Shown: positions 1 to 64,000, counted from the stretch's first letter. The stretch is 64,000 bases of DNA from Chromatiales bacterium (ex Bugula neritina AB1) (GCA_001730015.1 MDLA01000080.1:248001-312000); one strand, 5' to 3'. The notes: generated by a model from the letters alone, not told the origin. Numbers and translations: made by a program.

Positions 1-55
1 TTTTATAAACTACGCGTCAATCCAGTTTATCGGTTTAACCAGTTTTTCGGTTTAA

Positions 56-829
56 TTAGAGAAGTGAATCAAGCGAAAAACTGTGTCCATTGCTGTTCCT
101 GGCCTCACTGCTTAAAAGGTAAAGGTACGCTGCTGCCTTGCTGGCAGGGTCCGGTAACGTAGAAGGATCTTCTCCGGGGAATGCTGAACTTCTTAGAGAA
201 GTTCGCATTTTTCCGGGGTTAATTGCATTGCAGGTGACCGGAAATGTGTTATCGGCGTTTTTGTCGGCGTCGAGTTCGTCTGCGAGTGTTGTACTCATGG
301 CGCTAATTGCGGCTTTGCTGATTCCGTATGAGCCCCAGTATGCCTTGCATTTTTCATCGACAGTAAAAATCACGCTGCCTTTTCCTGATGCCTTTAAGAG
401 CGGTAATAGTGATTGTGTCAGCAGCATTGGCCCGTGCAGGTTTACCGAAAAAGTAGTAAGCCATAATTTGGTATCGATACTTGTCAGCGGCGCTATCTGC
501 CCGAGGTTCGCAGCGCAATGCACCAGTCCTGTCACGTGTCCGTAAACATCGTGGAGTGTGTCGGCCAGCCGGGCGTAGTCATCAGCGCTAGCTCCGGCCA
601 GATCGAGCGGGTATAAGCCGGGTTGCTTACCTGTATTGGCCTCTATTTCATCGTGCAGCGCGTTGAGACCCCGCTCATTTTTATCCAGTAAAATAAGTTC
701 CACTCCCTGAACTGACGCAGCGCGGGCAATACTGCTACCCAGGCCGCCGGCTGCTCCGGTGATCAATACAATTCGGCTTGCCAGGGTGGTTTCCGTAGGC
801 TGGTAGTTCTGGATTGGTCCAGGAGTCAA
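56..829 (-). CDS. YciK-like short-chain dehydrogenase/reductase (SDR)
   Basis: A classical-size SDR of 257 residues. The Rossmann nucleotide-binding motif TGAAGGLG lies at residues 24-31 and the active-site YGISK (Tyr168, Lys172) is present. The overall pattern, including AYWGSYGISKAA, resembles the YciK branch of SDRs, cytoplasmic NAD(P)H enzymes of unknown substrate. The stretch before the Tyr (SVIFTVDEK) has no serine about 13 residues upstream, where the third catalytic residue normally sits; Thr156 is the nearest hydroxyl. The gene begins 10 bp after the photolyase stop on the same strand, so the two are probably co-transcribed. The family is clear. The substrate is unknown, and the missing Ser makes enzymatic competence uncertain. 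Confidence 0.85.
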   Translation of the reverse strand: MTPGPIQNYQPTETTLASRIVLITGAAGGLGSSIARAASVQGVELILLDKNERGLNALHDEIEANTGKQPGLYPLDLAGASADDYARLADTLHDVYGHVTGLVHCAANLGQIAPLTSIDTKLWLTTFSVNLHGPMLLTQSLLPLLKASGKGSVIFTVDEKCKAYWGSYGISKAAISAMSTTLADELDADKNADNTFPVTCNAINPGKMRTSLRSSAFPGEDPSTLPDPASKAAAYLYLLSSEARNSNGHSFSLDSLL

Positions 830-839
830 ATCGGTATCC

Positions 840-2372
840 TTAGTTGTGTTGCTTTATTTTGTCGAAACGTTTCAGGGCATCCAGACGACTTTGTGCAAGA
901 TCGACGATCGGGTTGGGGTAAGTTTTTCCGAGTACTATGCCTGCCTCACTCAATTCTTTTTCTGTCGCAGTCCAGGGAGCATGAATTGTTTTGTTTCCAA
1001 GTTTTGCCAACTCGGGTACCCATTGCCTGATGTAGATTCCCTCAGGATCAAATCGCTGCCCTTGTCGTACCGGATTGAATACACGGAAGTATGGCGCTGC
1101 ATCAGCACCGCTGCCGGCCACCCACTGCCATCCCATCGAGTTGCTGGCGAGATCCGCATCGAGCAGAGTGTCCCAAAACCAGCGAGCACCTTCAAGCCAG
1201 TGAATGCCCATGTTTTTTATTAGTAATGAAGCGACTACCATACGTACACGATTATGCATCCAGCCGGTCTGCCAGAGTTGTCGCATGCCTGCGTCAACGA
1301 GAGGAATGCCGGTTTTGCCTTGCTGCCAGCGCTTTAGCGCGCGTCTGTTTTTTTTCCATGGGAATTTTTCATAGCGGACGTCCAGGGGCTTATTTGTTAT
1401 CTGCGGGAAGTGATACAGCAAGTGGCAGGCAAATTCACGCCAGGCAATCTCCCGGCGGTATGTCACAATATTCTGATCATCTTCGGGTAGCTTGTTATCG
1501 ATCAGATGTCTGGCAATTGCGGCCAGAATCTGGCGTGGAGTTATTTCGCCAAAGGCCAGATGAGGTGATAGCCTGGAGGTGCCCTCCAGAGACGGTATAT
1601 CCCGTGCGCTATCGTAGTCGTTGATACTGGCCCTTAACAATTGCTGCAGTCTATGGCTGGCGCCTTTTTCTCCGGGACACCAGATTGTCCCGAATTGTGA
1701 GTCCCAGGGTATTGTCGGTAAAAGATCGAGAGTCTCCAGACTTTGCGCGAAGTCGATGCTGCCAGTGTAGCGAGGGATTTTTGCAGCCGGGGCATTGTTG
1801 TTATATAGAGAGCCGCGGAAGGAGTCGTTGCCGACCGCGGCTTCAGCCTGTTTAAGCGATGCTCGCCAGTAAGCGGTAAATACCCGATAAGGATGTTTCC
1901 CCTCACGTTGAATCTGCCAGGGCTCGTAGCAGTAATTACCCGGGAAAGAGACAACCTTTACGCCGCTATCAGTGAGCTTCTTTTTTATCTTGCTGTCGAG
2001 CGCAATTGCAGCAGGTTCGTAGCGTCGGTTCCATGCGACAGAATCTGCACCGGTATCTTCGATGAGTCGGTGCATGCTGTCTTCGGAGCCGCCACAGATA
2101 ATGTGCAAGTTGCTGTGTGCCGCCTTCAATGCACTTGCAAGTGATCTCAATGAATGATGCAGCCACCAGCGTGATGCACCGCCTGGCGCCCACTCAGACA
2201 GCGGGTCGTGAATATACACGCATAAGATCGGTCGGCCATTCTTTACAGCCCAATCCAGCGCGGGATTATCGGATATTCGCAAGTCGCGCCGGAACCATAC
2301 GATGGTCGGTTTAGTTCTTGTCACTGAGTCTGGCCTGCTTGCGTACTGGTGCTGAGCATAACGCGTAGACAC
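840..2372 (-). CDS. phrB: Deoxyribodipyrimidine photo-lyase (cryptochrome/photolyase family)
   Basis: A 510-residue protein that would repair UV-induced cyclobutane pyrimidine dimers using light and FADH-. The N-terminal antenna domain opens with TIVWFRRDLRISDNPAL (about residues 23-39). The C-terminal FAD domain carries the family blocks WREFACHLLYHFP, GIPLVDAGMRQLWQTGWMHN, then WFWDTLLDADLASNSMGWQW and PYFRVFNPVRQGQRFDP. The spacing and length match class I bacterial photolyases. It heads a two-gene unit with the SDR downstream and is divergent from the surface-protein locus that starts at 2745. A CPD photolyase is more likely than a cryptochrome because the repair-enzyme blocks are complete, but sequence alone cannot exclude a (6-4) or cryptochrome role. 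Confidence 0.95.
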   Translation of the reverse strand: MSTRYAQHQYASRPDSVTRTKPTIVWFRRDLRISDNPALDWAVKNGRPILCVYIHDPLSEWAPGGASRWWLHHSLRSLASALKAAHSNLHIICGGSEDSMHRLIEDTGADSVAWNRRYEPAAIALDSKIKKKLTDSGVKVVSFPGNYCYEPWQIQREGKHPYRVFTAYWRASLKQAEAAVGNDSFRGSLYNNNAPAAKIPRYTGSIDFAQSLETLDLLPTIPWDSQFGTIWCPGEKGASHRLQQLLRASINDYDSARDIPSLEGTSRLSPHLAFGEITPRQILAAIARHLIDNKLPEDDQNIVTYRREIAWREFACHLLYHFPQITNKPLDVRYEKFPWKKNRRALKRWQQGKTGIPLVDAGMRQLWQTGWMHNRVRMVVASLLIKNMGIHWLEGARWFWDTLLDADLASNSMGWQWVAGSGADAAPYFRVFNPVRQGQRFDPEGIYIRQWVPELAKLGNKTIHAPWTATEKELSEAGIVLGKTYPNPIVDLAQSRLDALKRFDKIKQHN

Positions 2373-2744
2373 TTAATTTTACAGTGGTTTCGTTGCGACG
2401 AAGGATTGGCTTAGCCGTCATTGCCTGGTTATCCCGTCCATTTGAAAAATTGATGTACCCGCTAAAACTGTGACGTAGTGATCATCCCTTTGTCTGTACA
2501 TAAGCATTGAACTCCAGTTAATAAATGGCCGTCAGGCGTTGGATTTTTGTGACGGATCTATAGAAAAAAAATATTGTGTGAAACGTATTAGTGCCTGATT
2601 CCCAATTCTGACTATAACCCGGGCTTTCAGACTGGCGGGCGACGAAATTTTAGCTATTGCGGTATGCCGGTTGCAACTGCGGCACCTAGGCGGAATCTAT
2701 GTGCCCATTCGAGAGTGTTGCCTACTTTTTGAACCGGAGAAGTT
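2373..2744. other. Intergenic region between divergent phrB and the DUF11 locus
   Basis: This 372-bp gap separates two divergent units and must hold promoters for both. I see a TATAAC hexamer at 2613-2618 that could serve the rightward operon, but no good -35 element at the expected distance. A Shine-Dalgarno-like GGAG lies just before the ATG at 2745. I see no open frame or strong hairpin. Confidence 0.4.
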
Positions 2745-3230
2745 ATGAAGAAATTTATTGTGGCGGCAATTATTGCTGCTCCGTTGTTTGTGCTTGGTGC
2801 GTCGCATGCTGATGCCCCTGTGCAGGGAAAGCTAGAAGCGTTTGTAGTTGAGTTTAAAGACGATAAAGAATCGCTGGTTGCAGCGACTGATGTTGAGCCG
2901 AATGAAGTGCTGGAATATCGACTTACCTATGTAAACAAAGGTGAGTCGAGTATCTCGGGTATGACTGTAGTTGGTCCGGTGCCAGAAGGTACGAGTTATC
3001 TTGGTAATTCAGCCACCGCAGATACCGCAGCATCACTTATGGTAAGTATCGATGGTGGTCGTACGTTTGAGCTCGAGCCAGTCAAGCGAAATATTGTTAA
3101 GAATAACGGTGAAATGATAGAGCAAATCGTGCCGCCGGAAGAATACACACACCTGCAGTGGACAGCTGAAGATTCCATTAAAGCCAGTGGTGGTAAGCAA
3201 TTTTATAGTTATCGCGTACGGGTTAAGTAG
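2745..3230 (+). CDS. Small exported DUF11-like single-domain protein
   Basis: A 161-residue protein with a clear Sec signal peptide (MKKFIVAAIIAAPLFVLGASHA). The mature part is one Ig-like unit of the DUF11 type: NEVLEYRLTYVNKGESSISGMTV followed by GPVPEGTSYL, the usual rhythm of these domains (NxG turn, then PxGT). It ends YSYRVRVK, an alternating beta-strand at the extreme C-terminus like those of the larger neighbours. GGAG precedes the ATG. It is the first of six same-strand genes. It lacks an anchor of its own, so it is probably periplasmic or a small subunit of the surface structure encoded downstream. The exact role is unknown. Confidence 0.8.
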   Translation: MKKFIVAAIIAAPLFVLGASHADAPVQGKLEAFVVEFKDDKESLVAATDVEPNEVLEYRLTYVNKGESSISGMTVVGPVPEGTSYLGNSATADTAASLMVSIDGGRTFELEPVKRNIVKNNGEMIEQIVPPEEYTHLQWTAEDSIKASGGKQFYSYRVRVK

Positions 3231-3358
3231 CGATCAATTCCAGATTCTGAATAACGATAAATAACCAGACGTTCTGTGGTGATATGGATGCACCGATGTA
3301 GTGCAGGTTCCGGGTTGAGTTCGAGATAGTTAGTTTAACAAGCAAGGTTGAAGAATCC

Positions 3359-6304
3359 ATGAAACTTAGAAATCCACGGCGACCGTGGTATGTGGTGTCC
3401 GCAGTCATTGCGGTAGCCGCAGCCAGTATCGCCACCAGTGCCTACGCCCTGACCGCCGCGAGTCAGCCCATAAAAAACCTCGCCACTGTCACCTATGAAG
3501 ATGCCGCAGGGAATGTATTTTCAGCGCAATCAAACGAAGCGGTTGTGACAGTTGCGCAGGTATATTCTGCAAATATCGGCTCTGATTCTACGAAATCGGC
3601 GTCTCCGGGCCAGCCTGTGAATCTTTCTTACGTACTTGAAAATACGGGTAATGGAAGCGACACATATTCACTTATAGCGTCGAACAATAACACTGCTGCA
3701 GACGATACAGATGCAGACTCGATAAAAATCTTTGATGATACCAATGGTAATGGTCAGGCGGACTCAGGGGAGTCGGAGATTACTTCGATTACACTGTCAG
3801 CCGGCGAAGTAAAAAGCATTGTCGTGGAAGTGCAGGTGCCTGCAACAGCGATAGACACTGAAACTCTTGGTATTACACTGCTGGTTGAAGGTGAGGAGGG
3901 AACATCAGCGGCAGTCCCCGGTAGCGTTACCGATGTTTCAGCCGGAAAGGGCCTGGATTCACTCGACGGTACGGTGGAATCTACAATCACTGTTACGGCA
4001 GATGCAGTTGTGGGTGTTAGCAAGAGTTCGGTAATGGATGTTGGTGCTTCAGAAATTATCTATACCATAACACTAAGTAACAACAGTAATGCTGCAGCAC
4101 AGTCGGTAACGATAAACGATGCCTTTCCTGCAGGTACCCTTTACGTTCCAGCCAGTGCCGTGGCAGCGGGACTGCTGCTATCGAACAGCGATATTCTGCC
4201 AGTAACAACAACTCTCGATGAAACTATCGATGACGTAGATTACAACAATGATGGTGATAAACTGGACGACGGTTTACCGGGTATAACGGCCACTGATCTG
4301 GTGTTGCCCCCCAGTACAACTGTCACCTTAACATTTAGAGTCTCATTTGACCCTGTTGCGCTTGGAGGTGGTACACCGATTGGCAATACTGCATGGGTAT
4401 TCGCTGATGTTAATAATGACACCGTTATAGATGGTGCGGTTTCGACCAATGCGGTATTTGACACCATTACCAACACCTATGGAGTGACCATAGCGGATAC
4501 TGCTGAGAATACCGGTGGTGACCAGATCAACGATGGTCAGGATGACGATGGCCTTAACCAGATTCAATTGGTTGACCAGGCAGCAGCAGGCGGTACAGTA
4601 GTCTTCAAGAACATAATAAGCAATACGGGTAATTCATCGGATATCCTGGAGTTATCGATCTCAAATTCCACGGGCGCGCCGTTTCCTTTAGGCACTGTAT
4701 TTACTTTCTGGGATGCAACTAACCTGATCCAGTTGACTGACAGCAATGGCATTCTGGGTGTGGATGCCGGAGTTGTTGCTGGCGGGGGATCGGAAGTTAT
4801 TACAATTCGTGCGACGTTGCCATCGTCAGTGAGTGGAGCTGGTAACTATGATGCATTTGTGTCGGTGACATCAGCAACAAAACCAGATGAAATTTCGTCA
4901 ATAACCGAGCGACTATCAACGATAGTGCAACCTACGGTTGATGTTCACAATGCGCCGGGTGGTACACTCAATGCCGATGAAAATCCTCTGGGAATCCCTG
5001 ACTATGTAGCAGTAAATACAACGGCTGCGAATGTAGGTGATAGCATTAATATACCGCTATATATTGATAACGACAGCGCTACAGCGCGATCCTATCAGCT
5101 GGATGCGGGTGCGAGTTACGACAATGTTACTTCGGCTATCGGTGCATTGCCACCTGGATGGACCGTAGAGTTTTTCCTGTCTGATGGCGCAGGAGCGCCG
5201 ACAGGCAGTGCGGTAACCAGTACACCGACAATTGCCGCTAACACGGTTGATTATGAGATATTTGCGGTGGTAACCGTACCCTCCGATCAGACTCAGGCGT
5301 TATTTGATTATGTGTCTGATAACGATAACGATGGTACTGACGAAACTGTAGATGTAAATGGTGACGGCGATGGCGACTATCCGCTGTTCTTCGAAGTTCG
5401 ATCTGCCAGCACCGGTGCCAGCGATGTAACTCTGGAAGCGATTGACGTAAATACAGTACACGCCGTAACACTGACACCGTCCGGTAGTTCTCAAGTTGAG
5501 AGTGGTGGATCGTCTACTTATCCGCATACACTGGCCAATAACGGTAATGCACTAGAGACGCTTGCTTTGACAGCGGCCAATAGTGGAAGTGCTTCAGGTT
5601 GGGCCAACACATTGACTATTGATACCACTGGCGATGGTGTAGCGGATACTGAATTCGGCAATCTGGTTGCAGGCACTATTACCGTGCAACAGCCATCGGG
5701 GGTAGATATCATTATTACAGTATCTATAGCTGGTGGAAATCCGACTCTGGCGCTTCCGCCGGGAGCTGTTATTCCGTTACATGCTACTGTATTTGCGCCG
5801 ACTACAGCAGGAGACGGTGATACAGATATTCTGACAATTACTGCAACTGATGCCGTATCGGGAGCCACCGCGTCTACTCAGGATCAGTCGCAGATCGTTG
5901 CTGGTCAGGTTCATTTAACAAAAACTGTTGCAGTTGACACCAATTGTGACAGTGCACCGGACACGGGATTTGCAGCGGTTCAGACGACACAGGTAGAGCC
6001 AGGTCAGTGTGCTATCTGGCAGGTTGTTGCTGAAAACCAGGGTGTAGCTGATGCCTATGAAGTTGTCATTACTGACTCAGTGACATCATTCAGTACTTTT
6101 GAGGCTAATAGCTTGCGTTACTGCATTACTTCGGGCTGCACACCCGCAATTGTCACCGACTCTGCAACAGATGATGCAGGTGAGCACGTGGCGGGTAATA
6201 TCACCTTCTATATCGGGGCGGGAGCAACACCTGCAACGGGAGTAGGCGGCACCCTGGTGTCTGGTGATCAGGCCACTGTACGATTCACGGTACGGGTGGA
6301 CTAA
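3359..6304 (+). CDS. Large exported Ig-like (DUF11-type) repeat protein, paralogue 1
   Basis: A 981-residue exported protein with a signal peptide ending near SAYA (about residue 30). The mature chain is all-beta, low in Cys and Lys and rich in Thr/Ser/Asp, with repeated units built around NTGNGSDTYSL, TITLSNNSNAAAQSV and PAGTLYVP. It has Asp-rich loops of the calcium-binding type (DDTNGNGQADSGE, DTTGDGVADTE). The last domain holds four Cys (TNCDSAPD, GQCAIW, RYCITSGC) and the chain ends FTVRVD. It is colinear with the product at 13138 from end to end, so the two are paralogues. There is no anchor or sorting motif. A structural surface fibre or matrix role is inferred; adhesin function is possible. 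Confidence 0.8.
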   Translation: MKLRNPRRPWYVVSAVIAVAAASIATSAYALTAASQPIKNLATVTYEDAAGNVFSAQSNEAVVTVAQVYSANIGSDSTKSASPGQPVNLSYVLENTGNGSDTYSLIASNNNTAADDTDADSIKIFDDTNGNGQADSGESEITSITLSAGEVKSIVVEVQVPATAIDTETLGITLLVEGEEGTSAAVPGSVTDVSAGKGLDSLDGTVESTITVTADAVVGVSKSSVMDVGASEIIYTITLSNNSNAAAQSVTINDAFPAGTLYVPASAVAAGLLLSNSDILPVTTTLDETIDDVDYNNDGDKLDDGLPGITATDLVLPPSTTVTLTFRVSFDPVALGGGTPIGNTAWVFADVNNDTVIDGAVSTNAVFDTITNTYGVTIADTAENTGGDQINDGQDDDGLNQIQLVDQAAAGGTVVFKNIISNTGNSSDILELSISNSTGAPFPLGTVFTFWDATNLIQLTDSNGILGVDAGVVAGGGSEVITIRATLPSSVSGAGNYDAFVSVTSATKPDEISSITERLSTIVQPTVDVHNAPGGTLNADENPLGIPDYVAVNTTAANVGDSINIPLYIDNDSATARSYQLDAGASYDNVTSAIGALPPGWTVEFFLSDGAGAPTGSAVTSTPTIAANTVDYEIFAVVTVPSDQTQALFDYVSDNDNDGTDETVDVNGDGDGDYPLFFEVRSASTGASDVTLEAIDVNTVHAVTLTPSGSSQVESGGSSTYPHTLANNGNALETLALTAANSGSASGWANTLTIDTTGDGVADTEFGNLVAGTITVQQPSGVDIIITVSIAGGNPTLALPPGAVIPLHATVFAPTTAGDGDTDILTITATDAVSGATASTQDQSQIVAGQVHLTKTVAVDTNCDSAPDTGFAAVQTTQVEPGQCAIWQVVAENQGVADAYEVVITDSVTSFSTFEANSLRYCITSGCTPAIVTDSATDDAGEHVAGNITFYIGAGATPATGVGGTLVSGDQATVRFTVRVD

Positions 6305-6320
6305 GCACAATTTTACAACG

Positions 6321-6371
6321 GCTTCAACGAAGTTGGATCTCGCCGGGCATTTGCCCGGTGCGGGTTGAAGC
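6321..6371 (+). promoter_or_regulatory. Long inverted repeat between the 981-aa gene and the barrel-protein gene
   Basis: The arms GCTTCAAC (6321-6328) and GTTGAAGC (6364-6371) enclose a second stem, CCGGGC-ATTT-GCCCGG (6343-6358). There is no T-tract, so it is not a standard intrinsic terminator. It lies in the leader of the next gene and could stabilise upstream mRNA or attenuate downstream expression. It supports ATG 6414 rather than 6372 as the start. Confidence 0.5.
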
Positions 6372-6413
6372 ATGTCGGCTGGATTGCCCGGACGTTGTAG
6401 ACGTGAATGCAGA

Positions 6414-9400
6414 ATGCAAATTCAACATAGAAATCTCATAGCACGCTTGCTAACGATAAGTTCAATCCTCCTGTTTTGCGTGTACGCTCTGTCCAGTGTA
6501 TCGACCGCTGCCGAAGAGCCCAATGCGCCTACGCCACCGGGCACTACAATCTATGGTCAGGCCGAAGTCACCTATATAGTAGCTGACACCGGCGAGAGCT
6601 TTACCGTGTTGAGCAATTTAGCCTCAATAGTGGTGGGACAATATTATAATTTCTCTATCGAGAGTGATCCGGGTAGTAGTGTAGAATCCGGTGAAGCCAT
6701 TACACTTAGCCATCGCATTACCAACACAGGTAATGTTCCGGATCAGTACAGTCTCAATCTGCTGCCGGGAGATAACGAGAACCTGATTGATACAGTAGCA
6801 ATATACCGTGATAACAACGGTAATGGTGTGGTCGATTCCGGTGAGAAAATAATATCAGAATTTCCGGTTGTATTGCCGGGAGAGACAGTTGATATAGTTG
6901 TAGCAGGTGCAATACCCGTAAGTGCAGATGTAGGCTCGATCTTTCGATTTTCCTTTGAAGTACAGTCTCTGGGGTCTGATACCATTTCGCAGACTGTGGT
7001 TGATGAGATCGTCGTTGAAGCGGGCGAACAACTCGCTCTTTTAAAGACGGCAGATCCGCTCTGCACGATACCCCTGTTTCCCGAGGATATCGTCACCCAC
7101 ACTATAGAAATTCGTAACATCGGTACGAATTCGGCGGATGGTATACGAATTCTCGTGGACGGTGTCGTGTTAAACGGCTTTGTCGTGCAGCTATTGGTTC
7201 CATCAGAAATGGAATTTTTTAGGTTCCGTGGCAGAGATAATTTCTCCACTGGCGCTGTGCCGGTAGTCCGGCTGAAAGGAGCGGCAGAGAACTCCTGGAT
7301 TCATGTAGACAAGTGGAATGGCAGGGCTCCAATTGCCAGTGCAGGATTGTTTTTTTTACCCGAACAGCTTCCGGTTGACGCAACTGAAGATTTTTCTGTG
7401 CAGTTCAGGGTGCTTGAGACATCCGGTGCCGGAAGTCTGGTTTCGACGGTTGCCACTGTTGATTTCAACGGTGATGAGATAGCGGACCATAAAAGCAATA
7501 GTACCTGTCACTCTTTGTCAGTGCCCAATGCCGCAGTGCCTGCTGAGCTGAAATTTCTGGAGCCGTCGGAGGCGTTGAGGGTGAGCGGGGCAGAGCCTGT
7601 TTTCGACCGTGATCAGGATTTTATAGATGCAGTACATTATAAAATACTGGAAACCGATAGCGAAAATTATCTACCAGCGCGAGATGGAGTGTATCTCGAG
7701 TTGCATCTGGTGGCACTGCAGGATGCCATAGTTAGTACGGATGGAGCGGGCAAACGTTATGTTGTAGCGCAAGTCAGTTCTGAAGGAACGGGTGACAGCA
7801 TTCGGGTAGTTATGCTTGAGACAGCTACAGCGGGCCGCTATCGCAGTATCGCGCCAATAGTCTTATCGATGAATGGCCGATCGTCGGACAGTGTGTGCCC
7901 AATGTTACCTCAGCCGGAGGAGGTCATTGTGCCCGCACTTTCGGCAATGAACATGTCCTGCATACTGGCCAGTGAATATGACGATGTCCTGCAGGGGCGT
8001 TTTCAGGACTCCGGTTCAGGCTATGCGATAGCAGATGTTGCACTGGTCAATCCCCAGGCGACCGTATTTAATTCGCAGACTTTGTTGCCAGTTGCCGGGG
8101 CTGTAGTGTCGGTACGTCTGGCGGCAACCGATCAGGTTGCAGTGAACAACTTTACAGGTGAAAAATACCAGATTACTACCGGTATTGATGGTCTTTATTC
8201 TGTGCCACGGCTACCTTCGGGTACACGCTATTATATACATGTTGAACCACCCGTCAGTCATCGATTTCCGTCGGCGCTCGATTTCTCGCATGTCAGTAGA
8301 TACGATGTTACTGAAAGATCCTATGGTCGCTTAGGCAGGCCGGCGGATCGACTAAGGGATACCGGAGACAGGCCGGTCGCGGGTGTGTTTTCGGTTGAGC
8401 CTGATACGGTTCTGCAGCCTGCTGATATTCCCCTGGATTCAGATATTGCCGATGTCCTGCTGAGCGTAGAGAAAGTGGCACTGCAGTCAGTAGTGGAGCT
8501 GGGTCAATCAGTGGCGTATAGGGTATCGGTTAAAAATCTGGATGAAAACAACATCACAGCAGTTATGCTAGAGGATAATCCTCCGTACGGGTTCCGTTAT
8601 GTCGGGGGTACCGCAGAAGTTGAGGGCGAGTCGGTAGTCGATCCGGTGCGAACGACAGCGGGTTTGCTGAAATTCGAGCTGGGTACAATAGAGTCTGGCG
8701 AAACCATAGAAGTGTCTTATGTACTACGCTCCAGCGCCGGATCTATAGACGGTGATGGGGTCAATAGTGCTTTAGCCAAGGGCATTACAAAAGACAATGC
8801 CCTCGCTGTGTCTCCAGCGAGCCGTACCCGCGTTAAGCTGCAAAGGGAAGGGGTATTGTCTGACAGGTCAGCGTTGTTCGGGAAAATCTACGTCGATCAG
8901 AATTGCGATGGCTTGCAGAATAACAAAGAGTGGCCCATTGGTGGCGTAAAGTTCTATTTGCAGGATGGCACTTACACGATCTCTGATGCCGATGGTCTGT
9001 ACAGTATCTATGGTTTACAGCCGGGCCATCACGTGATGAAGATCGACTCCAGTACATTACCTGAAGGACTCACGCTTAAGCTACTGGATTCAAATCAGGC
9101 GGCAGACCCACAGAGCCGGTTTATCGACCTGATGCCCGGCGATTTCTATAGGGCCGATTTTGCTGCGGTCTGTCCAAGTGTCGAGCGCGATAAAGTATTT
9201 GCGGAGATTGAAGCCCGCAATCAATCCCTGAATGGCAGCTGGCTGTTAAAAGCTGCGGAAAACTTTAGAGCGGGCGAAGAGCATCGGCAATTTGATCCGC
9301 TGTCGCGAGTCAGGTCAGATGACGGTGATATATCCAGTGGTGTGCTTGATGGCCCGGGTAATGTGCGCGATCTGGCCGATAGGACTGTAACGAGGCGGCC

Positions 9401-12400
9401 TGTCGACTCGAATGACAGCGCTGATCAGGAAGTATCAGAACTGGTCCCTGACCCGACTGAAGTTGCTGCAGAGATAACCCAGGCTCAGGCAAAAGCGGGA
9501 GTCTGGCTGTGGCCTGCCGGGGAACTCAGTATCGATGGTCGCTTCATGGCAGTTGTTAGAAATGGTATTGAGCCGACGCTGTACGTGAACGGTTCGGCTA
9601 TACCGAAAACCCAGATTGGTGAACGTATAGCAAACAGACGTGAAAATGCACAGGTGGTGGCATGGTATGGCGTTGATCTGGAGTCAGGCGAAAACACCGT
9701 AGAAGTTAAAGGGACCGGGCCGTTCGGAAATGAACGGATACTTGCCAGTGGTACTTTTAAAAGGCCGTCAACCGGTTCATCAATTCGTCTGACAGCGTTG
9801 GAGGCGACAGTACAGGCTGACGGTGGCAGGTCCGTGCTACCGGTCAGGGTAGAAATTCTCGATGCGTTTGGATATCCCGCACTAGGCGTTTACTTTATTA
9901 CTATCGAAAGTAGCCTTGGTGGCTGGCTGGAAAGCGATATTCAGGATTCCGAACCAGGCAGACAAATCCGGGTAAATAATGGCGAGAGGATCATTAATTT
10001 TGTCAGTTCTGATCGCACCGGAGAAGTCTTGTTGCGTGCCAGTACGGGAGAATTCTCGGATGAAATTACCGTGCATCAGGTATCGGAATCCCGCAAGCTG
10101 ATTGCCGTTGGTCTTCTGGAAGCCGGTGCGAGTCTTTCGCTAACTGACTTTGGCAAAATATCTCCGACACAGGATTTGGGAGGCCTTGATGGTAACTTCC
10201 GGTTTAACACACGCGCTGCCATATTTGCCAAAGGAAGAGTGAAAGGAAATTACAACATGACGTTGTCTTATGATTCAGAAAAAGACAGCAATCAGGATCT
10301 TCTGCGGGATATCAATCAATCAGTGCATTACCCGCTTCATGGAGATGCTTCAGTTCGAGGCTATGAAGCGCAAAGTCGTAGTAAATTGTATTTAAAGCTA
10401 GAGCGTGATAAGCACAGTTTACTGTGGGGTGATTATCTGACTGACTCTAGCGGCGATCACCAGGATCTGGCCCGAAGTCGCAGAACGTTCACCGGATTTA
10501 ATGCCATTTACGACGATGGCAAAAATCGTCTCCGGTTGTTTGCGGCGGAACAGGAAAATAGACGCATAACAGAAGTGGTACCCGGTAACGGTAGCGCATT
10601 GTTATATCGTTTGAAGTCTTTTCCAATTGTGCCAAACAGCGAGGTTGTTGAACTGATTACTCGCTCACGTGATAACCCCGGGCTCATCATTGCACAGACT
10701 CGACTCAGTCGCTTTGGCGATTACATCATTGACCCGGTCGATGGTTTTGTCACATTTTCTTCGGTTGTGCCCACGCTTGACGCGCAACAAAATCCGGTAT
10801 CAGTACGTATTGGCTATGATCTGGAGCGGGGTGGGGAGGATTACCTGGTTTCGGGTTTGCGAATTGACCGGAAGGCAACTGAGAATTTAAAGTTCGGAGG
10901 AAGTGTTACCAGTGACCGACATAGTGAAGATGGCAATCGCCTGGTTGGCGCTTATGCTTCCTATGAGCTTGGTGACACAACACGCCTGAATGCAAGTTTT
11001 GCCACGAGTAATTCGGTTTTGAGCAATAGTGGCAGTGCTGTGCGATTATTTGCTGAGCATCATTGGGGCGGCAAATCACAGGCGCGCACATCATTCACTT
11101 ATGCTCGTGCGGACGCCGATTTCAACAACAGCGGCGCCGCAGTCGCGGCTGGCCGCAGTGAAACACGATTCAACCATAAGCAAAGAGTATGGGACAAAAC
11201 GAATTTGCTGCTGGATGTTGTTCAGAGCGAATCAACGAGTACTAATGAGGGACGTCGCAGTTTTAGCGCGCTGATAGAAAGCCGTCTGCGAAAATGGCTG
11301 GTTCGTGCGGGTCTAAGGCAGGTTACGCAGGAGGATTTTTCAGGCAAAGACAGTTTCGTAACTTCTGTACTTGGGGTGAACCGAAAGATTTCGATCGGCG
11401 ATAAGATCGGAAGCGTCAATGCCGAATACGAACAGGATACCGGCACTGCAAGTCGTCGCCGTGTGAGTCTTGGAGGCAAGCTCCAGGTTCATGAAAAGAC
11501 CCATGTGTATTCAAACTATGAATTGTCAAACAGCCTCCTTGCGCTTGGTGGTATAGGGAACAATGAAAAATCAGAGACACTGACGCTCGGTATAGAAACT
11601 AAGGTGCTGCCATCTGCGCGGTTGTACTCAGAGTACCGCATGCGTGGAGCCTTTGCTTCCCGTGATCACGAAACTGCCAGTGGCATCCGTGCTGATTATG
11701 AAATTAAAAAAGGGCTGAAGGTCACCCCGTCATTTGAGTTTATAAAGGCAATGGATGAAAACTCCAATAACGATTCCATCGCCGCCTCAATTTCAGTGGT
11801 AGATACTCGTAATCCGAACAGTCGAAGGCTGGCCCGACTGGAAGCTAGAAAAACTGACACCAGTAATTATATAGGCTTTCGGGGAAGCTATGCTGCGCGC
11901 GTAAATTCGGACTGGACAGCAATTATTACTGAAAATCTCAGCAGGCAAAGTAACCGCGGTACCGAAGATACGTTGAGGCATTCATTAGTTGCGGGTTTGA
12001 CCAGGCGTCCTAAATCAGACAATCGCCATCATATGTTACTGATGTACAACTGGAAGGAGGAAAAAGGCCTCCAGGCGGGAATTGATCGAAGTGTGCACCT
12101 TGTATCTACCCATCAGAATCTGCAGTTAAGTAAACGGATGTTGCTGACCGGGCGGCTCGGTGGTAAGCGCCATACAACCCGATTACTGAATCGGACTTCG
12201 GCCAGTTTCGCTATGCTGGCGGATGTCAGATTAAATTTCGATTTTAATCGCCGTATAAATCTCGATTTCCGGGGTGGCATGCTCGCGACAGAGGGAATGA
12301 AAGAATTGCGTTATTCGGCTGGCGCCGGAATTTACTACCTGCTCAATAAGAATGCACGTGTCGGATTTAGCTACAACCTTGCTGGATTTCGTGATGAAGA

Positions 12401-12488
12401 TCTTGATGCCGAGCAATACAACGCGCATGGATGGCATTTTGGAATTCAGTACAAGTTTGATGAGGACTCCTTGAAATGGCTGGAATAG
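6414..12488 (+). CDS. Giant exported protein: Ig-like stalk domains fused to a predicted C-terminal outer-membrane barrel
   Basis: I chose ATG 6414 over 6372 because a proper signal peptide (MQIQHRNLIARLLTISSILL) follows it and the upstream codons sit in a hairpin. The product is about 2,024 residues. In order: a N-terminal module shared with its neighbours (GTTIYGQAEVTY, then NTGNVPDQYSL); several DUF11-type units; a carboxypeptidase-regulatory/Cna_B-like unit near residues 560-605 (GIDGLYSVPRLPSGTRY); an SdrD_B-like unit near 822-875 (LFGKIYVDQNCDG, SDADGLYSIYGLQPGHH); an Ig/invasin-like unit near 1,120-1,210. From about residue 1,240 to the end, alternating strands (GNYNMTLSYDSE, RLNASFATSN) finish with WHFGIQYKF, typical of a beta-barrel. 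Likely outer-membrane anchored with a surface or periplasmic stalk. Function unknown. Confidence 0.8.
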   Translation: MQIQHRNLIARLLTISSILLFCVYALSSVSTAAEEPNAPTPPGTTIYGQAEVTYIVADTGESFTVLSNLASIVVGQYYNFSIESDPGSSVESGEAITLSHRITNTGNVPDQYSLNLLPGDNENLIDTVAIYRDNNGNGVVDSGEKIISEFPVVLPGETVDIVVAGAIPVSADVGSIFRFSFEVQSLGSDTISQTVVDEIVVEAGEQLALLKTADPLCTIPLFPEDIVTHTIEIRNIGTNSADGIRILVDGVVLNGFVVQLLVPSEMEFFRFRGRDNFSTGAVPVVRLKGAAENSWIHVDKWNGRAPIASAGLFFLPEQLPVDATEDFSVQFRVLETSGAGSLVSTVATVDFNGDEIADHKSNSTCHSLSVPNAAVPAELKFLEPSEALRVSGAEPVFDRDQDFIDAVHYKILETDSENYLPARDGVYLELHLVALQDAIVSTDGAGKRYVVAQVSSEGTGDSIRVVMLETATAGRYRSIAPIVLSMNGRSSDSVCPMLPQPEEVIVPALSAMNMSCILASEYDDVLQGRFQDSGSGYAIADVALVNPQATVFNSQTLLPVAGAVVSVRLAATDQVAVNNFTGEKYQITTGIDGLYSVPRLPSGTRYYIHVEPPVSHRFPSALDFSHVSRYDVTERSYGRLGRPADRLRDTGDRPVAGVFSVEPDTVLQPADIPLDSDIADVLLSVEKVALQSVVELGQSVAYRVSVKNLDENNITAVMLEDNPPYGFRYVGGTAEVEGESVVDPVRTTAGLLKFELGTIESGETIEVSYVLRSSAGSIDGDGVNSALAKGITKDNALAVSPASRTRVKLQREGVLSDRSALFGKIYVDQNCDGLQNNKEWPIGGVKFYLQDGTYTISDADGLYSIYGLQPGHHVMKIDSSTLPEGLTLKLLDSNQAADPQSRFIDLMPGDFYRADFAAVCPSVERDKVFAEIEARNQSLNGSWLLKAAENFRAGEEHRQFDPLSRVRSDDGDISSGVLDGPGNVRDLADRTVTRRPVDSNDSADQEVSELVPDPTEVAAEITQAQAKAGVWLWPAGELSIDGRFMAVVRNGIEPTLYVNGSAIPKTQIGERIANRRENAQVVAWYGVDLESGENTVEVKGTGPFGNERILASGTFKRPSTGSSIRLTALEATVQADGGRSVLPVRVEILDAFGYPALGVYFITIESSLGGWLESDIQDSEPGRQIRVNNGERIINFVSSDRTGEVLLRASTGEFSDEITVHQVSESRKLIAVGLLEAGASLSLTDFGKISPTQDLGGLDGNFRFNTRAAIFAKGRVKGNYNMTLSYDSEKDSNQDLLRDINQSVHYPLHGDASVRGYEAQSRSKLYLKLERDKHSLLWGDYLTDSSGDHQDLARSRRTFTGFNAIYDDGKNRLRLFAAEQENRRITEVVPGNGSALLYRLKSFPIVPNSEVVELITRSRDNPGLIIAQTRLSRFGDYIIDPVDGFVTFSSVVPTLDAQQNPVSVRIGYDLERGGEDYLVSGLRIDRKATENLKFGGSVTSDRHSEDGNRLVGAYASYELGDTTRLNASFATSNSVLSNSGSAVRLFAEHHWGGKSQARTSFTYARADADFNNSGAAVAAGRSETRFNHKQRVWDKTNLLLDVVQSESTSTNEGRRSFSALIESRLRKWLVRAGLRQVTQEDFSGKDSFVTSVLGVNRKISIGDKIGSVNAEYEQDTGTASRRRVSLGGKLQVHEKTHVYSNYELSNSLLALGGIGNNEKSETLTLGIETKVLPSARLYSEYRMRGAFASRDHETASGIRADYEIKKGLKVTPSFEFIKAMDENSNNDSIAASISVVDTRNPNSRRLARLEARKTDTSNYIGFRGSYAARVNSDWTAIITENLSRQSNRGTEDTLRHSLVAGLTRRPKSDNRHHMLLMYNWKEEKGLQAGIDRSVHLVSTHQNLQLSKRMLLTGRLGGKRHTTRLLNRTSASFAMLADVRLNFDFNRRINLDFRGGMLATEGMKELRYSAGAGIYYLLNKNARVGFSYNLAGFRDEDLDAEQYNAHGWHFGIQYKFDEDSLKWLE

Positions 12489-13135
12489 CTGATCAGTTGT
12501 TTAAATCAATGGAAAGTTATTCAATCGCAAGATTCAAAAGAGCTCGCAGTACGACGGAAAGGACGAGGCTGTTCTATCGCAATAGTTGCGTGTTTTTGCT
12601 ATTGGCCTGGCTTGCTGGATGCGCTAGTACTGATGAATTGTTCGTGCAATACGATGTGAATTTTTGCCCGGTTCCTGCACCAGCGGTAGCAGTTCGGGAT
12701 ATAGCATTAGTTGAAGGTCTGGAAGTACCGTTTCTGGCGCGAAAGCTACTCTCATGGGAGCCGGCTGTATATTTTAACGACGACTCTTCCGCCCTTAGCG
12801 CCGCTGCTCAGCAGTCGTTGCAAAATAACATAAATGTTCTTAAAAGTTTTCCGCAATACCTGGTAACGGTACGGGGTTTTACCGATGAGCGCGCTCCCCT
12901 GGATTATAACCAGGAGCTGGGCATCGATCGGGTCCTTTCTGTACGTACGTTTCTAGGTAAAAATGGTATTGGTAGTGATCGGGTTATCGGTGAATCCCTG
13001 GGTGAATCTATTTCGCTTGCAGAGGATTCACCTGTGGCAAGTCCGATAAACCGGCGAGTAGAACTTATGCTACTGGATAGGGACGGTCGGCCGTTCTCAA
13101 GCCAGCGACAGTTGATTATGAGGTCTACTGAATAA
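12476..13135 (+). CDS. OmpA-family peptidoglycan-binding lipoprotein
   Basis: A hydrophobic stretch ends in the lipobox LAWLAGCAS (Cys49 of the longest frame). After it comes an OmpA-like domain: YFNDDSSAL, VTVRGFTDERAPLDYNQELGIDRVLSVRTFL and NRRVELML, with the Asp and Arg positions that bind diaminopimelate in this family. It would anchor to the outer membrane by lipid and grip peptidoglycan. The start overlaps the last 13 bases of the barrel gene and has GAGGA upstream, so translation is probably coupled; ATG 12509 is an alternative. The N-terminus ahead of the hydrophobic core is unusually long for a lipoprotein. The tight coupling suggests that it works with the barrel protein as a cell-wall brace. 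Confidence 0.85.
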   Translation: MAGIADQLFKSMESYSIARFKRARSTTERTRLFYRNSCVFLLLAWLAGCASTDELFVQYDVNFCPVPAPAVAVRDIALVEGLEVPFLARKLLSWEPAVYFNDDSSALSAAAQQSLQNNINVLKSFPQYLVTVRGFTDERAPLDYNQELGIDRVLSVRTFLGKNGIGSDRVIGESLGESISLAEDSPVASPINRRVELMLLDRDGRPFSSQRQLIMRSTE

Positions 13136-13137
13136 AG

Positions 13138-15786
13138 ATGAACAAGATTCGGAGAATCTCTGCGGTAAAGGTTTTGCTTCTGGTAGCGTGTCTGTTGCCG
13201 GGACTGCTGGTAAAAGCTGCACCACCTGCAGGGACCATAATTAAAAATCAGGCAAGTGCTACGTACACCGACAGCAATGGAATTGAACGTGTTGCTACAT
13301 CGAATGTGGTCGAGACCACTATACAGCAAGTTGCCGCAATGCAGCTTGATCGTGATCAAAATAAGCTTGCAGCAGCAGGGCAGCAGGTCTTTTTGAGTCA
13401 TACTGTTACCAATGGCGGCAATGGGCTGGATAATTTTTCTGTATCAGTTAGTAATGATTCTGCCGGCGACGATTTCGATCTCATTGGACTGCAAATCTAC
13501 AATGATGCCAATCAGGATGGGCGGCCCGATACCTATAGTCCGGTAAATTCTTCTCCGGCACTGGATTCGCAAATGAGTTGGCATTTTGTCATAGCTGGAA
13601 CTATACCCGCTTCCATTTCTGAGTTTCAGATCTCCAGACTGACGCTAACCGTGAACAGTCAATTTAATACTGGTGTCGTAGTGACCAATACAAATTCGGT
13701 TAGCGTCGCAGACGGTGCCGTGGTTGAAGTTACAAAGTCTCTGTCCAATACATCCGGGACAAGCCCATCCGATCCGGTTACTGTAACTTTGGGTTATAGA
13801 AATACCGGGTCTGGCGTCGCAACAGATGTCACGTTGATTGACGCCCTGCCAGCTGGTATGCTGTATATAGCCGGATCTGCACGCTGGAACGAAACCGGCG
13901 CCACCGTACTTAGTGATAGCAACCCGGCGGATCCCCAGGGGTCTGTAAACACGGTGAGATACTGCGCATATAATGCAAGCTGCATTGGTCTCGCTGAGGC
14001 AGAATCTGACGCAGATAATGATAGCAGCAACCAGATAACAGCCATACTTTCCTCGGTTGCTCCGGGTGAGGCTGGTCAGATTACTTTTCAGGTACAGATT
14101 GGTAGTGGTCTAAACGCAGGTAATCTTGGCAATACCGCTGAATTTGAATACTTAAGTGGTCCAGTACTTACTAATCGCTATAGCAGTAATTCAGTGACAT
14201 TTCAGGTTCTGCACTCTACAGCAGTGGTGCTAAATGGATCGGCAACTGTCGCTGTGGATAATACGGCTGAACCGGTAATTGTGTCTTCATCTCCGCAGGG
14301 TACTGCTATCTCCTTCGTCAGTTATGTATGGAATACCGGTAATGGAACCGATACCTATGATCTTGTAATAGATTCTGCGAGCTCGACGTTTCCAGCAGGA
14401 TCGCTATTTAGATTGTTGCAGTCTGATGGTGTCACCCCGCTAATTGATTCCAGTGGAAACGGGCTTCCGGATACAGGGCCTTTGGCGGCCGGTACATTTT
14501 GTAAGGTTGTGGTACAAATAATTCCTCCCAGTGATGCACAGGGAGATAATGGCGGGGCCGGTTACTCTGTGACCACTACGGCCACATCGATCAGTGATAG
14601 TAGTGTCAGCAATTCGATTCTGGATCGATTGTTGTCTCTGACTTCCGCCAGCGTAGATATTACCAATGTAGCCAATGTAAATGATATAGAGGCGACAGGA
14701 GCGGGGTCCGGCCCGGAGGCTGTTGCAGTAAGCACTTTTAGTGTTTCGCCAGGGAGCACTCTGACCTTGCCTCTATTCATTAATAACACCGGAGCTACAG
14801 CAACTTCTTTCGATCTGGCCGGCAGCATCTTTGAAGATTATTCAGAAGTAGAATTACCCGAAGGGTGGCAAATCAGTTTCAGGAAGTCCGGGGAGGAGGA
14901 GGAGCTATCGAACACCGGAGTAATACTTCCTGGTGAATTCATGCAGATCGATACATTAATCACTGTGCCTGCCAATACCGCTCCAGGCACCACCAGTTTA
15001 TATTTCAGAGCGTGGTCGCAGGCTACCGGTGCGCTTGATATTAAACACGATGCCATAGAAGTAGCTTCGATCGAGCAATTGTTGCTGGAGTTGAACCAGG
15101 CGGGCCAACTGGATCCAGGGGGTAGCTATGTTTATGATCATTTGCTGACGAACACAGGAAACACGGTCATAAACAGTGTAACGCTTTCCTTGTCTGATAG
15201 TGAGGAAGCGCAGGGTTGGACATCTGCTCTTTTTGAAGACACTGACGCTGATGGAAAGTTGGGTCCGGCTGATCTGGTTATAACTGATCTGGCGACTATA
15301 GCAATTGGTGAAGTGAGACAGTTGTTTCTGAAGGTGTTTGCGCCCGCAGGTGCTGAGCTACAGAGTACAAATACCACTGAACTGCAAGTGTCGTGGAATT
15401 CAGGGAGCAGCCTGGAAATGGTTTCGAATGTAACTACGGTTACTAGCAGTGAAATTAATATTGTTAAAGAACAAGCGCCGGACCTCGGTTGCAACGGCAC
15501 CCTGAATTCTCCCTATAGTGTTTCAGACTTCTCTATAGAGCCGGGTAATAATTGCGTGAGTTACCGATTGACTGCCACAAATGCCGGTCTTGTTACTGTC
15601 TATAATGTTGAAGTGACTGATGCGACACCAGCGTTTACTGCGTACTTTGGTACGGCATTCTGCTCCATTGGATCCTGTACTGTTACGGAGCCGGTGGCAG
15701 GAGGGCAGGGTAATATCAACGCATCACTCGGTTCACTTGAGCCTGGTGGTTCAGTGATTCTTATTTTTAGTGTCCGAGTTGAGTAA
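13138..15786 (+). CDS. Large exported Ig-like (DUF11-type) repeat protein, paralogue 2
   Basis: An 882-residue protein starting 2 bp after the lipoprotein stop. The signal peptide (MNKIRRISAVKVLLLVACLL, cleavage near VKA) is followed by GTIIKNQASATYTDSNG and NGGNGLDNFSV, the same N-terminal module as in the 981- and 2,024-residue neighbours. Internal DUF11 units include YRNTGSGVATDVTLIDALPA. Asp loops of calcium-binding type occur (NDANQDGRPDTY, DTDADGKLGPAD). The C-terminal domain has paired Cys (DLGCNG, NNCVSYRL, FCSIGSC) and ends FSVRVE. Its domain order matches the product at 3359 throughout. It is probably a second structural chain of the same surface assembly. No anchor motif is present. 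Confidence 0.8.
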   Translation: MNKIRRISAVKVLLLVACLLPGLLVKAAPPAGTIIKNQASATYTDSNGIERVATSNVVETTIQQVAAMQLDRDQNKLAAAGQQVFLSHTVTNGGNGLDNFSVSVSNDSAGDDFDLIGLQIYNDANQDGRPDTYSPVNSSPALDSQMSWHFVIAGTIPASISEFQISRLTLTVNSQFNTGVVVTNTNSVSVADGAVVEVTKSLSNTSGTSPSDPVTVTLGYRNTGSGVATDVTLIDALPAGMLYIAGSARWNETGATVLSDSNPADPQGSVNTVRYCAYNASCIGLAEAESDADNDSSNQITAILSSVAPGEAGQITFQVQIGSGLNAGNLGNTAEFEYLSGPVLTNRYSSNSVTFQVLHSTAVVLNGSATVAVDNTAEPVIVSSSPQGTAISFVSYVWNTGNGTDTYDLVIDSASSTFPAGSLFRLLQSDGVTPLIDSSGNGLPDTGPLAAGTFCKVVVQIIPPSDAQGDNGGAGYSVTTTATSISDSSVSNSILDRLLSLTSASVDITNVANVNDIEATGAGSGPEAVAVSTFSVSPGSTLTLPLFINNTGATATSFDLAGSIFEDYSEVELPEGWQISFRKSGEEEELSNTGVILPGEFMQIDTLITVPANTAPGTTSLYFRAWSQATGALDIKHDAIEVASIEQLLLELNQAGQLDPGGSYVYDHLLTNTGNTVINSVTLSLSDSEEAQGWTSALFEDTDADGKLGPADLVITDLATIAIGEVRQLFLKVFAPAGAELQSTNTTELQVSWNSGSSLEMVSNVTTVTSSEINIVKEQAPDLGCNGTLNSPYSVSDFSIEPGNNCVSYRLTATNAGLVTVYNVEVTDATPAFTAYFGTAFCSIGSCTVTEPVAGGQGNINASLGSLEPGGSVILIFSVRVE

Positions 15787-15846
15787 ATGCGAAAGCTTCA
15801 CAGAATAACAGGCGTTCTATAGTTGTCTCCCGATTGCAGTAAAAAA

Positions 15847-18800
15847 ATGCCCGGGTCGACCGCGCGGCGTATCTGGTGTTTGCTTTTAGTGCTGGTTGGT
15901 CTGAGCCCGGCATGCCTGCTGGCAGAAGGCAGTTGGCAGATGGGGTTGTTCGAAGGCCCGACTCATCGACAAGTGATGTACGAGACGTCTACGGGGAGTG
16001 GGCACAACATATTGAAAGTCGATATTTTAACACCCGGTGAAGTGATAAATGCCCATGTTTGCGGCCATACGGAAAGTCATAATATCCGAGTGCAGATATT
16101 TGATCCTGTGGGAGGTAGTGTCTATGATTCTACAGCGCCGGGAAATGTCTCTTGTAGTAGTGATTTTAATACCACATGGGATCCGGCTGTAACAAACCCG
16201 CACCAATATGTGACAACCACGGCCGGTACTTTTACAGTACACTTAACTAATGTGAATAGTACGTACCTATACCGATACGACCTTACTGTAACAAACAGCT
16301 TAAACGACATAATCGATCCGCGAGTTGCGGGAGGACGATTATGGTCGTTGTACTGGTATTTCAATGCCGGCTCATATGCTGCCGTATATTCAACCAGTGC
16401 CGATCTTTACGTTGTGGCTGATGGCGGATTTACAGGTACTTATTTTATTTGGCGCCTCGATCTGACTAATTTTGCCGGTTTTGTTTATTCTTTGAAAGCC
16501 AACGACTTGGGTGTTACCAGCCCTAACGCAGCAGGTGATGTTGTTGCCGGTATCAGTGTTCCCAGAACTAATAACTCAATACAGGAAAAGTTCCCGATTT
16601 ATCTTGGGTTTCCAGCCAAATCGTTTCCAGCGCCGATTGGTGGTATTAACATATCAGGCTTGAGTTTTGTTGATAGCGAAGGTGTGGATTCCGGAATATC
16701 GCCGGGTTCAACCAGCACTATCCAGGATAGTGGTACATTTACTTTCGAGACCAATTTGTCGACGACTGGCGTTTACGAAATTATTATTGATAGCGGCAGT
16801 CCGAATGGTACGGGTCCGGATGGTACTTACGGACAGGGAGATATTTTTTTACGCGGCAATGCATTTCCGGGTGTTAATTCTGTAGAGTGGAATGGTGAAG
16901 ATAACAGCGGAACAATTATACCGGACGGTGCGTATTCTGCGATGTTAAGTGTCAGAACCGGTGAGTTTCATTTTACCGGTTATGATGTGGAAACCAGTGG
17001 TGGCCCGGGTAGTGAAGGCATTAAGATTTACCGTGCGCTAAATAGTGGAGCGGATCTCCCAACAACGTTGTTCTGGGATGACTTTACAGTGTTGAACAGT
17101 AGTAGTGCCAATGCCTTTAATCAGGAGGGCCTGTTTGACGGAAACCATAATTGGGGGACATTTAGCTCCGGTGGTATTGGGAACAATAGTTATATAGATA
17201 CCTATACGTACGGGCTTATTGCTGAGCCGAATCCGATTGGAGTTGCCATAACAGAAAATGATATTCCCATACCCACTGTTGACAAGAGCTTTGTGCCTTC
17301 AACGATCAACACCGGTGGCTCTTCAACTATGCAGATCGAGATTGAATACAATGGTTCTTTACCCTTAAGTGGCGTTCAACTCACTGACATCATGCCACTG
17401 GGCATGACCCTTCAGAGTGATCCCGGTTCCATAATGGTGACTGGCGCTGGTTGCTCGGGCTTTACTTTCAGTGGGTCTACTGTATCAGGTGGTAATGAGC
17501 TTTCAGTAGTCGGTGGGAATATCGCTGCGAACAGTACCTGTATTATTTCTGCTGATGTAGTTGCGTCGCTACCCGGTGGATTGGTCAATACCACTTCGGG
17601 CGTGAGTAGTAATGAACTCGCAACGGGTGTTGTCAGTAACGGCGCGACACTGAATGTGGTGCCGAATACACCGGGGCCGGCTTTTTCGTGTAACGGTGAT
17701 TTCTACGAATTGGAAACAACCGGTTCAAGCACTCGTTTGTACTCCATTATAAGAGACTCAAATGTCTATACAAGGCAGGAATTTTCATCCGCAAGTTATA
17801 GTGCCTCTGCTGGTTATACCTATACCGCACTAGCTTATAGTCCGGTCGATAATTACCTGTATGCTATTGTTAATCAATCGGATGAAATTGGTGGTAATCC
17901 ATTATCCGGTTCTGTCTTGCGGATTGATAGCACGGGGCAGATTTTTAATCTGGGGGTGCCCGAGCGCGGCCCGAATACTATGGCGATGCCAGTGGTTTCT
18001 GATCGATATGTCGGGGGTACAATCAGTGAGAATGGTCGATATATCGTTGTCACTGATCTGTCAGCCACTTCTAATACGGGCGGCTCGATACCATTTGTGG
18101 AACGGGGGCTGATTCTCGATATTGATTTGTCTGGTTCGACACCACAGGTGCTGTACAACCGCAGGCACGGCAGAGATGTTGGAGACATCGTCGCACACCC
18201 CGATTCAACTTATTATAGCCATAACCCGGTTGAAGGGCTTATCTCGATCGATAGCACTACCGGTAGTGTCACAACTATCGGAGGTGGTGTGACGGATTCA
18301 TTGAGTGGACTGGTTGCTGATTCCTGGGGATCAATCTATGCGCAAAGCACAAGTGGAAAATTCCTGCAGATTGATGCAACGACCGGTGCAGGTACGGTTC
18401 TTAGCCCGCTCGCTTCAAATGCCAGTGCCGATTTAGCATCGTGTGCTTTTGGTCTCGCTGTAAGGAAAACCACAGACGTAACGGAAGTGGTTGCAGGTAA
18501 TAACGTCACTTATACTATCTCGGTAGCTAATGAAAGCGACAGCGTTGCATTGTTTTCGCTTTCAGATGTACTTGGCGACAATCGACGATTTGTGGCTGGA
18601 TCATTGGTGAACCCTTTTGGCGGTAGTTTAAATGCCTATTCCGGCACAGACACGTTGGGTATAACAGGCGCTACACTAGCCGCGAACAGCAAAGCGGATC
18701 TGCTTGTTGAAGTATATTATCCGCCAGACTATCCCCACGGTGTTAGTTCGAATCTGGCGCAGCTTAACAGTCCTGCATTCGGGTTGCTGAATTCCGATGA

Positions 18801-20463
18801 TCCTTCATCGGTCAGTTTTCCGGACAGTACCGCTATTGATGTGTTAGAGAATCCCTCAATTGGTATATCTAAATCAGCTTCTGTTGATGGTAACGACATT
18901 ACCTATGAGTTTGTGATAGAAAATTTTGGCAATACCGATATAACCAATATTAGTTTAACCGATAATCTAGACACGGTTTTTGGTCCGGGCAACTATGTCC
19001 TGACCGTCGCCCCGTTGTTTGGAGCCGATCCCGGCACGCTGACATTGCATACAGGTTTTAACGGGACAGCAGCGAATGCCGTGTTGCTGGATGCTGCATC
19101 CGGAGGCACATTATCTATCGGCGCCAGGGCCGAAATTCGCTTTGCTGTGAGAGTGACGACGATAACTGATCGTGGTGCTGGAATTGGCGTTTTCAGTAAT
19201 CAGGTTGAGCTTTTCGGAGAGGATCCGAATGGTGCTGTCGTGAGTGATCTGTCAATTGTCGATTCAGACCCTGACCCGGACCATAACGGCAAACCTGTCG
19301 AGCAGGCGGCAACTATTCTAACCCTTGTGCAGACCTTGCAGGTTGAAGGAATAGTATTTGAAGACAATGGCGCAAATGGAGGGATTGTTCATGATGGGGC
19401 CCGAAACGGGGGGGAGGCTTTGTTGGGTGGGATCGTTGTTGAGGCCCGGGATGGGTCAAGTCTGATTTCCAGTGTGGCAACAGCGAGTGACGGCACTTAT
19501 TCACTGTCGCTGCCAGCGAGCTATGGGAATATTCCAGTCCAGGTAGTTGCTGCGGACGGCAACGGTTACCTGGCTATTTCAGAGTATTATCGGGAAGATC
19601 CGGGTAACACCGGCCCGGTGGCGGATGGTACAGTTACCTTTACGCCGCAATTGAATTTTATCGGTGCTTACAAAATAGATTTCGGTCGAATTAAAACCCC
19701 GCTGTGGCAGCCGGACAGCATCGCAGAAAAAGAACCGGGTGGGGCAGTTTTGCACCAGCACCAATATAAAGCCACCAGTAGTGGTCAGTTAACTTTTGCG
19801 ATTGAGCAGGAGTCGAGCGTACCCTCGAACACTGGATGGCAGGCTGATTTGTATCGGGACTCAGACTGCAGCGGTGACCTCGACGCGAGTGAGCAACTGT
19901 GGTCAACACCTGTTGCCGTAAGTGTAGATGCCGAGTCGCTGGTTTGTGTGTTGAGTAAAGTATTTATACCGTCAGATGCCAGTGGCGGTGATAATTTTCG
20001 TTATGATATTACCGCCACTTTAACGCTGGATGACCCGGCGGGCACAACACATGAGGTAGTGAGTGAATTGATCGTGACAGATCAAACCTCTGTAATAGCG
20101 GCGGGGGAAGGAGTACTGACCCTGTCGAAAACGGTGCAGAATCTTTCAAGTGCCGGTGCCGTAACTTCTCGAAACAGTGCAATGCCCGGGGACGTTCTTC
20201 GGTACGTGATCACCTTTAACAATATCGGCAGCGGTGTGATTTCCAACTTGATGATCTCGGACAGTACACCAGCCTACACAGTTTTGGCGCAGCCGGTGAG
20301 TTGCCCGGTGAGTCTGCCACAGAGTTTGGCGACGTGTCAGGTGATTGCGCCAATGGCTGGCGCTAACATGGCGGGGTACAGTGGTGAGGTGCAATGGCTA
20401 TTTACCGGTGAAATGGCGGCCGGTGCCACCGGTGCTGTTGACTACAACTTGCAAGTTGACTGA
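15847..20463 (+). CDS. Giant exported repeat protein with propeller-like middle and DUF11/Cna_B-like units
   Basis: ATG 15847 gives 1,538 residues with a Sec signal (ARRIWCLLLVLVGLSPACLL); a TTG at 15823 would add eight residues. The N-terminal ~450 residues (SWQMGLFEGPTHRQVMYETS onward) are unlike the neighbours and hold a tripartite fold with VEWNGEDNSG and PDGAY, resembling a FlgD-type Ig loop. Residues about 613-869 (YTALAYSPVDNYLYAI, GLISIDSTTGSVTTIGG) look like a DUF6923-type propeller. DUF11 units follow (NNVTYTISVANES, NDITYEFVIENFGN), then a Cna_B-like unit near 1,165-1,240 and the C-terminal pair shared with paralogues 1 and 2. It ends DYNLQVD. Last gene of the locus. Possibly the tip or ligand-binding chain; this is inference. 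Confidence 0.8.
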   Translation: MPGSTARRIWCLLLVLVGLSPACLLAEGSWQMGLFEGPTHRQVMYETSTGSGHNILKVDILTPGEVINAHVCGHTESHNIRVQIFDPVGGSVYDSTAPGNVSCSSDFNTTWDPAVTNPHQYVTTTAGTFTVHLTNVNSTYLYRYDLTVTNSLNDIIDPRVAGGRLWSLYWYFNAGSYAAVYSTSADLYVVADGGFTGTYFIWRLDLTNFAGFVYSLKANDLGVTSPNAAGDVVAGISVPRTNNSIQEKFPIYLGFPAKSFPAPIGGINISGLSFVDSEGVDSGISPGSTSTIQDSGTFTFETNLSTTGVYEIIIDSGSPNGTGPDGTYGQGDIFLRGNAFPGVNSVEWNGEDNSGTIIPDGAYSAMLSVRTGEFHFTGYDVETSGGPGSEGIKIYRALNSGADLPTTLFWDDFTVLNSSSANAFNQEGLFDGNHNWGTFSSGGIGNNSYIDTYTYGLIAEPNPIGVAITENDIPIPTVDKSFVPSTINTGGSSTMQIEIEYNGSLPLSGVQLTDIMPLGMTLQSDPGSIMVTGAGCSGFTFSGSTVSGGNELSVVGGNIAANSTCIISADVVASLPGGLVNTTSGVSSNELATGVVSNGATLNVVPNTPGPAFSCNGDFYELETTGSSTRLYSIIRDSNVYTRQEFSSASYSASAGYTYTALAYSPVDNYLYAIVNQSDEIGGNPLSGSVLRIDSTGQIFNLGVPERGPNTMAMPVVSDRYVGGTISENGRYIVVTDLSATSNTGGSIPFVERGLILDIDLSGSTPQVLYNRRHGRDVGDIVAHPDSTYYSHNPVEGLISIDSTTGSVTTIGGGVTDSLSGLVADSWGSIYAQSTSGKFLQIDATTGAGTVLSPLASNASADLASCAFGLAVRKTTDVTEVVAGNNVTYTISVANESDSVALFSLSDVLGDNRRFVAGSLVNPFGGSLNAYSGTDTLGITGATLAANSKADLLVEVYYPPDYPHGVSSNLAQLNSPAFGLLNSDDPSSVSFPDSTAIDVLENPSIGISKSASVDGNDITYEFVIENFGNTDITNISLTDNLDTVFGPGNYVLTVAPLFGADPGTLTLHTGFNGTAANAVLLDAASGGTLSIGARAEIRFAVRVTTITDRGAGIGVFSNQVELFGEDPNGAVVSDLSIVDSDPDPDHNGKPVEQAATILTLVQTLQVEGIVFEDNGANGGIVHDGARNGGEALLGGIVVEARDGSSLISSVATASDGTYSLSLPASYGNIPVQVVAADGNGYLAISEYYREDPGNTGPVADGTVTFTPQLNFIGAYKIDFGRIKTPLWQPDSIAEKEPGGAVLHQHQYKATSSGQLTFAIEQESSVPSNTGWQADLYRDSDCSGDLDASEQLWSTPVAVSVDAESLVCVLSKVFIPSDASGGDNFRYDITATLTLDDPAGTTHEVVSELIVTDQTSVIAAGEGVLTLSKTVQNLSSAGAVTSRNSAMPGDVLRYVITFNNIGSGVISNLMISDSTPAYTVLAQPVSCPVSLPQSLATCQVIAPMAGANMAGYSGEVQWLFTGEMAAGATGAVDYNLQVD

Positions 20464-20465
20464 CC

Positions 20466-20495
20466 CAGGTTGACAAATAACAGGTTGACAAATAA
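20466..20495 (+). repeat. 15-bp tandem direct repeat upstream of fur
   Basis: CAGGTTGACAAATAA occurs twice back to back, directly after the stop of the 1,538-residue protein gene. Each copy contains a perfect -35 hexamer TTGACA, but no convincing -10 sits 16-18 bp further on. It may be a vestigial promoter or binding-site duplication. Confidence 0.6.
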
Positions 20496-20525
20496 TAAAG
20501 GGTCGTAGTGAATTTCAGGCAAGGT

Positions 20526-20569
20526 GCCGGATATCCGGCGGGTAATCCACATTGTCCATGGTGTATAAT
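20526..20569 (+). promoter_or_regulatory. Putative fur promoter with adjacent perfect palindrome
   Basis: A perfect -10 hexamer TATAAT lies at 20564-20569, 49 bp before the fur start codon. A 14-bp perfect palindrome, GCCGGATATCCGGC, lies at 20526-20539, just upstream of where a -35 would fall (20541-20546, GGTAAT, a poor match). A weak -35 next to a palindrome suggests control by an activator or repressor. It does not look like a Fur box. Confidence 0.45.
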
Positions 20570-20618
20570 CGGAGGATAGCCTGATCTACAGCCTGAACAA
20601 CAGTTAGGGACCGCCATA

Positions 20619-21059
20619 TTGAGCAAACTCCTCGACAGATCCCCGCTTAGCCCGACCGCTGATCTCAAACGTGCCGGTCTGAAAGTGACGCTTCCACGTT
20701 TGAAGATTCTGGAGATTCTCGAGACCGCAGAGCAGCATCATCTGAGTGCAGAAGATGTCTACAAGGCTTTGCTGGCTGAGGATACAGAAATCGGACTGGC
20801 AACCGTCTACCGGGTGCTTACTCAGTTTGAAGCTGCCGGTTTAGTCACACGGCATCGATTTGATGGCGGGCAGGCGTTATTCGAACTCGATACCGGCGAC
20901 AGTCATGATCATATTATTTGTATTAAAAGTGGAGTTGTCGCAGAGTTTAAAGATGAGAAACTCGAGGAGCGCCTAAGAGAAATTGCCGATGAGCTCGGTT
21001 ACGAACTCAGGGACCACAGCATCGTGCTGTATGGGGTGCATCGGGAAATCGAAAGCTAG
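20619..21059 (+). CDS. fur: Ferric uptake regulator Fur
   Basis: A 146-residue iron-responsive repressor. The start is TTG with AGGGA upstream; no ATG fits the family N-terminus. The DNA-binding half is diagnostic: KRAGLKVTLPRLKILEILE, HLSAEDVYKALL, GLATVYRVLTQFEAAGLV. The metal-binding half has HDHIICIKSGVV. In E. coli this segment is HDHLICLDCG; here the second Cys is Ser, as I recall for Pseudomonas Fur, so the Cys4-type structural zinc site is incomplete. The C-terminus is short and lacks the Cys/His tail. It would bind Fe(II) and repress iron-uptake genes. The next gene overlaps its stop by one base. Confidence 0.95.
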   Translation: MSKLLDRSPLSPTADLKRAGLKVTLPRLKILEILETAEQHHLSAEDVYKALLAEDTEIGLATVYRVLTQFEAAGLVTRHRFDGGQALFELDTGDSHDHIICIKSGVVAEFKDEKLEERLREIADELGYELRDHSIVLYGVHREIES

Positions 21060-21463
21060 TGAGTCAGGTACCGCTCCAGTCAATTGTTAATCTGGTGCTC
21101 TTCTCACAGATTTTCGATGTTGTTAAGCTTGAATTGCAGCAAAGTGTCCCGAGCTGGATTACCCGCTCGCCGTTTTTTTTTCTATCCCGAACAGACGACG
21201 AATATTCGGTTATCTGTGAGAAATCAGTAATACCTCCAGAGCACCGAAGTGCCACAGACTGGCGCTGTCTGAAAGTAGCAGGGGATATTTCGCCAGAGCT
21301 CCCGGGAGTTGCTGTCGGTGTGTCGAAACCAATGGCCGATGCAGGCCTGAGCCTGATATTAGTCGGTACCCATGATCGCGATTATATTCTGGTCAAAAGC
21401 GAGCTGCTTCAAGCCGGCAGAGATGTGTATCGGGCTGCTGGATTTTCAGTAGTTGAAAGCTAA
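21059..21463 (+). CDS. ACT-domain (CASTOR-type) small protein
   Basis: A 134-residue cytoplasmic protein with no signal or membrane segment. The pattern SPFFFLSRTDDEYSVICEKSVIPPEH, WRCLKVAG, then GVAVGVSKPMADAGLSLILVGTHDRDYILVKSELL is that of the paired small ACT domains related to CASTOR (ACT_7), which bind amino acids or similar ligands. The GTG start shares its first G with the last base of the fur TAG stop, so it is probably translated by re-initiation after fur. No function is established for the bacterial family. A link to iron control is suggested only by position. Confidence 0.7.
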   Translation: MSQVPLQSIVNLVLFSQIFDVVKLELQQSVPSWITRSPFFFLSRTDDEYSVICEKSVIPPEHRSATDWRCLKVAGDISPELPGVAVGVSKPMADAGLSLILVGTHDRDYILVKSELLQAGRDVYRAAGFSVVES

Positions 21464-21492
21464 CTGAACCCCGGTTGGCTGGCGTGAGTATG

Positions 21493-22512
21493 CTACCCGG
21501 AAACCAGATTTCTGCCGCAATGCTTGGCTCGATAAAGTTGCTCATCAGATCGCTTTAGCCAGTCATCGCAACTTTCCTGATCATCCAGACAAGCCACACC
21601 GATACTGGCAGAAACCGGCCAACCCTCAAGCAGTTCTGCAGAATTGATTTTCTGCCGTAACGTTTCTGCCAGACGTTTGCCGTTTTCAAGTTCGGCACCG
21701 TACATCAGGCATAGAAATTCTTCACCGCCAATTCTGAAGCAGGTGTCAGACAAGCGAGTATTTGTCTGCAGCAATTGACCGATTTTCGCCAACACATGAT
21801 CACCGGTGCTGTGACCATGTGCATCGTTAATTTGCTTGAAGTGGTCCAGATCCAACAGCAGTATCGTCATTGGTGTCTGGGTTCGCTGATGCTGACACCA
21901 GGCCTGCTTCAACGTCACATTCAACAACGAGCGGTTAAACAAGCCGGTGAGCGGATCGGTCACTGCGTGGGTTTTTAAACACTGCTGATAACCACGCGTT
22001 GCCCGTGCGCTGATGGCCGAAAATAAGCTGACCGCGACCAGGCTGGCAGTTGCCTGGCTGGCCATATCAAAATCGAGAAACTGCCAGGCTTGTGGAAGGA
22101 TCACAGCGAGTGTTAGTAAATTGGCTAGCAGCGCTTTACGGTCATCGAGCATGCAGTAATAAGATATGAGTACCGGAAAGCTCCAGAGTACGGCAATCAT
22201 ACCTTGTTGTTTTATTGTTACTGTGAGAAAAATAACCAGCGCCGGGGCCAGCGCATATAGGACAAGAACCGCACGATTTTCATCGTGGAATTGCCAGATC
22301 AACAGACCGATTGAAAAAAATACGGCCAGTAAACCAAGCCCGAGCATATAGTTATTACGCACCAGATTATCCAGTGCAAACGGTGTTAGTAGAATTGTGC
22401 TCGCCAGAGCAATACGCAAGGTTGCTTTGAGGCGATGATCAGTATTGAACAATTCATCGTTTAATAGTTGTGAGCGCATTCCCAGACAGTCCTTATCAGT
22501 AAGGGCAAGCAT
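21493..22512 (-). CDS. Membrane-bound GGDEF diguanylate cyclase
   Basis: A 339-residue protein with five or six predicted membrane helices between residues ~30 and 172, then a GGDEF domain. The active site is GGEEF at 262-266, preceded by RLSD at 253-256, which is the RxxD product-inhibition (I) site at the standard five-residue spacing. The domain starts with the usual TDPLTGLFNRSLL and LDLDHFKQINDAHGHSTGDHVL. It should make c-di-GMP from GTP and be feedback-inhibited. The membrane part is not a family I recognise and may sense a ligand or membrane state. It is monocistronic, converging with the fur-ACT pair. ATG at 22479 is an alternative start. Confidence 0.93.
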   Translation of the reverse strand: MLALTDKDCLGMRSQLLNDELFNTDHRLKATLRIALASTILLTPFALDNLVRNNYMLGLGLLAVFFSIGLLIWQFHDENRAVLVLYALAPALVIFLTVTIKQQGMIAVLWSFPVLISYYCMLDDRKALLANLLTLAVILPQAWQFLDFDMASQATASLVAVSLFSAISARATRGYQQCLKTHAVTDPLTGLFNRSLLNVTLKQAWCQHQRTQTPMTILLLDLDHFKQINDAHGHSTGDHVLAKIGQLLQTNTRLSDTCFRIGGEEFLCLMYGAELENGKRLAETLRQKINSAELLEGWPVSASIGVACLDDQESCDDWLKRSDEQLYRAKHCGRNLVSG

Positions 22513-22984
22513 TGAGCGTATCTCGGGCTCAGTGCTGTATTGTGTCGACCAGCCATGGTCATCTGACTTGCAGTCCGCGCAAGAAAACAGCGATAGTATT
22601 AAGTCGACTATTGCAAATTTAGGTCTGAATCTGGTGGTTGCGAGGGCGGTTCAGGCGCTTGAATTGTTAAATTTGATCGACTGCACAGGTTTGATCAAAT
22701 AAAGTGTGAACGGGATCCACTTTTTACCGGATGTGATGAAATTGTGATTTGATGAGTTGGTTTTTTGCGTCGATTTGCTTGAAACAGCACTGTTCAGTTC
22801 GCAATTGGCCGTCAATTAATTTCCCCTTCAGGAGCTTGTAGAAAAAATTATTTTTAATTTGTCGATTTGAGAACTAGCGGTTCGTCTTGTAAATACAGGG
22901 GCCAATTACCCGAAGGCTTTTGTAAACGTTTGGCGGCTTGTTAGCCCGCGTTCAAAGTTAAACCAGCATACAAGGAAATTTATT
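22513..22984. other. Intergenic region upstream of the DGPF-ECF42 unit
   Basis: This 472-bp gap lies between the divergent diguanylate cyclase and DGPF genes. It contains the ECF42-type promoter described separately and no credible open frame. The part around 22700-22860 is AT-rich. A purine-rich AAGGAAAT ribosome-binding site lies just before 22985. Confidence 0.5.
22860..22886 (+). promoter_or_regulatory. Putative ECF42-type sigma-factor promoter
   Basis: TGTCGA at 22860-22865 and CGTC at 22883-22886 are separated by 17 bp. This matches the motif reported for ECF42 sigma factors (TGTCGA at -35, CGA/TC at -10). It lies about 100 bp before the DGPF gene that precedes the ECF42-type sigma gene, as expected for autoregulation. 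It rests on one site, so it needs experimental support. Confidence 0.6.
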
Positions 22985-23338
22985 ATGCAATATATGGCAC
23001 TAATCTACTCGACAGAGAATTCCGGACCGCAACCAGGTACAGCGGAATTCGGAGCGTACATTCAGGCGTATCAGGAATTTACCGAAGAAACTCAAAAAGA
23101 TGGTGTTTTTGTCGCTGGTGATGCGCTCCAGCCAACCAGTACTTCGACTACGGTAACCAGAGAAAACGGCAAGCTTGAAACGACTGATGGTCCGTTTGCA
23201 GAGACCAAAGAGCAGCTTGGCGGATACTATCTATTCGAGTGCAAAGACCTCGATGAAGCGTTGGCCTATGCCGCAAGAATTCCGACAACGGCGCATGGGC
23301 GGGTTGAAGTAAGACCAGTTATGGTTTTTGACGTCTAG
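22985..23338 (+). CDS. YciI-like DGPF-domain protein
   Basis: A 117-residue cytoplasmic protein of the YCII-related superfamily. The diagnostic motif DGPFAETKEQLGGYYLFECKDLD gives the DGPF family its name and is preceded by an MQYMALIYSTE ferredoxin-like strand. The domain forms small alpha/beta dimers. Some relatives have enzyme-like pockets, but the reaction of DGPF proteins is unknown. It sits immediately upstream of an ECF42-type sigma factor gene, the characteristic partnership of that sigma group, and behind a matching promoter. A strong AAGGAAAT ribosome-binding site precedes the ATG. It is most likely the main target gene of the sigma factor. Confidence 0.9.
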   Translation: MQYMALIYSTENSGPQPGTAEFGAYIQAYQEFTEETQKDGVFVAGDALQPTSTSTTVTRENGKLETTDGPFAETKEQLGGYYLFECKDLDEALAYAARIPTTAHGRVEVRPVMVFDV

Positions 23339-23360
23339 GTCGATCATTCGATCAGGGTGA

Positions 23361-23385
23361 GATCGGCGGTTTGCTACCGCCGATC
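23361..23385 (+). promoter_or_regulatory. Perfect 10-bp hairpin between the DGPF and sigma-factor genes
   Basis: GATCGGCGGT and ACCGCCGATC flank a TTGCT loop. There is no T-tract after it, so full termination is unlikely. It ends 14 bp before the sigma-factor ATG and may lower sigma expression relative to the DGPF protein, or protect the upstream message. Confidence 0.55.
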
Positions 23386-23399
23386 TGACTAAGCCAGCT

Positions 23400-24656
23400 A
23401 TGTTGCCACCACTGCGACTGGAACAAGCGATCACTCACACTGTGCGTGAAGAGTGGGGGCGGATTCTGGCGTCTCTGGTTAAAACAATCGGTGATCTGCA
23501 GCTTGCCGAGGATGTACTGCAGGATGCTGTTGAGATAGCACTTTCAGACTGGAAGAAGAATGGCCTGCCGAAGTCACCAGCGGGCTGGCTGATTCAAACT
23601 GCACGTCGCAAGGCGATTGATCGATTGCGCCGTGACAGGAACTTTGCCGCGCTTCAGCCACAGATTTCCTATCTTCTGGATCTACAGAATAATTCGTCGC
23701 CTGATGAAATAGCGTTGTTACCCGACAAGCGGCTGGAACTGATTTTTACCTGCTGTCATCCTGCTCTGGATCAAAAGACCCGTATTGCACTGACGCTACG
23801 GACTCTGGGTGGCCTCACGACGGAAGAAATTGCCCGCACGTTTTTGGATAAACCGGAGGCGATGGCACAGCGTCTTGTTCGAGCAAAAAAGAAAATTGCT
23901 CTGGCCGGTATTCCCTATGAGCTGCCTGACAGCGCATCGATGCAATCGCGTTTAGCGGCGGTGCTTGCAGTCCTGTATTTTATTTTCAACGAAGGCTACA
24001 CGGCAACCTCTGGCACTATGCTGGCGCGCGATGATCTTGCCTCAGAGGCAATCAGGCTAGCCAGAATTATGCTGCAGCTCATGCCGGATCAAGCAGAGGT
24101 GGCGGGCTTGCTATGCCTGATGCTGCTACACGACTCGCGTCGTTTTGCCAGACAGAATAGCGACGGTGAAATGGTGCCCCTTGAGTTTCAGAATAGGAAC
24201 CAATGGGATAAACATAAAATAGAGGAGGGGCGGGTATTGCTGCAAATCACCTTGCGTCGGCAGCAGATCGGCGTATATCAATTGCAGGCCTGTGTCAGTG
24301 CATTGCATTCTGAAGCGAGCAGTTGGGAAGACACAGACTGGAAGCAAATTTGTTCGTTATATGAGTTGCTGTATGCTGTTCAGCCATCGCCGGTCGTTCG
24401 AATTAATCAGGCAATAGCCATCTCTTATTCGGAATCAACTGAGTCAGCTCTGGAGGTACTTAAAACTCTGGAGGGAGAGGCTAGTGTTGCTGATTATCAG
24501 CCTTATTTTGCAGCGCGGGCAGATGTCTGTTTTCGCGCGGGCGATACCCGTGCAGCGATTGTGCATTTAAAAAGAGCTATTGAATTGTCTGAAAATCAGC
24601 GGGAAAAACAGTTTTTACAAAAAAAGCTACACACCATGGAGCGCGGGAGTGTTTAA
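23400..24656 (+). CDS. ECF42-type RNA polymerase sigma factor with long C-terminal extension
   Basis: A 418-residue sigma factor. Region 2 has LAEDVLQDAVEIALSDW and GWLIQTARRKAIDRLRRD; region 4 has LTLRTLGGLTTEEIARTFLDKPEAMAQRLVRAKKKI. Beyond about residue 175 comes a ~240-residue helical extension (FNEGYTATSG, LARIMLQLMPDQAEVAGLLCLMLL, NQAIAISYSES), the DUF6596/TPR-like tail that defines ECF41/42-style sigma factors and takes the place of a separate anti-sigma protein. The DGPF partner gene upstream points to ECF42. It would direct transcription from TGTCGA/CGTC promoters such as the one at 22860. The inducing signal is unknown. The ribosome-binding site is weak. Confidence 0.92.
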   Translation: MLPPLRLEQAITHTVREEWGRILASLVKTIGDLQLAEDVLQDAVEIALSDWKKNGLPKSPAGWLIQTARRKAIDRLRRDRNFAALQPQISYLLDLQNNSSPDEIALLPDKRLELIFTCCHPALDQKTRIALTLRTLGGLTTEEIARTFLDKPEAMAQRLVRAKKKIALAGIPYELPDSASMQSRLAAVLAVLYFIFNEGYTATSGTMLARDDLASEAIRLARIMLQLMPDQAEVAGLLCLMLLHDSRRFARQNSDGEMVPLEFQNRNQWDKHKIEEGRVLLQITLRRQQIGVYQLQACVSALHSEASSWEDTDWKQICSLYELLYAVQPSPVVRINQAIAISYSESTESALEVLKTLEGEASVADYQPYFAARADVCFRAGDTRAAIVHLKRAIELSENQREKQFLQKKLHTMERGSV

Positions 24657-24749
24657 GTACGGCGATCATGCGGCGATAGAAGCGGGTAGCTGTGGCGCTT
24701 TATAGTGATGCACCAGCTGGATTAAAAGTGAGCGAGTACAGTAGCTGTA

Positions 24750-26042
24750 TTACCCTGGGCCACCTGTGACACGCCAGATAATATTGCCTACATCATCTGC
24801 GACGAGCAGGCAATTTCCCGGCCCGATTGTTACGCCAACGGGCCGACCATAGGAGACTTTTTCATCGGCAGCTAGAAACCCACTTAATATATCTCTTGGT
24901 GGCCCGTTCGGCTGTCCGTTTTTGAAAGGTACAAATATAACCTTGTAACCGCTCAAATTGCTTCGATTCCACGAACCATGCTGCCCGATTACCATGCCAT
25001 CGGTATCGAATCCGGGCAGAGTGTTTGCGGGCATCCAGCACAACCCCAGTGACGCGGTGTGTCCACCGAGTGCATAGTCAGGGGTAATAGCGGTTGCAAC
25101 CAGTTCTTCATGTTGCGGCACCCGGTCATCAATGGTTTTCCCCCAGTAACAATATGGCCAGCCATAGAAACCGCCATCGGTGACAGAAGTGAGGTAATCG
25201 GGGGGTACTTCGTCGCCCAGGCCGTCTCGTTCATTGACTACAGTCCAGAGTTTTCCAGTGATGGGTTCCCAGGCCATGCCGACGGCATTGCGTAGTCCGG
25301 TCGCAAACATACGCGATTCACCGGTATTCAGATCCAGCTCATAGATGGCAGCACGTCCTTCTTCAGCTTCCATGCCCTTATCGGCTATGTTGCTGAGAGA
25401 CCCGACGCCTGCATAGAGTTTTGTACCGTCAGGGCTTGCCAGCAGGCTCCTGGTCCAGTGACCAGCGGGCTTGAAATCCACTAGCTTGCGACCCTCGCCG
25501 GTAAGCCTCGTTGCACCTTCTTTGTAGTCGAAAGCGACAATGCCATCTGTATTGCCGATATAGAATGTACCGTTAACTAACTCCATGCCGAATGGCTGGT
25601 TCTGGTTTTCTATGAAAATTTCGCGAATCTCTCCTGTGCCATCGTTGTCTTCGTCACGGAACAGAGAAATACGATTAGCAGATACCCCAATGGCAGATGC
25701 TCGTTTCATGGTACTGACAATTGCGTAATCAAAAGCAGTTTTAACCGGGCCGACTTCCTCTGAAGCTTCCGCGACCAGAACATCGTTGTTGGGCATGACG
25801 TAGATCCAGCGTGGATGATCCAGGTCGGTAGCAAAGGCGTTGACCTCAAGGCCATCAGCTGCGGTAGGCTTGTGGCCCGGTTCCCAGCCTTTCGCTGTGG
25901 GCATTTTTAATGTGGGAATACTCTGTGGTTTAGCCTCTGGTATTTCCGGTGCAGAACCGAGAGCCGGGGTCTGTGTATCAGCCCCCCAGCGTCGCATCAG
26001 GATAGCGCCAGCTCCAACCATGGCGACGATACGCGAAAACAA
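24750..26042 (-). CDS. Sorbosone dehydrogenase-like (PQQ-type) six-bladed propeller protein
   Basis: A 430-residue protein of the soluble glucose/sorbosone dehydrogenase superfamily. Propeller motifs include DLDHPRWIYVMPNNDVLVAEAS, QNQPFGMELVNGTFYIGN, GTKLYAGVGS, TGLRNAVGMAWEP and SYGRPVGVTIGPGNCLLVADD. Histidine and Arg positions typical of PQQ binding appear (GLRN, QHGSWNRS). The start shown is TTG. The N-terminus (FSRIVAMVGAGAILMRRWG) looks like a short uncleaved signal anchor, and ATG 26021 is an alternative. Relatives are periplasmic oxidoreductases or lectin-like proteins without proven substrates. It is monocistronic and convergent with the sigma-factor gene. Confidence 0.8.
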   Translation of the reverse strand: MFSRIVAMVGAGAILMRRWGADTQTPALGSAPEIPEAKPQSIPTLKMPTAKGWEPGHKPTAADGLEVNAFATDLDHPRWIYVMPNNDVLVAEASEEVGPVKTAFDYAIVSTMKRASAIGVSANRISLFRDEDNDGTGEIREIFIENQNQPFGMELVNGTFYIGNTDGIVAFDYKEGATRLTGEGRKLVDFKPAGHWTRSLLASPDGTKLYAGVGSLSNIADKGMEAEEGRAAIYELDLNTGESRMFATGLRNAVGMAWEPITGKLWTVVNERDGLGDEVPPDYLTSVTDGGFYGWPYCYWGKTIDDRVPQHEELVATAITPDYALGGHTASLGLCWMPANTLPGFDTDGMVIGQHGSWNRSNLSGYKVIFVPFKNGQPNGPPRDILSGFLAADEKVSYGRPVGVTIGPGNCLLVADDVGNIIWRVTGGPG

Positions 26043-26356
26043 GTTTGTAGTGCCGATGCCGTTTTCCTCGCAAGTGTTGTTCGGTGTTTGGTTATATGGT
26101 ACCTGCGCCTGAGGTGATAAAAAACCGCTAATTCTTGTGTAGTTATACTCTAGCCAGAAAGAACACAGACGAGTTAGCCTGCCATGCGTCGTTTGATACG
26201 TTGAGCGGTTATCAGGTATGGGTCGGGCGGTGTGTGATTAATTTTCCTGAAAATATCAACAAGTATTGGACGCGAGAAGAAAATGCACTGTGAAATCCCT
26301 TGCCGAGAATCAGTAAGGTCTACTTGTTATGCTCGCCACCCCATGAATAATCCAGG
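26043..26356. other. Intergenic region between two leftward genes
   Basis: This 314-bp gap holds the promoter region of the sorbosone-dehydrogenase-like gene. A leftward TATAAC is at 26142-26147, about 100 bp before its start codon, without a good -35. I found no terminator for the glycoside hydrolase gene and no credible open frame. Confidence 0.35.
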
Positions 26357-28159
26357 CTAGTGTGCTGGCCGGGCATAGCCGAGAAATTCGAGTGCCCGTC
26401 CGTCGCCGCATGTTTCATCGTTGCTGACCATTCTGCCAAACGACAGCTCGCAGCTATACAATGGTTCGGAGTTGGTCTCTTTATGCAAACGACTGTAGCC
26501 CACGGGGCCAAGCGGGCGATTGCCATGGCAGAACATATCCCGGGTAAGATATGAGCCGCTGCCAAGCTGACACTCATAGAGCATGGTCGCCTGTGGTAAG
26601 TGATTCCGGTTTAGCAACCAGGTTTGACCTTGCTGGTATCCACTGCGGACAATTCTTGATGATACTCTGGAATTACGGTTTGTATGTCGATAATTGCTCA
26701 CCCGGGTGAATGGCAGATTCTCGAAGCCACAGGCTAAATTGCTGCGATTACCATTGCGTCCGTTGCTGTTTGCCCAAACGAACCAGGCGGGCTTGGCTCG
26801 ACCATTATGATCCCGCAGCCCCAGAGCGATGCCTGCGGCTGTTTCCGCCGGATGGTCTTGCAGGCGGTGATAGATATAGTTTTCTATACCCGGCGTTGCC
26901 AGTGCGTTGTAAAGTGATTGGCACAGATCGGCAGCCTGAGCGGGTTCACTGCCTTGTGGTGGCAGGCTGTTGTAGCCGCTTTCCGTGAGATAGATTTCCC
27001 ATGATTCCGGCTGCAACGGAAACTCGGCTCTAAGCCAGCCAGCCAGTACACCGATGTTGCCAAAGGTTACGTGAGGTAAATCATCGATGGTGAATCCGGT
27101 TTCAAACAGGCTCTTATTATAAGGGTGATACGCAATACGCCAGATACGGTCACCTGTGCCGGCGTTCAGATGGCGAATGAAAGTTTTTACTGAAAGAAGT
27201 GGCCTGCTTGCAGCCGGGGTATCGAATACTTCGTGGAATTGATGTGCAAATGGAGCAAAGATTTTAGCTGTCGGGTTTTCGCTGGTAATTCGGTCGTAGG
27301 CGGCGTTGAAGTTGGCCAGGTAGTTGTCCATCCACAATTCGGCATTGCATGCCACACCACCCCCGCAACTGTGGTTGTACCATTCGTTCATATTGACTTC
27401 GTTATGCAGTACGAAGTCATTGATAAGCCCGTTACCGCTGGCGTTGCCATAACGTTTGGCCAGCATGCCGGTAAAGCGGGCAAATGCAGCAATGTTCGAT
27501 GAGCTGCAGAAAATCTCCCGTCCGGGTTGGCCTGTGCAGTCATCGCGACGAGCCCATTGTGGTACTCCCCAGATAACTCCGGTAACGTTTTTTCCCTGGC
27601 CGGACCAATAGCGGATTTCCCGATCGAATACCGGTGATATCTGATAACAATAACCATCGTATTTCTGCTGTCCGGCCAGGCAATGCTCACGTCGCTGTTG
27701 TGCTTCCCAGTTCGACCACACCAGATTGATGACGACGCCTTCCAGATTGGCGCGGAGCAATTCATTGTTGTCGGGCCAGTGATCGGTATTGATCGATTTA
27801 ATTGTGAATGGACTGCGTTGCGGATAGGGCAGGGCGGTGGCTGGATACCCGTGTTCCAGGCGGCTTGATTGTGAGGTAACAACTGGCGTGATCGCATCGA
27901 CTGTGACCCGGCAGCTCATACCGTTTGCCCATCCCCAGCCATCGCCATCAGAATCGGGGCATGGCTGACCTGCCGGCGCTGGCGTTGCGGCCGACTTATC
28001 AGCGGGGCCATTTTGCACAATGCAACTGGCGTTGTTTTCCCAGCCCCATCCATCACCGTCACTATCACTGGCTCCGGATACGCAATGTTGGGCGTGAACC
28101 AGGGGGCCGAAAAACAGTAAAGATAAAATCAGTAATTGGTGAGGAGATCGGGTTTTCAT
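26357..28159 (-). CDS. Exported glycoside hydrolase (DUF5722-like) with N-terminal DGWGW motifs and C-terminal Cys repeats
   Basis: I chose ATG 28159 over an upstream TTG because a clean signal peptide (MKTRSPHQLLILSLLFFGPL) follows; 600 residues. The mature N-terminus has two Cys-bracketed DSDGDGWGW motifs (about residues 32-46 and 67-83). The central ~350 residues look like a TIM barrel: NLVWSNWEAQ, GVIWGVPQWA, then DFVLHNEVNMNEW with Glu254 as candidate acid/base and EIYLTESGYNS with Glu393 as candidate nucleophile. This layout resembles DUF5722 glycosidases. The C-terminal ~100 residues carry two copies of an LYxC...C...GY unit (LYECQLGSGSY, LYSCELSFGRM). It is followed upstream by an M15 peptidase gene on the same strand. 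The substrate is unknown. Confidence 0.75.
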   Translation of the reverse strand: MKTRSPHQLLILSLLFFGPLVHAQHCVSGASDSDGDGWGWENNASCIVQNGPADKSAATPAPAGQPCPDSDGDGWGWANGMSCRVTVDAITPVVTSQSSRLEHGYPATALPYPQRSPFTIKSINTDHWPDNNELLRANLEGVVINLVWSNWEAQQRREHCLAGQQKYDGYCYQISPVFDREIRYWSGQGKNVTGVIWGVPQWARRDDCTGQPGREIFCSSSNIAAFARFTGMLAKRYGNASGNGLINDFVLHNEVNMNEWYNHSCGGGVACNAELWMDNYLANFNAAYDRITSENPTAKIFAPFAHQFHEVFDTPAASRPLLSVKTFIRHLNAGTGDRIWRIAYHPYNKSLFETGFTIDDLPHVTFGNIGVLAGWLRAEFPLQPESWEIYLTESGYNSLPPQGSEPAQAADLCQSLYNALATPGIENYIYHRLQDHPAETAAGIALGLRDHNGRAKPAWFVWANSNGRNGNRSNLACGFENLPFTRVSNYRHTNRNSRVSSRIVRSGYQQGQTWLLNRNHLPQATMLYECQLGSGSYLTRDMFCHGNRPLGPVGYSRLHKETNSEPLYSCELSFGRMVSNDETCGDGRALEFLGYARPAH

Positions 28160-28305
28160 GATCTGCAGGTACTTGTCGCAGGTTACCAAGGCGGATTACA
28201 GAATAGGCTGTTGGCACTTAGTGTTGAGCGACTGAGTCGACATTTTGTGTGAATCGGGCTGCAGGGCTAGCGTGCCACGCAGACCGATTCAAAGCCGGGC
28301 TCAAT

Positions 28306-28905
28306 TTACCAGCGACGGAAACCACCGGTATCGATATGGAAATATCGTTTACCGGGGTAAAGGCCCAGTCCAAGTTTGAATTGCCTGCCGTGCTGTTGCC
28401 ACAGTGAATTCAGTTGCCGGTTCAGTGTGCTCTGATTGATGTTGGATCGAGGAACCACATCTATCGCAGAAAAATGCAGATGCTGACTCTTAGGAGCTCC
28501 GCCCGCAGAAAGGTTGTAGGCTTCGGTACGAAAACCCGATACGACTTCAACAGGTCCAATTCCGGGAATTATCAGATTTTGAAGTACTTTGAGAGTGGCA
28601 ATAATATGTTTCCATGATTGTCTCGGAGGAAATGCATAGCGCGGTAAGCCATTCCTGCGCCAGTCGGTGCCTTGCTGAAACAACTCCGAGGTCGGTACTA
28701 CTCCATGAACTTTATGAATTTTCAGATAATGTTCAAACGAGCGATATTTTTCGCGGTGATAGTTTTGAACAATGAACTGAATAAAATCCGGATCACCCGT
28801 TGTGATGCTCGGCCGGTGTGAGCAGGACGTCAGTAACACAATGAACAAAGCCAGAACCGGCCAGCACCCTTGTCCTGCATGATTCAACCGAATTAATCTG
28901 TGCAT
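28306..28905 (-). CDS. M15-family (YcbK-like) D,D-carboxypeptidase lipoprotein
   Basis: A 199-residue protein with a hydrophobic leader ending in the lipobox LLTSC (Cys28). The catalytic domain follows the peptidase M15_3 pattern: VSGFRTEAYNLSAGGAPKSQHLHFSAIDVVP supplies the first His and the Asp zinc ligands, and YFHIDTGGFRRW supplies the last His. Such enzymes trim stem peptides in peptidoglycan. The lipid anchor would place it at the inner face of the outer membrane. It lies upstream of the glycoside hydrolase on the same strand, about 150 bp apart, so it may be co-transcribed with it. It has the length of a single-domain member. Confidence 0.85.
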   Translation of the reverse strand: MHRLIRLNHAGQGCWPVLALFIVLLTSCSHRPSITTGDPDFIQFIVQNYHREKYRSFEHYLKIHKVHGVVPTSELFQQGTDWRRNGLPRYAFPPRQSWKHIIATLKVLQNLIIPGIGPVEVVSGFRTEAYNLSAGGAPKSQHLHFSAIDVVPRSNINQSTLNRQLNSLWQQHGRQFKLGLGLYPGKRYFHIDTGGFRRW

Positions 28906-29358
28906 ATTATTCCCGGAATTAGGAGGTACACGGTGCCGTAGGTGCGGCTACCTGGTTTTCTTCGAAGCCTGCGATCGTACGCTGCGCGTTGTGCCCGTGG
29001 ATTAGATTGTGTGGATGTAATCCGGCGGTCACTAGCCATCCGCTGACGCGGCTTCAGCAAGATTAGAGAGGGTATGGTTACTTTGAGCTGAATTGGCGAG
29101 TGTCCCGTGATTCTGTGAGGTCTTTTGTTGTCTGAACTTCGTGTGGTTGAACGATAATAATTGTTTGACGGTGGGGATAATCCGGCTTGCAACAGGTACC
29201 AATTGCCGCAGAATACGGTACGGTAATCGGCGCTGCACGTGAGTTCGGGTCATTTCTCGTTCTACCCGGGCTTTTTGATCGGCTGGAATGCAGATGGGAA
29301 GTTATAATGCGGCCAGGTATACAGCTTTTAATGAGGGGATCAGATTGAGGTTTGTTAA
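28906..29358. other. Intergenic region between divergent M15 peptidase and esterase genes
   Basis: This 453-bp gap should hold two divergent promoters. A perfect TATAAT at 29303-29308 points rightward to the esterase gene, with a GAGG ribosome-binding site before its GTG. A good -35 at 17 bp is not visible. The short open frames here lack ribosome-binding sites and family resemblance. Confidence 0.4.
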
Positions 29359-30966
29359 GTGAAATTTTCCGTTGAGGCTGCTTTTTCAGGCCTTACTTTA
29401 CCGTTCAGGTTCCGATACGTGCGAACGTGGCTTTTATTTTTATTTACGTCGCTTGCTATGAGTATGCAGGGTTATTCTGCGGATTGTCTGGTAAGCGGGA
29501 ATTCTCTAGCAGATGCAAAAGCGATTTATAATGCAAGTTGCAACGAACCCCGTGAAGACTGTGATCCCGTCAGCGGTCTCTGGTACTGCTCAAGCGGTCC
29601 GGTGACTGCTGCATCAGTTGCGCTGGCAAAAGCCTCTACGTCTGCGAATGATTCCACAGACAATAATACCAACCCGGGCACTTCGGCACCTTCAAGTCCG
29701 GCTCTGTCGGAAACAGTGGATAGCGGCGAGCGCAATGTTCCGGCTGGTAACTCACCAGCACAAATAACCGGAACAGGTGCCGGTGAATGCGTGGATTCCA
29801 GTGGAGATGGCTGGGGCTGGGATGGCACGGCGTCGTGTCGCGTAAGCGGAGCCACGAACTTGCCTGCAGCTGGGAGTAATCAGGGTAACGCGGTGAGAGA
29901 TGAAAGTAGAAATACGGGGGGCGTAGCTGCCAACACCGGAACGTGTATCGACAGCGATAACGATGGCTGGGGCTGGGATGGTACAGCATCGTGTCGCGTG
30001 AGCCGGGTAACCAACCTACCCGCATCTGAGGGTAATCAGGGTAACGAGGTGAGGGACGAAAGTAGAAATACAGGGAGCGCAGCAGCCACGGTTGGGCCGT
30101 GCATTGATAGCGACTATGATGGCTGGGGCTGGGATGGCGTAAAGTCCTGTCGAATTACAACGGTTGTCAATAATAATGATACTGGCCAAAATGGCGCTGG
30201 CCAGAGTGCTGGCGTTGGGAGTGAGAGCGCAACTGGCAGTGCGGTGACTGTCACCCGATATCGACCATCTGATATTACTGATCTGGTTCTGGTGACAGGT
30301 CAGTCGAACGCGCTTGGCGCAAATACCAGTTATGACCCGGTGCTGGATGCACCGCACCGCAGTGTTTTTGCGTTTACCAATACCGGGTGGGAACGCGCTG
30401 ATCTGCATCAGGTATGGGATCTGAACTGGCACCCGAGAAATGATCCCGACACCGATCCCTCGAACAACTTTGCGTTGCATTTCGGCAAGCGCCTCACGCG
30501 TATAGATGATCGCCGTGTGGTGGGATTTATTCTGGTTACGGCGCCAGGTGCGGCGATATCAAACTGGTCATACAACGGTGAGTTTTATCGGAAAATTCGA
30601 GCGAAAGTGCTTGATGCGATAAATCAGCTGCCGCACAAGTCGTCACTGGATGGTGTGCTTTGGCATCAGGGTGAGACGGATGCACGTGATACCGCGGCCT
30701 ACTCTGTGAGCCTCAACGCGGTCATAGAAAATCTGCGTAGCGAGAACTGGTTTTCAGCGGACAAACCGTTTATCTGCGGTGAAGTCGCGCTGCCAGGTGG
30801 CGTAAATAACCGATTGAATGCACTTAATCATGATGGCAGCCCTAATACAGCGTGTGTAAGAGGCACTGATCTGCCCACCAAAACTGATGAGGCGCATTTT
30901 ACTGCTGAGGCATTGCGTGCACTTGGTAAGCGATACGCTGATCAGTACCGAAGTATGACTCGATGA
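29359..30966 (+). CDS. Exported SGNH/CE6-like carbohydrate esterase with three DGWGW modules
   Basis: A 535-residue protein starting at GTG with GAGG upstream. A long leader with a hydrophobic core (TWLLFLFTSLAMSMQGYSA) precedes a Cys-containing segment and a Ser/Thr-rich linker. Three Cys-bracketed modules of the form C-DS-DGWGWDG-SCR start at Cys144, Cys196 and Cys248, with exactly 52-residue spacing. The catalytic domain from about residue 300 has TGQSNALG (nucleophile Ser316), WHQGETDAR and DEAH (Asp510, His513), the order of the sialate-O-acetylesterase / CE6 family. It should remove acetyl groups from a polysaccharide outside the cytoplasm. The modules are shared with the nearby glycoside hydrolase, which suggests a common substrate. 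Confidence 0.85.
   Translation: MKFSVEAAFSGLTLPFRFRYVRTWLLFLFTSLAMSMQGYSADCLVSGNSLADAKAIYNASCNEPREDCDPVSGLWYCSSGPVTAASVALAKASTSANDSTDNNTNPGTSAPSSPALSETVDSGERNVPAGNSPAQITGTGAGECVDSSGDGWGWDGTASCRVSGATNLPAAGSNQGNAVRDESRNTGGVAANTGTCIDSDNDGWGWDGTASCRVSRVTNLPASEGNQGNEVRDESRNTGSAAATVGPCIDSDYDGWGWDGVKSCRITTVVNNNDTGQNGAGQSAGVGSESATGSAVTVTRYRPSDITDLVLVTGQSNALGANTSYDPVLDAPHRSVFAFTNTGWERADLHQVWDLNWHPRNDPDTDPSNNFALHFGKRLTRIDDRRVVGFILVTAPGAAISNWSYNGEFYRKIRAKVLDAINQLPHKSSLDGVLWHQGETDARDTAAYSVSLNAVIENLRSENWFSADKPFICGEVALPGGVNNRLNALNHDGSPNTACVRGTDLPTKTDEAHFTAEALRALGKRYADQYRSMTR
29788..30099 (+). repeat. Two tandem 156-bp units coding for DGWGW module plus linker
   Basis: Each unit encodes 52 residues: the Cys-DGWGW module and a linker with NQGN-VRDESRNTG. 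The units are 29788-29943 and 29944-30099; a third module without the linker follows at 30100. High DNA identity shows a recent in-frame duplication. Confidence 0.85.
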
Positions 30967-31024
30967 ATGGTCTGGAGGCCGGCCATCAGTAGGTGGTGTT
31001 GGCTGATCATGTAAGTATACCTGT

Positions 31025-32086
31025 GTGAATACGGAATATTTTTCCACAGGTTATGAGCAGGCGCGCTGTCGATTTTTGACCGCAGCCAGGGCGGCAGGGG
31101 CTAGGATAGAGTGTTTTCCTATTGATTCCACACATGAAAACAGCCTGAGTCTGGATGTGGCGGTTATCGGCGGTGAGTCGAACCGAGCGCTGATAGTGAC
31201 GTCCGGAGTTCATGGGGTCGAGGGTTTTTTCGGATCAGCGGTACAGCTTGCGATACTGGATAAGCAGGCTGGTATGGCCAATGATGCTGATATAAAAGTC
31301 GTATTAATACACGCCGTAAATCCTTATGGGTTTGCACGTCTGCGGCGATTCAACGAAGATAACGTCGATCTCAATCGCAATTTTATGCTCAACTCAGAGA
31401 ATTACTCTGGAGCGCCGGATGGTTATCATCAGCTGAATCGATTTTTAAATCCGTCTTCACCGCCGGGTTTTGAACTGTTCCGCCTCAAGGCGCTGTGGAA
31501 TATCTGGCGGTACGGAATGGGTGCATTAAAAGAATCTGTTGCGGCAGGGCAGTATGAGTATCCGGAAGGTATTTTCTATGGCGGTGCGAAGCCGTGCCAG
31601 TCAACAGCGCTTATTCAGAATAATATAGAGGCATGGGTCGGGCAAACCGAAAAAATACTTCATCTGGATATACATACAGGATTAGGGCCATATTCCACCT
31701 TTAAACTATTGTTAAGTGATAGCGCTGATTCTAAAAACTATCGCTGGTTTGTGGATACATTCGGAGAATCTGTGGTGGAGTCGCTGGTGTCCGGCGCAAC
31801 AGCTTATCCAGTGCACGGTCATTTCGGGTCATGGATGCGAAACCGGTTTAAACAACGTGATTTTCGCTTTGCCGGTGTAGAATTCGGTACCTACGATGTA
31901 ATCCGGGTTCTCGGCGCGATCAGAGCAGAAAACCGCGCTTATCACTATGCTCAACCTGGTAGTGGAATTGCTGATAAAGCCGGTCAGGAACTATTGGAGT
32001 GCTTCTGTCCGTCGGATTCAAAGTGGCGTAATTCGGTACTGGCTGCGGCATTGGATCTTGTGGAGCACGGCAGAATTGCACTATGA
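31025..32086 (+). CDS. DUF2817 / M14-like zinc peptidase-fold protein
   Basis: A 353-residue cytoplasmic protein starting at GTG. The fold is that of M14 carboxypeptidases as seen in DUF2817: TSGVHGVEGFFGSAVQ supplies His and Glu zinc ligands, AVNPYGFARLRRFNEDNVDLNRNF the substrate-binding Arg/Asn block, and LHLDIHTGLGPYSTF the second zinc His. A late Glu (FAGVEFGTYD) fits the catalytic base. The enzyme probably cleaves an amide in a small molecule or peptide; substrates of DUF2817 proteins are not known. It lies 58 bp after the esterase gene and ahead of the flavoprotein gene, on the same strand. Confidence 0.8.
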   Translation: MNTEYFSTGYEQARCRFLTAARAAGARIECFPIDSTHENSLSLDVAVIGGESNRALIVTSGVHGVEGFFGSAVQLAILDKQAGMANDADIKVVLIHAVNPYGFARLRRFNEDNVDLNRNFMLNSENYSGAPDGYHQLNRFLNPSSPPGFELFRLKALWNIWRYGMGALKESVAAGQYEYPEGIFYGGAKPCQSTALIQNNIEAWVGQTEKILHLDIHTGLGPYSTFKLLLSDSADSKNYRWFVDTFGESVVESLVSGATAYPVHGHFGSWMRNRFKQRDFRFAGVEFGTYDVIRVLGAIRAENRAYHYAQPGSGIADKAGQELLECFCPSDSKWRNSVLAAALDLVEHGRIAL

Positions 32087-32169
32087 ACTCTGGTTTCCTG
32101 GCGCACTGAAACCCGCCTTGATCCTATACATCTGTTGTGCCTTGCTATAGAGTCCGAAAGGTATTCTGC

Positions 32170-33219
32170 ATGACGCGAAAAAATACAATGAAAGCAAGTG
32201 ATATCTTTGGTACTGAGGTGCCGATTATCCAGTCGCCAATGGCTGGCGTACAAGATCACCAGCTTGCGGTTGCGGTTTCCCGCGGCGGTGGGTTGGGTTC
32301 GATTCCCTGTGCCATGCTGGATACAACCCGGATAGAGAAAGAACTGGCCGCCTTTCGTGCACAAGCTGTCGGACCGGTGAATGTTAATTTTTTCTGTCAT
32401 CAAGCACCGATTGCTGATGAGCAGCGCGAAAACCGGTGGCGGGATACGCTGCAACCTTATTTTAAAGAATATTCAATAGATGCCATACCACCTGCTGCTG
32501 AAAGAAAACCGTTTGATCTCGACGCGGCAGATGTTATCGAGTCGTTCCAGCCCGAAATAGTCAGCTTCCATTTCGGCCTGCCGTCTGCCGAATTATTGGC
32601 TCGGGTTAAAGGCTGGGGCGCCAGTGTTATGTCAACTGCTACCACTATAGAAGAGGCGTGCTGGCTTGAGGCACACGGTGCAGATATTATAATTGCCCAG
32701 GGGTACGAGGCTGGTGGTCACAGAGGCATGTTTCTATCCAGCGATCTTACCACTCAGGCAGGTACTTTGGCTCTCTTGCCCCAAGTGGTTCGAAGTGTCA
32801 GCGTGCCTGTTGTCGCCGCCGGTGGTATAGCCGATAGTCAGGGCGTCATGGCGGCATTGTCGATGGGGGCGATAGCGGTACAAATGGGAACAGCTTATCT
32901 TCTTTGTGATGAAGCGCTGACAAGTACCGTGCATCGTGCGGCCCTAAAAAGTGAAAATTCAGTGCATACGGCAATCACCAATATTTTCTCAGGGCGCCCT
33001 GCGCGTAGCATCGTGAATCGCGTGATACGTGAGATCGGGCCGATCAGTGATCTGGCACCGCAATTCCCGCTGGCGGCGACAGCAATTTCGGCCTTGCGCA
33101 ATGCCGCGGAGCAGGGAGAATCAGGAGACTTCAGCCCGCTGTGGAGCGGTCAGAATACCAGTGGTTGCGCTGAAGTTTCCGCCAGCCAGCTCACCCGGGA
33201 ACTGGCGAATCGAGACTAG
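32170..33219 (+). CDS. Nitronate monooxygenase-like FMN oxidoreductase
   Basis: ATG 32170 is preferred (AAAGG nine bases upstream) over a GTG at 32137. The product is a 349-residue TIM-barrel flavoprotein. Family markers: IQSPMAGVQDHQLAVAVSRGGGLGSIP at the N-terminus, NVNFFCHQAP, AQGYEAGGHRGMF in the middle, and VPVVAAGGIADSQGVMAALSMGAIAVQMGT for the FMN phosphate. These define the NAD(P)H-dependent flavin oxidoreductase / nitronate monooxygenase group. It would oxidise nitronates or related toxic nitro compounds, or act as a quinone reductase; the two cannot be told apart here. Cytoplasmic. Neighbours give no pathway clue. Confidence 0.88.
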   Translation: MTRKNTMKASDIFGTEVPIIQSPMAGVQDHQLAVAVSRGGGLGSIPCAMLDTTRIEKELAAFRAQAVGPVNVNFFCHQAPIADEQRENRWRDTLQPYFKEYSIDAIPPAAERKPFDLDAADVIESFQPEIVSFHFGLPSAELLARVKGWGASVMSTATTIEEACWLEAHGADIIIAQGYEAGGHRGMFLSSDLTTQAGTLALLPQVVRSVSVPVVAAGGIADSQGVMAALSMGAIAVQMGTAYLLCDEALTSTVHRAALKSENSVHTAITNIFSGRPARSIVNRVIREIGPISDLAPQFPLAATAISALRNAAEQGESGDFSPLWSGQNTSGCAEVSASQLTRELANRD

Positions 33220-33290
33220 CTGAAGAATCGGATTCGGGTTCAATTTCTGCAGTTAACTACCGATGGATGCTACCTGTGTAGAGAGAAACA

Positions 33291-34082
33291 ATGAACCAGG
33301 CCGAAATCGGGGCGTTAAAGTTAATGACAGATGCACAGTTTGCGGAAACTGTTGAACTGGACTTGTCAGAGGAGTTGTCGAAACTCGACCTGCCCACTTT
33401 GAAGCAAATGCAGCAGGCGGGTGAAGAAATGGCTGAGTGCCTGCGGGTTCTTGACAGAGTCGGTCGAACCTTGATTCATGAAGTCATCGATGGTGAGACG
33501 TCACTGGAGTTTTATACTCATTATCCGAAATCGGACGATGTCCGCGACGAAGCAAACAACTCGCAATATTATTATCATCATCACCGGGATGATCCGCAAG
33601 AGCACGGCCACTTTCATCTTTATGTTCGATCGGGTGGGATTCCCCAGGGGGTTGTGGCTTCAAATAAATACAACCGTAAGAAATGGCCACCGAAAAGTGA
33701 TCAGTTCGCTCAGCTGTTTGTTATATCACTGGATCCTCAAGGACTGCCGTGCCAGATCTTTACCAACAACCGTTGGGTAGCTCATGAGACATTTTTTGAA
33801 GCACCTCAGCTGATTCGTCTTCTGGATGGGTTCAAAATAGATCACGCTTGGCCGTCCTGGCCACTTAATCGCTGGATTTCAGCATTCCCGATGGTTTTCC
33901 GGCCACAAATTGAAGCCGCCATATTTGCTCGCGATAGAGTTATCAAAGACTTTGCACAGAAGAACCCTGTGGGGCATGTGCTTGAGGACGAAAGACTGGA
34001 AGTTACGTCGATAGTGAAAATTAATTTTGAGCAGCAGATTTCACAAATTAATCAGATGATTTCAACTGGGGGTTTGTGCTAA
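33291..34082 (+). CDS. Conserved hypothetical protein, His-rich
   Basis: A 263-residue soluble protein with no signal peptide or membrane segment. I do not assign it a function. A notable block near residues 84-112 reads FYTHYPKSDDVRDEANNSQ, then YYYHHHRDDPQEHGHFHLYVR, a dense His/Tyr/Asp cluster that could bind metal. A second conserved-looking stretch is VISLDPQGLPCQIFTNNRWV. The C-terminal part is helical. It may belong to the DUF6969 group, but I am unsure. The codon use and ribosome-binding site (AGAGA) look like a real gene. It is the last of the rightward genes before a hairpin and the leftward peroxidase gene. Confidence 0.65.
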   Translation: MNQAEIGALKLMTDAQFAETVELDLSEELSKLDLPTLKQMQQAGEEMAECLRVLDRVGRTLIHEVIDGETSLEFYTHYPKSDDVRDEANNSQYYYHHHRDDPQEHGHFHLYVRSGGIPQGVVASNKYNRKKWPPKSDQFAQLFVISLDPQGLPCQIFTNNRWVAHETFFEAPQLIRLLDGFKIDHAWPSWPLNRWISAFPMVFRPQIEAAIFARDRVIKDFAQKNPVGHVLEDERLEVTSIVKINFEQQISQINQMISTGGLC

Positions 34083-34295
34083 AAGATAATACTAAAGAGC
34101 CAGTGCCACGCCCGGGAACAGGTGCTACAGTTTTATCGAGAATCAACAATACTCTCTGTAGGTTGCAATTTATTTTTATTTAGATGCAACCGGCTGTAGA
34201 TATTGAAGTCTCAAAGGGGGAGGACTTCATTACCGTGTTCAGAGACGGGCACTGGAATATACACAAAACGAATCTATTTCACTAGTTCATTTCAC

Positions 34296-34323
34296 GGGAG
34301 TGTCTTCGAATAGAGACACTCCC
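34296..34323 (-). terminator. Perfect 10-bp hairpin after the peroxidase gene
   Basis: GGGAGTGTCT and AGACACTCCC flank an 8-base loop. It begins 12 bp beyond the peroxidase stop codon. There is no T-tract on either strand, so it may act as a 3' stabiliser or a weak bidirectional terminator. Confidence 0.55.
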
Positions 34324-34335
34324 GCGTACATCTGC

Positions 34336-36438
34336 TTATGCAAAATGTGCGCTGTTATAGAAAACGTTATCCTGCATATCGAGAGATGAATTTCTTTCGA
34401 TGATGTCAGCAAGCGTGGTTTGCTGAAGTTGCTGGAGTTCTGCACCCGAGTAGGTGTTTTCATACCAGAATCGATCAGCGTTGCGAATATTTTCGTACTG
34501 ATCTGTATTGATCGATGTGAACAGCTCACCCATCATTGAATCACCATGCTGGTCTTCTGCAAGACCGCCGACCCACAGATCAACCTGATCTACATTGTCG
34601 TATACGGAAGCCAGTTTTTCACCTACACCATCGGCGAAAATCGGGTCGTCAAATGAGGTGATTCTGTGAAGGCCAAGTGCTTCGCGTGTATCATTGTAGC
34701 TTGCGAGCTCATGATCACGACCACGCTGGATGTTAAGCGCTGCGAGATCCTGCCCGCCGGCACCTGGAGGCCCGAACAGCATATTTCGAACTTCATCAAC
34801 TATCTGATGGTCGAGAGCCTGACCCGTAGTGCTGGCCTGTGAAGCTAGAATTCCTTCAATACCGTTCTCTTTGATAATTTCGGGATTCATGAATGCATCT
34901 GCCAGGCTGGTTCCAGCTACTTCGCCGGAAATCATTGAATGGCCGAATCGGTAGGCAGCGGTTGAAAACTCGTTGCTTAGTGTTGCGTCAGCAGTGGGGT
35001 CGTAGCCCGCATACTCTGATATTGCGTCTCTCCCGAGCAATGCAGGAAGATACTCGTTATAGGTAATTGACTGCATTTGTGCGATGTTTTTACTACGAGC
35101 TGCCTCATAGATCTGGCTGTCAGACCATTGTGGATTTGCGTTGCGGTATTCGTCGGCAAGTCGATTGTGCTCGCGTGCGAACAGTGTGTGCATAGAAGTA
35201 AGGCCGGGTTGCTCATTAACACGGTCATCGCCAGCTTTGAAGAATCCTTTTTCGTCAAGAGGTAATAGATTGCCATCACTCATTTTCAATCTGCCGCCAT
35301 CAAATGTTCTGAGATCTGCAGCGGTTTCCGCATCTGATCCGTAAACCTGGGATCCATCTATATAAGCACTGACCAGGTTGGTCTGTTGCTTATTGCCGTT
35401 GGAGTCTACTGTTGCAGTCGATCGGGTAAAGGGTATTTCCTGCGTCCCGGTTGCAAACGGATCAAGCGCCCTGTCACCTGTGGGAACAGAAATCGGTGCT
35501 TTTTCACCTGGCTCCCCTGCCCGTGTGTCGGGCTTGGCAGTGGCTGTTATATCGTGATCGTTAAACTGACCCCATTGCCACAGGATATTACTGGTGCCAT
35601 TCGGGTCGAGCTTGGGATCACCGTTTTCAGCGAAAACAGCATTGCTGATATCCCGAGCGTTGGGTAAAGCTTTACCCGTTTCTGTGTCGGGTGCTCGAGT
35701 TTTATCCTGAGGTACCAGTCTTGTGAATTCGGTGTTTGCGGCACCAGAGTTCTTTTCTAGCAGGTTATTGCCGGTACCGTCGAGAGAACGTACTGTATAG
35801 CCCTGACCACCACCGTTTACAGAGCCGCCGCCCTGACCGCCGCCGTGTACAGAGCCGCCGCCCTGACCGCCGCCGTGTACAGAGCCGCCGCCTTGACCGC
35901 CGCCGTTTACAGAGCCGCCGCCTTGTCCACCACCGTTTACAGAGCCGCCGCCGTGGCCGTTGGTTTGGGTAGGTGAGTAGCCGTTACCGGTATTAGAGGA
36001 GCCTTGTGTCTGAACGGTATGAGTATTGGTGGTCGTAGTCGAGGTATTGCTGTTGACAGAGCCTTGGTTGCTAGTTGTCTTTGTGTTCTGGTTAGAGTTC
36101 GTATAAGACACATTGCCTTGAGCATTGTTTCCACTGTTCAGGTTAGTGAAATTGAACTGGAATGGCATCGTGTTGTTGGAGCTTTGCTGAGTGCTGGTTC
36201 CACCACACTGAGGTTTTGGTTGGTTCCCGCAATTGCCAGGGATAGGGCGACATGTTGGTGTTGTAGTCTGGCAGGTGGGTTGTTGGCGCGGTTTTGCTGA
36301 ACAGTTGCCACGAAAAGCGTTAACGGACGGCTGACAGTTTCGGTTGGCATTGCGCAGGGCTGAAACCAGCGAACTTATGTTGTTGCCACCGTTGCAGCCA
36401 ACCTGAGTAAAATACTCTGGATTTATATTGAAATTCAT
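34336..36438 (-). CDS. Animal-type haem peroxidase with Cys-rich and Gly-repeat N-terminus
   Basis: A 700-residue member of the peroxidase-cyclooxygenase superfamily. The active site is complete: WQWGQFNDHDI (Gln291, Asp294, distal His295), DDRVNEQPGL (Arg406, Glu409), REHNRLADEY, YRFGHSM (proximal His500) and NIQRGRDH. Asp294 and Glu409 correspond to the residues that form haem ester bonds in myeloperoxidase. Residues 1-80 hold seven Cys, 85-160 are Asn/Thr/Ser-rich, and 163-212 are five copies of GGGSV(N/H)GGGQ. There is no Sec signal, so export, if any, uses another route. GGAG precedes the ATG. It is divergent from the CPPKG protein gene. Roles known for the family are halide or phenol oxidation and protein crosslinking; here a matrix-crosslinking role is inferred. 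Confidence 0.9.
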   Translation of the reverse strand: MNFNINPEYFTQVGCNGGNNISSLVSALRNANRNCQPSVNAFRGNCSAKPRQQPTCQTTTPTCRPIPGNCGNQPKPQCGGTSTQQSSNNTMPFQFNFTNLNSGNNAQGNVSYTNSNQNTKTTSNQGSVNSNTSTTTTNTHTVQTQGSSNTGNGYSPTQTNGHGGGSVNGGGQGGGSVNGGGQGGGSVHGGGQGGGSVHGGGQGGGSVNGGGQGYTVRSLDGTGNNLLEKNSGAANTEFTRLVPQDKTRAPDTETGKALPNARDISNAVFAENGDPKLDPNGTSNILWQWGQFNDHDITATAKPDTRAGEPGEKAPISVPTGDRALDPFATGTQEIPFTRSTATVDSNGNKQQTNLVSAYIDGSQVYGSDAETAADLRTFDGGRLKMSDGNLLPLDEKGFFKAGDDRVNEQPGLTSMHTLFAREHNRLADEYRNANPQWSDSQIYEAARSKNIAQMQSITYNEYLPALLGRDAISEYAGYDPTADATLSNEFSTAAYRFGHSMISGEVAGTSLADAFMNPEIIKENGIEGILASQASTTGQALDHQIVDEVRNMLFGPPGAGGQDLAALNIQRGRDHELASYNDTREALGLHRITSFDDPIFADGVGEKLASVYDNVDQVDLWVGGLAEDQHGDSMMGELFTSINTDQYENIRNADRFWYENTYSGAELQQLQQTTLADIIERNSSLDMQDNVFYNSAHFA
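35803..35952 (-). repeat. Five 30-bp repeats encoding GGGSV(N/H)GGGQ
   Basis: The repeats are in frame in the peroxidase gene, between the polar N-terminal region and the catalytic domain. Copies differ mainly at the Asn/His codon. They form a flexible Gly linker and are prone to slippage. Confidence 0.9.
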
Positions 36439-37023
36439 TTTTGCTCCGTGGGCATTTGGAGCAGAATGCGGATTTTACGGCTTATTATCTATTGCGTAAT
36501 CGCGAATTCGTTTCCGATGCCCGAGTGTTGTTAGTAAAAAATGTAGTGTTGGTGATGTCTCTTTATTAAGTGTGTCTGAGCATTTGCCGGACCGGTAGTA
36601 AACTTAACAGCTGTACTAAACGATTAATTATAGGTAATGGTTTTTCCAGTTCGTTACAGCTTGTACTACTGTCGCTGGAAGAACTGTATGGTAACAGGTT
36701 GAGGTGTGAGCTACTTTGAAGCACTGCTCAGAAGATAGTGAATTTCTAGCATACGGTTTTTTGGGCATTCGCGCCATTTATAAGTTTAAGTTGTAGCTTT
36801 AGCATGGGTGAAGATTAATTTAAAATCGAATCGTGTTTTGTTGGCAGACTCATTATTCTTGGATTGTTGTCTGCTCACCTGTCATCGTATATTTCTAATG
36901 AGCGCTTTGGAGTAGTGGTGTGAGTGACCACGATAATTGAGGTTAAGTTATTCACTTTAAATGATGGTGTACCAAGGTTTGTAGGATCCTGCCTTAAATC
37001 CTCATAGTGATTATTGTAACGAT

Positions 37024-37087
37024 GGCCATGAAGGCATCAAGGAGCTTTCCTCGCAGGCTCGGAATTCCTCCTTGCCCCTTCATAGCC
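37024..37087 (+). repeat. Imperfect inverted repeat with ~20-bp arms
   Basis: The left arm 37024-37044 (GGCCATGAAGG...CAAGGAG) pairs with the right arm 37068-37087 (CTCCTTG...CCTTCATAGCC) with a small internal bulge. The 23-bp loop is GC-mixed. There is no T-tract. It may be a regulatory RNA stem or a remnant of a small inverted-repeat element. Confidence 0.45.
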
Positions 37088-37474
37088 ACCTCGTTTTTGG
37101 TTCTCTATGACGACCGAAGACACAATTTTGAATTCAATGGCGCGGTGCCAATTTTCCGCTTGAATTTCAAGTGAGAAGTATTTGAGGGTTTAAAAAATTC
37201 CTTAAAAATCAAATCTCGCTTTTTCACATTAATCAACGGTTACAAAGCAACTGCCACTTCATAAATTGAAAATAGCTCTTTGTCAACGACTTAAATCAAG
37301 CGCCTTCAATAAAATGGATCAGAAGCGATCTGTAGGCCCCTCAATTATTTTACTCGTGCTCAATGGGCTTGTGCGGTATGTAGCGTCACGCAATCAACCG
37401 GGTATTTAAAAAACGCTCTAATTTTGTGCGCCAGCTTGCACTAGTTTTCAAGAGAATAGTGCACAATCCCGGCA

Positions 37475-37556
37475 CGGATGTAATTCCGATCAGACCAGTA
37501 TCAGGTCGGGCAAAGGCACTCGTTAGAGCTACCGCAACAGATTAAATAAGTCGCGG
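37475..37556 (+). ncRNA. Candidate structured leader upstream of the CPPKG gene
   Basis: Successive short stems can be drawn: CGGA/TCCG (37475-37488), GACC/GGTC (37493-37507), CTC/GAG (37519-37528) and CCGC/GCGG (37532-37556), separated by short unpaired stretches including GGGCAAAGGC. The GC-richer block contrasts with the AT-rich surroundings and ends 64 bp before the start codon. It does not match a riboswitch class I can name. Covariation would be needed to call it an RNA. Confidence 0.3.
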
Positions 37557-37620
37557 CTCATCCTTGGTCTCCCTGTATCTGGAAACATTTTGACAATGTC
37601 TTAACTGACAGGGGTAAGGT

Positions 37621-38580
37621 ATGGGTAAATTTAGTACGCCGTTTGCAATTTTTGAGACAGCCGTTCACCGTAGTGGTGCCAGTACTGGCACAACTGCAAA
37701 ATCGACGAAAACAGAGAGTTCGAGCGCTTCAAAATCTGGTTTTAAAACCAGTGGGAACCGAAACAAGGGTTGCCCACCAAAGGCTAGTCCTCCTAAAGGG
37801 TGTCCTCCAAAGGGCTGCCCGCCAAAGGGATGTCCTCCTAAAGGTTGCCCACCAAAGGGATGTCCTCCTAAAGGTTGCCCGCCAAAGGGATGTCCTCCTA
37901 AAGGTTGCCCGCCAAAGGGATGTCCTCCTAAAGGTTGCCCACCCCAAGGTAATGGTGTCGGATTTGGGTTCGGAACTAGTTTCGGTGGCGGTAGATCAGG
38001 CTGTGGCAATGGCGGCGGTTTATCTGGTGTTGGCCAGCTGATTCAGCAGTTGCTTGGTAGTCTGGGTGGTACCGGTGGAGCTGGTGGAACTGGCGGTTCA
38101 GGTGGTTGTGGTTCTTCGAGTGGTGGTGGAAGCAGTAACAGCGATATTACACAGTTACTACAATTGTTGATCAGCATACTGCAGAGTATGAGTAATACGA
38201 ATGGATCAAACTCCGGATCTGGATCGAACTCAAGCAATGGATCAGGATCTAACTTTGGGTCAGGTTCTAGCAATGGATCATGTTCAAACTTTGGCTCTGG
38301 TTCTAACTTTGGATCAGGTTCAAGCTTCGGTTCTGGTTTTGGATCAGGTTCAAGTATTGGTACAGGAACCGGATTTGGAAATAACTCCAGCATTGGTGCG
38401 GGATTCGGATTTGCAACTGGTTCTGGATTTGGTGTCGGTTTCGGATTTGGTACCGGCAGTGGATTTAATTCGGGATCAGTAGGACATGGCAATGGGTACA
38501 GCAGCACTGGCAATGGTGGTGGAAGTTCCAGTGGTGGTGGTAATCAAAGTGTTAACCGCACTTGTGGTGGAGGCCACTAG
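37621..38580 (+). CDS. CPPKG-pentapeptide and Gly/Ser/Phe-rich low-complexity protein
   Basis: A 319-residue protein with no signal peptide and no recognisable domain. Residues 1-50 are Ser/Thr/Lys-rich. Residues 51-110 are twelve pentads of the form CPPKG (nine exact, plus CPPKA, SPPKG and CPPQG). Then comes a Gly-rich segment, a short hydrophobic helix-like stretch near 170-190 (ITQLLQLLISILQSM), and a long GSGSNFGSGS / GFGFGTGSGF tail. Thirteen or more Cys could crosslink; Pro-Pro-Lys pentads favour an extended helix; FG/GSF repeats resemble silk- or glue-like chains. An intrinsic terminator follows, so it is monocistronic. A structural or adhesive role is inferred, perhaps with the divergent peroxidase. 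Metal binding is an alternative. Confidence 0.75.
   Translation: MGKFSTPFAIFETAVHRSGASTGTTAKSTKTESSSASKSGFKTSGNRNKGCPPKASPPKGCPPKGCPPKGCPPKGCPPKGCPPKGCPPKGCPPKGCPPKGCPPKGCPPQGNGVGFGFGTSFGGGRSGCGNGGGLSGVGQLIQQLLGSLGGTGGAGGTGGSGGCGSSSGGGSSNSDITQLLQLLISILQSMSNTNGSNSGSGSNSSNGSGSNFGSGSSNGSCSNFGSGSNFGSGSSFGSGFGSGSSIGTGTGFGNNSSIGAGFGFATGSGFGVGFGFGTGSGFNSGSVGHGNGYSSTGNGGGSSSGGGNQSVNRTCGGGH
37771..37950 (+). repeat. 15-bp coding repeats (twelve CPPKG-type pentads)
   Basis: From 37801 the repeats alternate between TGTCCTCCTAAAGGT and TGCCCGCCAAAGGGA-like versions, giving a higher-order 30-bp period. The near-identity of the 30-bp units shows expansion by unequal recombination or slippage. They are fully in frame, so copy number can vary without breaking the gene. 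Confidence 0.9.
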
Positions 38581-38614
38581 AGGCTAAAGCCCCGTAGTAT
38601 AGTTAGTTCCGATA

Positions 38615-38644
38615 GCAGGGGGGGTGTTACCCCCTGCTTTTTTT
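38615..38644 (+). terminator. Intrinsic terminator after the CPPKG gene
   Basis: GCAGGGGG (38615-38622) pairs with CCCCCTGC (38630-38637) and is followed by seven T. It is a textbook rho-independent terminator, 34 bp after the stop codon. Confidence 0.93.
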
Positions 38645-38757
38645 GCCTCCATCTATTTCAGTGTTCGAAATCATCAATAATCCAGATGCGTTTTCAGAGA
38701 TGTATTCTTTTGCAAGAGGAGAAACTGATCGTTATCAAGATGCCTGGTTTATTTCGG

Positions 38758-39624
38758 TTACGAGACGGCCTGTAGTTTCGCACATCGCCTTGCTGCCAGT
38801 AGAGCGAGGAAAAAGTTCTTGATGGGTGTTAAGCGTGTTTCTTCTTTGAGCACCGTGCCACCGTCCTGCAATATTGTACTTAATAATTTGTGTTGCAGGT
38901 GCGTATAGATATAAATCGGTTTGGCGGCCGGTGAAGAGCCCGGTAGTTGCTGAAGGTGTTGCGTAAACTTTATATCAAGTTCTTGCAAGAGCTTCAGTAC
39001 GTAATTGCGTACCGTATCAGAATGGCTGGAATTTGCTGAAAACATATCAGGCTTGATATCGTTAGCCTCCAATTCACTCAGTGGAAAACAGAGTAAGCCG
39101 TTGCTCATGTGCTGGCGTAAATAGCGAAGGCAACGAAATTTCGACAGTGAAATGCCGGTTTCTTCTAATATCTGACAGGAATTGGTATCGCTAGTGAGGG
39201 AGGCCTTATTTCTATAGAATTCGTGTAACGCGATGCAAACCTGCCCACCGGTCCGGGAGTGGAACAGGGCATTAGCGCTTTCGCTCGATGGGCTGCCGTA
39301 ATCCAGCAATGCCCCGTATCCATCAAGTACCATTTTCATTGCTTCCAGCATGGGCGGGTTGCTGCTAAATTCAACCTGCAATGCCAGGGTTACCGGATGT
39401 CGGTAGGTATCGCGATTTAATTCTTCGCGCCACCAGGCAAGTTTTTTTTGTGCGGCTGTCAATTCCCGACTGTTAAAACACAGCTTGCTCCAGATAGATA
39501 CTAAAGTGGCTATCGCGCGCAATTGATGTTGAGACTCTGCGTCAGCGTGAAGTAGTGAATAGTATCTTCCACTGCCGGGAGGGATTGCATTTTGAGTCCA
39601 TTCGTCAATAGCGCGATCTGTCAT
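38758..39624 (-). CDS. Degenerate squalene/phytoene-synthase-like protein (NDUFAF6-like)
   Basis: A 288-residue helical protein. The opening PPGSGRYYSLLHA, the KLAWWREELNR block and GISLSKFRCLRYLRQHMSNGLLCFP match the squalene/phytoene synthase fold as found in NDUFAF6-like relatives. The two Asp-rich motifs needed to bind prenyl diphosphate are missing: LVSIWSKLCFNSRE stands where the first DxxxD should be. It is therefore unlikely to make terpenoids. The start overlaps the stop of the gene upstream by ATGA, so the two are translationally coupled. NDUFAF6 helps assemble respiratory complex I in mitochondria; a similar scaffold role here is only a suggestion. Confidence 0.7.
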   Translation of the reverse strand: MTDRAIDEWTQNAIPPGSGRYYSLLHADAESQHQLRAIATLVSIWSKLCFNSRELTAAQKKLAWWREELNRDTYRHPVTLALQVEFSSNPPMLEAMKMVLDGYGALLDYGSPSSESANALFHSRTGGQVCIALHEFYRNKASLTSDTNSCQILEETGISLSKFRCLRYLRQHMSNGLLCFPLSELEANDIKPDMFSANSSHSDTVRNYVLKLLQELDIKFTQHLQQLPGSSPAAKPIYIYTHLQHKLLSTILQDGGTVLKEETRLTPIKNFFLALLAARRCAKLQAVS

Positions 39625-40325
39625 TGGCCGGTTTCAGCCTCCTCTGGAATTTGGTTAATAGCCAATTGGCGGTTTAGTATTCTCTGTTTGCTTCCTATCT
39701 GGATGTCCGGATAAGCCGCGCTCAGCCGTTGCTCGATTGCTGCAAATTTCTCGGCTATTGACCATTTTTGCCCGTCTTCCAGTATTTCCAGAGCGACTGT
39801 AAAGGCTTCGTCTGTCTCTGACAATAGCGCAGCTGGAATCTCTGCTGCAGGGATCAGTGAGTCAGCGCGAAGCAAGTCGCAAACAATCGGGTAATTCAGG
39901 CGGGTTAAATGTCGCATTCGCAGAGATTCCTGTTTGATCAGTTTCAATCTGCTGTCCTCATCGTCTTCCTGGTGTGCCCGCCGTACCGCTGTTGTTATAA
40001 GGTCATTTAGTAGAGAAAGGGCGTCTTTTTGCTCACTCAGATCTGCGCCCAGACCGCAGGCGGTATCGAAGCAGCGATCCAGATCATTTTTTACAGTCAT
40101 AATGTGCCTGGCGGAGCTGTCGTCTGCCAGTTCGGAGCATTGCATCGCAAGCTCGGCTAAATGCTGGTTAAATTGAGCAAGCTCTAGCTGGTCCCTTTGC
40201 TGAGCGATGAGTAAATCTTCTTTGCTCGGTGTGTGTGCCTGATTGAAAAAATACGGATATCTGACTTTGCGCACAATATGCCGTTCCCACGCACCAGGAC
40301 ACTCTGAAAAAGCTGGCCGATCCAT
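39621..40325 (-). CDS. Hypothetical protein coupled to the synthase-like gene
   Basis: A 234-residue soluble, largely helical protein with no signal peptide. I do not recognise a family. The N-terminus has a short WERHIVRKVRYPYFFNQ block, then long amphipathic helices (LIAQQRDQLELAQFNQHLAELAMQ) and a Glu/Asp/Arg-rich middle (HQEDDEDSRLKLIKQE). GGAGAG precedes the ATG at good spacing. The stop overlaps the next start (ATGA), which suggests that the two products are needed in equal amounts and may interact. No further function can be read from the sequence. Confidence 0.7.
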   Translation of the reverse strand: MDRPAFSECPGAWERHIVRKVRYPYFFNQAHTPSKEDLLIAQQRDQLELAQFNQHLAELAMQCSELADDSSARHIMTVKNDLDRCFDTACGLGADLSEQKDALSLLNDLITTAVRRAHQEDDEDSRLKLIKQESLRMRHLTRLNYPIVCDLLRADSLIPAAEIPAALLSETDEAFTVALEILEDGQKWSIAEKFAAIEQRLSAAYPDIQIGSKQRILNRQLAINQIPEEAETGQ

Positions 40326-40496
40326 AATACCGCTCTCCGGGTAAGGTTAATAACTACCCAAGTATAGATCGGCAAAGACAAAGCGCCGGAATTCGCAAAG
40401 CCCGTCAGTAAACTGGCCTGGCTTAGGCTGCTGTCGCGCACTTTGATATGATTTATTAACGGAAATGTTAGATTTTTGACTTTGAAAGTTGAATGG

Positions 40497-41180
40497 CTAA
40501 TTAATCGAGGGATTTATATGATCAAGAATCATGAGTGGCTGCTGGAGAATTGCCTCAGCGTTCCAGGAGACGGGGTCGTCATGAAGGCCGAGATACCCCC
40601 AGCCAGCGATAAGTGTGGTCATGTTCACCGCCCGCCCGGCATCAATGTCACGTTTCGCATCGCCGATATACAGGCACTTGTCCGGCGCGACTGTCGCCAG
40701 TTCACACGCGAGTAGCATCGGTGCCGGATGCGGTTTCGCGTGGCTTGTGGTATCCGCACTGACAACACTGCAGCAGCGCTGGAAAAGATTCATTCGTGTC
40801 AGTAGTTTATGGGTTAAATATTCCGGTTTATTGGTGATGATTCCCCAGGGAATGGCGTTAGCTTCCAGCTGGGTTAGAACGGTCTCGATGTCCGGGAACA
40901 GATGGCTATCACGCGATATGTCGGTTTCATAGGCATCGAGAAACTCCATTCTTAATTCAGTAAACGCCTCCTTGCCTTGCAATTCCGGAAAACCCAGTCG
41001 CAACAGGGCGATGCTGCCGTGAGATACCTGCGGCCGATAGGTTTCCTCGCTAACCGGCTCCCGGCCGTGATTTTCAAGTACACGGTTAAGTGCATTTCCC
41101 ATGTCGGGCGCGGTATCGATGAGCGTTCCATCGAGGTCGAAAAAAACAGCTTCGGTTTCCTTGCTTGCTTTGCTGGTCAA
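40497..41180 (-). CDS. gph: Phosphoglycolate phosphatase (HAD family)
   Basis: A 227-residue HAD hydrolase that removes phosphate from 2-phosphoglycolate, a product of DNA 3'-end repair. Motif I is FFDLDGTLIDT, motif II is ITNKPEYL, the Lys of motif III is in SHAKPHPAPM, and motif IV is YIGDAKRDIDAGRAVNM. The cap region (NHGREPVSEETYRPQVSHGS) and length fit Gph. It starts 4 bp after the ubiG stop, giving the conserved order mtaD-ubiG-gph of many Gammaproteobacteria. Other HAD phosphatases with related substrates cannot be excluded, but the context supports Gph. Confidence 0.93.
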   Translation of the reverse strand: MTSKASKETEAVFFDLDGTLIDTAPDMGNALNRVLENHGREPVSEETYRPQVSHGSIALLRLGFPELQGKEAFTELRMEFLDAYETDISRDSHLFPDIETVLTQLEANAIPWGIITNKPEYLTHKLLTRMNLFQRCCSVVSADTTSHAKPHPAPMLLACELATVAPDKCLYIGDAKRDIDAGRAVNMTTLIAGWGYLGLHDDPVSWNAEAILQQPLMILDHINPSIN

Positions 41181-41184
41181 GATT

Positions 41185-41937
41185 TCATTTCTTTGTCGGG
41201 CTGGACTGAGCGGCCGATTCAGCCTTGATGGTATGCATCAGATAGTTGACGCTGATATCGGATCCGGTGCTGTACTGTTTAGAAAATGGGTTGTATGTCA
41301 TGCCGGTTATATTCAGCACTTGAAGATCGGCCGCGCGTGTCATTTGTGCAAGCTGAGAAGGCTTGATAAATCGTTGCCAGTCGTGTGTTCCGCGCGGTAG
41401 CAGATTGAGAATATATTCAGCACCCACTATGGCAAACAGCCACGATTTACCATTGCGGTTGAGTGTCGAGAAAAAAGCAGATCCCCCGGGCTTGAGCAAC
41501 CTGGAGCACGCATTAACAATGCTCGCAGGCTCGGGTACGTGTTCCAGCATTTCCATACAGGTTACTACATCGAAGGTGGCGCTGTGATCGTAAGCGTAGT
41601 CCTCTGTAGCAATGCACTCATAATTTATAGAAAGCTGCTCTTCAGCTGCGTGTAGCTTCGCAACGTCCAGCGCGGCTTCGGATAGATCGATGCCGGTTAC
41701 CGTGGCACCTGCCCTCGCCAGTGATTCCGTTAGTATGCCGCCACCGCAACCGATGTCTGCCACCGTCAGGCCGTCGAGCGGTGTGCGGTCGTTTATATAG
41801 GCAAACCGCAGCGGGTTGATTTCGTGCAGCGGCTTAAATTCACTTTCGGTATCCCACCAGCGGCTGGCGAGCTCACTGAATTTGTCTATCTCCAGCGGGT
41901 CGATGGTATTTTCGACCGGGCTTTTCTCGTGTTTCAT
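41185..41937 (-). CDS. ubiG: Ubiquinone biosynthesis O-methyltransferase UbiG
   Basis: A 250-residue SAM-dependent methyltransferase acting twice in ubiquinone synthesis, on the C5 hydroxyl of the early ring and in the last step. Diagnostic segments are KFSELASRWWDTESEFKPLHEINPLR at the N-terminus, the SAM-binding ADIGCGGGILTESLARAGA, CMEMLEHVPEP, and FSTLNRNGKSWLFAIVGAEY, TYNPFSKQY at the C-terminus. It lies between mtaD and gph on the same strand, 42 bp after mtaD. Cytoplasmic, peripheral to the membrane-associated Ubi complex. Confidence 0.97.
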   Translation of the reverse strand: MKHEKSPVENTIDPLEIDKFSELASRWWDTESEFKPLHEINPLRFAYINDRTPLDGLTVADIGCGGGILTESLARAGATVTGIDLSEAALDVAKLHAAEEQLSINYECIATEDYAYDHSATFDVVTCMEMLEHVPEPASIVNACSRLLKPGGSAFFSTLNRNGKSWLFAIVGAEYILNLLPRGTHDWQRFIKPSQLAQMTRAADLQVLNITGMTYNPFSKQYSTGSDISVNYLMHTIKAESAAQSSPTKK

Positions 41938-41979
41938 GGGGATTCTCGGTTAGGTGCGCTTTCGATCAACAGTAGTCGG

Positions 41980-43308
41980 TTAACCAGTGATTCGCGTGGA
42001 CTGTATCCGCTCACCCCATTGTCTGGCTTTATCGATAAGCGCTTGTTCGGGGTAGCGGGTGAAGTTACCGGCGCTGAGCAACTGACTGCCTGCTATCCAG
42101 ACATTACTGACATCATAGCGATTGGCGGAATAAACAATTTGTGCCACTGGATTGTAAACCGGCTGCAGCTCAATGCGATTAAAGTCGATGGTGGCCAGAT
42201 CCGCCTGCTTTCCGGCTTCGATAGAGCCGGTTTGTTCGTCTATACCCAGCGCTTTTGCGCCATTAATGGTTGCCATCCGGATCAATTGCTCTGCTGGCAG
42301 GGAGGCGGCGTTTTCCGCTGCATTTTTGCCGGTAAACGCGGCGCTGCGTATTTCGCCGAGCATATCCAGATCGTTGTTTGATGCCGCGCCATCGGTGCCG
42401 ATCGCCACGTTAACGCTGGCGTCCAGCAGTCTGGCAATCGGCGCGATACCACTGGCCAGCTTCAGGTTCGATTCCGGGCAATGCAGGACATGGCTTCCGG
42501 TCTGAGCCAGCTGTTCTATCTCTGTATCGATCAGTTGTGTCATGTGTACAGCGGCGAGTTGATCGTCGAGCAAACCGACTTCGGCCAGCCGTGCCAGTGG
42601 CCTGATACCGTGCTGTTCTAGAAATTGCTGCACCTCAACAGCGGTTTCGTGCACATGGATATGAACGCCTACCCCCAGCGAATCACGCATGGCGGCAATT
42701 TTGCGTAGAGGTTCCTCTGAAACGGTATAGGGCGCGTGGGGGGCGATCATGGTGGTGATCATGGATTGCCCCTGCAGGTCGTTGTAGAGTTCTCTGCCCT
42801 TGCTCAGGTATTCATCTGCGTTTTGTGCCCAGACAGTCGGGAAGTCCAGAGCAATCAACCCCACACTGGCGCGAATACCCATTTCCTTAGCGGTTTCGGC
42901 GATAGTGTCCGGGAAAAAATACATGTCATTAAAGCAGGTAACGCCGCCCCTGACGCTTTCGGCAATAGCCAGTCGTGTACCGTCTGCTACAAACTCACGA
43001 TTCACATGCTGACCTTCAGCCGGCCAGATGTGCTCGGATAGCCAGGTCATCAGTGGTAGATCATCGGCAAAGCCACGCAGCAGGTTCATGGCCATATGTG
43101 TGTGCGCGTTGATTAGCCCGGGCATCAGTGCCTGTTCGGGTAAATCGATCACCTGGATACCATGGTATCTGCTTTGTGCCTCAGGCCACGGGACTACAGC
43201 GGCAATTTTATCTGCGTTAACAATGACCGCATGGTTTTCCAGTACCCGGTTTTCGGCGTCGACGCAGATAACCCAGCGAGGTGTGATGGCAAATTGTTCT
43301 GTATTCAT
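41980..43308 (-). CDS. mtaD: 5'-methylthioadenosine/S-adenosylhomocysteine deaminase (amidohydrolase)
   Basis: A 442-residue metal-dependent TRZ/ATZ-type amidohydrolase. Zinc ligands and catalytic residues are present: LINAHTHMAMNLLRGFADDLPLM, HIHVHETAVEVQQFLE, HCPESNLKLASGIAPIARL and IGTDGAASNNDLDMLGE. The ring-deaminase branch that converts methylthioadenosine and adenosylhomocysteine to inosine derivatives has this layout, and the gene is commonly next to ubiG and gyrA in gammaproteobacteria. It would recycle by-products of SAM use, which suits its place before the methyltransferase ubiG. The exact purine or pyrimidine substrate cannot be proven from sequence. Confidence 0.88.
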   Translation of the reverse strand: MNTEQFAITPRWVICVDAENRVLENHAVIVNADKIAAVVPWPEAQSRYHGIQVIDLPEQALMPGLINAHTHMAMNLLRGFADDLPLMTWLSEHIWPAEGQHVNREFVADGTRLAIAESVRGGVTCFNDMYFFPDTIAETAKEMGIRASVGLIALDFPTVWAQNADEYLSKGRELYNDLQGQSMITTMIAPHAPYTVSEEPLRKIAAMRDSLGVGVHIHVHETAVEVQQFLEQHGIRPLARLAEVGLLDDQLAAVHMTQLIDTEIEQLAQTGSHVLHCPESNLKLASGIAPIARLLDASVNVAIGTDGAASNNDLDMLGEIRSAAFTGKNAAENAASLPAEQLIRMATINGAKALGIDEQTGSIEAGKQADLATIDFNRIELQPVYNPVAQIVYSANRYDVSNVWIAGSQLLSAGNFTRYPEQALIDKARQWGERIQSTRITG

Positions 43309-43461
43309 AGGCGGACCATAGCGTGGTGTATGAGAGGTAGCAACATTGGTAAGCGTTAGCTGCGACCGATTCTCGGAGTGGTCACAGGGTAGCTGTTTGC
43401 AAAAAAAACCTTGTGAACGGGAATTCAGTGGCCCTCAGGGGGAATCGTCTATTGAAAAGGC

Positions 43462-43490
43462 CTGTGAGGCCTCACAGTTTGTGATATTAT
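43462..43490 (+). promoter_or_regulatory. Putative gyrA promoter: 16-bp palindrome plus extended -10
   Basis: CTGTGAGGCCTCACAG (43462-43477) is a perfect palindrome. It is followed by TGATATTAT (43482-43490), an extended -10 (TG-N-TATTAT). The palindrome occupies the place of the -35 and spacer, as an operator would. The gyrA start is 57 bp after the -10. Confidence 0.5.
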
Positions 43491-43547
43491 GACGGGCTAG
43501 CCATCGTGTCCCGGCTTTTTCCCCGTCCAGAAAGCAACCGTTGAAAA

Positions 43548-46238
43548 ATGTCTGATTTTGCTAAGGAAATTATACCGGTAAATCTCGAAGACGAGATGCG
43601 GCAATCCTACCTTGATTATGCCATGAGCGTAATCGTTGGGCGCGCGCTGCCAGATGTACGCGATGGCCTGAAACCGGTGCATCGTCGCGTACTTTACGCG
43701 ATGAGTGAACTCGGTAACGACTGGAACAAGTCGTATAAAAAATCGGCGCGGGTGGTCGGTGATGTTATCGGTAAGTACCATCCTCATGGCGATACCGCTG
43801 TATACGACACCATTGTTCGTATGGCTCAGCACTTCTCTATGCGCTACATGCTGGTAGACGGTCAGGGTAATTTCGGTTCCATAGATGGTGATTCCCCGGC
43901 AGCGATGCGCTACACCGAAGTTCGCATGGCGCGTATCGCCCATGAGCTTCTGGCAGATCTCGACAAAGAAACCGTCGATTTTACACCGAATTACGACGGC
44001 TCAGAGTCAGAGCCTGCTGTTTTCCCTTCCCGGATACCCAATCTGCTTATTAACGGATCCTCGGGTATCGCGGTTGGTATGGCCACCAACATTCCGCCGC
44101 ACAACATCGGCGAGGTTATTGGCGGTACGCTTGCCATGCTCGATAACCCTTCTATAGCGTTGCCGGAATTGATGGAACACATTCCCGGGCCGGATTTTCC
44201 AACGCACGGAATTATTAACGGAGCCCGTGGCATTCGCGAGGCTTACGAAACCGGCCGTGGTCGTATACATGTACGCGCTAGGGCTGAGGTTGAGCACAAC
44301 GAAAAAACCGGCAAAGACACAATCATAGTTACCGAGCTTCCGTACCAGGTTAACAAAGCGCGCTTGCTCGAGAAGATTGCTGAGCTGGTAAAAGACAAAA
44401 AGATCGAAGGAATTACCGAGCTTCGCGACGAATCCGACAAAGACGGCATGCGCATGGTTATCGAGTTGCGTCGTGGTGAGCCCGGCGATGTGATGTTGAA
44501 CAATCTGTACAAGCAAACACAATTGCAGACGGTGTTTGGCATCAATATGGTGGCGCTTATAGATGGTCAGCCAAAGCTGCTTAATCTTCGTGAGATACTC
44601 GATGCCTTTATCCGGCACCGCAGAGAAGTGGTTACCCGTCGCACCATATTCGATCTGCGCAAGGCGCGTGATCGTGCCCATATTCTCGAAGGTCTTGCGG
44701 TAGCCCTGGCCAACATTGATCCAATAATAGAACTGATCAAGGCGGCGCCGAATCCGCCGGAAGCAAAAGCCGGCCTGATCGCGGGTGTATGGAAACCGGG
44801 TAGTGTTGTCGAGATGCTGGAGCGTGCCGGAGCAGATGCATCGAAACCGGAAGGCCTTGGTCCGGAGTTCGGGTTACTGGAAGACGGTTATCATCTGTCT
44901 GCAGCTCAGGCGCAGGCGATTCTCGATCTGCGTCTGCATCGATTAACCGGCCTTGAGCAAGACAAGATCATCGACGAATATCGCGACATTCTGTCAAAGA
45001 TTGAGGCGTTGCTGGAGATTCTGGAGAGCCCCGACCGTTTGCGTGAAGTGATCCGGCAGGAGCTTGAAGAGGTCAGAGATCACTACGATGATGATCGTCG
45101 TACGCAAATAGTGGTCGACTACTCAGAAATGACGGTGGAGGACTTGATCTCTGATGAAGATGTCGTCGTGACACTATCGCATGCGGGCTATGCCAAAGCC
45201 CAGCCGCTGTCAGATTACACGGCGCAGCGTCGCGGTGGAAAGGGCAAGTCCGCCACGTCAATGAAAGATGAAGATTTCATCGACAAACTCTTTGTTGCCA
45301 GTATGCACGACACTGTGCTGTTCTTTACCAGTGTCGGTAAGGTCTATTGGAAGCGAGTGTACGAATTGCCATTGGCTAGCCGTGGTGCCCGTGGCCGGCC
45401 GATTATTAATTTACTGCCACTGGAAGAAAATGAGCGCGTCAACGCGGTACTGACTGTGCGTGAGTACAGTGAAGATCAGTTTGTGTTCTTTGCTACCCGT
45501 AATGGAGTGGTTAAGAAGACATCCCTTGCCGATTTCTCCCGGCCCAGAGCCAACGGTATTATCGCGATTGATCTGCGCGTCGATGATGAATTAATCAATG
45601 TAGCCCTGACTGATGGTGAAAGTGACATCATGCTGATATCCAGCAATGGCCGGGCAATGCGCTTTCTGGAAAACGACGTCCGGAAAATGGGCCGTACGGC
45701 TGCAGGTGTACGCGGTATGAGAATGGCGGAAGAAGATTCTCTTATTGCGTTGATCGTAGTTGCTGAAGGCGACATCCTCACAGCTACGGCTAACGGCTAT
45801 GGCAAACGTAGTTCCACCGATGAGTATCCGCGTAAAAACAGAGGCGGCAAAGGTGTTATAGACATAAAGACTACCGAGCGGAACGGCCCGGTGGTGGGTG
45901 CTGTGCAAGTGCTCGATACTGATGAAGTGATGCTGATCACCAATGGCGGTACGCTAATTCGAACAGCAGTTGATGGCATTAGCAGTCAGAGTCGGAACAC
46001 ACAGGGTGTGCGTTTGATTCGCGTAGGGGAAGACGAGCAGCTGGTCGAGGTAGAGCGCGTCGCCACTGCAGAGAAAGAAGAAGAGTACCCTGACGGAGCG
46101 GAAGAAAATACCACCTCTGAGTCTTCAGGTTCTGGTGCTGCTGCGGTAGATGATTCCACCATAACTGGGCAACAATCACCTGATTCAGAGCCTGAAAACG
46201 ATGACAATAACACTGGCAGCGACACGGAAGACGAATAG
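43548..46238 (+). CDS. gyrA: DNA gyrase subunit A
   Basis: An 896-residue type IIA topoisomerase subunit that cuts and rejoins DNA to add negative supercoils with GyrB. The catalytic Tyr122 is in MRYTEVRM. The quinolone-resistance region reads [13 protein letters not shown] with Thr83 and Asp87; Thr at 83 is also seen in Pseudomonas. The C-terminal wheel has the GyrA box QRRGGKG, needed for DNA wrapping. The end is a long acidic tail ([17 protein letters not shown] and [10 protein letters not shown]), as in other gammaproteobacteria. It is divergent from mtaD and followed by serC 110 bp on. Confidence 0.99.
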
Positions 46239-46348
46239 ATTCATTAACTAGTGAAATCTATTCATAAAACATAGTCGCCCGGAAAGGCGAATTTCGCCGC
46301 ATTGCTCTTTATACTCGGGGTTCACTTATCTGGACTCCGTTTCCGATT

Positions 46349-47431
46349 ATGAGCCGCGTATACAATTTCAGCGCAGGTCCGGCCGCACTACCTGAAGAGG
46401 TGTTACAGCAGGCAGCCGGGGAAATGACCGATTGGCGCCAGAACGGTGCTGGTGTGATGGAATTGAGTCATCGCAGTAAAGCTTTTATGTCGATCGCTGA
46501 AGAAGCCGAAGCGGACTTACGTGAACTTCTGTCGGTGCCGGACAATTACGCCGTGCTGTTTTTGCAGGGTGGAGCATCGGCGCAGTTTGGTCTGATCCCG
46601 ATGAACCTGCTGGGCGATAAAACAAACGTCGACTATGTAAATACGGGCCAGTGGTCAACGAAGGCGATTAAAGAAGCAAGCAAATTTGCAGCGGTTAATG
46701 TAGCCGCCAGCAGCGAAGCCGGGGGCTTTAACACTGTTCCGGCGCAAAGTGAATGGACAACCTTTACTGATGCTGCCTATCTGCATATCACCCCAAATGA
46801 AACCATAGGCGGTGTGGAGTATGGTTTTGTGCCGGACACCGGCGCTGTGCCTCTGGTGGCAGATATGTCGTCGACGATACTTTCGCGGCCGCTTGATGTC
46901 TCTAAATATGGTCTGATCTATGCCGGTGCGCAAAAAAACATTGGTCCGTCCGGCTTAACCGTAGTCATTGTTGACAAATCGCTCTTTGGCAAGGCCGCTA
47001 CTATTACTCCCGATGCATTTAACTATCAACTGCAGGCCGCTGCAGGGTCAATGCTTAATACGCCGCCAACCTATGGCTGGTATATCGCCGGTCTCGTGTT
47101 TAAGTGGCTGAAACAGCGAGGCGGGCTGGATGCCATGCAGCAGGCAAACAAACGCAAAGCAAATAAACTGTACGCGGCCATTGATTCTTCATCCTACTAC
47201 AGCAACCCGGTTACCGTGGATTCGCGTTCATGGATGAATGTACCGTTTATATGTGGAGACAGTAAGCACGATACTGAATTTCTAGCCGGTGCAGTTGATG
47301 CCGGTCTGCACTCTCTGAAGGGCCATCGATCAGTCGGTGGTATGCGCGCCAGTATCTACAATGCCATGCCGGAATCTGGAGTCGATTCATTGATTTCCTA
47401 TATGGCCGAGTTTGAAAGAACGCACGGTTAA
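46349..47431 (+). CDS. serC: Phosphoserine aminotransferase
   Basis: A 360-residue PLP enzyme of serine and pyridoxine synthesis, converting 3-phosphohydroxypyruvate and glutamate to phosphoserine. N-terminal YNFSAGPAALPEEVLQQA is the family signature. LQGGASAQFGLIPMNL forms part of the cofactor pocket and the PLP Lys is in YAGAQKNIGPSGL. The C-terminal GHRSVGGMRASIYNAMPESGV is also typical. It lies between gyrA and serA, so the two consecutive steps of serine synthesis are adjacent here. Confidence 0.98.
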   Translation: MSRVYNFSAGPAALPEEVLQQAAGEMTDWRQNGAGVMELSHRSKAFMSIAEEAEADLRELLSVPDNYAVLFLQGGASAQFGLIPMNLLGDKTNVDYVNTGQWSTKAIKEASKFAAVNVAASSEAGGFNTVPAQSEWTTFTDAAYLHITPNETIGGVEYGFVPDTGAVPLVADMSSTILSRPLDVSKYGLIYAGAQKNIGPSGLTVVIVDKSLFGKAATITPDAFNYQLQAAAGSMLNTPPTYGWYIAGLVFKWLKQRGGLDAMQQANKRKANKLYAAIDSSSYYSNPVTVDSRSWMNVPFICGDSKHDTEFLAGAVDAGLHSLKGHRSVGGMRASIYNAMPESGVDSLISYMAEFERTHG

Positions 47432-47491
47432 GTACGTACGGCACTTCAGGGCAGTGGCTTTCGATGCCCATCTTCTGATAAGGAAACAAGC

Positions 47492-48655
47492 GTGTTTAAA
47501 ATTCAAAAAATAAATAATTTATCGCCGCTCGGGCTGGATCGTTTTCCTGTCGCCAACTATGAACTTGCAACCGACACAGCCAGCCCCGATGCGATAATGC
47601 TGCGATCGCAAAAATTGCACGATATGAAATTTGATGACAACCTCAAGGCGATCGGTCGAGCCGGAGCGGGTGTAAACAATATTCCGGTCGAACGTCTGAC
47701 CCAGTTGGGCGTGCCTGTGTTTAATGCGCCTGGTGCAAATGCAAATGCGGTAAAGGAACTGGTCATTGCCAGCCTGTTTCTAGCGGAGCGTAATCTATAT
47801 CAGGCAGTGGCCTATACCAAGTCGCTTACATCAGAAGGTGCAGCACTCGATAAAGAAGTCGAAGACGGTAAAAAAAGATTCGTCGGTCGTGAGTTACCGG
47901 GTCGCACCTTAGGTGTGATCGGACTCGGTGCTATTGGTGTTGAAGTGGCAAACACGGCTGTGGCGCTTGGAATGGAAGTGATTGGCTTTGATCCGGCGAT
48001 CACTGTTACCAGCGCCTGGCAGCTCAGTTCAGCGGTCGAGAAGGCTAACAGTGTTGATGAGGTATTGTCGCGTTCGGAATTTGTGACGTTTCATGTGCCG
48101 TTGCTGGATGCTACGCGCCACATGATAAACCCGCAGCGGCTGCATGGCATGCGCGACGGTACTGTTGTGCTGAACTTTGCGCGTGCTGGTGTAGTAGACG
48201 ATGATGCGATTTTGAGCGGGCTTGAAAGCGGCAAAATAAAAACTTACGTGTGTGATTTCCCGACGCAGCAAACTATTTCGCACGAGAATGTGATTACGCT
48301 GCCTCATTTGGGCGCATCCACTGCTGAAGCTGAAGAAAATTGTGCAATTATGGTGGCGGATCAGTTACGGGACTTTCTGGAACACGGAAATATCCGCAAT
48401 TGCGTAAATTTCCCGACTGTTGAGTTGAGTCGCAAGAGTGAATTCAGGCTGGCGTTGATTCACCGTAATGTGCCGGATATGGTCGGTCAGATTTCCCATC
48501 AGCTGGGTGTATCCAAGATCAATATCTGCCATATGATCAACGAGTCGCACCAGCACGTGGCGTGCACGTTGATTGACACGGAAGTTGCGGTGCCGGACGA
48601 AACTATGGAGGCGATTCGTGCAATTGAAGGTTTGCTGAAAGCACGGCGAATTTAG
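47492..48655 (+). CDS. serA: D-3-phosphoglycerate dehydrogenase (short form with ACT domain)
   Basis: A 387-residue NAD-dependent dehydrogenase starting at GTG with AAGGA upstream. The substrate domain has KAIGRAGAGVNNIPVERLTQLGVPVFNAPGANANAVKELV. The NAD fold has LPGRTLGVIGLGAIGVEVANTA and the catalytic His is in ITLPHLGASTAEAEENCA. The last ~70 residues (HRNVPDMVGQISHQL, INICHMINES) are an ACT domain, probably the serine-feedback site. It catalyses the first step of serine synthesis and sits directly after serC. In Pseudomonas this position holds pheA and hisC genes, which are absent here. Confidence 0.95.
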   Translation: MFKIQKINNLSPLGLDRFPVANYELATDTASPDAIMLRSQKLHDMKFDDNLKAIGRAGAGVNNIPVERLTQLGVPVFNAPGANANAVKELVIASLFLAERNLYQAVAYTKSLTSEGAALDKEVEDGKKRFVGRELPGRTLGVIGLGAIGVEVANTAVALGMEVIGFDPAITVTSAWQLSSAVEKANSVDEVLSRSEFVTFHVPLLDATRHMINPQRLHGMRDGTVVLNFARAGVVDDDAILSGLESGKIKTYVCDFPTQQTISHENVITLPHLGASTAEAEENCAIMVADQLRDFLEHGNIRNCVNFPTVELSRKSEFRLALIHRNVPDMVGQISHQLGVSKINICHMINESHQHVACTLIDTEVAVPDETMEAIRAIEGLLKARRI

Positions 48656-48800
48656 ACGGAATAGATTGACCGGGGTATCAAACCGATCTTTGTTTTTTTG
48701 AAGTCAATTGCCCATCCTGTCGAACACTGGCATGATTGCAGAGATGCATATTGAAGAATCCGCTTCCGGCAACAACAGATTCGCTGACTACGACTTGCAA

Positions 48801-48832
48801 TTGAGTAAGCGCTTAAGCGCGTGGCTTATAAA
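48801..48832 (+). promoter_or_regulatory. Candidate promoter region of tyrA-aroA-cmk with internal palindrome
   Basis: TTGAGT (48801-48806) and TATAAA (48827-48832) are spaced 20 bp, longer than ideal. A perfect 12-bp palindrome GCGCTTAAGCGC (48809-48820) lies between them. The layout resembles an operator in a spacer, but the long spacing keeps confidence low. Confidence 0.3.
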
Positions 48833-48865
48833 ACCGAGTGTACCTGACAGTGCGGGGGCAATTTC

Positions 48866-49804
48866 ATGACCCTGAAGGTTACCATCGTTGGAGTGGGCTT
48901 GATTGGCGGATCATTTTCACTGGCGTTACAAGCCGTTGGCGCTGATATAGAATTTACCGGCTGCGGTCGCAACGAAGACAGTTTGCTGCGGGCGGTAGAT
49001 CTGGGAATTGTTACGCGTTATAGCACTTCGGTGACAGAGGCTGTGGCAGGTAGCGATCTGGTGTTTCTTGCGACACCGGTGGGTGCCATGGAGGCGGTGC
49101 TGGCTGAAGTTGCACAAGTGGCCTCGCCGGAAACTATCATTACCGATGCCGGCAGCTGCAAGCAGAGTATTATTGGCGCTGCTCGTCGACAGCTATCACA
49201 CATGGAAAACTTTGTAGCAGGGCACCCGATTGCGGGTACTGAGCACAGCGGAGTCGAAGCGGGTTTCGCAACACTCTATCGTGATCGACGAGTAATCCTG
49301 ACACCTCAGTCTGATACCTCTGCACAGGCTATTGAGACCGTTCGTCAACTCTGGATTCAAACTGGTGCCCAGGTTGAGGAAATGTCTGCTGAGCGTCACG
49401 ATAAAGTTTTTGCAGCAACCAGTCATTTACCGCATTTGCTGGCATTTAGCCTGGTGGAAACGCTGTATCGAATGGAGCAGCGTGAGGAACTACTGCGGTA
49501 CGCCGCGGGCGGGTTTAGTGACTTTACCCGAATTGCCTCCAGTGACCCGGTGATGTGGAGAGATGTCTGCCTTCATAACAGCGAAGCAGTACTTGAGTCT
49601 ATGGCCAATCTGCGTGAAGGAATGGATGCCCTGGTTGATGCCATAAACGCGGGAGACGGGAAGCGGATCGAAGGCTTGTTTAAAATTGCTAAAGACACCC
49701 GTGATACCAGAATTCTTGCAAAGCCACAGCAGACTAACCCACAGCAGAATGAAGTAAGCGAAGGGGGACCCGAGCCCGAACCATCTCCAGAGAAACCACA
49801 ATGA
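48866..49804 (+). CDS. tyrA: Prephenate dehydrogenase
   Basis: A 312-residue NAD(P)-dependent enzyme that converts prephenate to 4-hydroxyphenylpyruvate for tyrosine. The Rossmann motif is VTIVGVGLIGGSFSLAL at the very N-terminus. Family blocks follow: TDAGSCKQSIIGAA, FVAGHPIAGTEHSGVEA, ATSHLPHLLAFSLVETL and GGFSDFTRIASSDPVMWRDV. There is no chorismate-mutase part and no ACT domain. A polar tail (NPQQNEVSEGGPEPEPSPEKP) ends the protein. GGGGG precedes the ATG. The stop overlaps the aroA start as ATGA, so the two are translationally coupled. Confidence 0.96.
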   Translation: MTLKVTIVGVGLIGGSFSLALQAVGADIEFTGCGRNEDSLLRAVDLGIVTRYSTSVTEAVAGSDLVFLATPVGAMEAVLAEVAQVASPETIITDAGSCKQSIIGAARRQLSHMENFVAGHPIAGTEHSGVEAGFATLYRDRRVILTPQSDTSAQAIETVRQLWIQTGAQVEEMSAERHDKVFAATSHLPHLLAFSLVETLYRMEQREELLRYAAGGFSDFTRIASSDPVMWRDVCLHNSEAVLESMANLREGMDALVDAINAGDGKRIEGLFKIAKDTRDTRILAKPQQTNPQQNEVSEGGPEPEPSPEKPQ

Positions 49805-51156
49805 CTACTGCCAGTACAGATGCATTAGATGCGATTACCCCGTCGAACTCCGTAACAGCGGGGCCGGGTGGTTCGGTTAACGGTGAGGCAGTGGTGCCGG
49901 GTGATAAATCGATGTCGCACCGATCAGTGATGTTTGCCTCACTGGCAGAAGGGCGCACTTCGATCAAAGGTTTTCTGGCGGGTGAAGATAGCCTGAACAC
50001 GCTAGCAGCATTTCAGGCAATGGGGGTCAGCATAGAGCGCACCTCGCAGACCGGTCTTATTATCGACGGTGTTGGCATGCACGGATTAAAAGCTCCTTCT
50101 GAATCGCTGTATATGGGAAATGCAGGTACCGGTATGCGCTTGATCGCCGGAGTTCTGGCCGGGCAGAAGTTCTCAACGCAGCTTACGGGTGATGAATCAC
50201 TGAGCAAGCGGCCCATGCGTCGCATTATTGATCCATTGCGTGAGATGGGAGCGGTGATTGATTCACAGCAGTCCGGATGCCCGCCGTTGGTTATTGATCC
50301 GGCAAACGCACTGGCCGCGATCAGTTATCAGCTGCCTATGGCCAGCGCGCAGGTTAAATCCTGCGTATTGCTAGCCGGGTTGTATGCCCGGGGCCGCACA
50401 TCGGTTACCGAGCCAGCGTCTACTCGTGATCACACTGAACGCATGTTACGCACGTTCGGTTACCCTGTTGAAACTGATGGTGCTGAGGTCTCTCTGCAAG
50501 GGCAAGGAAAGCTCTCATCTACTGAGCTCGAAATACCCGCAGATATATCCTCAGCGGCATTCTTACTGGTTGCCGCGAGTATTGCTCCGGACTCAGATGT
50601 TTTGCTTAAAAATGTTGGAGTTAATCCGACCCGGACCGGCGTAATCGATATCCTGAAGCTGATGGGAGCTGATATCGAGTTACAGAATAGGCGCGATGCC
50701 GGCGCAGAACCGGTTGCTGATATCCGCGTACGGACAGCGAATTTAAAGGGAATTGCTATTCCGGAGTCGCTTGTTCCACTGGCGATAGATGAATTGCCGG
50801 TTATTTTCATCGCAGCAGCCTGTGCTGAGGGCACCACCACCGTAACCGGTGCTGAAGAGCTGCGGGTAAAGGAAAGTGACCGGATAGCAGCGATGGCCGA
50901 AGGGCTGGCTAGTCTCGGGGTCGATGCGGTAGCCACGGCCGATGGCATGATTATCAATGGCGGCACCATTGGCGGTGGCACGGTTGAAACTTTTTATGAT
51001 CATCGCATTGCTATGTCGTTTTGTGTGGCAAGCCTGTGTGCGACAGACCCCATAACTATCCGGGATACGCACCATGTCGAAACATCTTTCCCGGGATTCT
51101 TTGAGCAATGTGCTGATCTGGGAATGGTCATTAAGCGGCAGTCGCTTGATGGATGA
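49801..51156 (+). CDS. aroA: 3-phosphoshikimate 1-carboxyvinyltransferase (EPSP synthase)
   Basis: A 451-residue enzyme of the shikimate pathway that joins PEP and shikimate-3-phosphate. VVPGDKSMSHRSVMFASLAEG, MGNAGTGMRLIAGVL and KRPMRRIIDPL identify it. GDKS, SAQVK, RDHTE and NPTR are all present, the motif set used to define class II EPSP synthases (the group with generally lower glyphosate sensitivity). Late motifs include EELRVKESDRIAAMAEGL and DHRIAMSFCVASL. It sits between tyrA and cmk in a coupled run; its 3' end overlaps the cmk start by eight bases. Confidence 0.97.
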   Translation: MTTASTDALDAITPSNSVTAGPGGSVNGEAVVPGDKSMSHRSVMFASLAEGRTSIKGFLAGEDSLNTLAAFQAMGVSIERTSQTGLIIDGVGMHGLKAPSESLYMGNAGTGMRLIAGVLAGQKFSTQLTGDESLSKRPMRRIIDPLREMGAVIDSQQSGCPPLVIDPANALAAISYQLPMASAQVKSCVLLAGLYARGRTSVTEPASTRDHTERMLRTFGYPVETDGAEVSLQGQGKLSSTELEIPADISSAAFLLVAASIAPDSDVLLKNVGVNPTRTGVIDILKLMGADIELQNRRDAGAEPVADIRVRTANLKGIAIPESLVPLAIDELPVIFIAAACAEGTTTVTGAEELRVKESDRIAAMAEGLASLGVDAVATADGMIINGGTIGGGTVETFYDHRIAMSFCVASLCATDPITIRDTHHVETSFPGFFEQCADLGMVIKRQSLDG

Positions 51157-51862
51157 GCCTGGTAACACCGCGGTGCTCGATATTGATCGTTCCGCCGTGC
51201 CGGTTATAGCGATTGATGGGCCGAGTGGTTCTGGCAAGGGCACAATTGCCCGCGCCGTTGCAGAGAAGCTGGGTTTTAACTTTCTCGACAGCGGTGCGTT
51301 GTATCGCGTAGTGGCACTGGCTTCAATCAACACCCGTACAGCTGCCGATGACTCAAGCGGACTGGCGCTGCTGGCCTCAACCGCACCAATTGATTTTGCC
51401 CACAGCGACAACGGCGACGTTGCTGTGTTGCTCGGCGGGCAGGACGTCACGCAACAATTGCGCGCTGAGGAGGTCGGTAATTGTGCATCAAAAATTGCGA
51501 CTCACCCTGAATTACGCGATGCGTTGCTCGATCGTCAGCGGCGCTGGCGTCAGCTGCCGGGGCTGGTGGCCGATGGCAGGGATATGGGTACCGTGGTTTT
51601 TCCTGATGCTCTGATAAAAATATTTCTTACCGCATCGGCCGAAATCCGGGCAAAAAGAAGAGTTAAACAGTTGAAAGAAAAGGGTATATCAGCTAATATT
51701 TCGGGTTTACTAAGCGACATTCAGGCACGTGACAAACGCGACTATAACCGCGCGATAGCGCCACTGAAAGCCGCTGCCGATTCAATACAGATCGATTCCA
51801 CGTCTCTTAGTGTGGCCCAAGTGGTCACAAAAGTGCTTGATTTAGCTAGTGTTAGACTATGA
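51149..51862 (+). CDS. cmk: Cytidylate kinase
   Basis: I chose ATG 51149, which overlaps the end of aroA by 8 bp and gives 237 residues, over an upstream ATG at 51074 that would lie deep inside aroA. The P-loop is VIAIDGPSGSGKGTIARAVAEKLGF, followed by LDSGALYRVVALA, then VADGRDMGTVVFPDALIKIFLTA and RDKRDYNRAIAPLK in the lid and nucleoside-binding regions. The enzyme phosphorylates CMP and dCMP to the diphosphates with ATP. The order aroA-cmk-rpsA is conserved in gammaproteobacteria. Confidence 0.96.
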   Translation: MDEPGNTAVLDIDRSAVPVIAIDGPSGSGKGTIARAVAEKLGFNFLDSGALYRVVALASINTRTAADDSSGLALLASTAPIDFAHSDNGDVAVLLGGQDVTQQLRAEEVGNCASKIATHPELRDALLDRQRRWRQLPGLVADGRDMGTVVFPDALIKIFLTASAEIRAKRRVKQLKEKGISANISGLLSDIQARDKRDYNRAIAPLKAAADSIQIDSTSLSVAQVVTKVLDLASVRL

Positions 51863-51963
51863 GCTTTTAATTCGCCAGCGACGGATCGCAGCGTTTATTA
51901 ACCGCCTTGCCGCGACAGGAATGTCATACGCATTGTAAATTCTATCCAGGAACACGTAATTTA

Positions 51964-53673
51964 ATGTCTGAATCTTTTGCTGAGATGTTTGAGGAGAGTA
52001 TCTCCCAAACCCAAATGAAACCGGGCTCGATTCTTTCGGGTACCGTTATCGAGATAAGCGGTGACTTTGTCATGGTCCACGCTGGTCTCAAATCGGAAGG
52101 GGTTATTCCGGTTGAACAATTTATGGATGAAACCGGCAATATCTCTGTCAGTGTCGGTGAAGTTGTAGAAGTTGCACTCGATTCCGTCGAAGACGGCTTC
52201 GGGGAAACCCGTTTGTCTCGCGAAAAAGCGAAACGAGCACGCGCTTGGGCCAGATTGGAACAGGCTCAGGAAACCGAAGAGATCGTCACAGGGGCTATCA
52301 CCGGCAAAGTCAAAGGCGGCTTTACTGTTGAAATAAACGATATCAGAGCCTTCCTGCCGGGATCTCTGGTTGATGTCCGGCCGGTTCGCGACACCAGCTA
52401 CCTCGAAGGTAAAGAGCTTGAATTCAAAGTTATCAAACTTGATCGTCGGCGCAACAACGTAGTTGTCTCTCGCCGTGCAGTGGTTGAATCAGAATACTCT
52501 GCTGAGCGCGAACAGCTGCTTGAAAGTCTGCAGGAAGGTCAGGAAGTTACCGGTATCGTCAAGAACCTCACCGATTACGGTGCGTTCCTTGATCTCGGCG
52601 GCATCGATGGCTTGCTGCACATCACCGATATGGCCTGGAAGCGAGTCAAGCATCCGAGCGAAGTGGTTGAAGTCGGTCAGGAAATGAAAGTCAAGGTGCT
52701 GAAGTTCGATCGCGAGCGCAACCGCGTATCGCTCGGACTCAAGCAACTGGGTGACGATCCGTGGATGGATCTGGTACGTCGCTACCCTGAGAACACTCGT
52801 ATATTCGGTAAAGTCACCAACATCGCTGATTACGGCTGCTTTGTAGAAATCGAAGAAGGCGTTGAAGGGCTGGTGCACGTATCCGAGATGGATTGGACTA
52901 ATCGAAACGTTAATCCAAACAAGGTGGTAGCGCTGGGTGACGAGATCGAAGTCATGATCCTCGATATCGACGAAGAGCGTCGGCGTATTTCACTGGGTGT
53001 TAAACAATGCAAGCAGAATCCCTGGGACGAGTTTGCCGATAAGTTCAACAAGGCAGATAAGGTTTCCGGCAAGATCAAATCGATCACTGACTTCGGGATT
53101 TTCATCGGTCTTGATGGCGGCATAGATGGTCTGATTCATCTTTCTGATCTGTCCTGGAACGATACTGGCGAAGAAGCGGTGCGGAACTTCCAGAAAGGTC
53201 AGGAAATCGAAGCGGTAGTTCTGGCTGTTGATCCGGAGCGTGAGCGTATCTCTCTGGGTGTGAAACAGCTTGAGCAGGATCCATTCGGCCAGTTCGTTGC
53301 AGACAATCCAAAAGGCACGATCGTTAAAGGCGTAATTACTGAAGTCGATACAAAAGTAGCGATGGTTAATCTTGGTGATGGTGTCGAGGGCATTCTGCGT
53401 GCAAGCGAATATGCCCGGGATCGAATCGAAGATTTGCGAATGCATTTGAAAGAAGGCGACGAGCTGGAAGCCAAGTTCATTAACATCGATCGCAAAGCCA
53501 GAGCGATATCGCTTTCGATCAAGGCGAAAGAGACGGATGAGGAAGGTGAGGCCATGCGTGATTATGCGCAGAGCACTGCACCGACCGCGACCACTCTCGG
53601 CGACTTGATGAAAGAACAGATGGGTGCATTGGATTCCGGTGCATCGTCTGATTCTGACGAAGCATCAACCTAG
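51964..53673 (+). CDS. rpsA: 30S ribosomal protein S1
   Basis: ATG 51964 gives 569 residues and the usual N-terminus [15 protein letters not shown]; an upstream in-frame start at 51907 would add a non-homologous leader. Six S1 (OB-fold) repeats follow, each with the GxVxxxxxxGxFVxL and GLLHxSD pattern ([60 protein letters not shown]). The first two bind the ribosome and the later ones bind mRNA. The acidic/Ser tail ([15 protein letters not shown]) is variable between species. It is located between cmk and ihfB, as in E. coli. Confidence 0.98.
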
Positions 53674-53748
53674 GCTAGAAGCTTTGTGGTGCACTGGAGT
53701 TTGTTCCGGTGCACTACAGAAAATTTGCAACCAGTGGAGTTTAAGCCT

Positions 53749-54096
53749 ATGACCAAATCTGACCTGATTGAAGCATTAGCCGATAACCAGTCTCATCTGG
53801 CGTTACGCGATGTTGAACTGGCGGTTAAAGGTTTGCTTGAACGTATGAGTGGTGCACTGTCCACGGGTGAGCGAATTGAAATTCGTGGTTTTGGTAGCTT
53901 CAGCCTGCATTTTCGTCCGCCGCGCATGGGACGAAATCCCAAATCGGGTGATGCAGTAGCACTTCGTGGTAAATACGTTCCTCATTTTAAGCCGGGCAAA
54001 GAGCTACGCGAACGGGTAAACACAAGTATCGGGAACAGCGCCGCTGATAACGACCCAATGGCATCTCCCGAGCAGAAAACCGGAACCGACGACTAG
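53749..54096 (+). CDS. ihfB: Integration host factor subunit beta
   Basis: ATG 53749 (TGGAG upstream) gives 115 residues beginning [20 protein letters not shown], matching IHF-beta; an upstream start at 53686 would add an unrelated leader. The DNA-bending arm has [18 protein letters not shown], and the C-terminal block has [20 protein letters not shown] and [11 protein letters not shown]. The tail of about 20 polar residues is longer than in E. coli. It forms a heterodimer with IhfA, which must lie elsewhere. It ends inside an intrinsic terminator. Confidence 0.98.
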
Positions 54097-54105
54097 CCGG
54101 TTTTT
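54076..54105 (+). terminator. Intrinsic terminator overlapping the ihfB stop
   Basis: AAAACCGG (54076-54083) pairs with CCGGTTTT (54097-54104), and the T-run reaches 54105. The left arm lies in the last codons of ihfB. It should separate the rpsA-ihfB transcript from lapB. Confidence 0.8.
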
Positions 54106-54243
54106 AATGCGCGACCAATCGCGCTGAGAATAAACACCGCCAGTGCGTCCATCTCTCTGGTAGCTAAAGCTTTACTCGACATCCCTCCACGAGACCGTCA
54201 GAATCGGGTATTCGGTCTACGTCCGTAACAACTAAAACAACTC

Positions 54244-55413
54244 ATGGAATTTTCCTGGTGGCTTGTGCTGCTCGCCGGCTTTGCTGGCTGGTGTATCGGC
54301 TACGAAAAAATGCGGTATCTTTTAAGTCGCCTGTGGACGCCCCGGCGGGCAACTGATCTTGCAACTCTACTGCCGGACCACGATGACCGTGTTGAACGTG
54401 ATCCTGAATTGATCGATCTTCTCGATCAGTACGTCGTTGATGAAACCTCTGTTGATGTCTACCTGACTCTGGCTGACGCATTCCGTCGGCGGGGCGAGTA
54501 CTCGCGTGCTATCGGTGTTCATGAGCATTTGCTGTCGGCTGAGAATTTGTCTGACGAGCAGCGTCGTCTCGTCACACTGGAGTTATCCCGTGACTACGGC
54601 GGAGCCGGATTACTTGATCGCGTCGAAGCCTTGCTGAAGCCGCTTGTCAGTGAGCATCCGGAGAAAGCCGATGCCTGCTCCAGTTTGTTGCGTCTCTATG
54701 AGAAACAGCAGGAGTGGGAAGAAGCAATTGCATTGGCCAAAGACAGCCAATGCATGACAGATGAAGATAAAGCCCCTCTTATAGCGCAGTATTCCTGTGA
54801 GGTAGCTGCGTTGAAGGAAGTGGAAGATAAACTCGAAGAATCAGAAAAATGGTTAAAGCAGGCTCTTGCGCACGATGCTGAATGCAGTCGTGCATTATTG
54901 ATGCTCGGACGGCAGAATATAGAATTAAAAAACTTCGATAAAGCTCTGGAGTACTTTTTTAGAATCGAAGAGCATCATCCGGAGTATGCCCCCGAAATTG
55001 CTGAGTCCGTGTTTTTTGCGTTGCGTGAAAACGGCGATGAAAATGCCATGAGTCAGCATCTGGCTTACCTGCGTAAGCGCAAGAACAGTTACACGGTAGT
55101 TAAACTGGCGCGCGAAGCGATAAGTGAACTCGAAGGTGAGAAGAGTGCCAGTGAGTTTTTTATCGAGCAAATTGCCAGACGGCCGTCACTCAAGGGATTG
55201 CGCGAATGGGCTGAGCGGGAACTGGCAACCACTAAATCAAGAGATAAAGACAAAATAGAAGCAGTAGTTGCCATGCTGCGTGATGTGGTAGATGAAAAAC
55301 CGCAGTATCGTTGTGAGCGTTGTGGTTATCGTTGCAAGCAAATACAGTGGCGTTGCCCGGGCTGTGAAAACTGGAATTCCGTAAAAATAATTATTGGAGC
55401 TGAAGGTGAGTGA
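54244..55413 (+). CDS. lapB: Lipopolysaccharide assembly protein LapB (TPR, rubredoxin-like end)
   Basis: A 389-residue protein anchored by one N-terminal helix (WWLVLLAGFAGWCIGYEKMRYLL). The body consists of tetratricopeptide repeats (VYLTLADAFRRRGEYSRAIGVHE, SRALLMLGRQNIELKNFDKALEYF). The C-terminus has the rubredoxin-type metal knuckles YRCERCGYRCKQ and WRCPGCENWNS. LapB guides FtsH to degrade LpxC and so balances LPS with phospholipid. The usual partner gene lapA, normally between ihfB and lapB, is absent: only 147 bp without an open frame separate them. The ribosome-binding site is weak. pyrF overlaps its 3' end. Confidence 0.95.
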   Translation: MEFSWWLVLLAGFAGWCIGYEKMRYLLSRLWTPRRATDLATLLPDHDDRVERDPELIDLLDQYVVDETSVDVYLTLADAFRRRGEYSRAIGVHEHLLSAENLSDEQRRLVTLELSRDYGGAGLLDRVEALLKPLVSEHPEKADACSSLLRLYEKQQEWEEAIALAKDSQCMTDEDKAPLIAQYSCEVAALKEVEDKLEESEKWLKQALAHDAECSRALLMLGRQNIELKNFDKALEYFFRIEEHHPEYAPEIAESVFFALRENGDENAMSQHLAYLRKRKNSYTVVKLAREAISELEGEKSASEFFIEQIARRPSLKGLREWAERELATTKSRDKDKIEAVVAMLRDVVDEKPQYRCERCGYRCKQIQWRCPGCENWNSVKIIIGAEGE

Positions 55414-56107
55414 TAACAAACGGGTTATTGTAGCGCTGGATTGTTCATCGGGTGCCGATGCTATTGCGCTGGCACAGTCGCTCGATCCAGCTCTGTGCAG
55501 GGTTAAAGTTGGCAATGAGGTTTTTACCAGTGCCGGTCCATCGGTTGTCGAGGCACTGCATAAACTGGAATTTGAGGTCTTTCTGGATTTAAAATTTCAC
55601 GATATCCCTAATACCGTCGCCGGTGCCTGTCGAGCTGCCAAAAACCTCGGTGTCTGGATGCTAAATGTACACATCAGCGGTGGCGAGCAAATGATGGCTG
55701 GCGCGCGTGATGCAGTCGGTGCAGCAGGGTCCGGAGTTCCTCTTCTGATTGGCGTAACCGTGCTTACCAGTTTGAGTGCTCCCGATCTCGTTGCCATGGG
55801 CGTAGAGCGAAGCGTAGAGGAGCAAGTTGTAGCGCTGGCGCAGGCAGCGCAACGCAGTGGTTTGGATGGCGTAGTTTGCTCTGCCCGGGAGGCGGCAGTT
55901 CTGGCGGTTGAAACTCCCGGTCAATTGTCTGTGACTCCCGGTATCCGGCTTGCTGAAGACAGTTCCGATGACCAGGCCCGGATCACCACACCGGAGCAGG
56001 CCATTAAAAACGGGGCCGGTTATCTTGTTATTGGTCGGTCAATTACTGCGGCACAGAACCCTCTGCAACGATTGCAGCAAATAGATGCCGCGTTAAAATC
56101 ACTCTGA
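55406..56107 (+). CDS. pyrF: Orotidine 5'-phosphate decarboxylase
   Basis: GTG 55406, with GGAG six bases upstream, is preferred over an in-frame TTG at 55394. The start overlaps the lapB stop, so translation is coupled. The 233-residue TIM-barrel enzyme makes UMP from OMP. Catalytic residues lie in the block EVFLDLKFHDIPNTVAGA (Asp-x-Lys-x-x-Asp). VTPGIRLAEDSSDDQARITTP and AGYLVIGRSITAAQNP bind the phosphate. The order lapB-pyrF is standard in gammaproteobacteria. Confidence 0.98.
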   Translation: MSDNKRVIVALDCSSGADAIALAQSLDPALCRVKVGNEVFTSAGPSVVEALHKLEFEVFLDLKFHDIPNTVAGACRAAKNLGVWMLNVHISGGEQMMAGARDAVGAAGSGVPLLIGVTVLTSLSAPDLVAMGVERSVEEQVVALAQAAQRSGLDGVVCSAREAAVLAVETPGQLSVTPGIRLAEDSSDDQARITTPEQAIKNGAGYLVIGRSITAAQNPLQRLQQIDAALKSL

Positions 56108-56153
56108 TAATAGTCAATCAACTAGAGTATTGTAACTGGTTAGCGGGTAGCTT

Positions 56154-56750
56154 GTGATCGAAAAAAACTATATAAGTGCGCAGTCGTTACTGGAAGATTC
56201 CTGGCGCCTTGGCGCCAATATTCTAAAAAGCGGCTTTCACCCCAATTTTATTGTTGGCATCTGGCGTGGTGGTACCCCGGTTGGAATAGCGGTGCAGGAA
56301 ATTCTTGATTTCTATGGTGTACACACCGATCATATATCCATTAGAACATCGTCTTATAGTGGTAAAAGCAGACTGGAAGCACCGGTTCGTGTGCATGGTC
56401 TGGACTACCTGATCAATAATATAAATGCAGACGATAAATTGCTTATAGTCGATGATGTCTACGATACCGGCTTAAGTGTGCAAGGAGTAATGCAAACACT
56501 TACAACCAAGGCGAGAAGAAATACCCCCGAGGAGATTAGAATAGCGACTCCTTATTTTAAACCCTCGAAGAATCGCACTGAACTGACACCGCATTATTAT
56601 ATCCATGAAACTGATCAATGGCTGGTGTTCCCGCATGAAATGGATGGTATGAACAGGGCAGAGCTTAAGCTGCATAAGCCGGATCTCAATCCGTTTATAG
56701 AAGAAATAGATGCCTATTACGCCAATGATCCTGAATCACTAAATAATTGA
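56154..56750 (+). CDS. Purine-type phosphoribosyltransferase (COG2236-like)
   Basis: A 198-residue type I phosphoribosyltransferase starting at GTG. The PRPP-binding loop is LLIVDDVYDTGLSVQGVM, and an upstream IVGIWRGGTPVGIAVQEIL supplies the first phosphate loop. The C-terminal hood has TPHYYIHETDQWLVFPHE, which in this group closes over the base. The similarity is closest to hypoxanthine/xanthine-guanine phosphoribosyltransferases of the compact COG2236 type. It would salvage a purine base with PRPP. The base specificity cannot be told from sequence. It lies 46 bp after pyrF, so nucleotide genes are grouped here. Confidence 0.85.
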   Translation: MIEKNYISAQSLLEDSWRLGANILKSGFHPNFIVGIWRGGTPVGIAVQEILDFYGVHTDHISIRTSSYSGKSRLEAPVRVHGLDYLINNINADDKLLIVDDVYDTGLSVQGVMQTLTTKARRNTPEEIRIATPYFKPSKNRTELTPHYYIHETDQWLVFPHEMDGMNRAELKLHKPDLNPFIEEIDAYYANDPESLNN

Positions 56751-56765
56751 TAATGACCCTGCGCA

Positions 56766-57797
56766 ATGACTGAGCTAACACAACAAACACCCAGGATCGA
56801 TTTTCGTAGTGACACTGTTACCCTGCCCACAAGTGCAATGCGCCAGGCGATGGCCGCTGCAGCGGTGGGTGATGATGTCTATGGTGAAGACCCGACTGTC
56901 AATGCTCTTGAAGCGCTGGCCGCTGATAAGCTGGGCTTTGAAGCCGCATTGTTCGCTTCTAGCGGTACGCAAACGAATTTGCTTGCTTTGCTGGCTCATT
57001 GTGAGCGAGGGGATGAATATATAGTCGGGCAGCAAGCCCACACCTACAAGTACGAAGGTGGTGGGGCAGCCATACTTGGTAGTATTCAACCGCAGCCGCT
57101 GGAATTCCGTGACGATGGCACGCTGTCGCTCAGCGCTATTGAAGCTGCAATTAAGCCGGATGATTTCCATTTTGCGAAAACCAGGCTGATCGCGCTTGAG
57201 AATACAGTTTCCGGTAAAGTGCTGCCGTTACACTATCTTGCAACGATGCGGGAGTTTGTCGACAACCGGGGATTAACTATGCATCTGGACGGGGCGCGTG
57301 TGTTTAATGCGTCGGTTGCACTTGGTGTTAATATTACTGAAGTAGTTCAGTATTTTGATTCGGTATCCGTGTGTTTGTCAAAAGGCTTGTGCGCGCCGGT
57401 TGGCTCAGTGCTGTGCGGCAGTGCCGGTTTGATTCAAAGAGCCAGGCGCTGGCGCAAAGTTCTGGGTGGCGGCATGCGACAGGCCGGGTTCATTGCAGCG
57501 GCGGGTATTGTTGCGTTGAATGAAAATGTAGAGCGTCTTGCTGATGATCACAACAACGCAAAAGCGCTGTTTGACGGTTTGCGATCACTGGAGGCTTTTA
57601 ATCTGACTAATGAGTCGGTGCGCACCAACATGGTGTTTTTAAACTGCGGTGCGGCGGTTGCCAATGAACTTGCAGCGCATCTTCTGAAACACGATATTTT
57701 GATTTCACCCGCAGATCATGTGCGACTGGTGTTGCATAAAGACATAACGGCTAATGATGTCGATACCATGATCGCGGCATGCCGCGAATTCTTTTAA
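56766..57797 (+). CDS. ltaE: Low-specificity L-threonine aldolase
   Basis: A 343-residue PLP enzyme cleaving L-threonine or L-allo-threonine to glycine and acetaldehyde. Markers are IDFRSDTVTLPTSAMRQAM at the N-terminus, GDDVYGEDPTVNALEALAA, FASSGTQTNLLALLAH, TMHLDGARVFNASVALG and the PLP lysine in VCLSKGLCAPVGSVLCG. Length and order of blocks match the LtaE family. It starts 15 bp after the phosphoribosyltransferase gene and is probably co-transcribed with it. Glycine production could feed purine and one-carbon metabolism. Confidence 0.95.
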   Translation: MTELTQQTPRIDFRSDTVTLPTSAMRQAMAAAAVGDDVYGEDPTVNALEALAADKLGFEAALFASSGTQTNLLALLAHCERGDEYIVGQQAHTYKYEGGGAAILGSIQPQPLEFRDDGTLSLSAIEAAIKPDDFHFAKTRLIALENTVSGKVLPLHYLATMREFVDNRGLTMHLDGARVFNASVALGVNITEVVQYFDSVSVCLSKGLCAPVGSVLCGSAGLIQRARRWRKVLGGGMRQAGFIAAAGIVALNENVERLADDHNNAKALFDGLRSLEAFNLTNESVRTNMVFLNCGAAVANELAAHLLKHDILISPADHVRLVLHKDITANDVDTMIAACREFF

Positions 57798-57836
57798 CGG
57801 GTTTGTTATAACCAACGAACGTGCTGTGTATCTGAT

Positions 57837-58928
57837 TTAGTATTGTCTGGTGATCTGATAGTAGTCCAGGTTGATGCTGCCTTCTCCCCACCAGATTTCA
57901 GAGCCGAAGATCACATTAGCCAGACACCACGAGTCCTTAACGGCGTTTATATCGTAATTTCCTGCATTGGCTCTCGCATCGTCTATAAATTCGCTCCACG
58001 ACAACGTGCCGTTTCGAACAGGGTTTTTTGCGACATAAGCCAGGTAGTTGCCAGCCCCCGGTTTGGTATATACATCGTATAGTTCGCCACTTCGACTGGT
58101 ATAGGTGAATTCCGGTGCGCTTCCCGATGGCAGGCGTTCATTGCCGACTTCCAGCCAAACCATTAATTCAAGTTCTATATTAGAGTTGGACCCGCGGGAT
58201 ATCTCGCAACTCGAGTGAAAAAACGATTCAATTGCAACGTTTCGATCACCGCCAGTAACCCGTGTCGGATTATTGTTTTCGTCTCCTCTGTCGCCAACGC
58301 GCTTGCCGCTTTGTTGTGAACGATAACTATAAGCAATTGAAAGATCCGGTAGCTGGCTGACAGGAGCTGGCAGGCCGGTACTGGAGCACGGGGCAGACAT
58401 TTCCGTACTGGATTTTGCGCCGTATATAACCTCAGGGTAAGACTTGACTTCCCACTCGAAGTAGCCGGGTTTCAGATCATCTTCGTTGCCCCAGTTATAA
58501 TTCCATGACGGATTAACTGAACCGTCCGCGGCAGTATTCAGAGTGATGCACTGTGACCAGTCGGCACTTGAAGTTTGTCCATTCCAGGCGTTGTTAATGA
58601 TCAGGAAATTGCCGTATCCGAGTCCCGGCCCGTCAAACTGGCTTGCTGGATAAACACACTGTGGCCCCATGTCGGGATAGTAGTTATTTCCCGTGCTTCG
58701 AACCGGCGTAGTTTCGCTGACCAGCGTGCTGCCTGCCGGAGGTGGGCTGCAACTGCCAGCTGCAATGACGGGAGCGACCGGGCTATCTGTCTGCGGTGGC
58801 GGACTGACCGGATCAGAGAGTAATGGATTTTCACCATCGTTAATATCCTCAACTGGCGAATTGGTTGAAGAGCCGCTTCCGCATGCAGCGAGTGAAATAA
58901 TCGTAAAGGCCAACAGGAGTCTGCTCAT
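57837..58928 (-). CDS. GH12-like glycoside hydrolase lipoprotein
   Basis: ATG 58928 is chosen because a lipoprotein signal follows directly (MSRLLLAFTIISLAACGSGS, lipobox LAAC); an upstream start would put 39 unrelated residues in front. The product is 363 residues. A Pro/Ser-rich linker precedes an all-beta domain with FLIINNAWN, SWNYNWGNEDD, YPEVIYGAK, ELELMVWLEVGN (candidate nucleophile Glu in ELMVWL) and IFGSEIWWGEGSINLDYY (candidate acid/base Glu in GSE). This is the GH12 jelly-roll pattern of endoglucanases and xyloglucanases. It would sit on the outer membrane and cut beta-1,4-glucans. Convergent with ltaE. No other polysaccharide genes are adjacent. Confidence 0.7.
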   Translation of the reverse strand: MSRLLLAFTIISLAACGSGSSTNSPVEDINDGENPLLSDPVSPPPQTDSPVAPVIAAGSCSPPPAGSTLVSETTPVRSTGNNYYPDMGPQCVYPASQFDGPGLGYGNFLIINNAWNGQTSSADWSQCITLNTAADGSVNPSWNYNWGNEDDLKPGYFEWEVKSYPEVIYGAKSSTEMSAPCSSTGLPAPVSQLPDLSIAYSYRSQQSGKRVGDRGDENNNPTRVTGGDRNVAIESFFHSSCEISRGSNSNIELELMVWLEVGNERLPSGSAPEFTYTSRSGELYDVYTKPGAGNYLAYVAKNPVRNGTLSWSEFIDDARANAGNYDINAVKDSWCLANVIFGSEIWWGEGSINLDYYQITRQY

Positions 58929-59495
58929 CTGGATATGCCTATGCCGAGGGGGTATGTGGATCCAGCCGTTGCAAGGGCGGGTCGAAATGGTTTTAACGTC
59001 ATGACATATACTGTAGTTGAGAATGCCAGTGATTACAAGCGTCATGACAAAAAGGCGAGCCAGCGAATGATTTTCGTACGAGGCAGAATGTTCGGGCTAT
59101 TACAATTGTGTACCGGACTGGAATACGTCTGTCGATGGAGGTGGAATAATTTGTTAAATCGTCACGCAGCGCCGTCAGCGTACTATCGCTGTAGCCTTAG
59201 AAAAATATCCGCTTCAATGCGGACTACTTATCAATAGTGATTTGCGTTGATCGTAAACTGCAATTTAACTCTGACTGCATTGATTTGCAGAAATTTTCAA
59301 AAAAATCCGCAACTCCGGTACTGACGCTACGCTGAGAGTTGAAGTAACCCTGCTGTAGTTTTAATTTGAAACGCCAGCTGGAAACGGCGGGTGATAATCT
59401 ATAAAGGGAGAGGATCGATTGATAATTGATCCCCTCTTCGACAATTGTCGCACGTTACCCCGGGAATGCGGAATTACGGATTCCTGAACAACACA
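58929..59495. other. Intergenic region upstream of the GH12-like gene
   Basis: This 567-bp gap lies between two leftward genes. It holds the promoter of the GH12-like gene and a hairpin near the ybiT stop. A rightward open frame at 58935-59237 lacks a ribosome-binding site, composition or similarity that would support it as a gene. Confidence 0.45.
59408..59436 (-). terminator. Hairpin downstream of ybiT
   Basis: GAGAGGATCGATT pairs with the complementary AATTGATCCCCTC with one mismatch and one G-U pair around a short loop. On the leftward strand it is followed by CCCTTTAT, a poor T-tract. A weak intrinsic terminator for ybiT is likely. Confidence 0.45.
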
Positions 59496-61106
59496 CTAAA
59501 AATTGGCCACCTTGCCAGCAGAGATCTGACTTGCCAGATATTCTTCGTAGGTGCCGCGGAAATCATTCAGTTTGTTATCTTTGATTTCTATAATTCGATT
59601 AGCAAGTGAAGAGACGAATTCCCGGTCGTGGCTGACAAATATCAGCGTGCCTTCGTAGTGTTCCAAAGCCAGGTTAAGCGCTTCAATGGATTCCATGTCC
59701 AGGTGATTGGTTGGCTCGTCCATAATTAGAACATTGGGGCTGGTCATGATCATGTGGCCGAACAATAAGCGGTTCTTCTCTCCACCTGAGCAAACCTTAA
59801 CCTTTTTGGTGAAGTCGTCATTGGAGAACAAAAGACGCCCTAGTGTGCTTCGTACAATCTGATCGTCGTGTTCCGGCTTTCGCCATTGAGTCATCCAGTC
59901 GAACAGGTTGAGATCGTTATCGAAGTCGGCCGTGCTGTCTTGCGGGCAGTAACCGAGTGTTGCGTTTTCAGCCCACTGAATCCGTCCGGAATTCGGGCTG
60001 ATTTTGTCCATCAGCAATCGCAGAAAAGTTGATTTTCCGGTGCCGTTTTCGCCGATTACCGCCATGCGTGTTCCAGCGTCGAGCAATAGTTCACCCCCGC
60101 TGAATAGCGGGCCTTCGTCAAAGCCGTGACCCAGATTTTCAATTGTTAATGCCAGACGATGCAGCTTTTTTTCCTGCGTAAACCGGATGTAAGGGCTGAC
60201 TCGGCTGGAAGGCTTGATATCGGTAAGCTGAATCTTTTCAATCTGTTTGGCGCGTGAAGTGGCTTGACGGGCTTTTGAGGCATTAGCTGAGAACCGGCTG
60301 ACGAATTGCTGCAAATCGGCGATCTGGCTCTTCTTCTTGGCGTTATCAGCTTGCAGGCGTTCGCGCGCCTGTGTTGATGCGGTCATGAAATCGTCGTAGT
60401 TGCCCGGGTATACCCGCAGTTCGCCATAGTCTATATCTGCCATATGGGTACAGACTGCATTAAGAAAATGTCTGTCGTGGGAGATGATTACCATGGTGCT
60501 GTCCTGAGCTCTCAGGACTCCTTCCAGCCAGCGAATTGCGTTTATATCGAGGTTGTTGGTTGGCTCGTCGAGCAGCAGAATATCAGGTGAGCTGAACAAC
60601 GCCTGAGCCAGTAATACACGAAGTTTCCAGCCCGGAGCTACTTCGCTCATGGGGCCGTTGTGGAGTGATTCTTCGATACCGGCACCTGAGAGAAATTCTC
60701 CGGCCCGGCTTTCAGCGGTGTAGCCGTCTAGCTCGGCGAACTGATTTTCAAGCTCCGCGACCTTCATGCCATCTTCTTCAGTCATTTCAGGCAGACTATA
60801 TATCCGTTCGCGCTCTTGCTTTACCTCCCACAGTTCCTGGTGCCCCATGATTACAGTGTCAAGTACGGTGTAAGATTCGAACGCAAACTGGTTCTGGTTC
60901 AGTTTTCCCAGACGCTCATTCGGTGTCACACTGACATTGCCAGCGGTGGGCTCAAGTGATCCTCCCAGAATATTCATGAAAGTAGATTTGCCGCACCCGT
61001 TGGCGCCGATCAAACCATAGCGGTTGCCGTCACCGAATTTGACAGAAATATTTTCAAACAGCGGCTTGGCGCCAAACTGCATGGTGATATTGGCGGTGGA
61101 GATCAA
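59496..61106 (-). CDS. ybiT: ABC-F family ATPase YbiT
   Basis: A 536-residue soluble protein with two ABC ATPase domains and no membrane part. Walker A motifs are GANGCGKST and GENGTGKST; Walker B with DEPTN occurs twice ([25 protein letters not shown]). The second signature is [13 protein letters not shown]; the first is replaced by [15 protein letters not shown], as in YbiT. The linker ([40 protein letters not shown]) also matches YbiT closely. ABC-F proteins bind the ribosomal E site and relieve stalling. It is preceded by a 147-bp promoter region. Confidence 0.95.
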
Positions 61107-61253
61107 GGTTGTATCCTGTATAGAGTTACGGTTGGTAGCCCGCCATTATATGAAAAAAAACGGGACGCTGATATAATTTGCTGTATCGGTTAGCGTTGAA
61201 TATGCGTACGGTGTTGCGAAATTTCATCGGGCCGTTTGCAAACGAATGAGATT

Positions 61254-62399
61254 TCAGTTGCTCAGCGGCGCTATTTGCGCGCGCCGATCAACCGCCCATT
61301 TATATTGCTTCGGCCACAGGTCGAATTCGGTGTCGGCATTCAAGGTTCGTGCTGCGTGCAATGGCCAGAAAGGGTTATGCATAATTTCACGCCCCAGAGC
61401 GACAAAGTCGGCCTGGCCGGAGCTTGCAATCTCTTCAGCTTGCTGCGGATCAATGATTACCCCGACCGCCATAGATTTGAGCTTGGTTTCTTTACTGATC
61501 CGTTCAGCATAGGGAACCTGAAAGCCAGGCTTTCGCGCAGAGCTTTTTGTCAAAGGGTTACCTGCATCGTCAAGACGAAAGCGTGGTGCCCCACTAACAC
61601 CGCCTGAAGAGCAATCGACAACGTCGATTCCGTTTTCAGCCAGCGCGTTGGCGAGTGTCACCGAGTCGTCCATCGTCCAGCCGCCTTCAATACCGTCTAC
61701 AGCTGATATACGAAAAAATAATGGCAAATCTTCACCGACTGCCGCCCGTACTGCGCGAGAGACTTCAAGCGGGAAGCGCATACGTGCTTCTATATTGCCG
61801 CCGTACTCATCGCTGCGCTGATTGGAAATTGGCGATAGAAAACTGTGCAGCAGGTAGCCATGAGCGCCGTGCAGTTCTATTGCCTTAAAACCGGCGTTTA
61901 TAGATCGCTTTGCTGCAGCAACAAAGGTTTCGGTCAATGCGCGGATTTCATCAACGCTCAGCTCGTGCGGAGTAGGGAAGTCTTCACCGACAGCAAGAGC
62001 ACTCGGGCCGACCACGGGCCAGGCGTCCGGATCATCTGCTGTCAGCGGCTTGCCGCCCAGAAACGGCGGCGAAGTGGATGCTTTTCTGCCAGCGTGTGCG
62101 AGTTGTATGCCGGGTACACAGCCCATTTCATCGATAAAAGCGGTAATGGGTTTTAACGCTTCCACCTGCTCGTCGTTCCAGATTCCGAGACACGCTGGTG
62201 TTATTCGACCGATTGCTTCAACGGCGGTTGCCTCGGCAAAAACCAGACCCGCCTTGCCACGAGCGAAGGTGCTTAAGTGGGCAAAATGCCAGGGCTGTGC
62301 GACGCCTTGCCTGGCGGAATACATGCACAGAGGTGAAACCACCACTCGATTCGGAAAAGTGACACCGCGCACGGTAACAGGGGTGAACAGGGCAGACAT
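61254..62399 (-). CDS. Old yellow enzyme family ene-reductase (YqjM-like)
   Basis: A 381-residue FMN enzyme that reduces activated C=C bonds with NAD(P)H. The N-terminus has VVVSPLCMYSARQGVAQPWH with Cys25, the redox-tuning cysteine of the thermophilic-like/YqjM class. Substrate His residues lie in IELHGAHGYLLHSFLSP, with flavin contacts in IQLAHAGRKAS and RSDEYGG. The C-terminal VGVIIDPQQAEEIASSGQADFVALGREIMHNP binds the FMN phosphate. It lies on the same strand as the iron alcohol dehydrogenase upstream, about 100 bp apart; the two could act in one pathway. The substrate is unknown. Confidence 0.93.
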   Translation of the reverse strand: MSALFTPVTVRGVTFPNRVVVSPLCMYSARQGVAQPWHFAHLSTFARGKAGLVFAEATAVEAIGRITPACLGIWNDEQVEALKPITAFIDEMGCVPGIQLAHAGRKASTSPPFLGGKPLTADDPDAWPVVGPSALAVGEDFPTPHELSVDEIRALTETFVAAAKRSINAGFKAIELHGAHGYLLHSFLSPISNQRSDEYGGNIEARMRFPLEVSRAVRAAVGEDLPLFFRISAVDGIEGGWTMDDSVTLANALAENGIDVVDCSSGGVSGAPRFRLDDAGNPLTKSSARKPGFQVPYAERISKETKLKSMAVGVIIDPQQAEEIASSGQADFVALGREIMHNPFWPLHAARTLNADTEFDLWPKQYKWAVDRRAQIAPLSN

Positions 62400-62501
62400 A
62401 AATTCTCCGGTAATCTGAAAACGGGTTGGAGTAGCTGATAGAAACTGGGTGTATATATGGGCGATATTGAGCGCTGTATAGTCGCTGGTAGAAATTTATC
62501 G

Positions 62502-63806
62502 CTACCAATAGCTGACGGCATCGCGATACATGTTTTCCATATCGACCGAATTTGATTCCCGGGGTGCGTTGGCAATCGCGCGTTTCTGGCGAACGGACGA
62601 CTGAGTCAGGGCAGTGATGTCGTCGACACCGAACCCGACGCCACTCAGTCCGTTGGGAATATGGGTTGATCGCATCAATTCGATCAGCCGCATCGCCAAT
62701 ACTTCTCCGGCATCATCAAGTGTAGCACCGGTTGTATCGGCGCTTAAAAAAGATGCTGCCTCCATATGGCGCTGCGGTGCACCTTCGGCCGTATAGCGAA
62801 AAATTGAGGGAGCACACACAATAACGCTGATGCCGTGTGGAACAAAAGGGGAGGCCATTGTGTAGTCTTTGCTGGTGATGTCCTTCATCAGGTGGGTAAT
62901 TCCATAGGACATCGCGTGGGGCAGGTGCGTGCCGGAATTGCCGAATGCGATTCCGGCCAGTGTAGCGCCCCACATGAGTTTGTCTCGCGCTTCCTGATCA
63001 CTGCTGTCCGCCACCCCCCGCTGCAGATATTTACCGGCTATATCCAGAGCTTCTCTGGCTCCAAGATCGCTGAACGGGTTAGCGCCCTGAAGGTACTGTC
63101 GTGCGTTTACATCGCTGACTTCATCCCATTTGGTGTAGGCCCGGGCGGTATAGCACTCAAGCGCATGGCAGAGTAGATCGAAACCGGTTGAAGCAACAAT
63201 ATTCGCTGGCAGGCTATCGCAACATTGCGGATCAACGATCGCTGCATCCGGAAGCAGATGGGGGCTTGCGGCGACAAACTTGGAGTTCAGTTCGCCAATG
63301 CGGATAACCGAGATTGAAGTACATTCCGAGCCTGTGCCAGAAGTGGTCGGGCAGGCGATGTGCGGGGCCACCGGGCCGGGGGCCGCTCTGCTGTTACCTA
63401 CGGGTGGTGCGAAGTACTCCCTGATGTGGCCGCCGTGAGCCTGTATCAGCAATGCTCCTTTAGCGGTATCGATAACAGAGCCGCCACCAACTGAAACTAC
63501 TCCATCTGTTTTTGCATCGCTCAGAAAATGTGCCGCACGCATGATGGTGTCGTCATCCGGTTCAATGCGAATATCCGAAAAAACCACAACCTCTATAGCG
63601 GATTTCTTCAGTGATTCGCGAACCATTGCTACCAGTGGTCCGTTAAGAAGGTGCGAATCGGTGAAAAGTGCAACGCGCTTTAACCTGAGTGCTGCAGCGC
63701 GTGATCCGGTCTCACTTAGTACGCCACGTCCAAAGGTTAGTCTTGGCATTGCCACCGTAAAGCTGTTGGCGCCGCCGGTACACGGGTCGAAGTACTGACA
63801 TCCCAC
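62502..63806 (-). CDS. Iron-containing alcohol dehydrogenase (hydroxyacid-oxoacid transhydrogenase-like)
   Basis: GTG 63806 (GAGG eight bases upstream) is preferred over a start at 63923, because the family N-terminus CQYFDPCTGGANSFTVAMP begins there; 434 residues. NAD-binding GGGSVIDTAKGALL and the iron-site segments PDAAIVDP, GFDLLCHALECYTA, GTHLPHAMSYGITH and FVPHGISV are present. The long insertion and N-terminal block match ADHFE1-type hydroxyacid-oxoacid transhydrogenases, which couple 4-hydroxybutyrate oxidation to 2-oxoglutarate reduction, rather than simple alcohol dehydrogenases. It is divergent from a gene that starts at 63988. Confidence 0.88.
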   Translation of the reverse strand: MGCQYFDPCTGGANSFTVAMPRLTFGRGVLSETGSRAAALRLKRVALFTDSHLLNGPLVAMVRESLKKSAIEVVVFSDIRIEPDDDTIMRAAHFLSDAKTDGVVSVGGGSVIDTAKGALLIQAHGGHIREYFAPPVGNSRAAPGPVAPHIACPTTSGTGSECTSISVIRIGELNSKFVAASPHLLPDAAIVDPQCCDSLPANIVASTGFDLLCHALECYTARAYTKWDEVSDVNARQYLQGANPFSDLGAREALDIAGKYLQRGVADSSDQEARDKLMWGATLAGIAFGNSGTHLPHAMSYGITHLMKDITSKDYTMASPFVPHGISVIVCAPSIFRYTAEGAPQRHMEAASFLSADTTGATLDDAGEVLAMRLIELMRSTHIPNGLSGVGFGVDDITALTQSSVRQKRAIANAPRESNSVDMENMYRDAVSYW

Positions 63807-63987
63807 GGTAATTCCCTCAGACAAATGCTGGATTTTACGCGAATACGAGAGCCGTTGCCTATCTGAATAGCAGCAGGCATTGCCAGAGAGAATGGTTGGG
63901 CGACTGAGCCCGCAACGCGGCAACGCCCGATGCAGACCGGTGTAGAATTTATCGGGCTAAAACGTTTTCTCCTACAGAGGGCCTATC

Positions 63988-64000
63988 ATGAGTTGCACAA
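63988..64000 (+). CDS. Possible 5' end of a divergent gene cut by the window edge
   Basis: ATGAGTTGCACA follows an AGAGG ribosome-binding-site-like sequence at proper spacing. Only four codons lie in the window, so it may be real but cannot be identified. Confidence 0.35.

Follow-up and report, generated by a model that had tools for sequence, protein, structure and literature searches.

A haem peroxidase and a divergently encoded protein of tandem Cys-Pro-Pro-Lys-Gly (CPPKG) pentads have been acquired or retained jointly within a single sub-lineage of bacteria. Our best reading, which we hold tentatively, is that they form a lineage-specific module for the oxidative curing of a polythiol scaffold. 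Both genes lie in a 64,000-nucleotide stretch of DNA (hereafter the window; MDLA01000080.1:248001-312000) on contig C80 of the 7.44-Mb genome of a marine gammaproteobacterium, Chromatiales bacterium (ex Bugula neritina AB1). The closest relative of this genome in our search was G013, an uncultured Granulosicoccaceae MAG that is 98% complete, and it serves as the main point of comparison below.

The peroxidase gene has the following features.

34336–36438, minus strand: haem peroxidase, 700 aa, identified by PF03098 match, catalytic residues, AlphaFold pLDDT profile and dN against its ortholog

35791–36438, minus strand: coding part of the N-terminal extension, with seven Cys and GGGSVxGGGQ repeats in place of a Sec signal

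The protein covers the PF03098 profile from position 1 to 530 of 530 (E = 2.2e-148; 495.6 bits against a cut-off of 25), which makes the domain full length and the enzyme a member of the superfamily. Across an alignment of 24 sequences, Gln291, Asp294, His295, Arg406, Glu409, His500 and Asn582 do not vary. We take these to be the distal Gln, His and Arg, the proximal His with its Asn, and the Asp and Glu of the haem esters, an assignment that draws in part on PMC5787809. By sequence, the nearest solved structures are 8s6c, 6erc and myeloperoxidase, and the peroxidase domain is 86% identical to that of the G013 ortholog (dN 0.087, dS saturated). The intact animal-type peroxidase named in a preliminary description of this DNA is thus borne out, as an active-looking haem enzyme of the peroxidase-cyclooxygenase type, judged from its residues.

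The N-terminal extension comprises 216 residues and carries seven Cys and five GGGSVxGGGQ units, in keeping with the Cys-rich, Gly-repeat N-terminus described earlier. The AlphaFold pLDDT profile divides the protein into a weakly predicted small module (residues 1–58), a disordered Cys/Gly/Asn-rich linker (residues 59–212) and the enzyme (residues 216–693). All seven Cys of the protein fall in the extension and none in the catalytic domain; the G013 ortholog has eight, again all in the extension. A paralog in the window genome, on contig C108, has no Cys and no CPPKG neighbour.

An N-terminal signal is typical of PF03098 relatives and is missing from the window enzyme, whose membership of the family stands because the signal is typical, not defining. 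A hydrophobic, Sec-like N-terminus from a candidate start occurs in 78 of 79 other related bacterial peroxidase loci (10-residue hydrophobicity maximum of at least 1.72 in those 78, the remaining locus being unresolved), by a measure that is crude and permissive and not a trained predictor. On the same measure, the G013 ortholog reaches 1.16 and the C108 paralog 0.54, and no hydrophobic stretch was found from any possible start of the window peroxidase (maximum 0.87). These three enzymes form one clade with a support of 1.0, separate from the family's Sec-type peroxidases, and since the signal-less proteins group in this way, the signal was probably lost once. In place of the ancestral Sec signal, the peroxidase now has a Cys-bearing extension with a long, flexible linker. 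Here, clearly, a member of a normally exported enzyme family has lost the export signal and gained a low-complexity, Cys-bearing extension, in a lineage that has a Cys-repeat protein beside it.

The features of the facing gene are these.

37621–38580, plus strand: CPPKG-repeat protein, 319 aa, pI 9.6, from the ORF and its composition

37771–37950, plus strand: 12 tandem pentads (CPPKA, SPPKG, nine CPPKG and CPPQG), the exact units differing only synonymously

38023–38205, plus strand: conserved core, comprising a helix (aa 135–148), a Gly-rich linker with one Cys and a second helix (aa 173–195), from alignment with G013 and AlphaFold

38206–38577, plus strand: Gly/Ser/Phe low-complexity tail (GSNFGSG, GFGFG), from the sequence and pLDDT below 50

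The pentads, nine of which are exact and 11 of which begin with Cys, are followed by a Gly-rich stretch, the core and the tail; the 12 repeats and the GSF/GFG-type tail noted earlier are therefore both present in the 319-residue protein. AlphaFold predicts two helices, at residues 135–148 and at 173–195 (where pLDDT reaches 94), and disorder elsewhere. A core of the form GQLIQQLLG...GGCGS...DIxQxLQxLISxLQSMS is common to the window and G013 proteins. The G013 gene, split across two contig ends, has at least 41 CPPKG units. Pairwise differences among exact units at codon positions 1, 2 and 3 number 0, 0 and 107 in the window, and 0, 0 and 1360, and 0, 0 and 73, in the two G013 pieces. The repeat is not a product of chance, since the first two positions never differ, and the restriction of variation to third positions in both genomes with CPPKG means that both genes are real. 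The CPPKG protein is under purifying selection and, its pentads and the two short helices aside, is of low complexity. An in-frame TAA stands two codons 5′ of its ATG in both genomes, and no Sec signal was found from any possible start in either, so that the reported absence of such a signal from both proteins held for every start examined. Searches of Pfam, NCBIfam and PHROGs gave no family above cut-off for the CPPKG protein, and PHROGs gave no match for the peroxidase.

With 15 Cys, 17 Lys and a single Tyr, the composition of the CPPKG protein fits the earlier expectation of thiol or Lys chemistry over dityrosine. Its repeat block is dense in Cys (11 in the window, more than 40 in G013), which could also suit a metal-binding, metallothionein-like protein whose pairing with a haem enzyme is secondary. 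Metallothioneins typically have CxC or CxxC spacing, whereas Cys here recurs at every fifth residue, and the gene has no metal-transport neighbours; we regard metal binding as very unlikely. The same spacing gives a weak match to NCBIfam NF038108 (20.8 bits against a cut-off of 30), as a RiPP precursor of the CefA (Cys-every-fifth) type might. Periodicity alone explains that sub-threshold match, however, the 319-residue protein has a long conserved non-repeat core and tail, and Pfam scans of the window ORFs (most main ORFs) turned up neither a radical SAM protein nor any other RiPP enzyme, which leaves the RiPP reading barely credible.

Three further features define the surroundings of the pair.

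32137–33219, plus strand: nitronate monooxygenase (NMO) family protein of the same block, from Pfam and locus comparison

33291–34082, plus strand: DUF6969 protein of the same lineage-specific block, 73% identical in G013, other congeners having 34–40% homologs only

36439–37620, no strand: intergenic region of 1182 bp, from MAFFT comparison with G013

Among 48 genomes of the family, CPPKG occurs in two, the window genome and G013, and the peroxidase lies beside it at the same locus in both. In a class-wide sample of 369 genomes, which did not include G013, the exact two-unit CPPKG pattern was found in the window genome itself, and the tandem pattern was absent from the other 368; plasmids gave no CPPKG match. 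CPP repeats apparent in another genome of the family proved to be an antisense reading of an EDTPA-repeat gene. A squalene-synthase-like gene adjoining the block is present in 13 of 13 congeners. At the orthologous site, the NMO-DUF6969-peroxidase-CPPKG block is absent from all 11 informative congener loci (12 fetched), where sulfatase, SASA/DUF2817 or DUF11/Fur genes stand instead. No convincing Cys-periodic or Gly-rich neighbours were seen at the other 79 peroxidase loci. The two genes thus occur together in both genomes that have CPPKG, as the proposed pairing would have it. This co-occurrence is real but amounts to one evolutionary event, because the window genome and G013 are each other's closest relatives here, and its support for the pairing is modest for that reason.

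The two genes are indeed divergent, as first described. Their orientation is by itself no evidence of a common promoter, because the 1182 bp between the starts are mostly unconserved; in the MAFFT comparison with G013, conservation is confined to the ends adjoining each start codon. We set aside a candidate upstream motif common to the two genes (P = 0.04 in the window and 0.12 in G013, one of ten comparisons). Putative Shine-Dalgarno-sequestering hairpins in both leaders were likewise rejected, being no better than shuffles in all but one of four cases; they had no Rfam match.

The most likely alternative, possible though doubtful, is that the NMO, DUF6969, peroxidase and CPPKG genes are neighbours in a young block, with no direct interaction or functional link between the last two. 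The CPPKG protein would then be structural or adhesive, and the peroxidase would serve, for example, peroxide detoxification or the production of antimicrobial hypohalites. The confinement of the block to two closely related genomes favours this view, as do the long, unconserved intergenic region, the existence of a same-clade paralog with no CPPKG neighbour, and the set of genes, variable across the genus, that separates Fur from the squalene-synthase-like gene. Against it, both proteins were kept through large changes in repeat number and linker length, and extension Cys occur only in the enzymes beside CPPKG.

In an oxidative curing module, the CPPKG protein would self-associate through its helices and Gly/Phe-rich tail, giving a thiol-dense scaffold whose assembly would begin in the cytoplasm. 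The peroxidase would be recruited to this scaffold by its own Cys/Gly-rich extension and, supplied with H2O2 and a halide or thiocyanate, would generate HOX. Nearby Cys would be oxidised to sulfenyl halides and then to disulfides (or Cys-Lys sulfenamides), hardening the material. The same-locus pair in both CPPKG genomes, set beside 11 congeners that lack the block, suggests such a module, as do the third-position-only repeat variation, the invariant catalytic residues, the loss of the Sec signal, and the predicted helices and disorder. The Cys-bearing extension, present only in the enzymes beside CPPKG and missing from the unlinked paralog, also suggests it. Counting against curing are the single phylogenetic event within otherwise conserved local synteny, the mostly unconserved intergenic region with its marginal upstream motif, and the C108 paralog, a peroxidase of the same clade that stands apart from CPPKG. 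In addition, looking for Sec signals, a type III apparatus and secretion genes in the window yielded no export route for the pair, and the reducing conditions of a cytoplasm would work against lasting disulfides.

The chemistry has partial precedents. A family-6 relative rapidly oxidises iodide and thiocyanate (PMC5787809). According to the paper that cites the work, LPO and TPO promote the formation of disulfides in thiolated polymers (Liegeois et al. 2024, cited in PMC13267771). MPO, in contrast, produced no rise in mucin disulfides in one test (PMC13267771), which we count against curing. By analogy, a thiol-rich disordered scaffold with a Cys-tethered enzyme is consistent with peroxidase-driven thiol crosslinking. 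The tethering of the peroxidase by its low-complexity region, as suggested previously, stands as plausible in view of a weakly predicted module on a disordered linker, with all Cys in the extension. Taken at the level of sequence, the earlier interpretation remains plausible in its pairing, tether and thiol chemistry.

The preliminary description had also placed the product outside the cell, as a coat or glue. An extracellular location of either protein is unsupported, because neither has a Sec signal, the relatives of the enzyme do have one, and type III secretion cannot explain both genomes. The window genome encodes an injectisome, as judged from a split set of YscC-like secretin genes and from HrcV, whose score of 844 bits exceeds the cut-off. 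Together with the Gly-rich amphipathic helices and Ser/Ala-rich N-terminus of the CPPKG protein, this led us to consider that both proteins are harpin-like type III substrates. However, G013 keeps the pair and has no HrcV or FlhA match, so an injectisome does not accompany the pair in every genome and type III is not the route common to both. Harpins are also typically Cys-free, and we dropped this explanation as highly improbable. A common N-terminal export tag in the CPPKG protein and the paralog peroxidase (FETAV / YESATVTG / YESAVTG) was marginal (P = 0.017–0.074) and was rejected; its strong profile match was circular, the matched sequence having been in the profile.

The same absence of Sec signals from every start, in an enzyme whose relatives have them, would suit an intracellular redox module. 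The polythiol CPPKG protein could reduce a cytoplasmic peroxidase, act as its thiol buffer or form an intracellular condensate, with no surface role. The low-complexity Gly/Phe and Asn/Gln-rich regions would suit condensates, and the window ORFs scanned against Pfam (most main ORFs) included no recognisable gene for secretion or RiPP maturation. We nevertheless find such a module unlikely. The Lys-Pro-Pro spacing and silk-like tail suggest a material and not a redox carrier, peroxidases of the peroxidase-cyclooxygenase superfamily are extracellular or vesicular, and they are not known to use protein thiols as direct two-electron reductants. Returning to curing, a dedicated system can also be envisaged in which the scaffold-binding extension replaces Sec export, HOX-driven Cys-Cys or Cys-Lys bonds harden the polymer, and both proteins exit by an undescribed signal-peptide-independent route; we consider this quite improbable. 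Should the pair work as proposed, bacteria would have, at a single locus, a counterpart of the matrices that animals harden with peroxidases. Its substrate would be a simple polythiol polymer that is genetically encoded, and the system would be of use in adhesives and in studying the origin of such materials.

Among known systems, the window enzyme has in common with lactoperoxidase- and peroxinectin-like enzymes (PF03098; PDB 8s6c, 6erc) the full catalytic domain and catalytic residues; unlike them, it has no Sec signal and bears a 216-residue Cys/Gly-rich N-terminal extension. It belongs to the same superfamily, with the same chemistry, as peroxidasin and other animal matrix-crosslinking peroxidases. 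Peroxidasin strengthens collagen IV by means of sulfilimine bonds whose formation HOBr drives (PMC5377774). The window enzyme differs in having no Ig or LRR domains, and Cys/Lys repeats would take the place of collagen IV in the putative crosslinking. Like CPPKG, CdeC and CdeM of C. difficile and CotY and CotZ of B. subtilis are specific to their lineages and have repeats that bear Cys; these coat proteins are thought to form a layer joined by disulfides, and the Cys-rich CdeC and CdeM can be needed for the outer layer of C. difficile, the exosporium (PMC6101409). The window host, in contrast, is Gram-negative with no known spore, and the likeness is one of description, with no sequence similarity claimed. 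CefA (NF038108) places Cys at every fifth residue as CPPKG does; the CPPKG match falls below cut-off, and no maturase was recognised nearby among the window ORFs scanned against Pfam. Lastly, keratin-associated and small proline-rich proteins belong to crosslinked materials and carry short Cys/Pro repeats in tandem, some of which include Lys; these proteins are eukaryotic, and their likeness to CPPKG is an analogy only.

The stretch between the DUF11 and Fur genes and the squalene-synthase-like gene is variable, as the latter lies directly beside the former in several congeners. In the window, Fur adjoins a run of DUF11/SdrD-like proteins of 981, 2038, 882 and 1546 aa. Features noted in the window include:

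3359-20463, the DUF11/SdrD-like proteins of this run, all very large, together with an OmpA-family protein
29359-30966, SASA-family esterase
33291-34082, DUF6969, a divergent second copy, part of the block containing the peroxidase and CPPKG genes
37533-37553 (+) and about 36478-36496 (-), like sequences 5′ of the CPPKG and peroxidase genes, respectively
61254-62399 and 62502-63923 (-), two neighbouring proteins with hits to phage families whose function is unknown (PHROGs phrog_5517, E 1.6e-80; phrog_6731, E 4.8e-18)

Another DUF6969 copy occurs on contig C157 of the same genome. Relatives of the esterase (L159:6325-7977; L170:3614-5134) carry N-terminal CxDPDGDGWGWNGxxC-type repeats within a Ser/Asn/Gly-rich region.

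Upstream of both the peroxidase and CPPKG genes we found the pattern CGCAAyAGAT..AATAAGyCG, with TCGGGCA ~20 bases farther upstream, a likeness of marginal statistical support. A second peroxidase, 63% identical and likewise signal-less, is encoded elsewhere in the genome:

L038:10958-12721 (-), contig C108, peroxidase whose short, basic, Cys-free N-terminus starts MRNFIWTYESAVTG

The genome also encodes the injectisome protein HrcV (contig C123, L064:1402-3489). Among 57 related genomes, G026 is the only other one with an intact HrcV above the cut-off; that of G033 also exceeds it, after joining of pieces. Apart from HrcV, on contig C88 (L055:12601-15521), a secretin, a TPR protein and a separate YscC N-domain protein lie consecutively, a row resembling the rhizobial-type split type III secretin.
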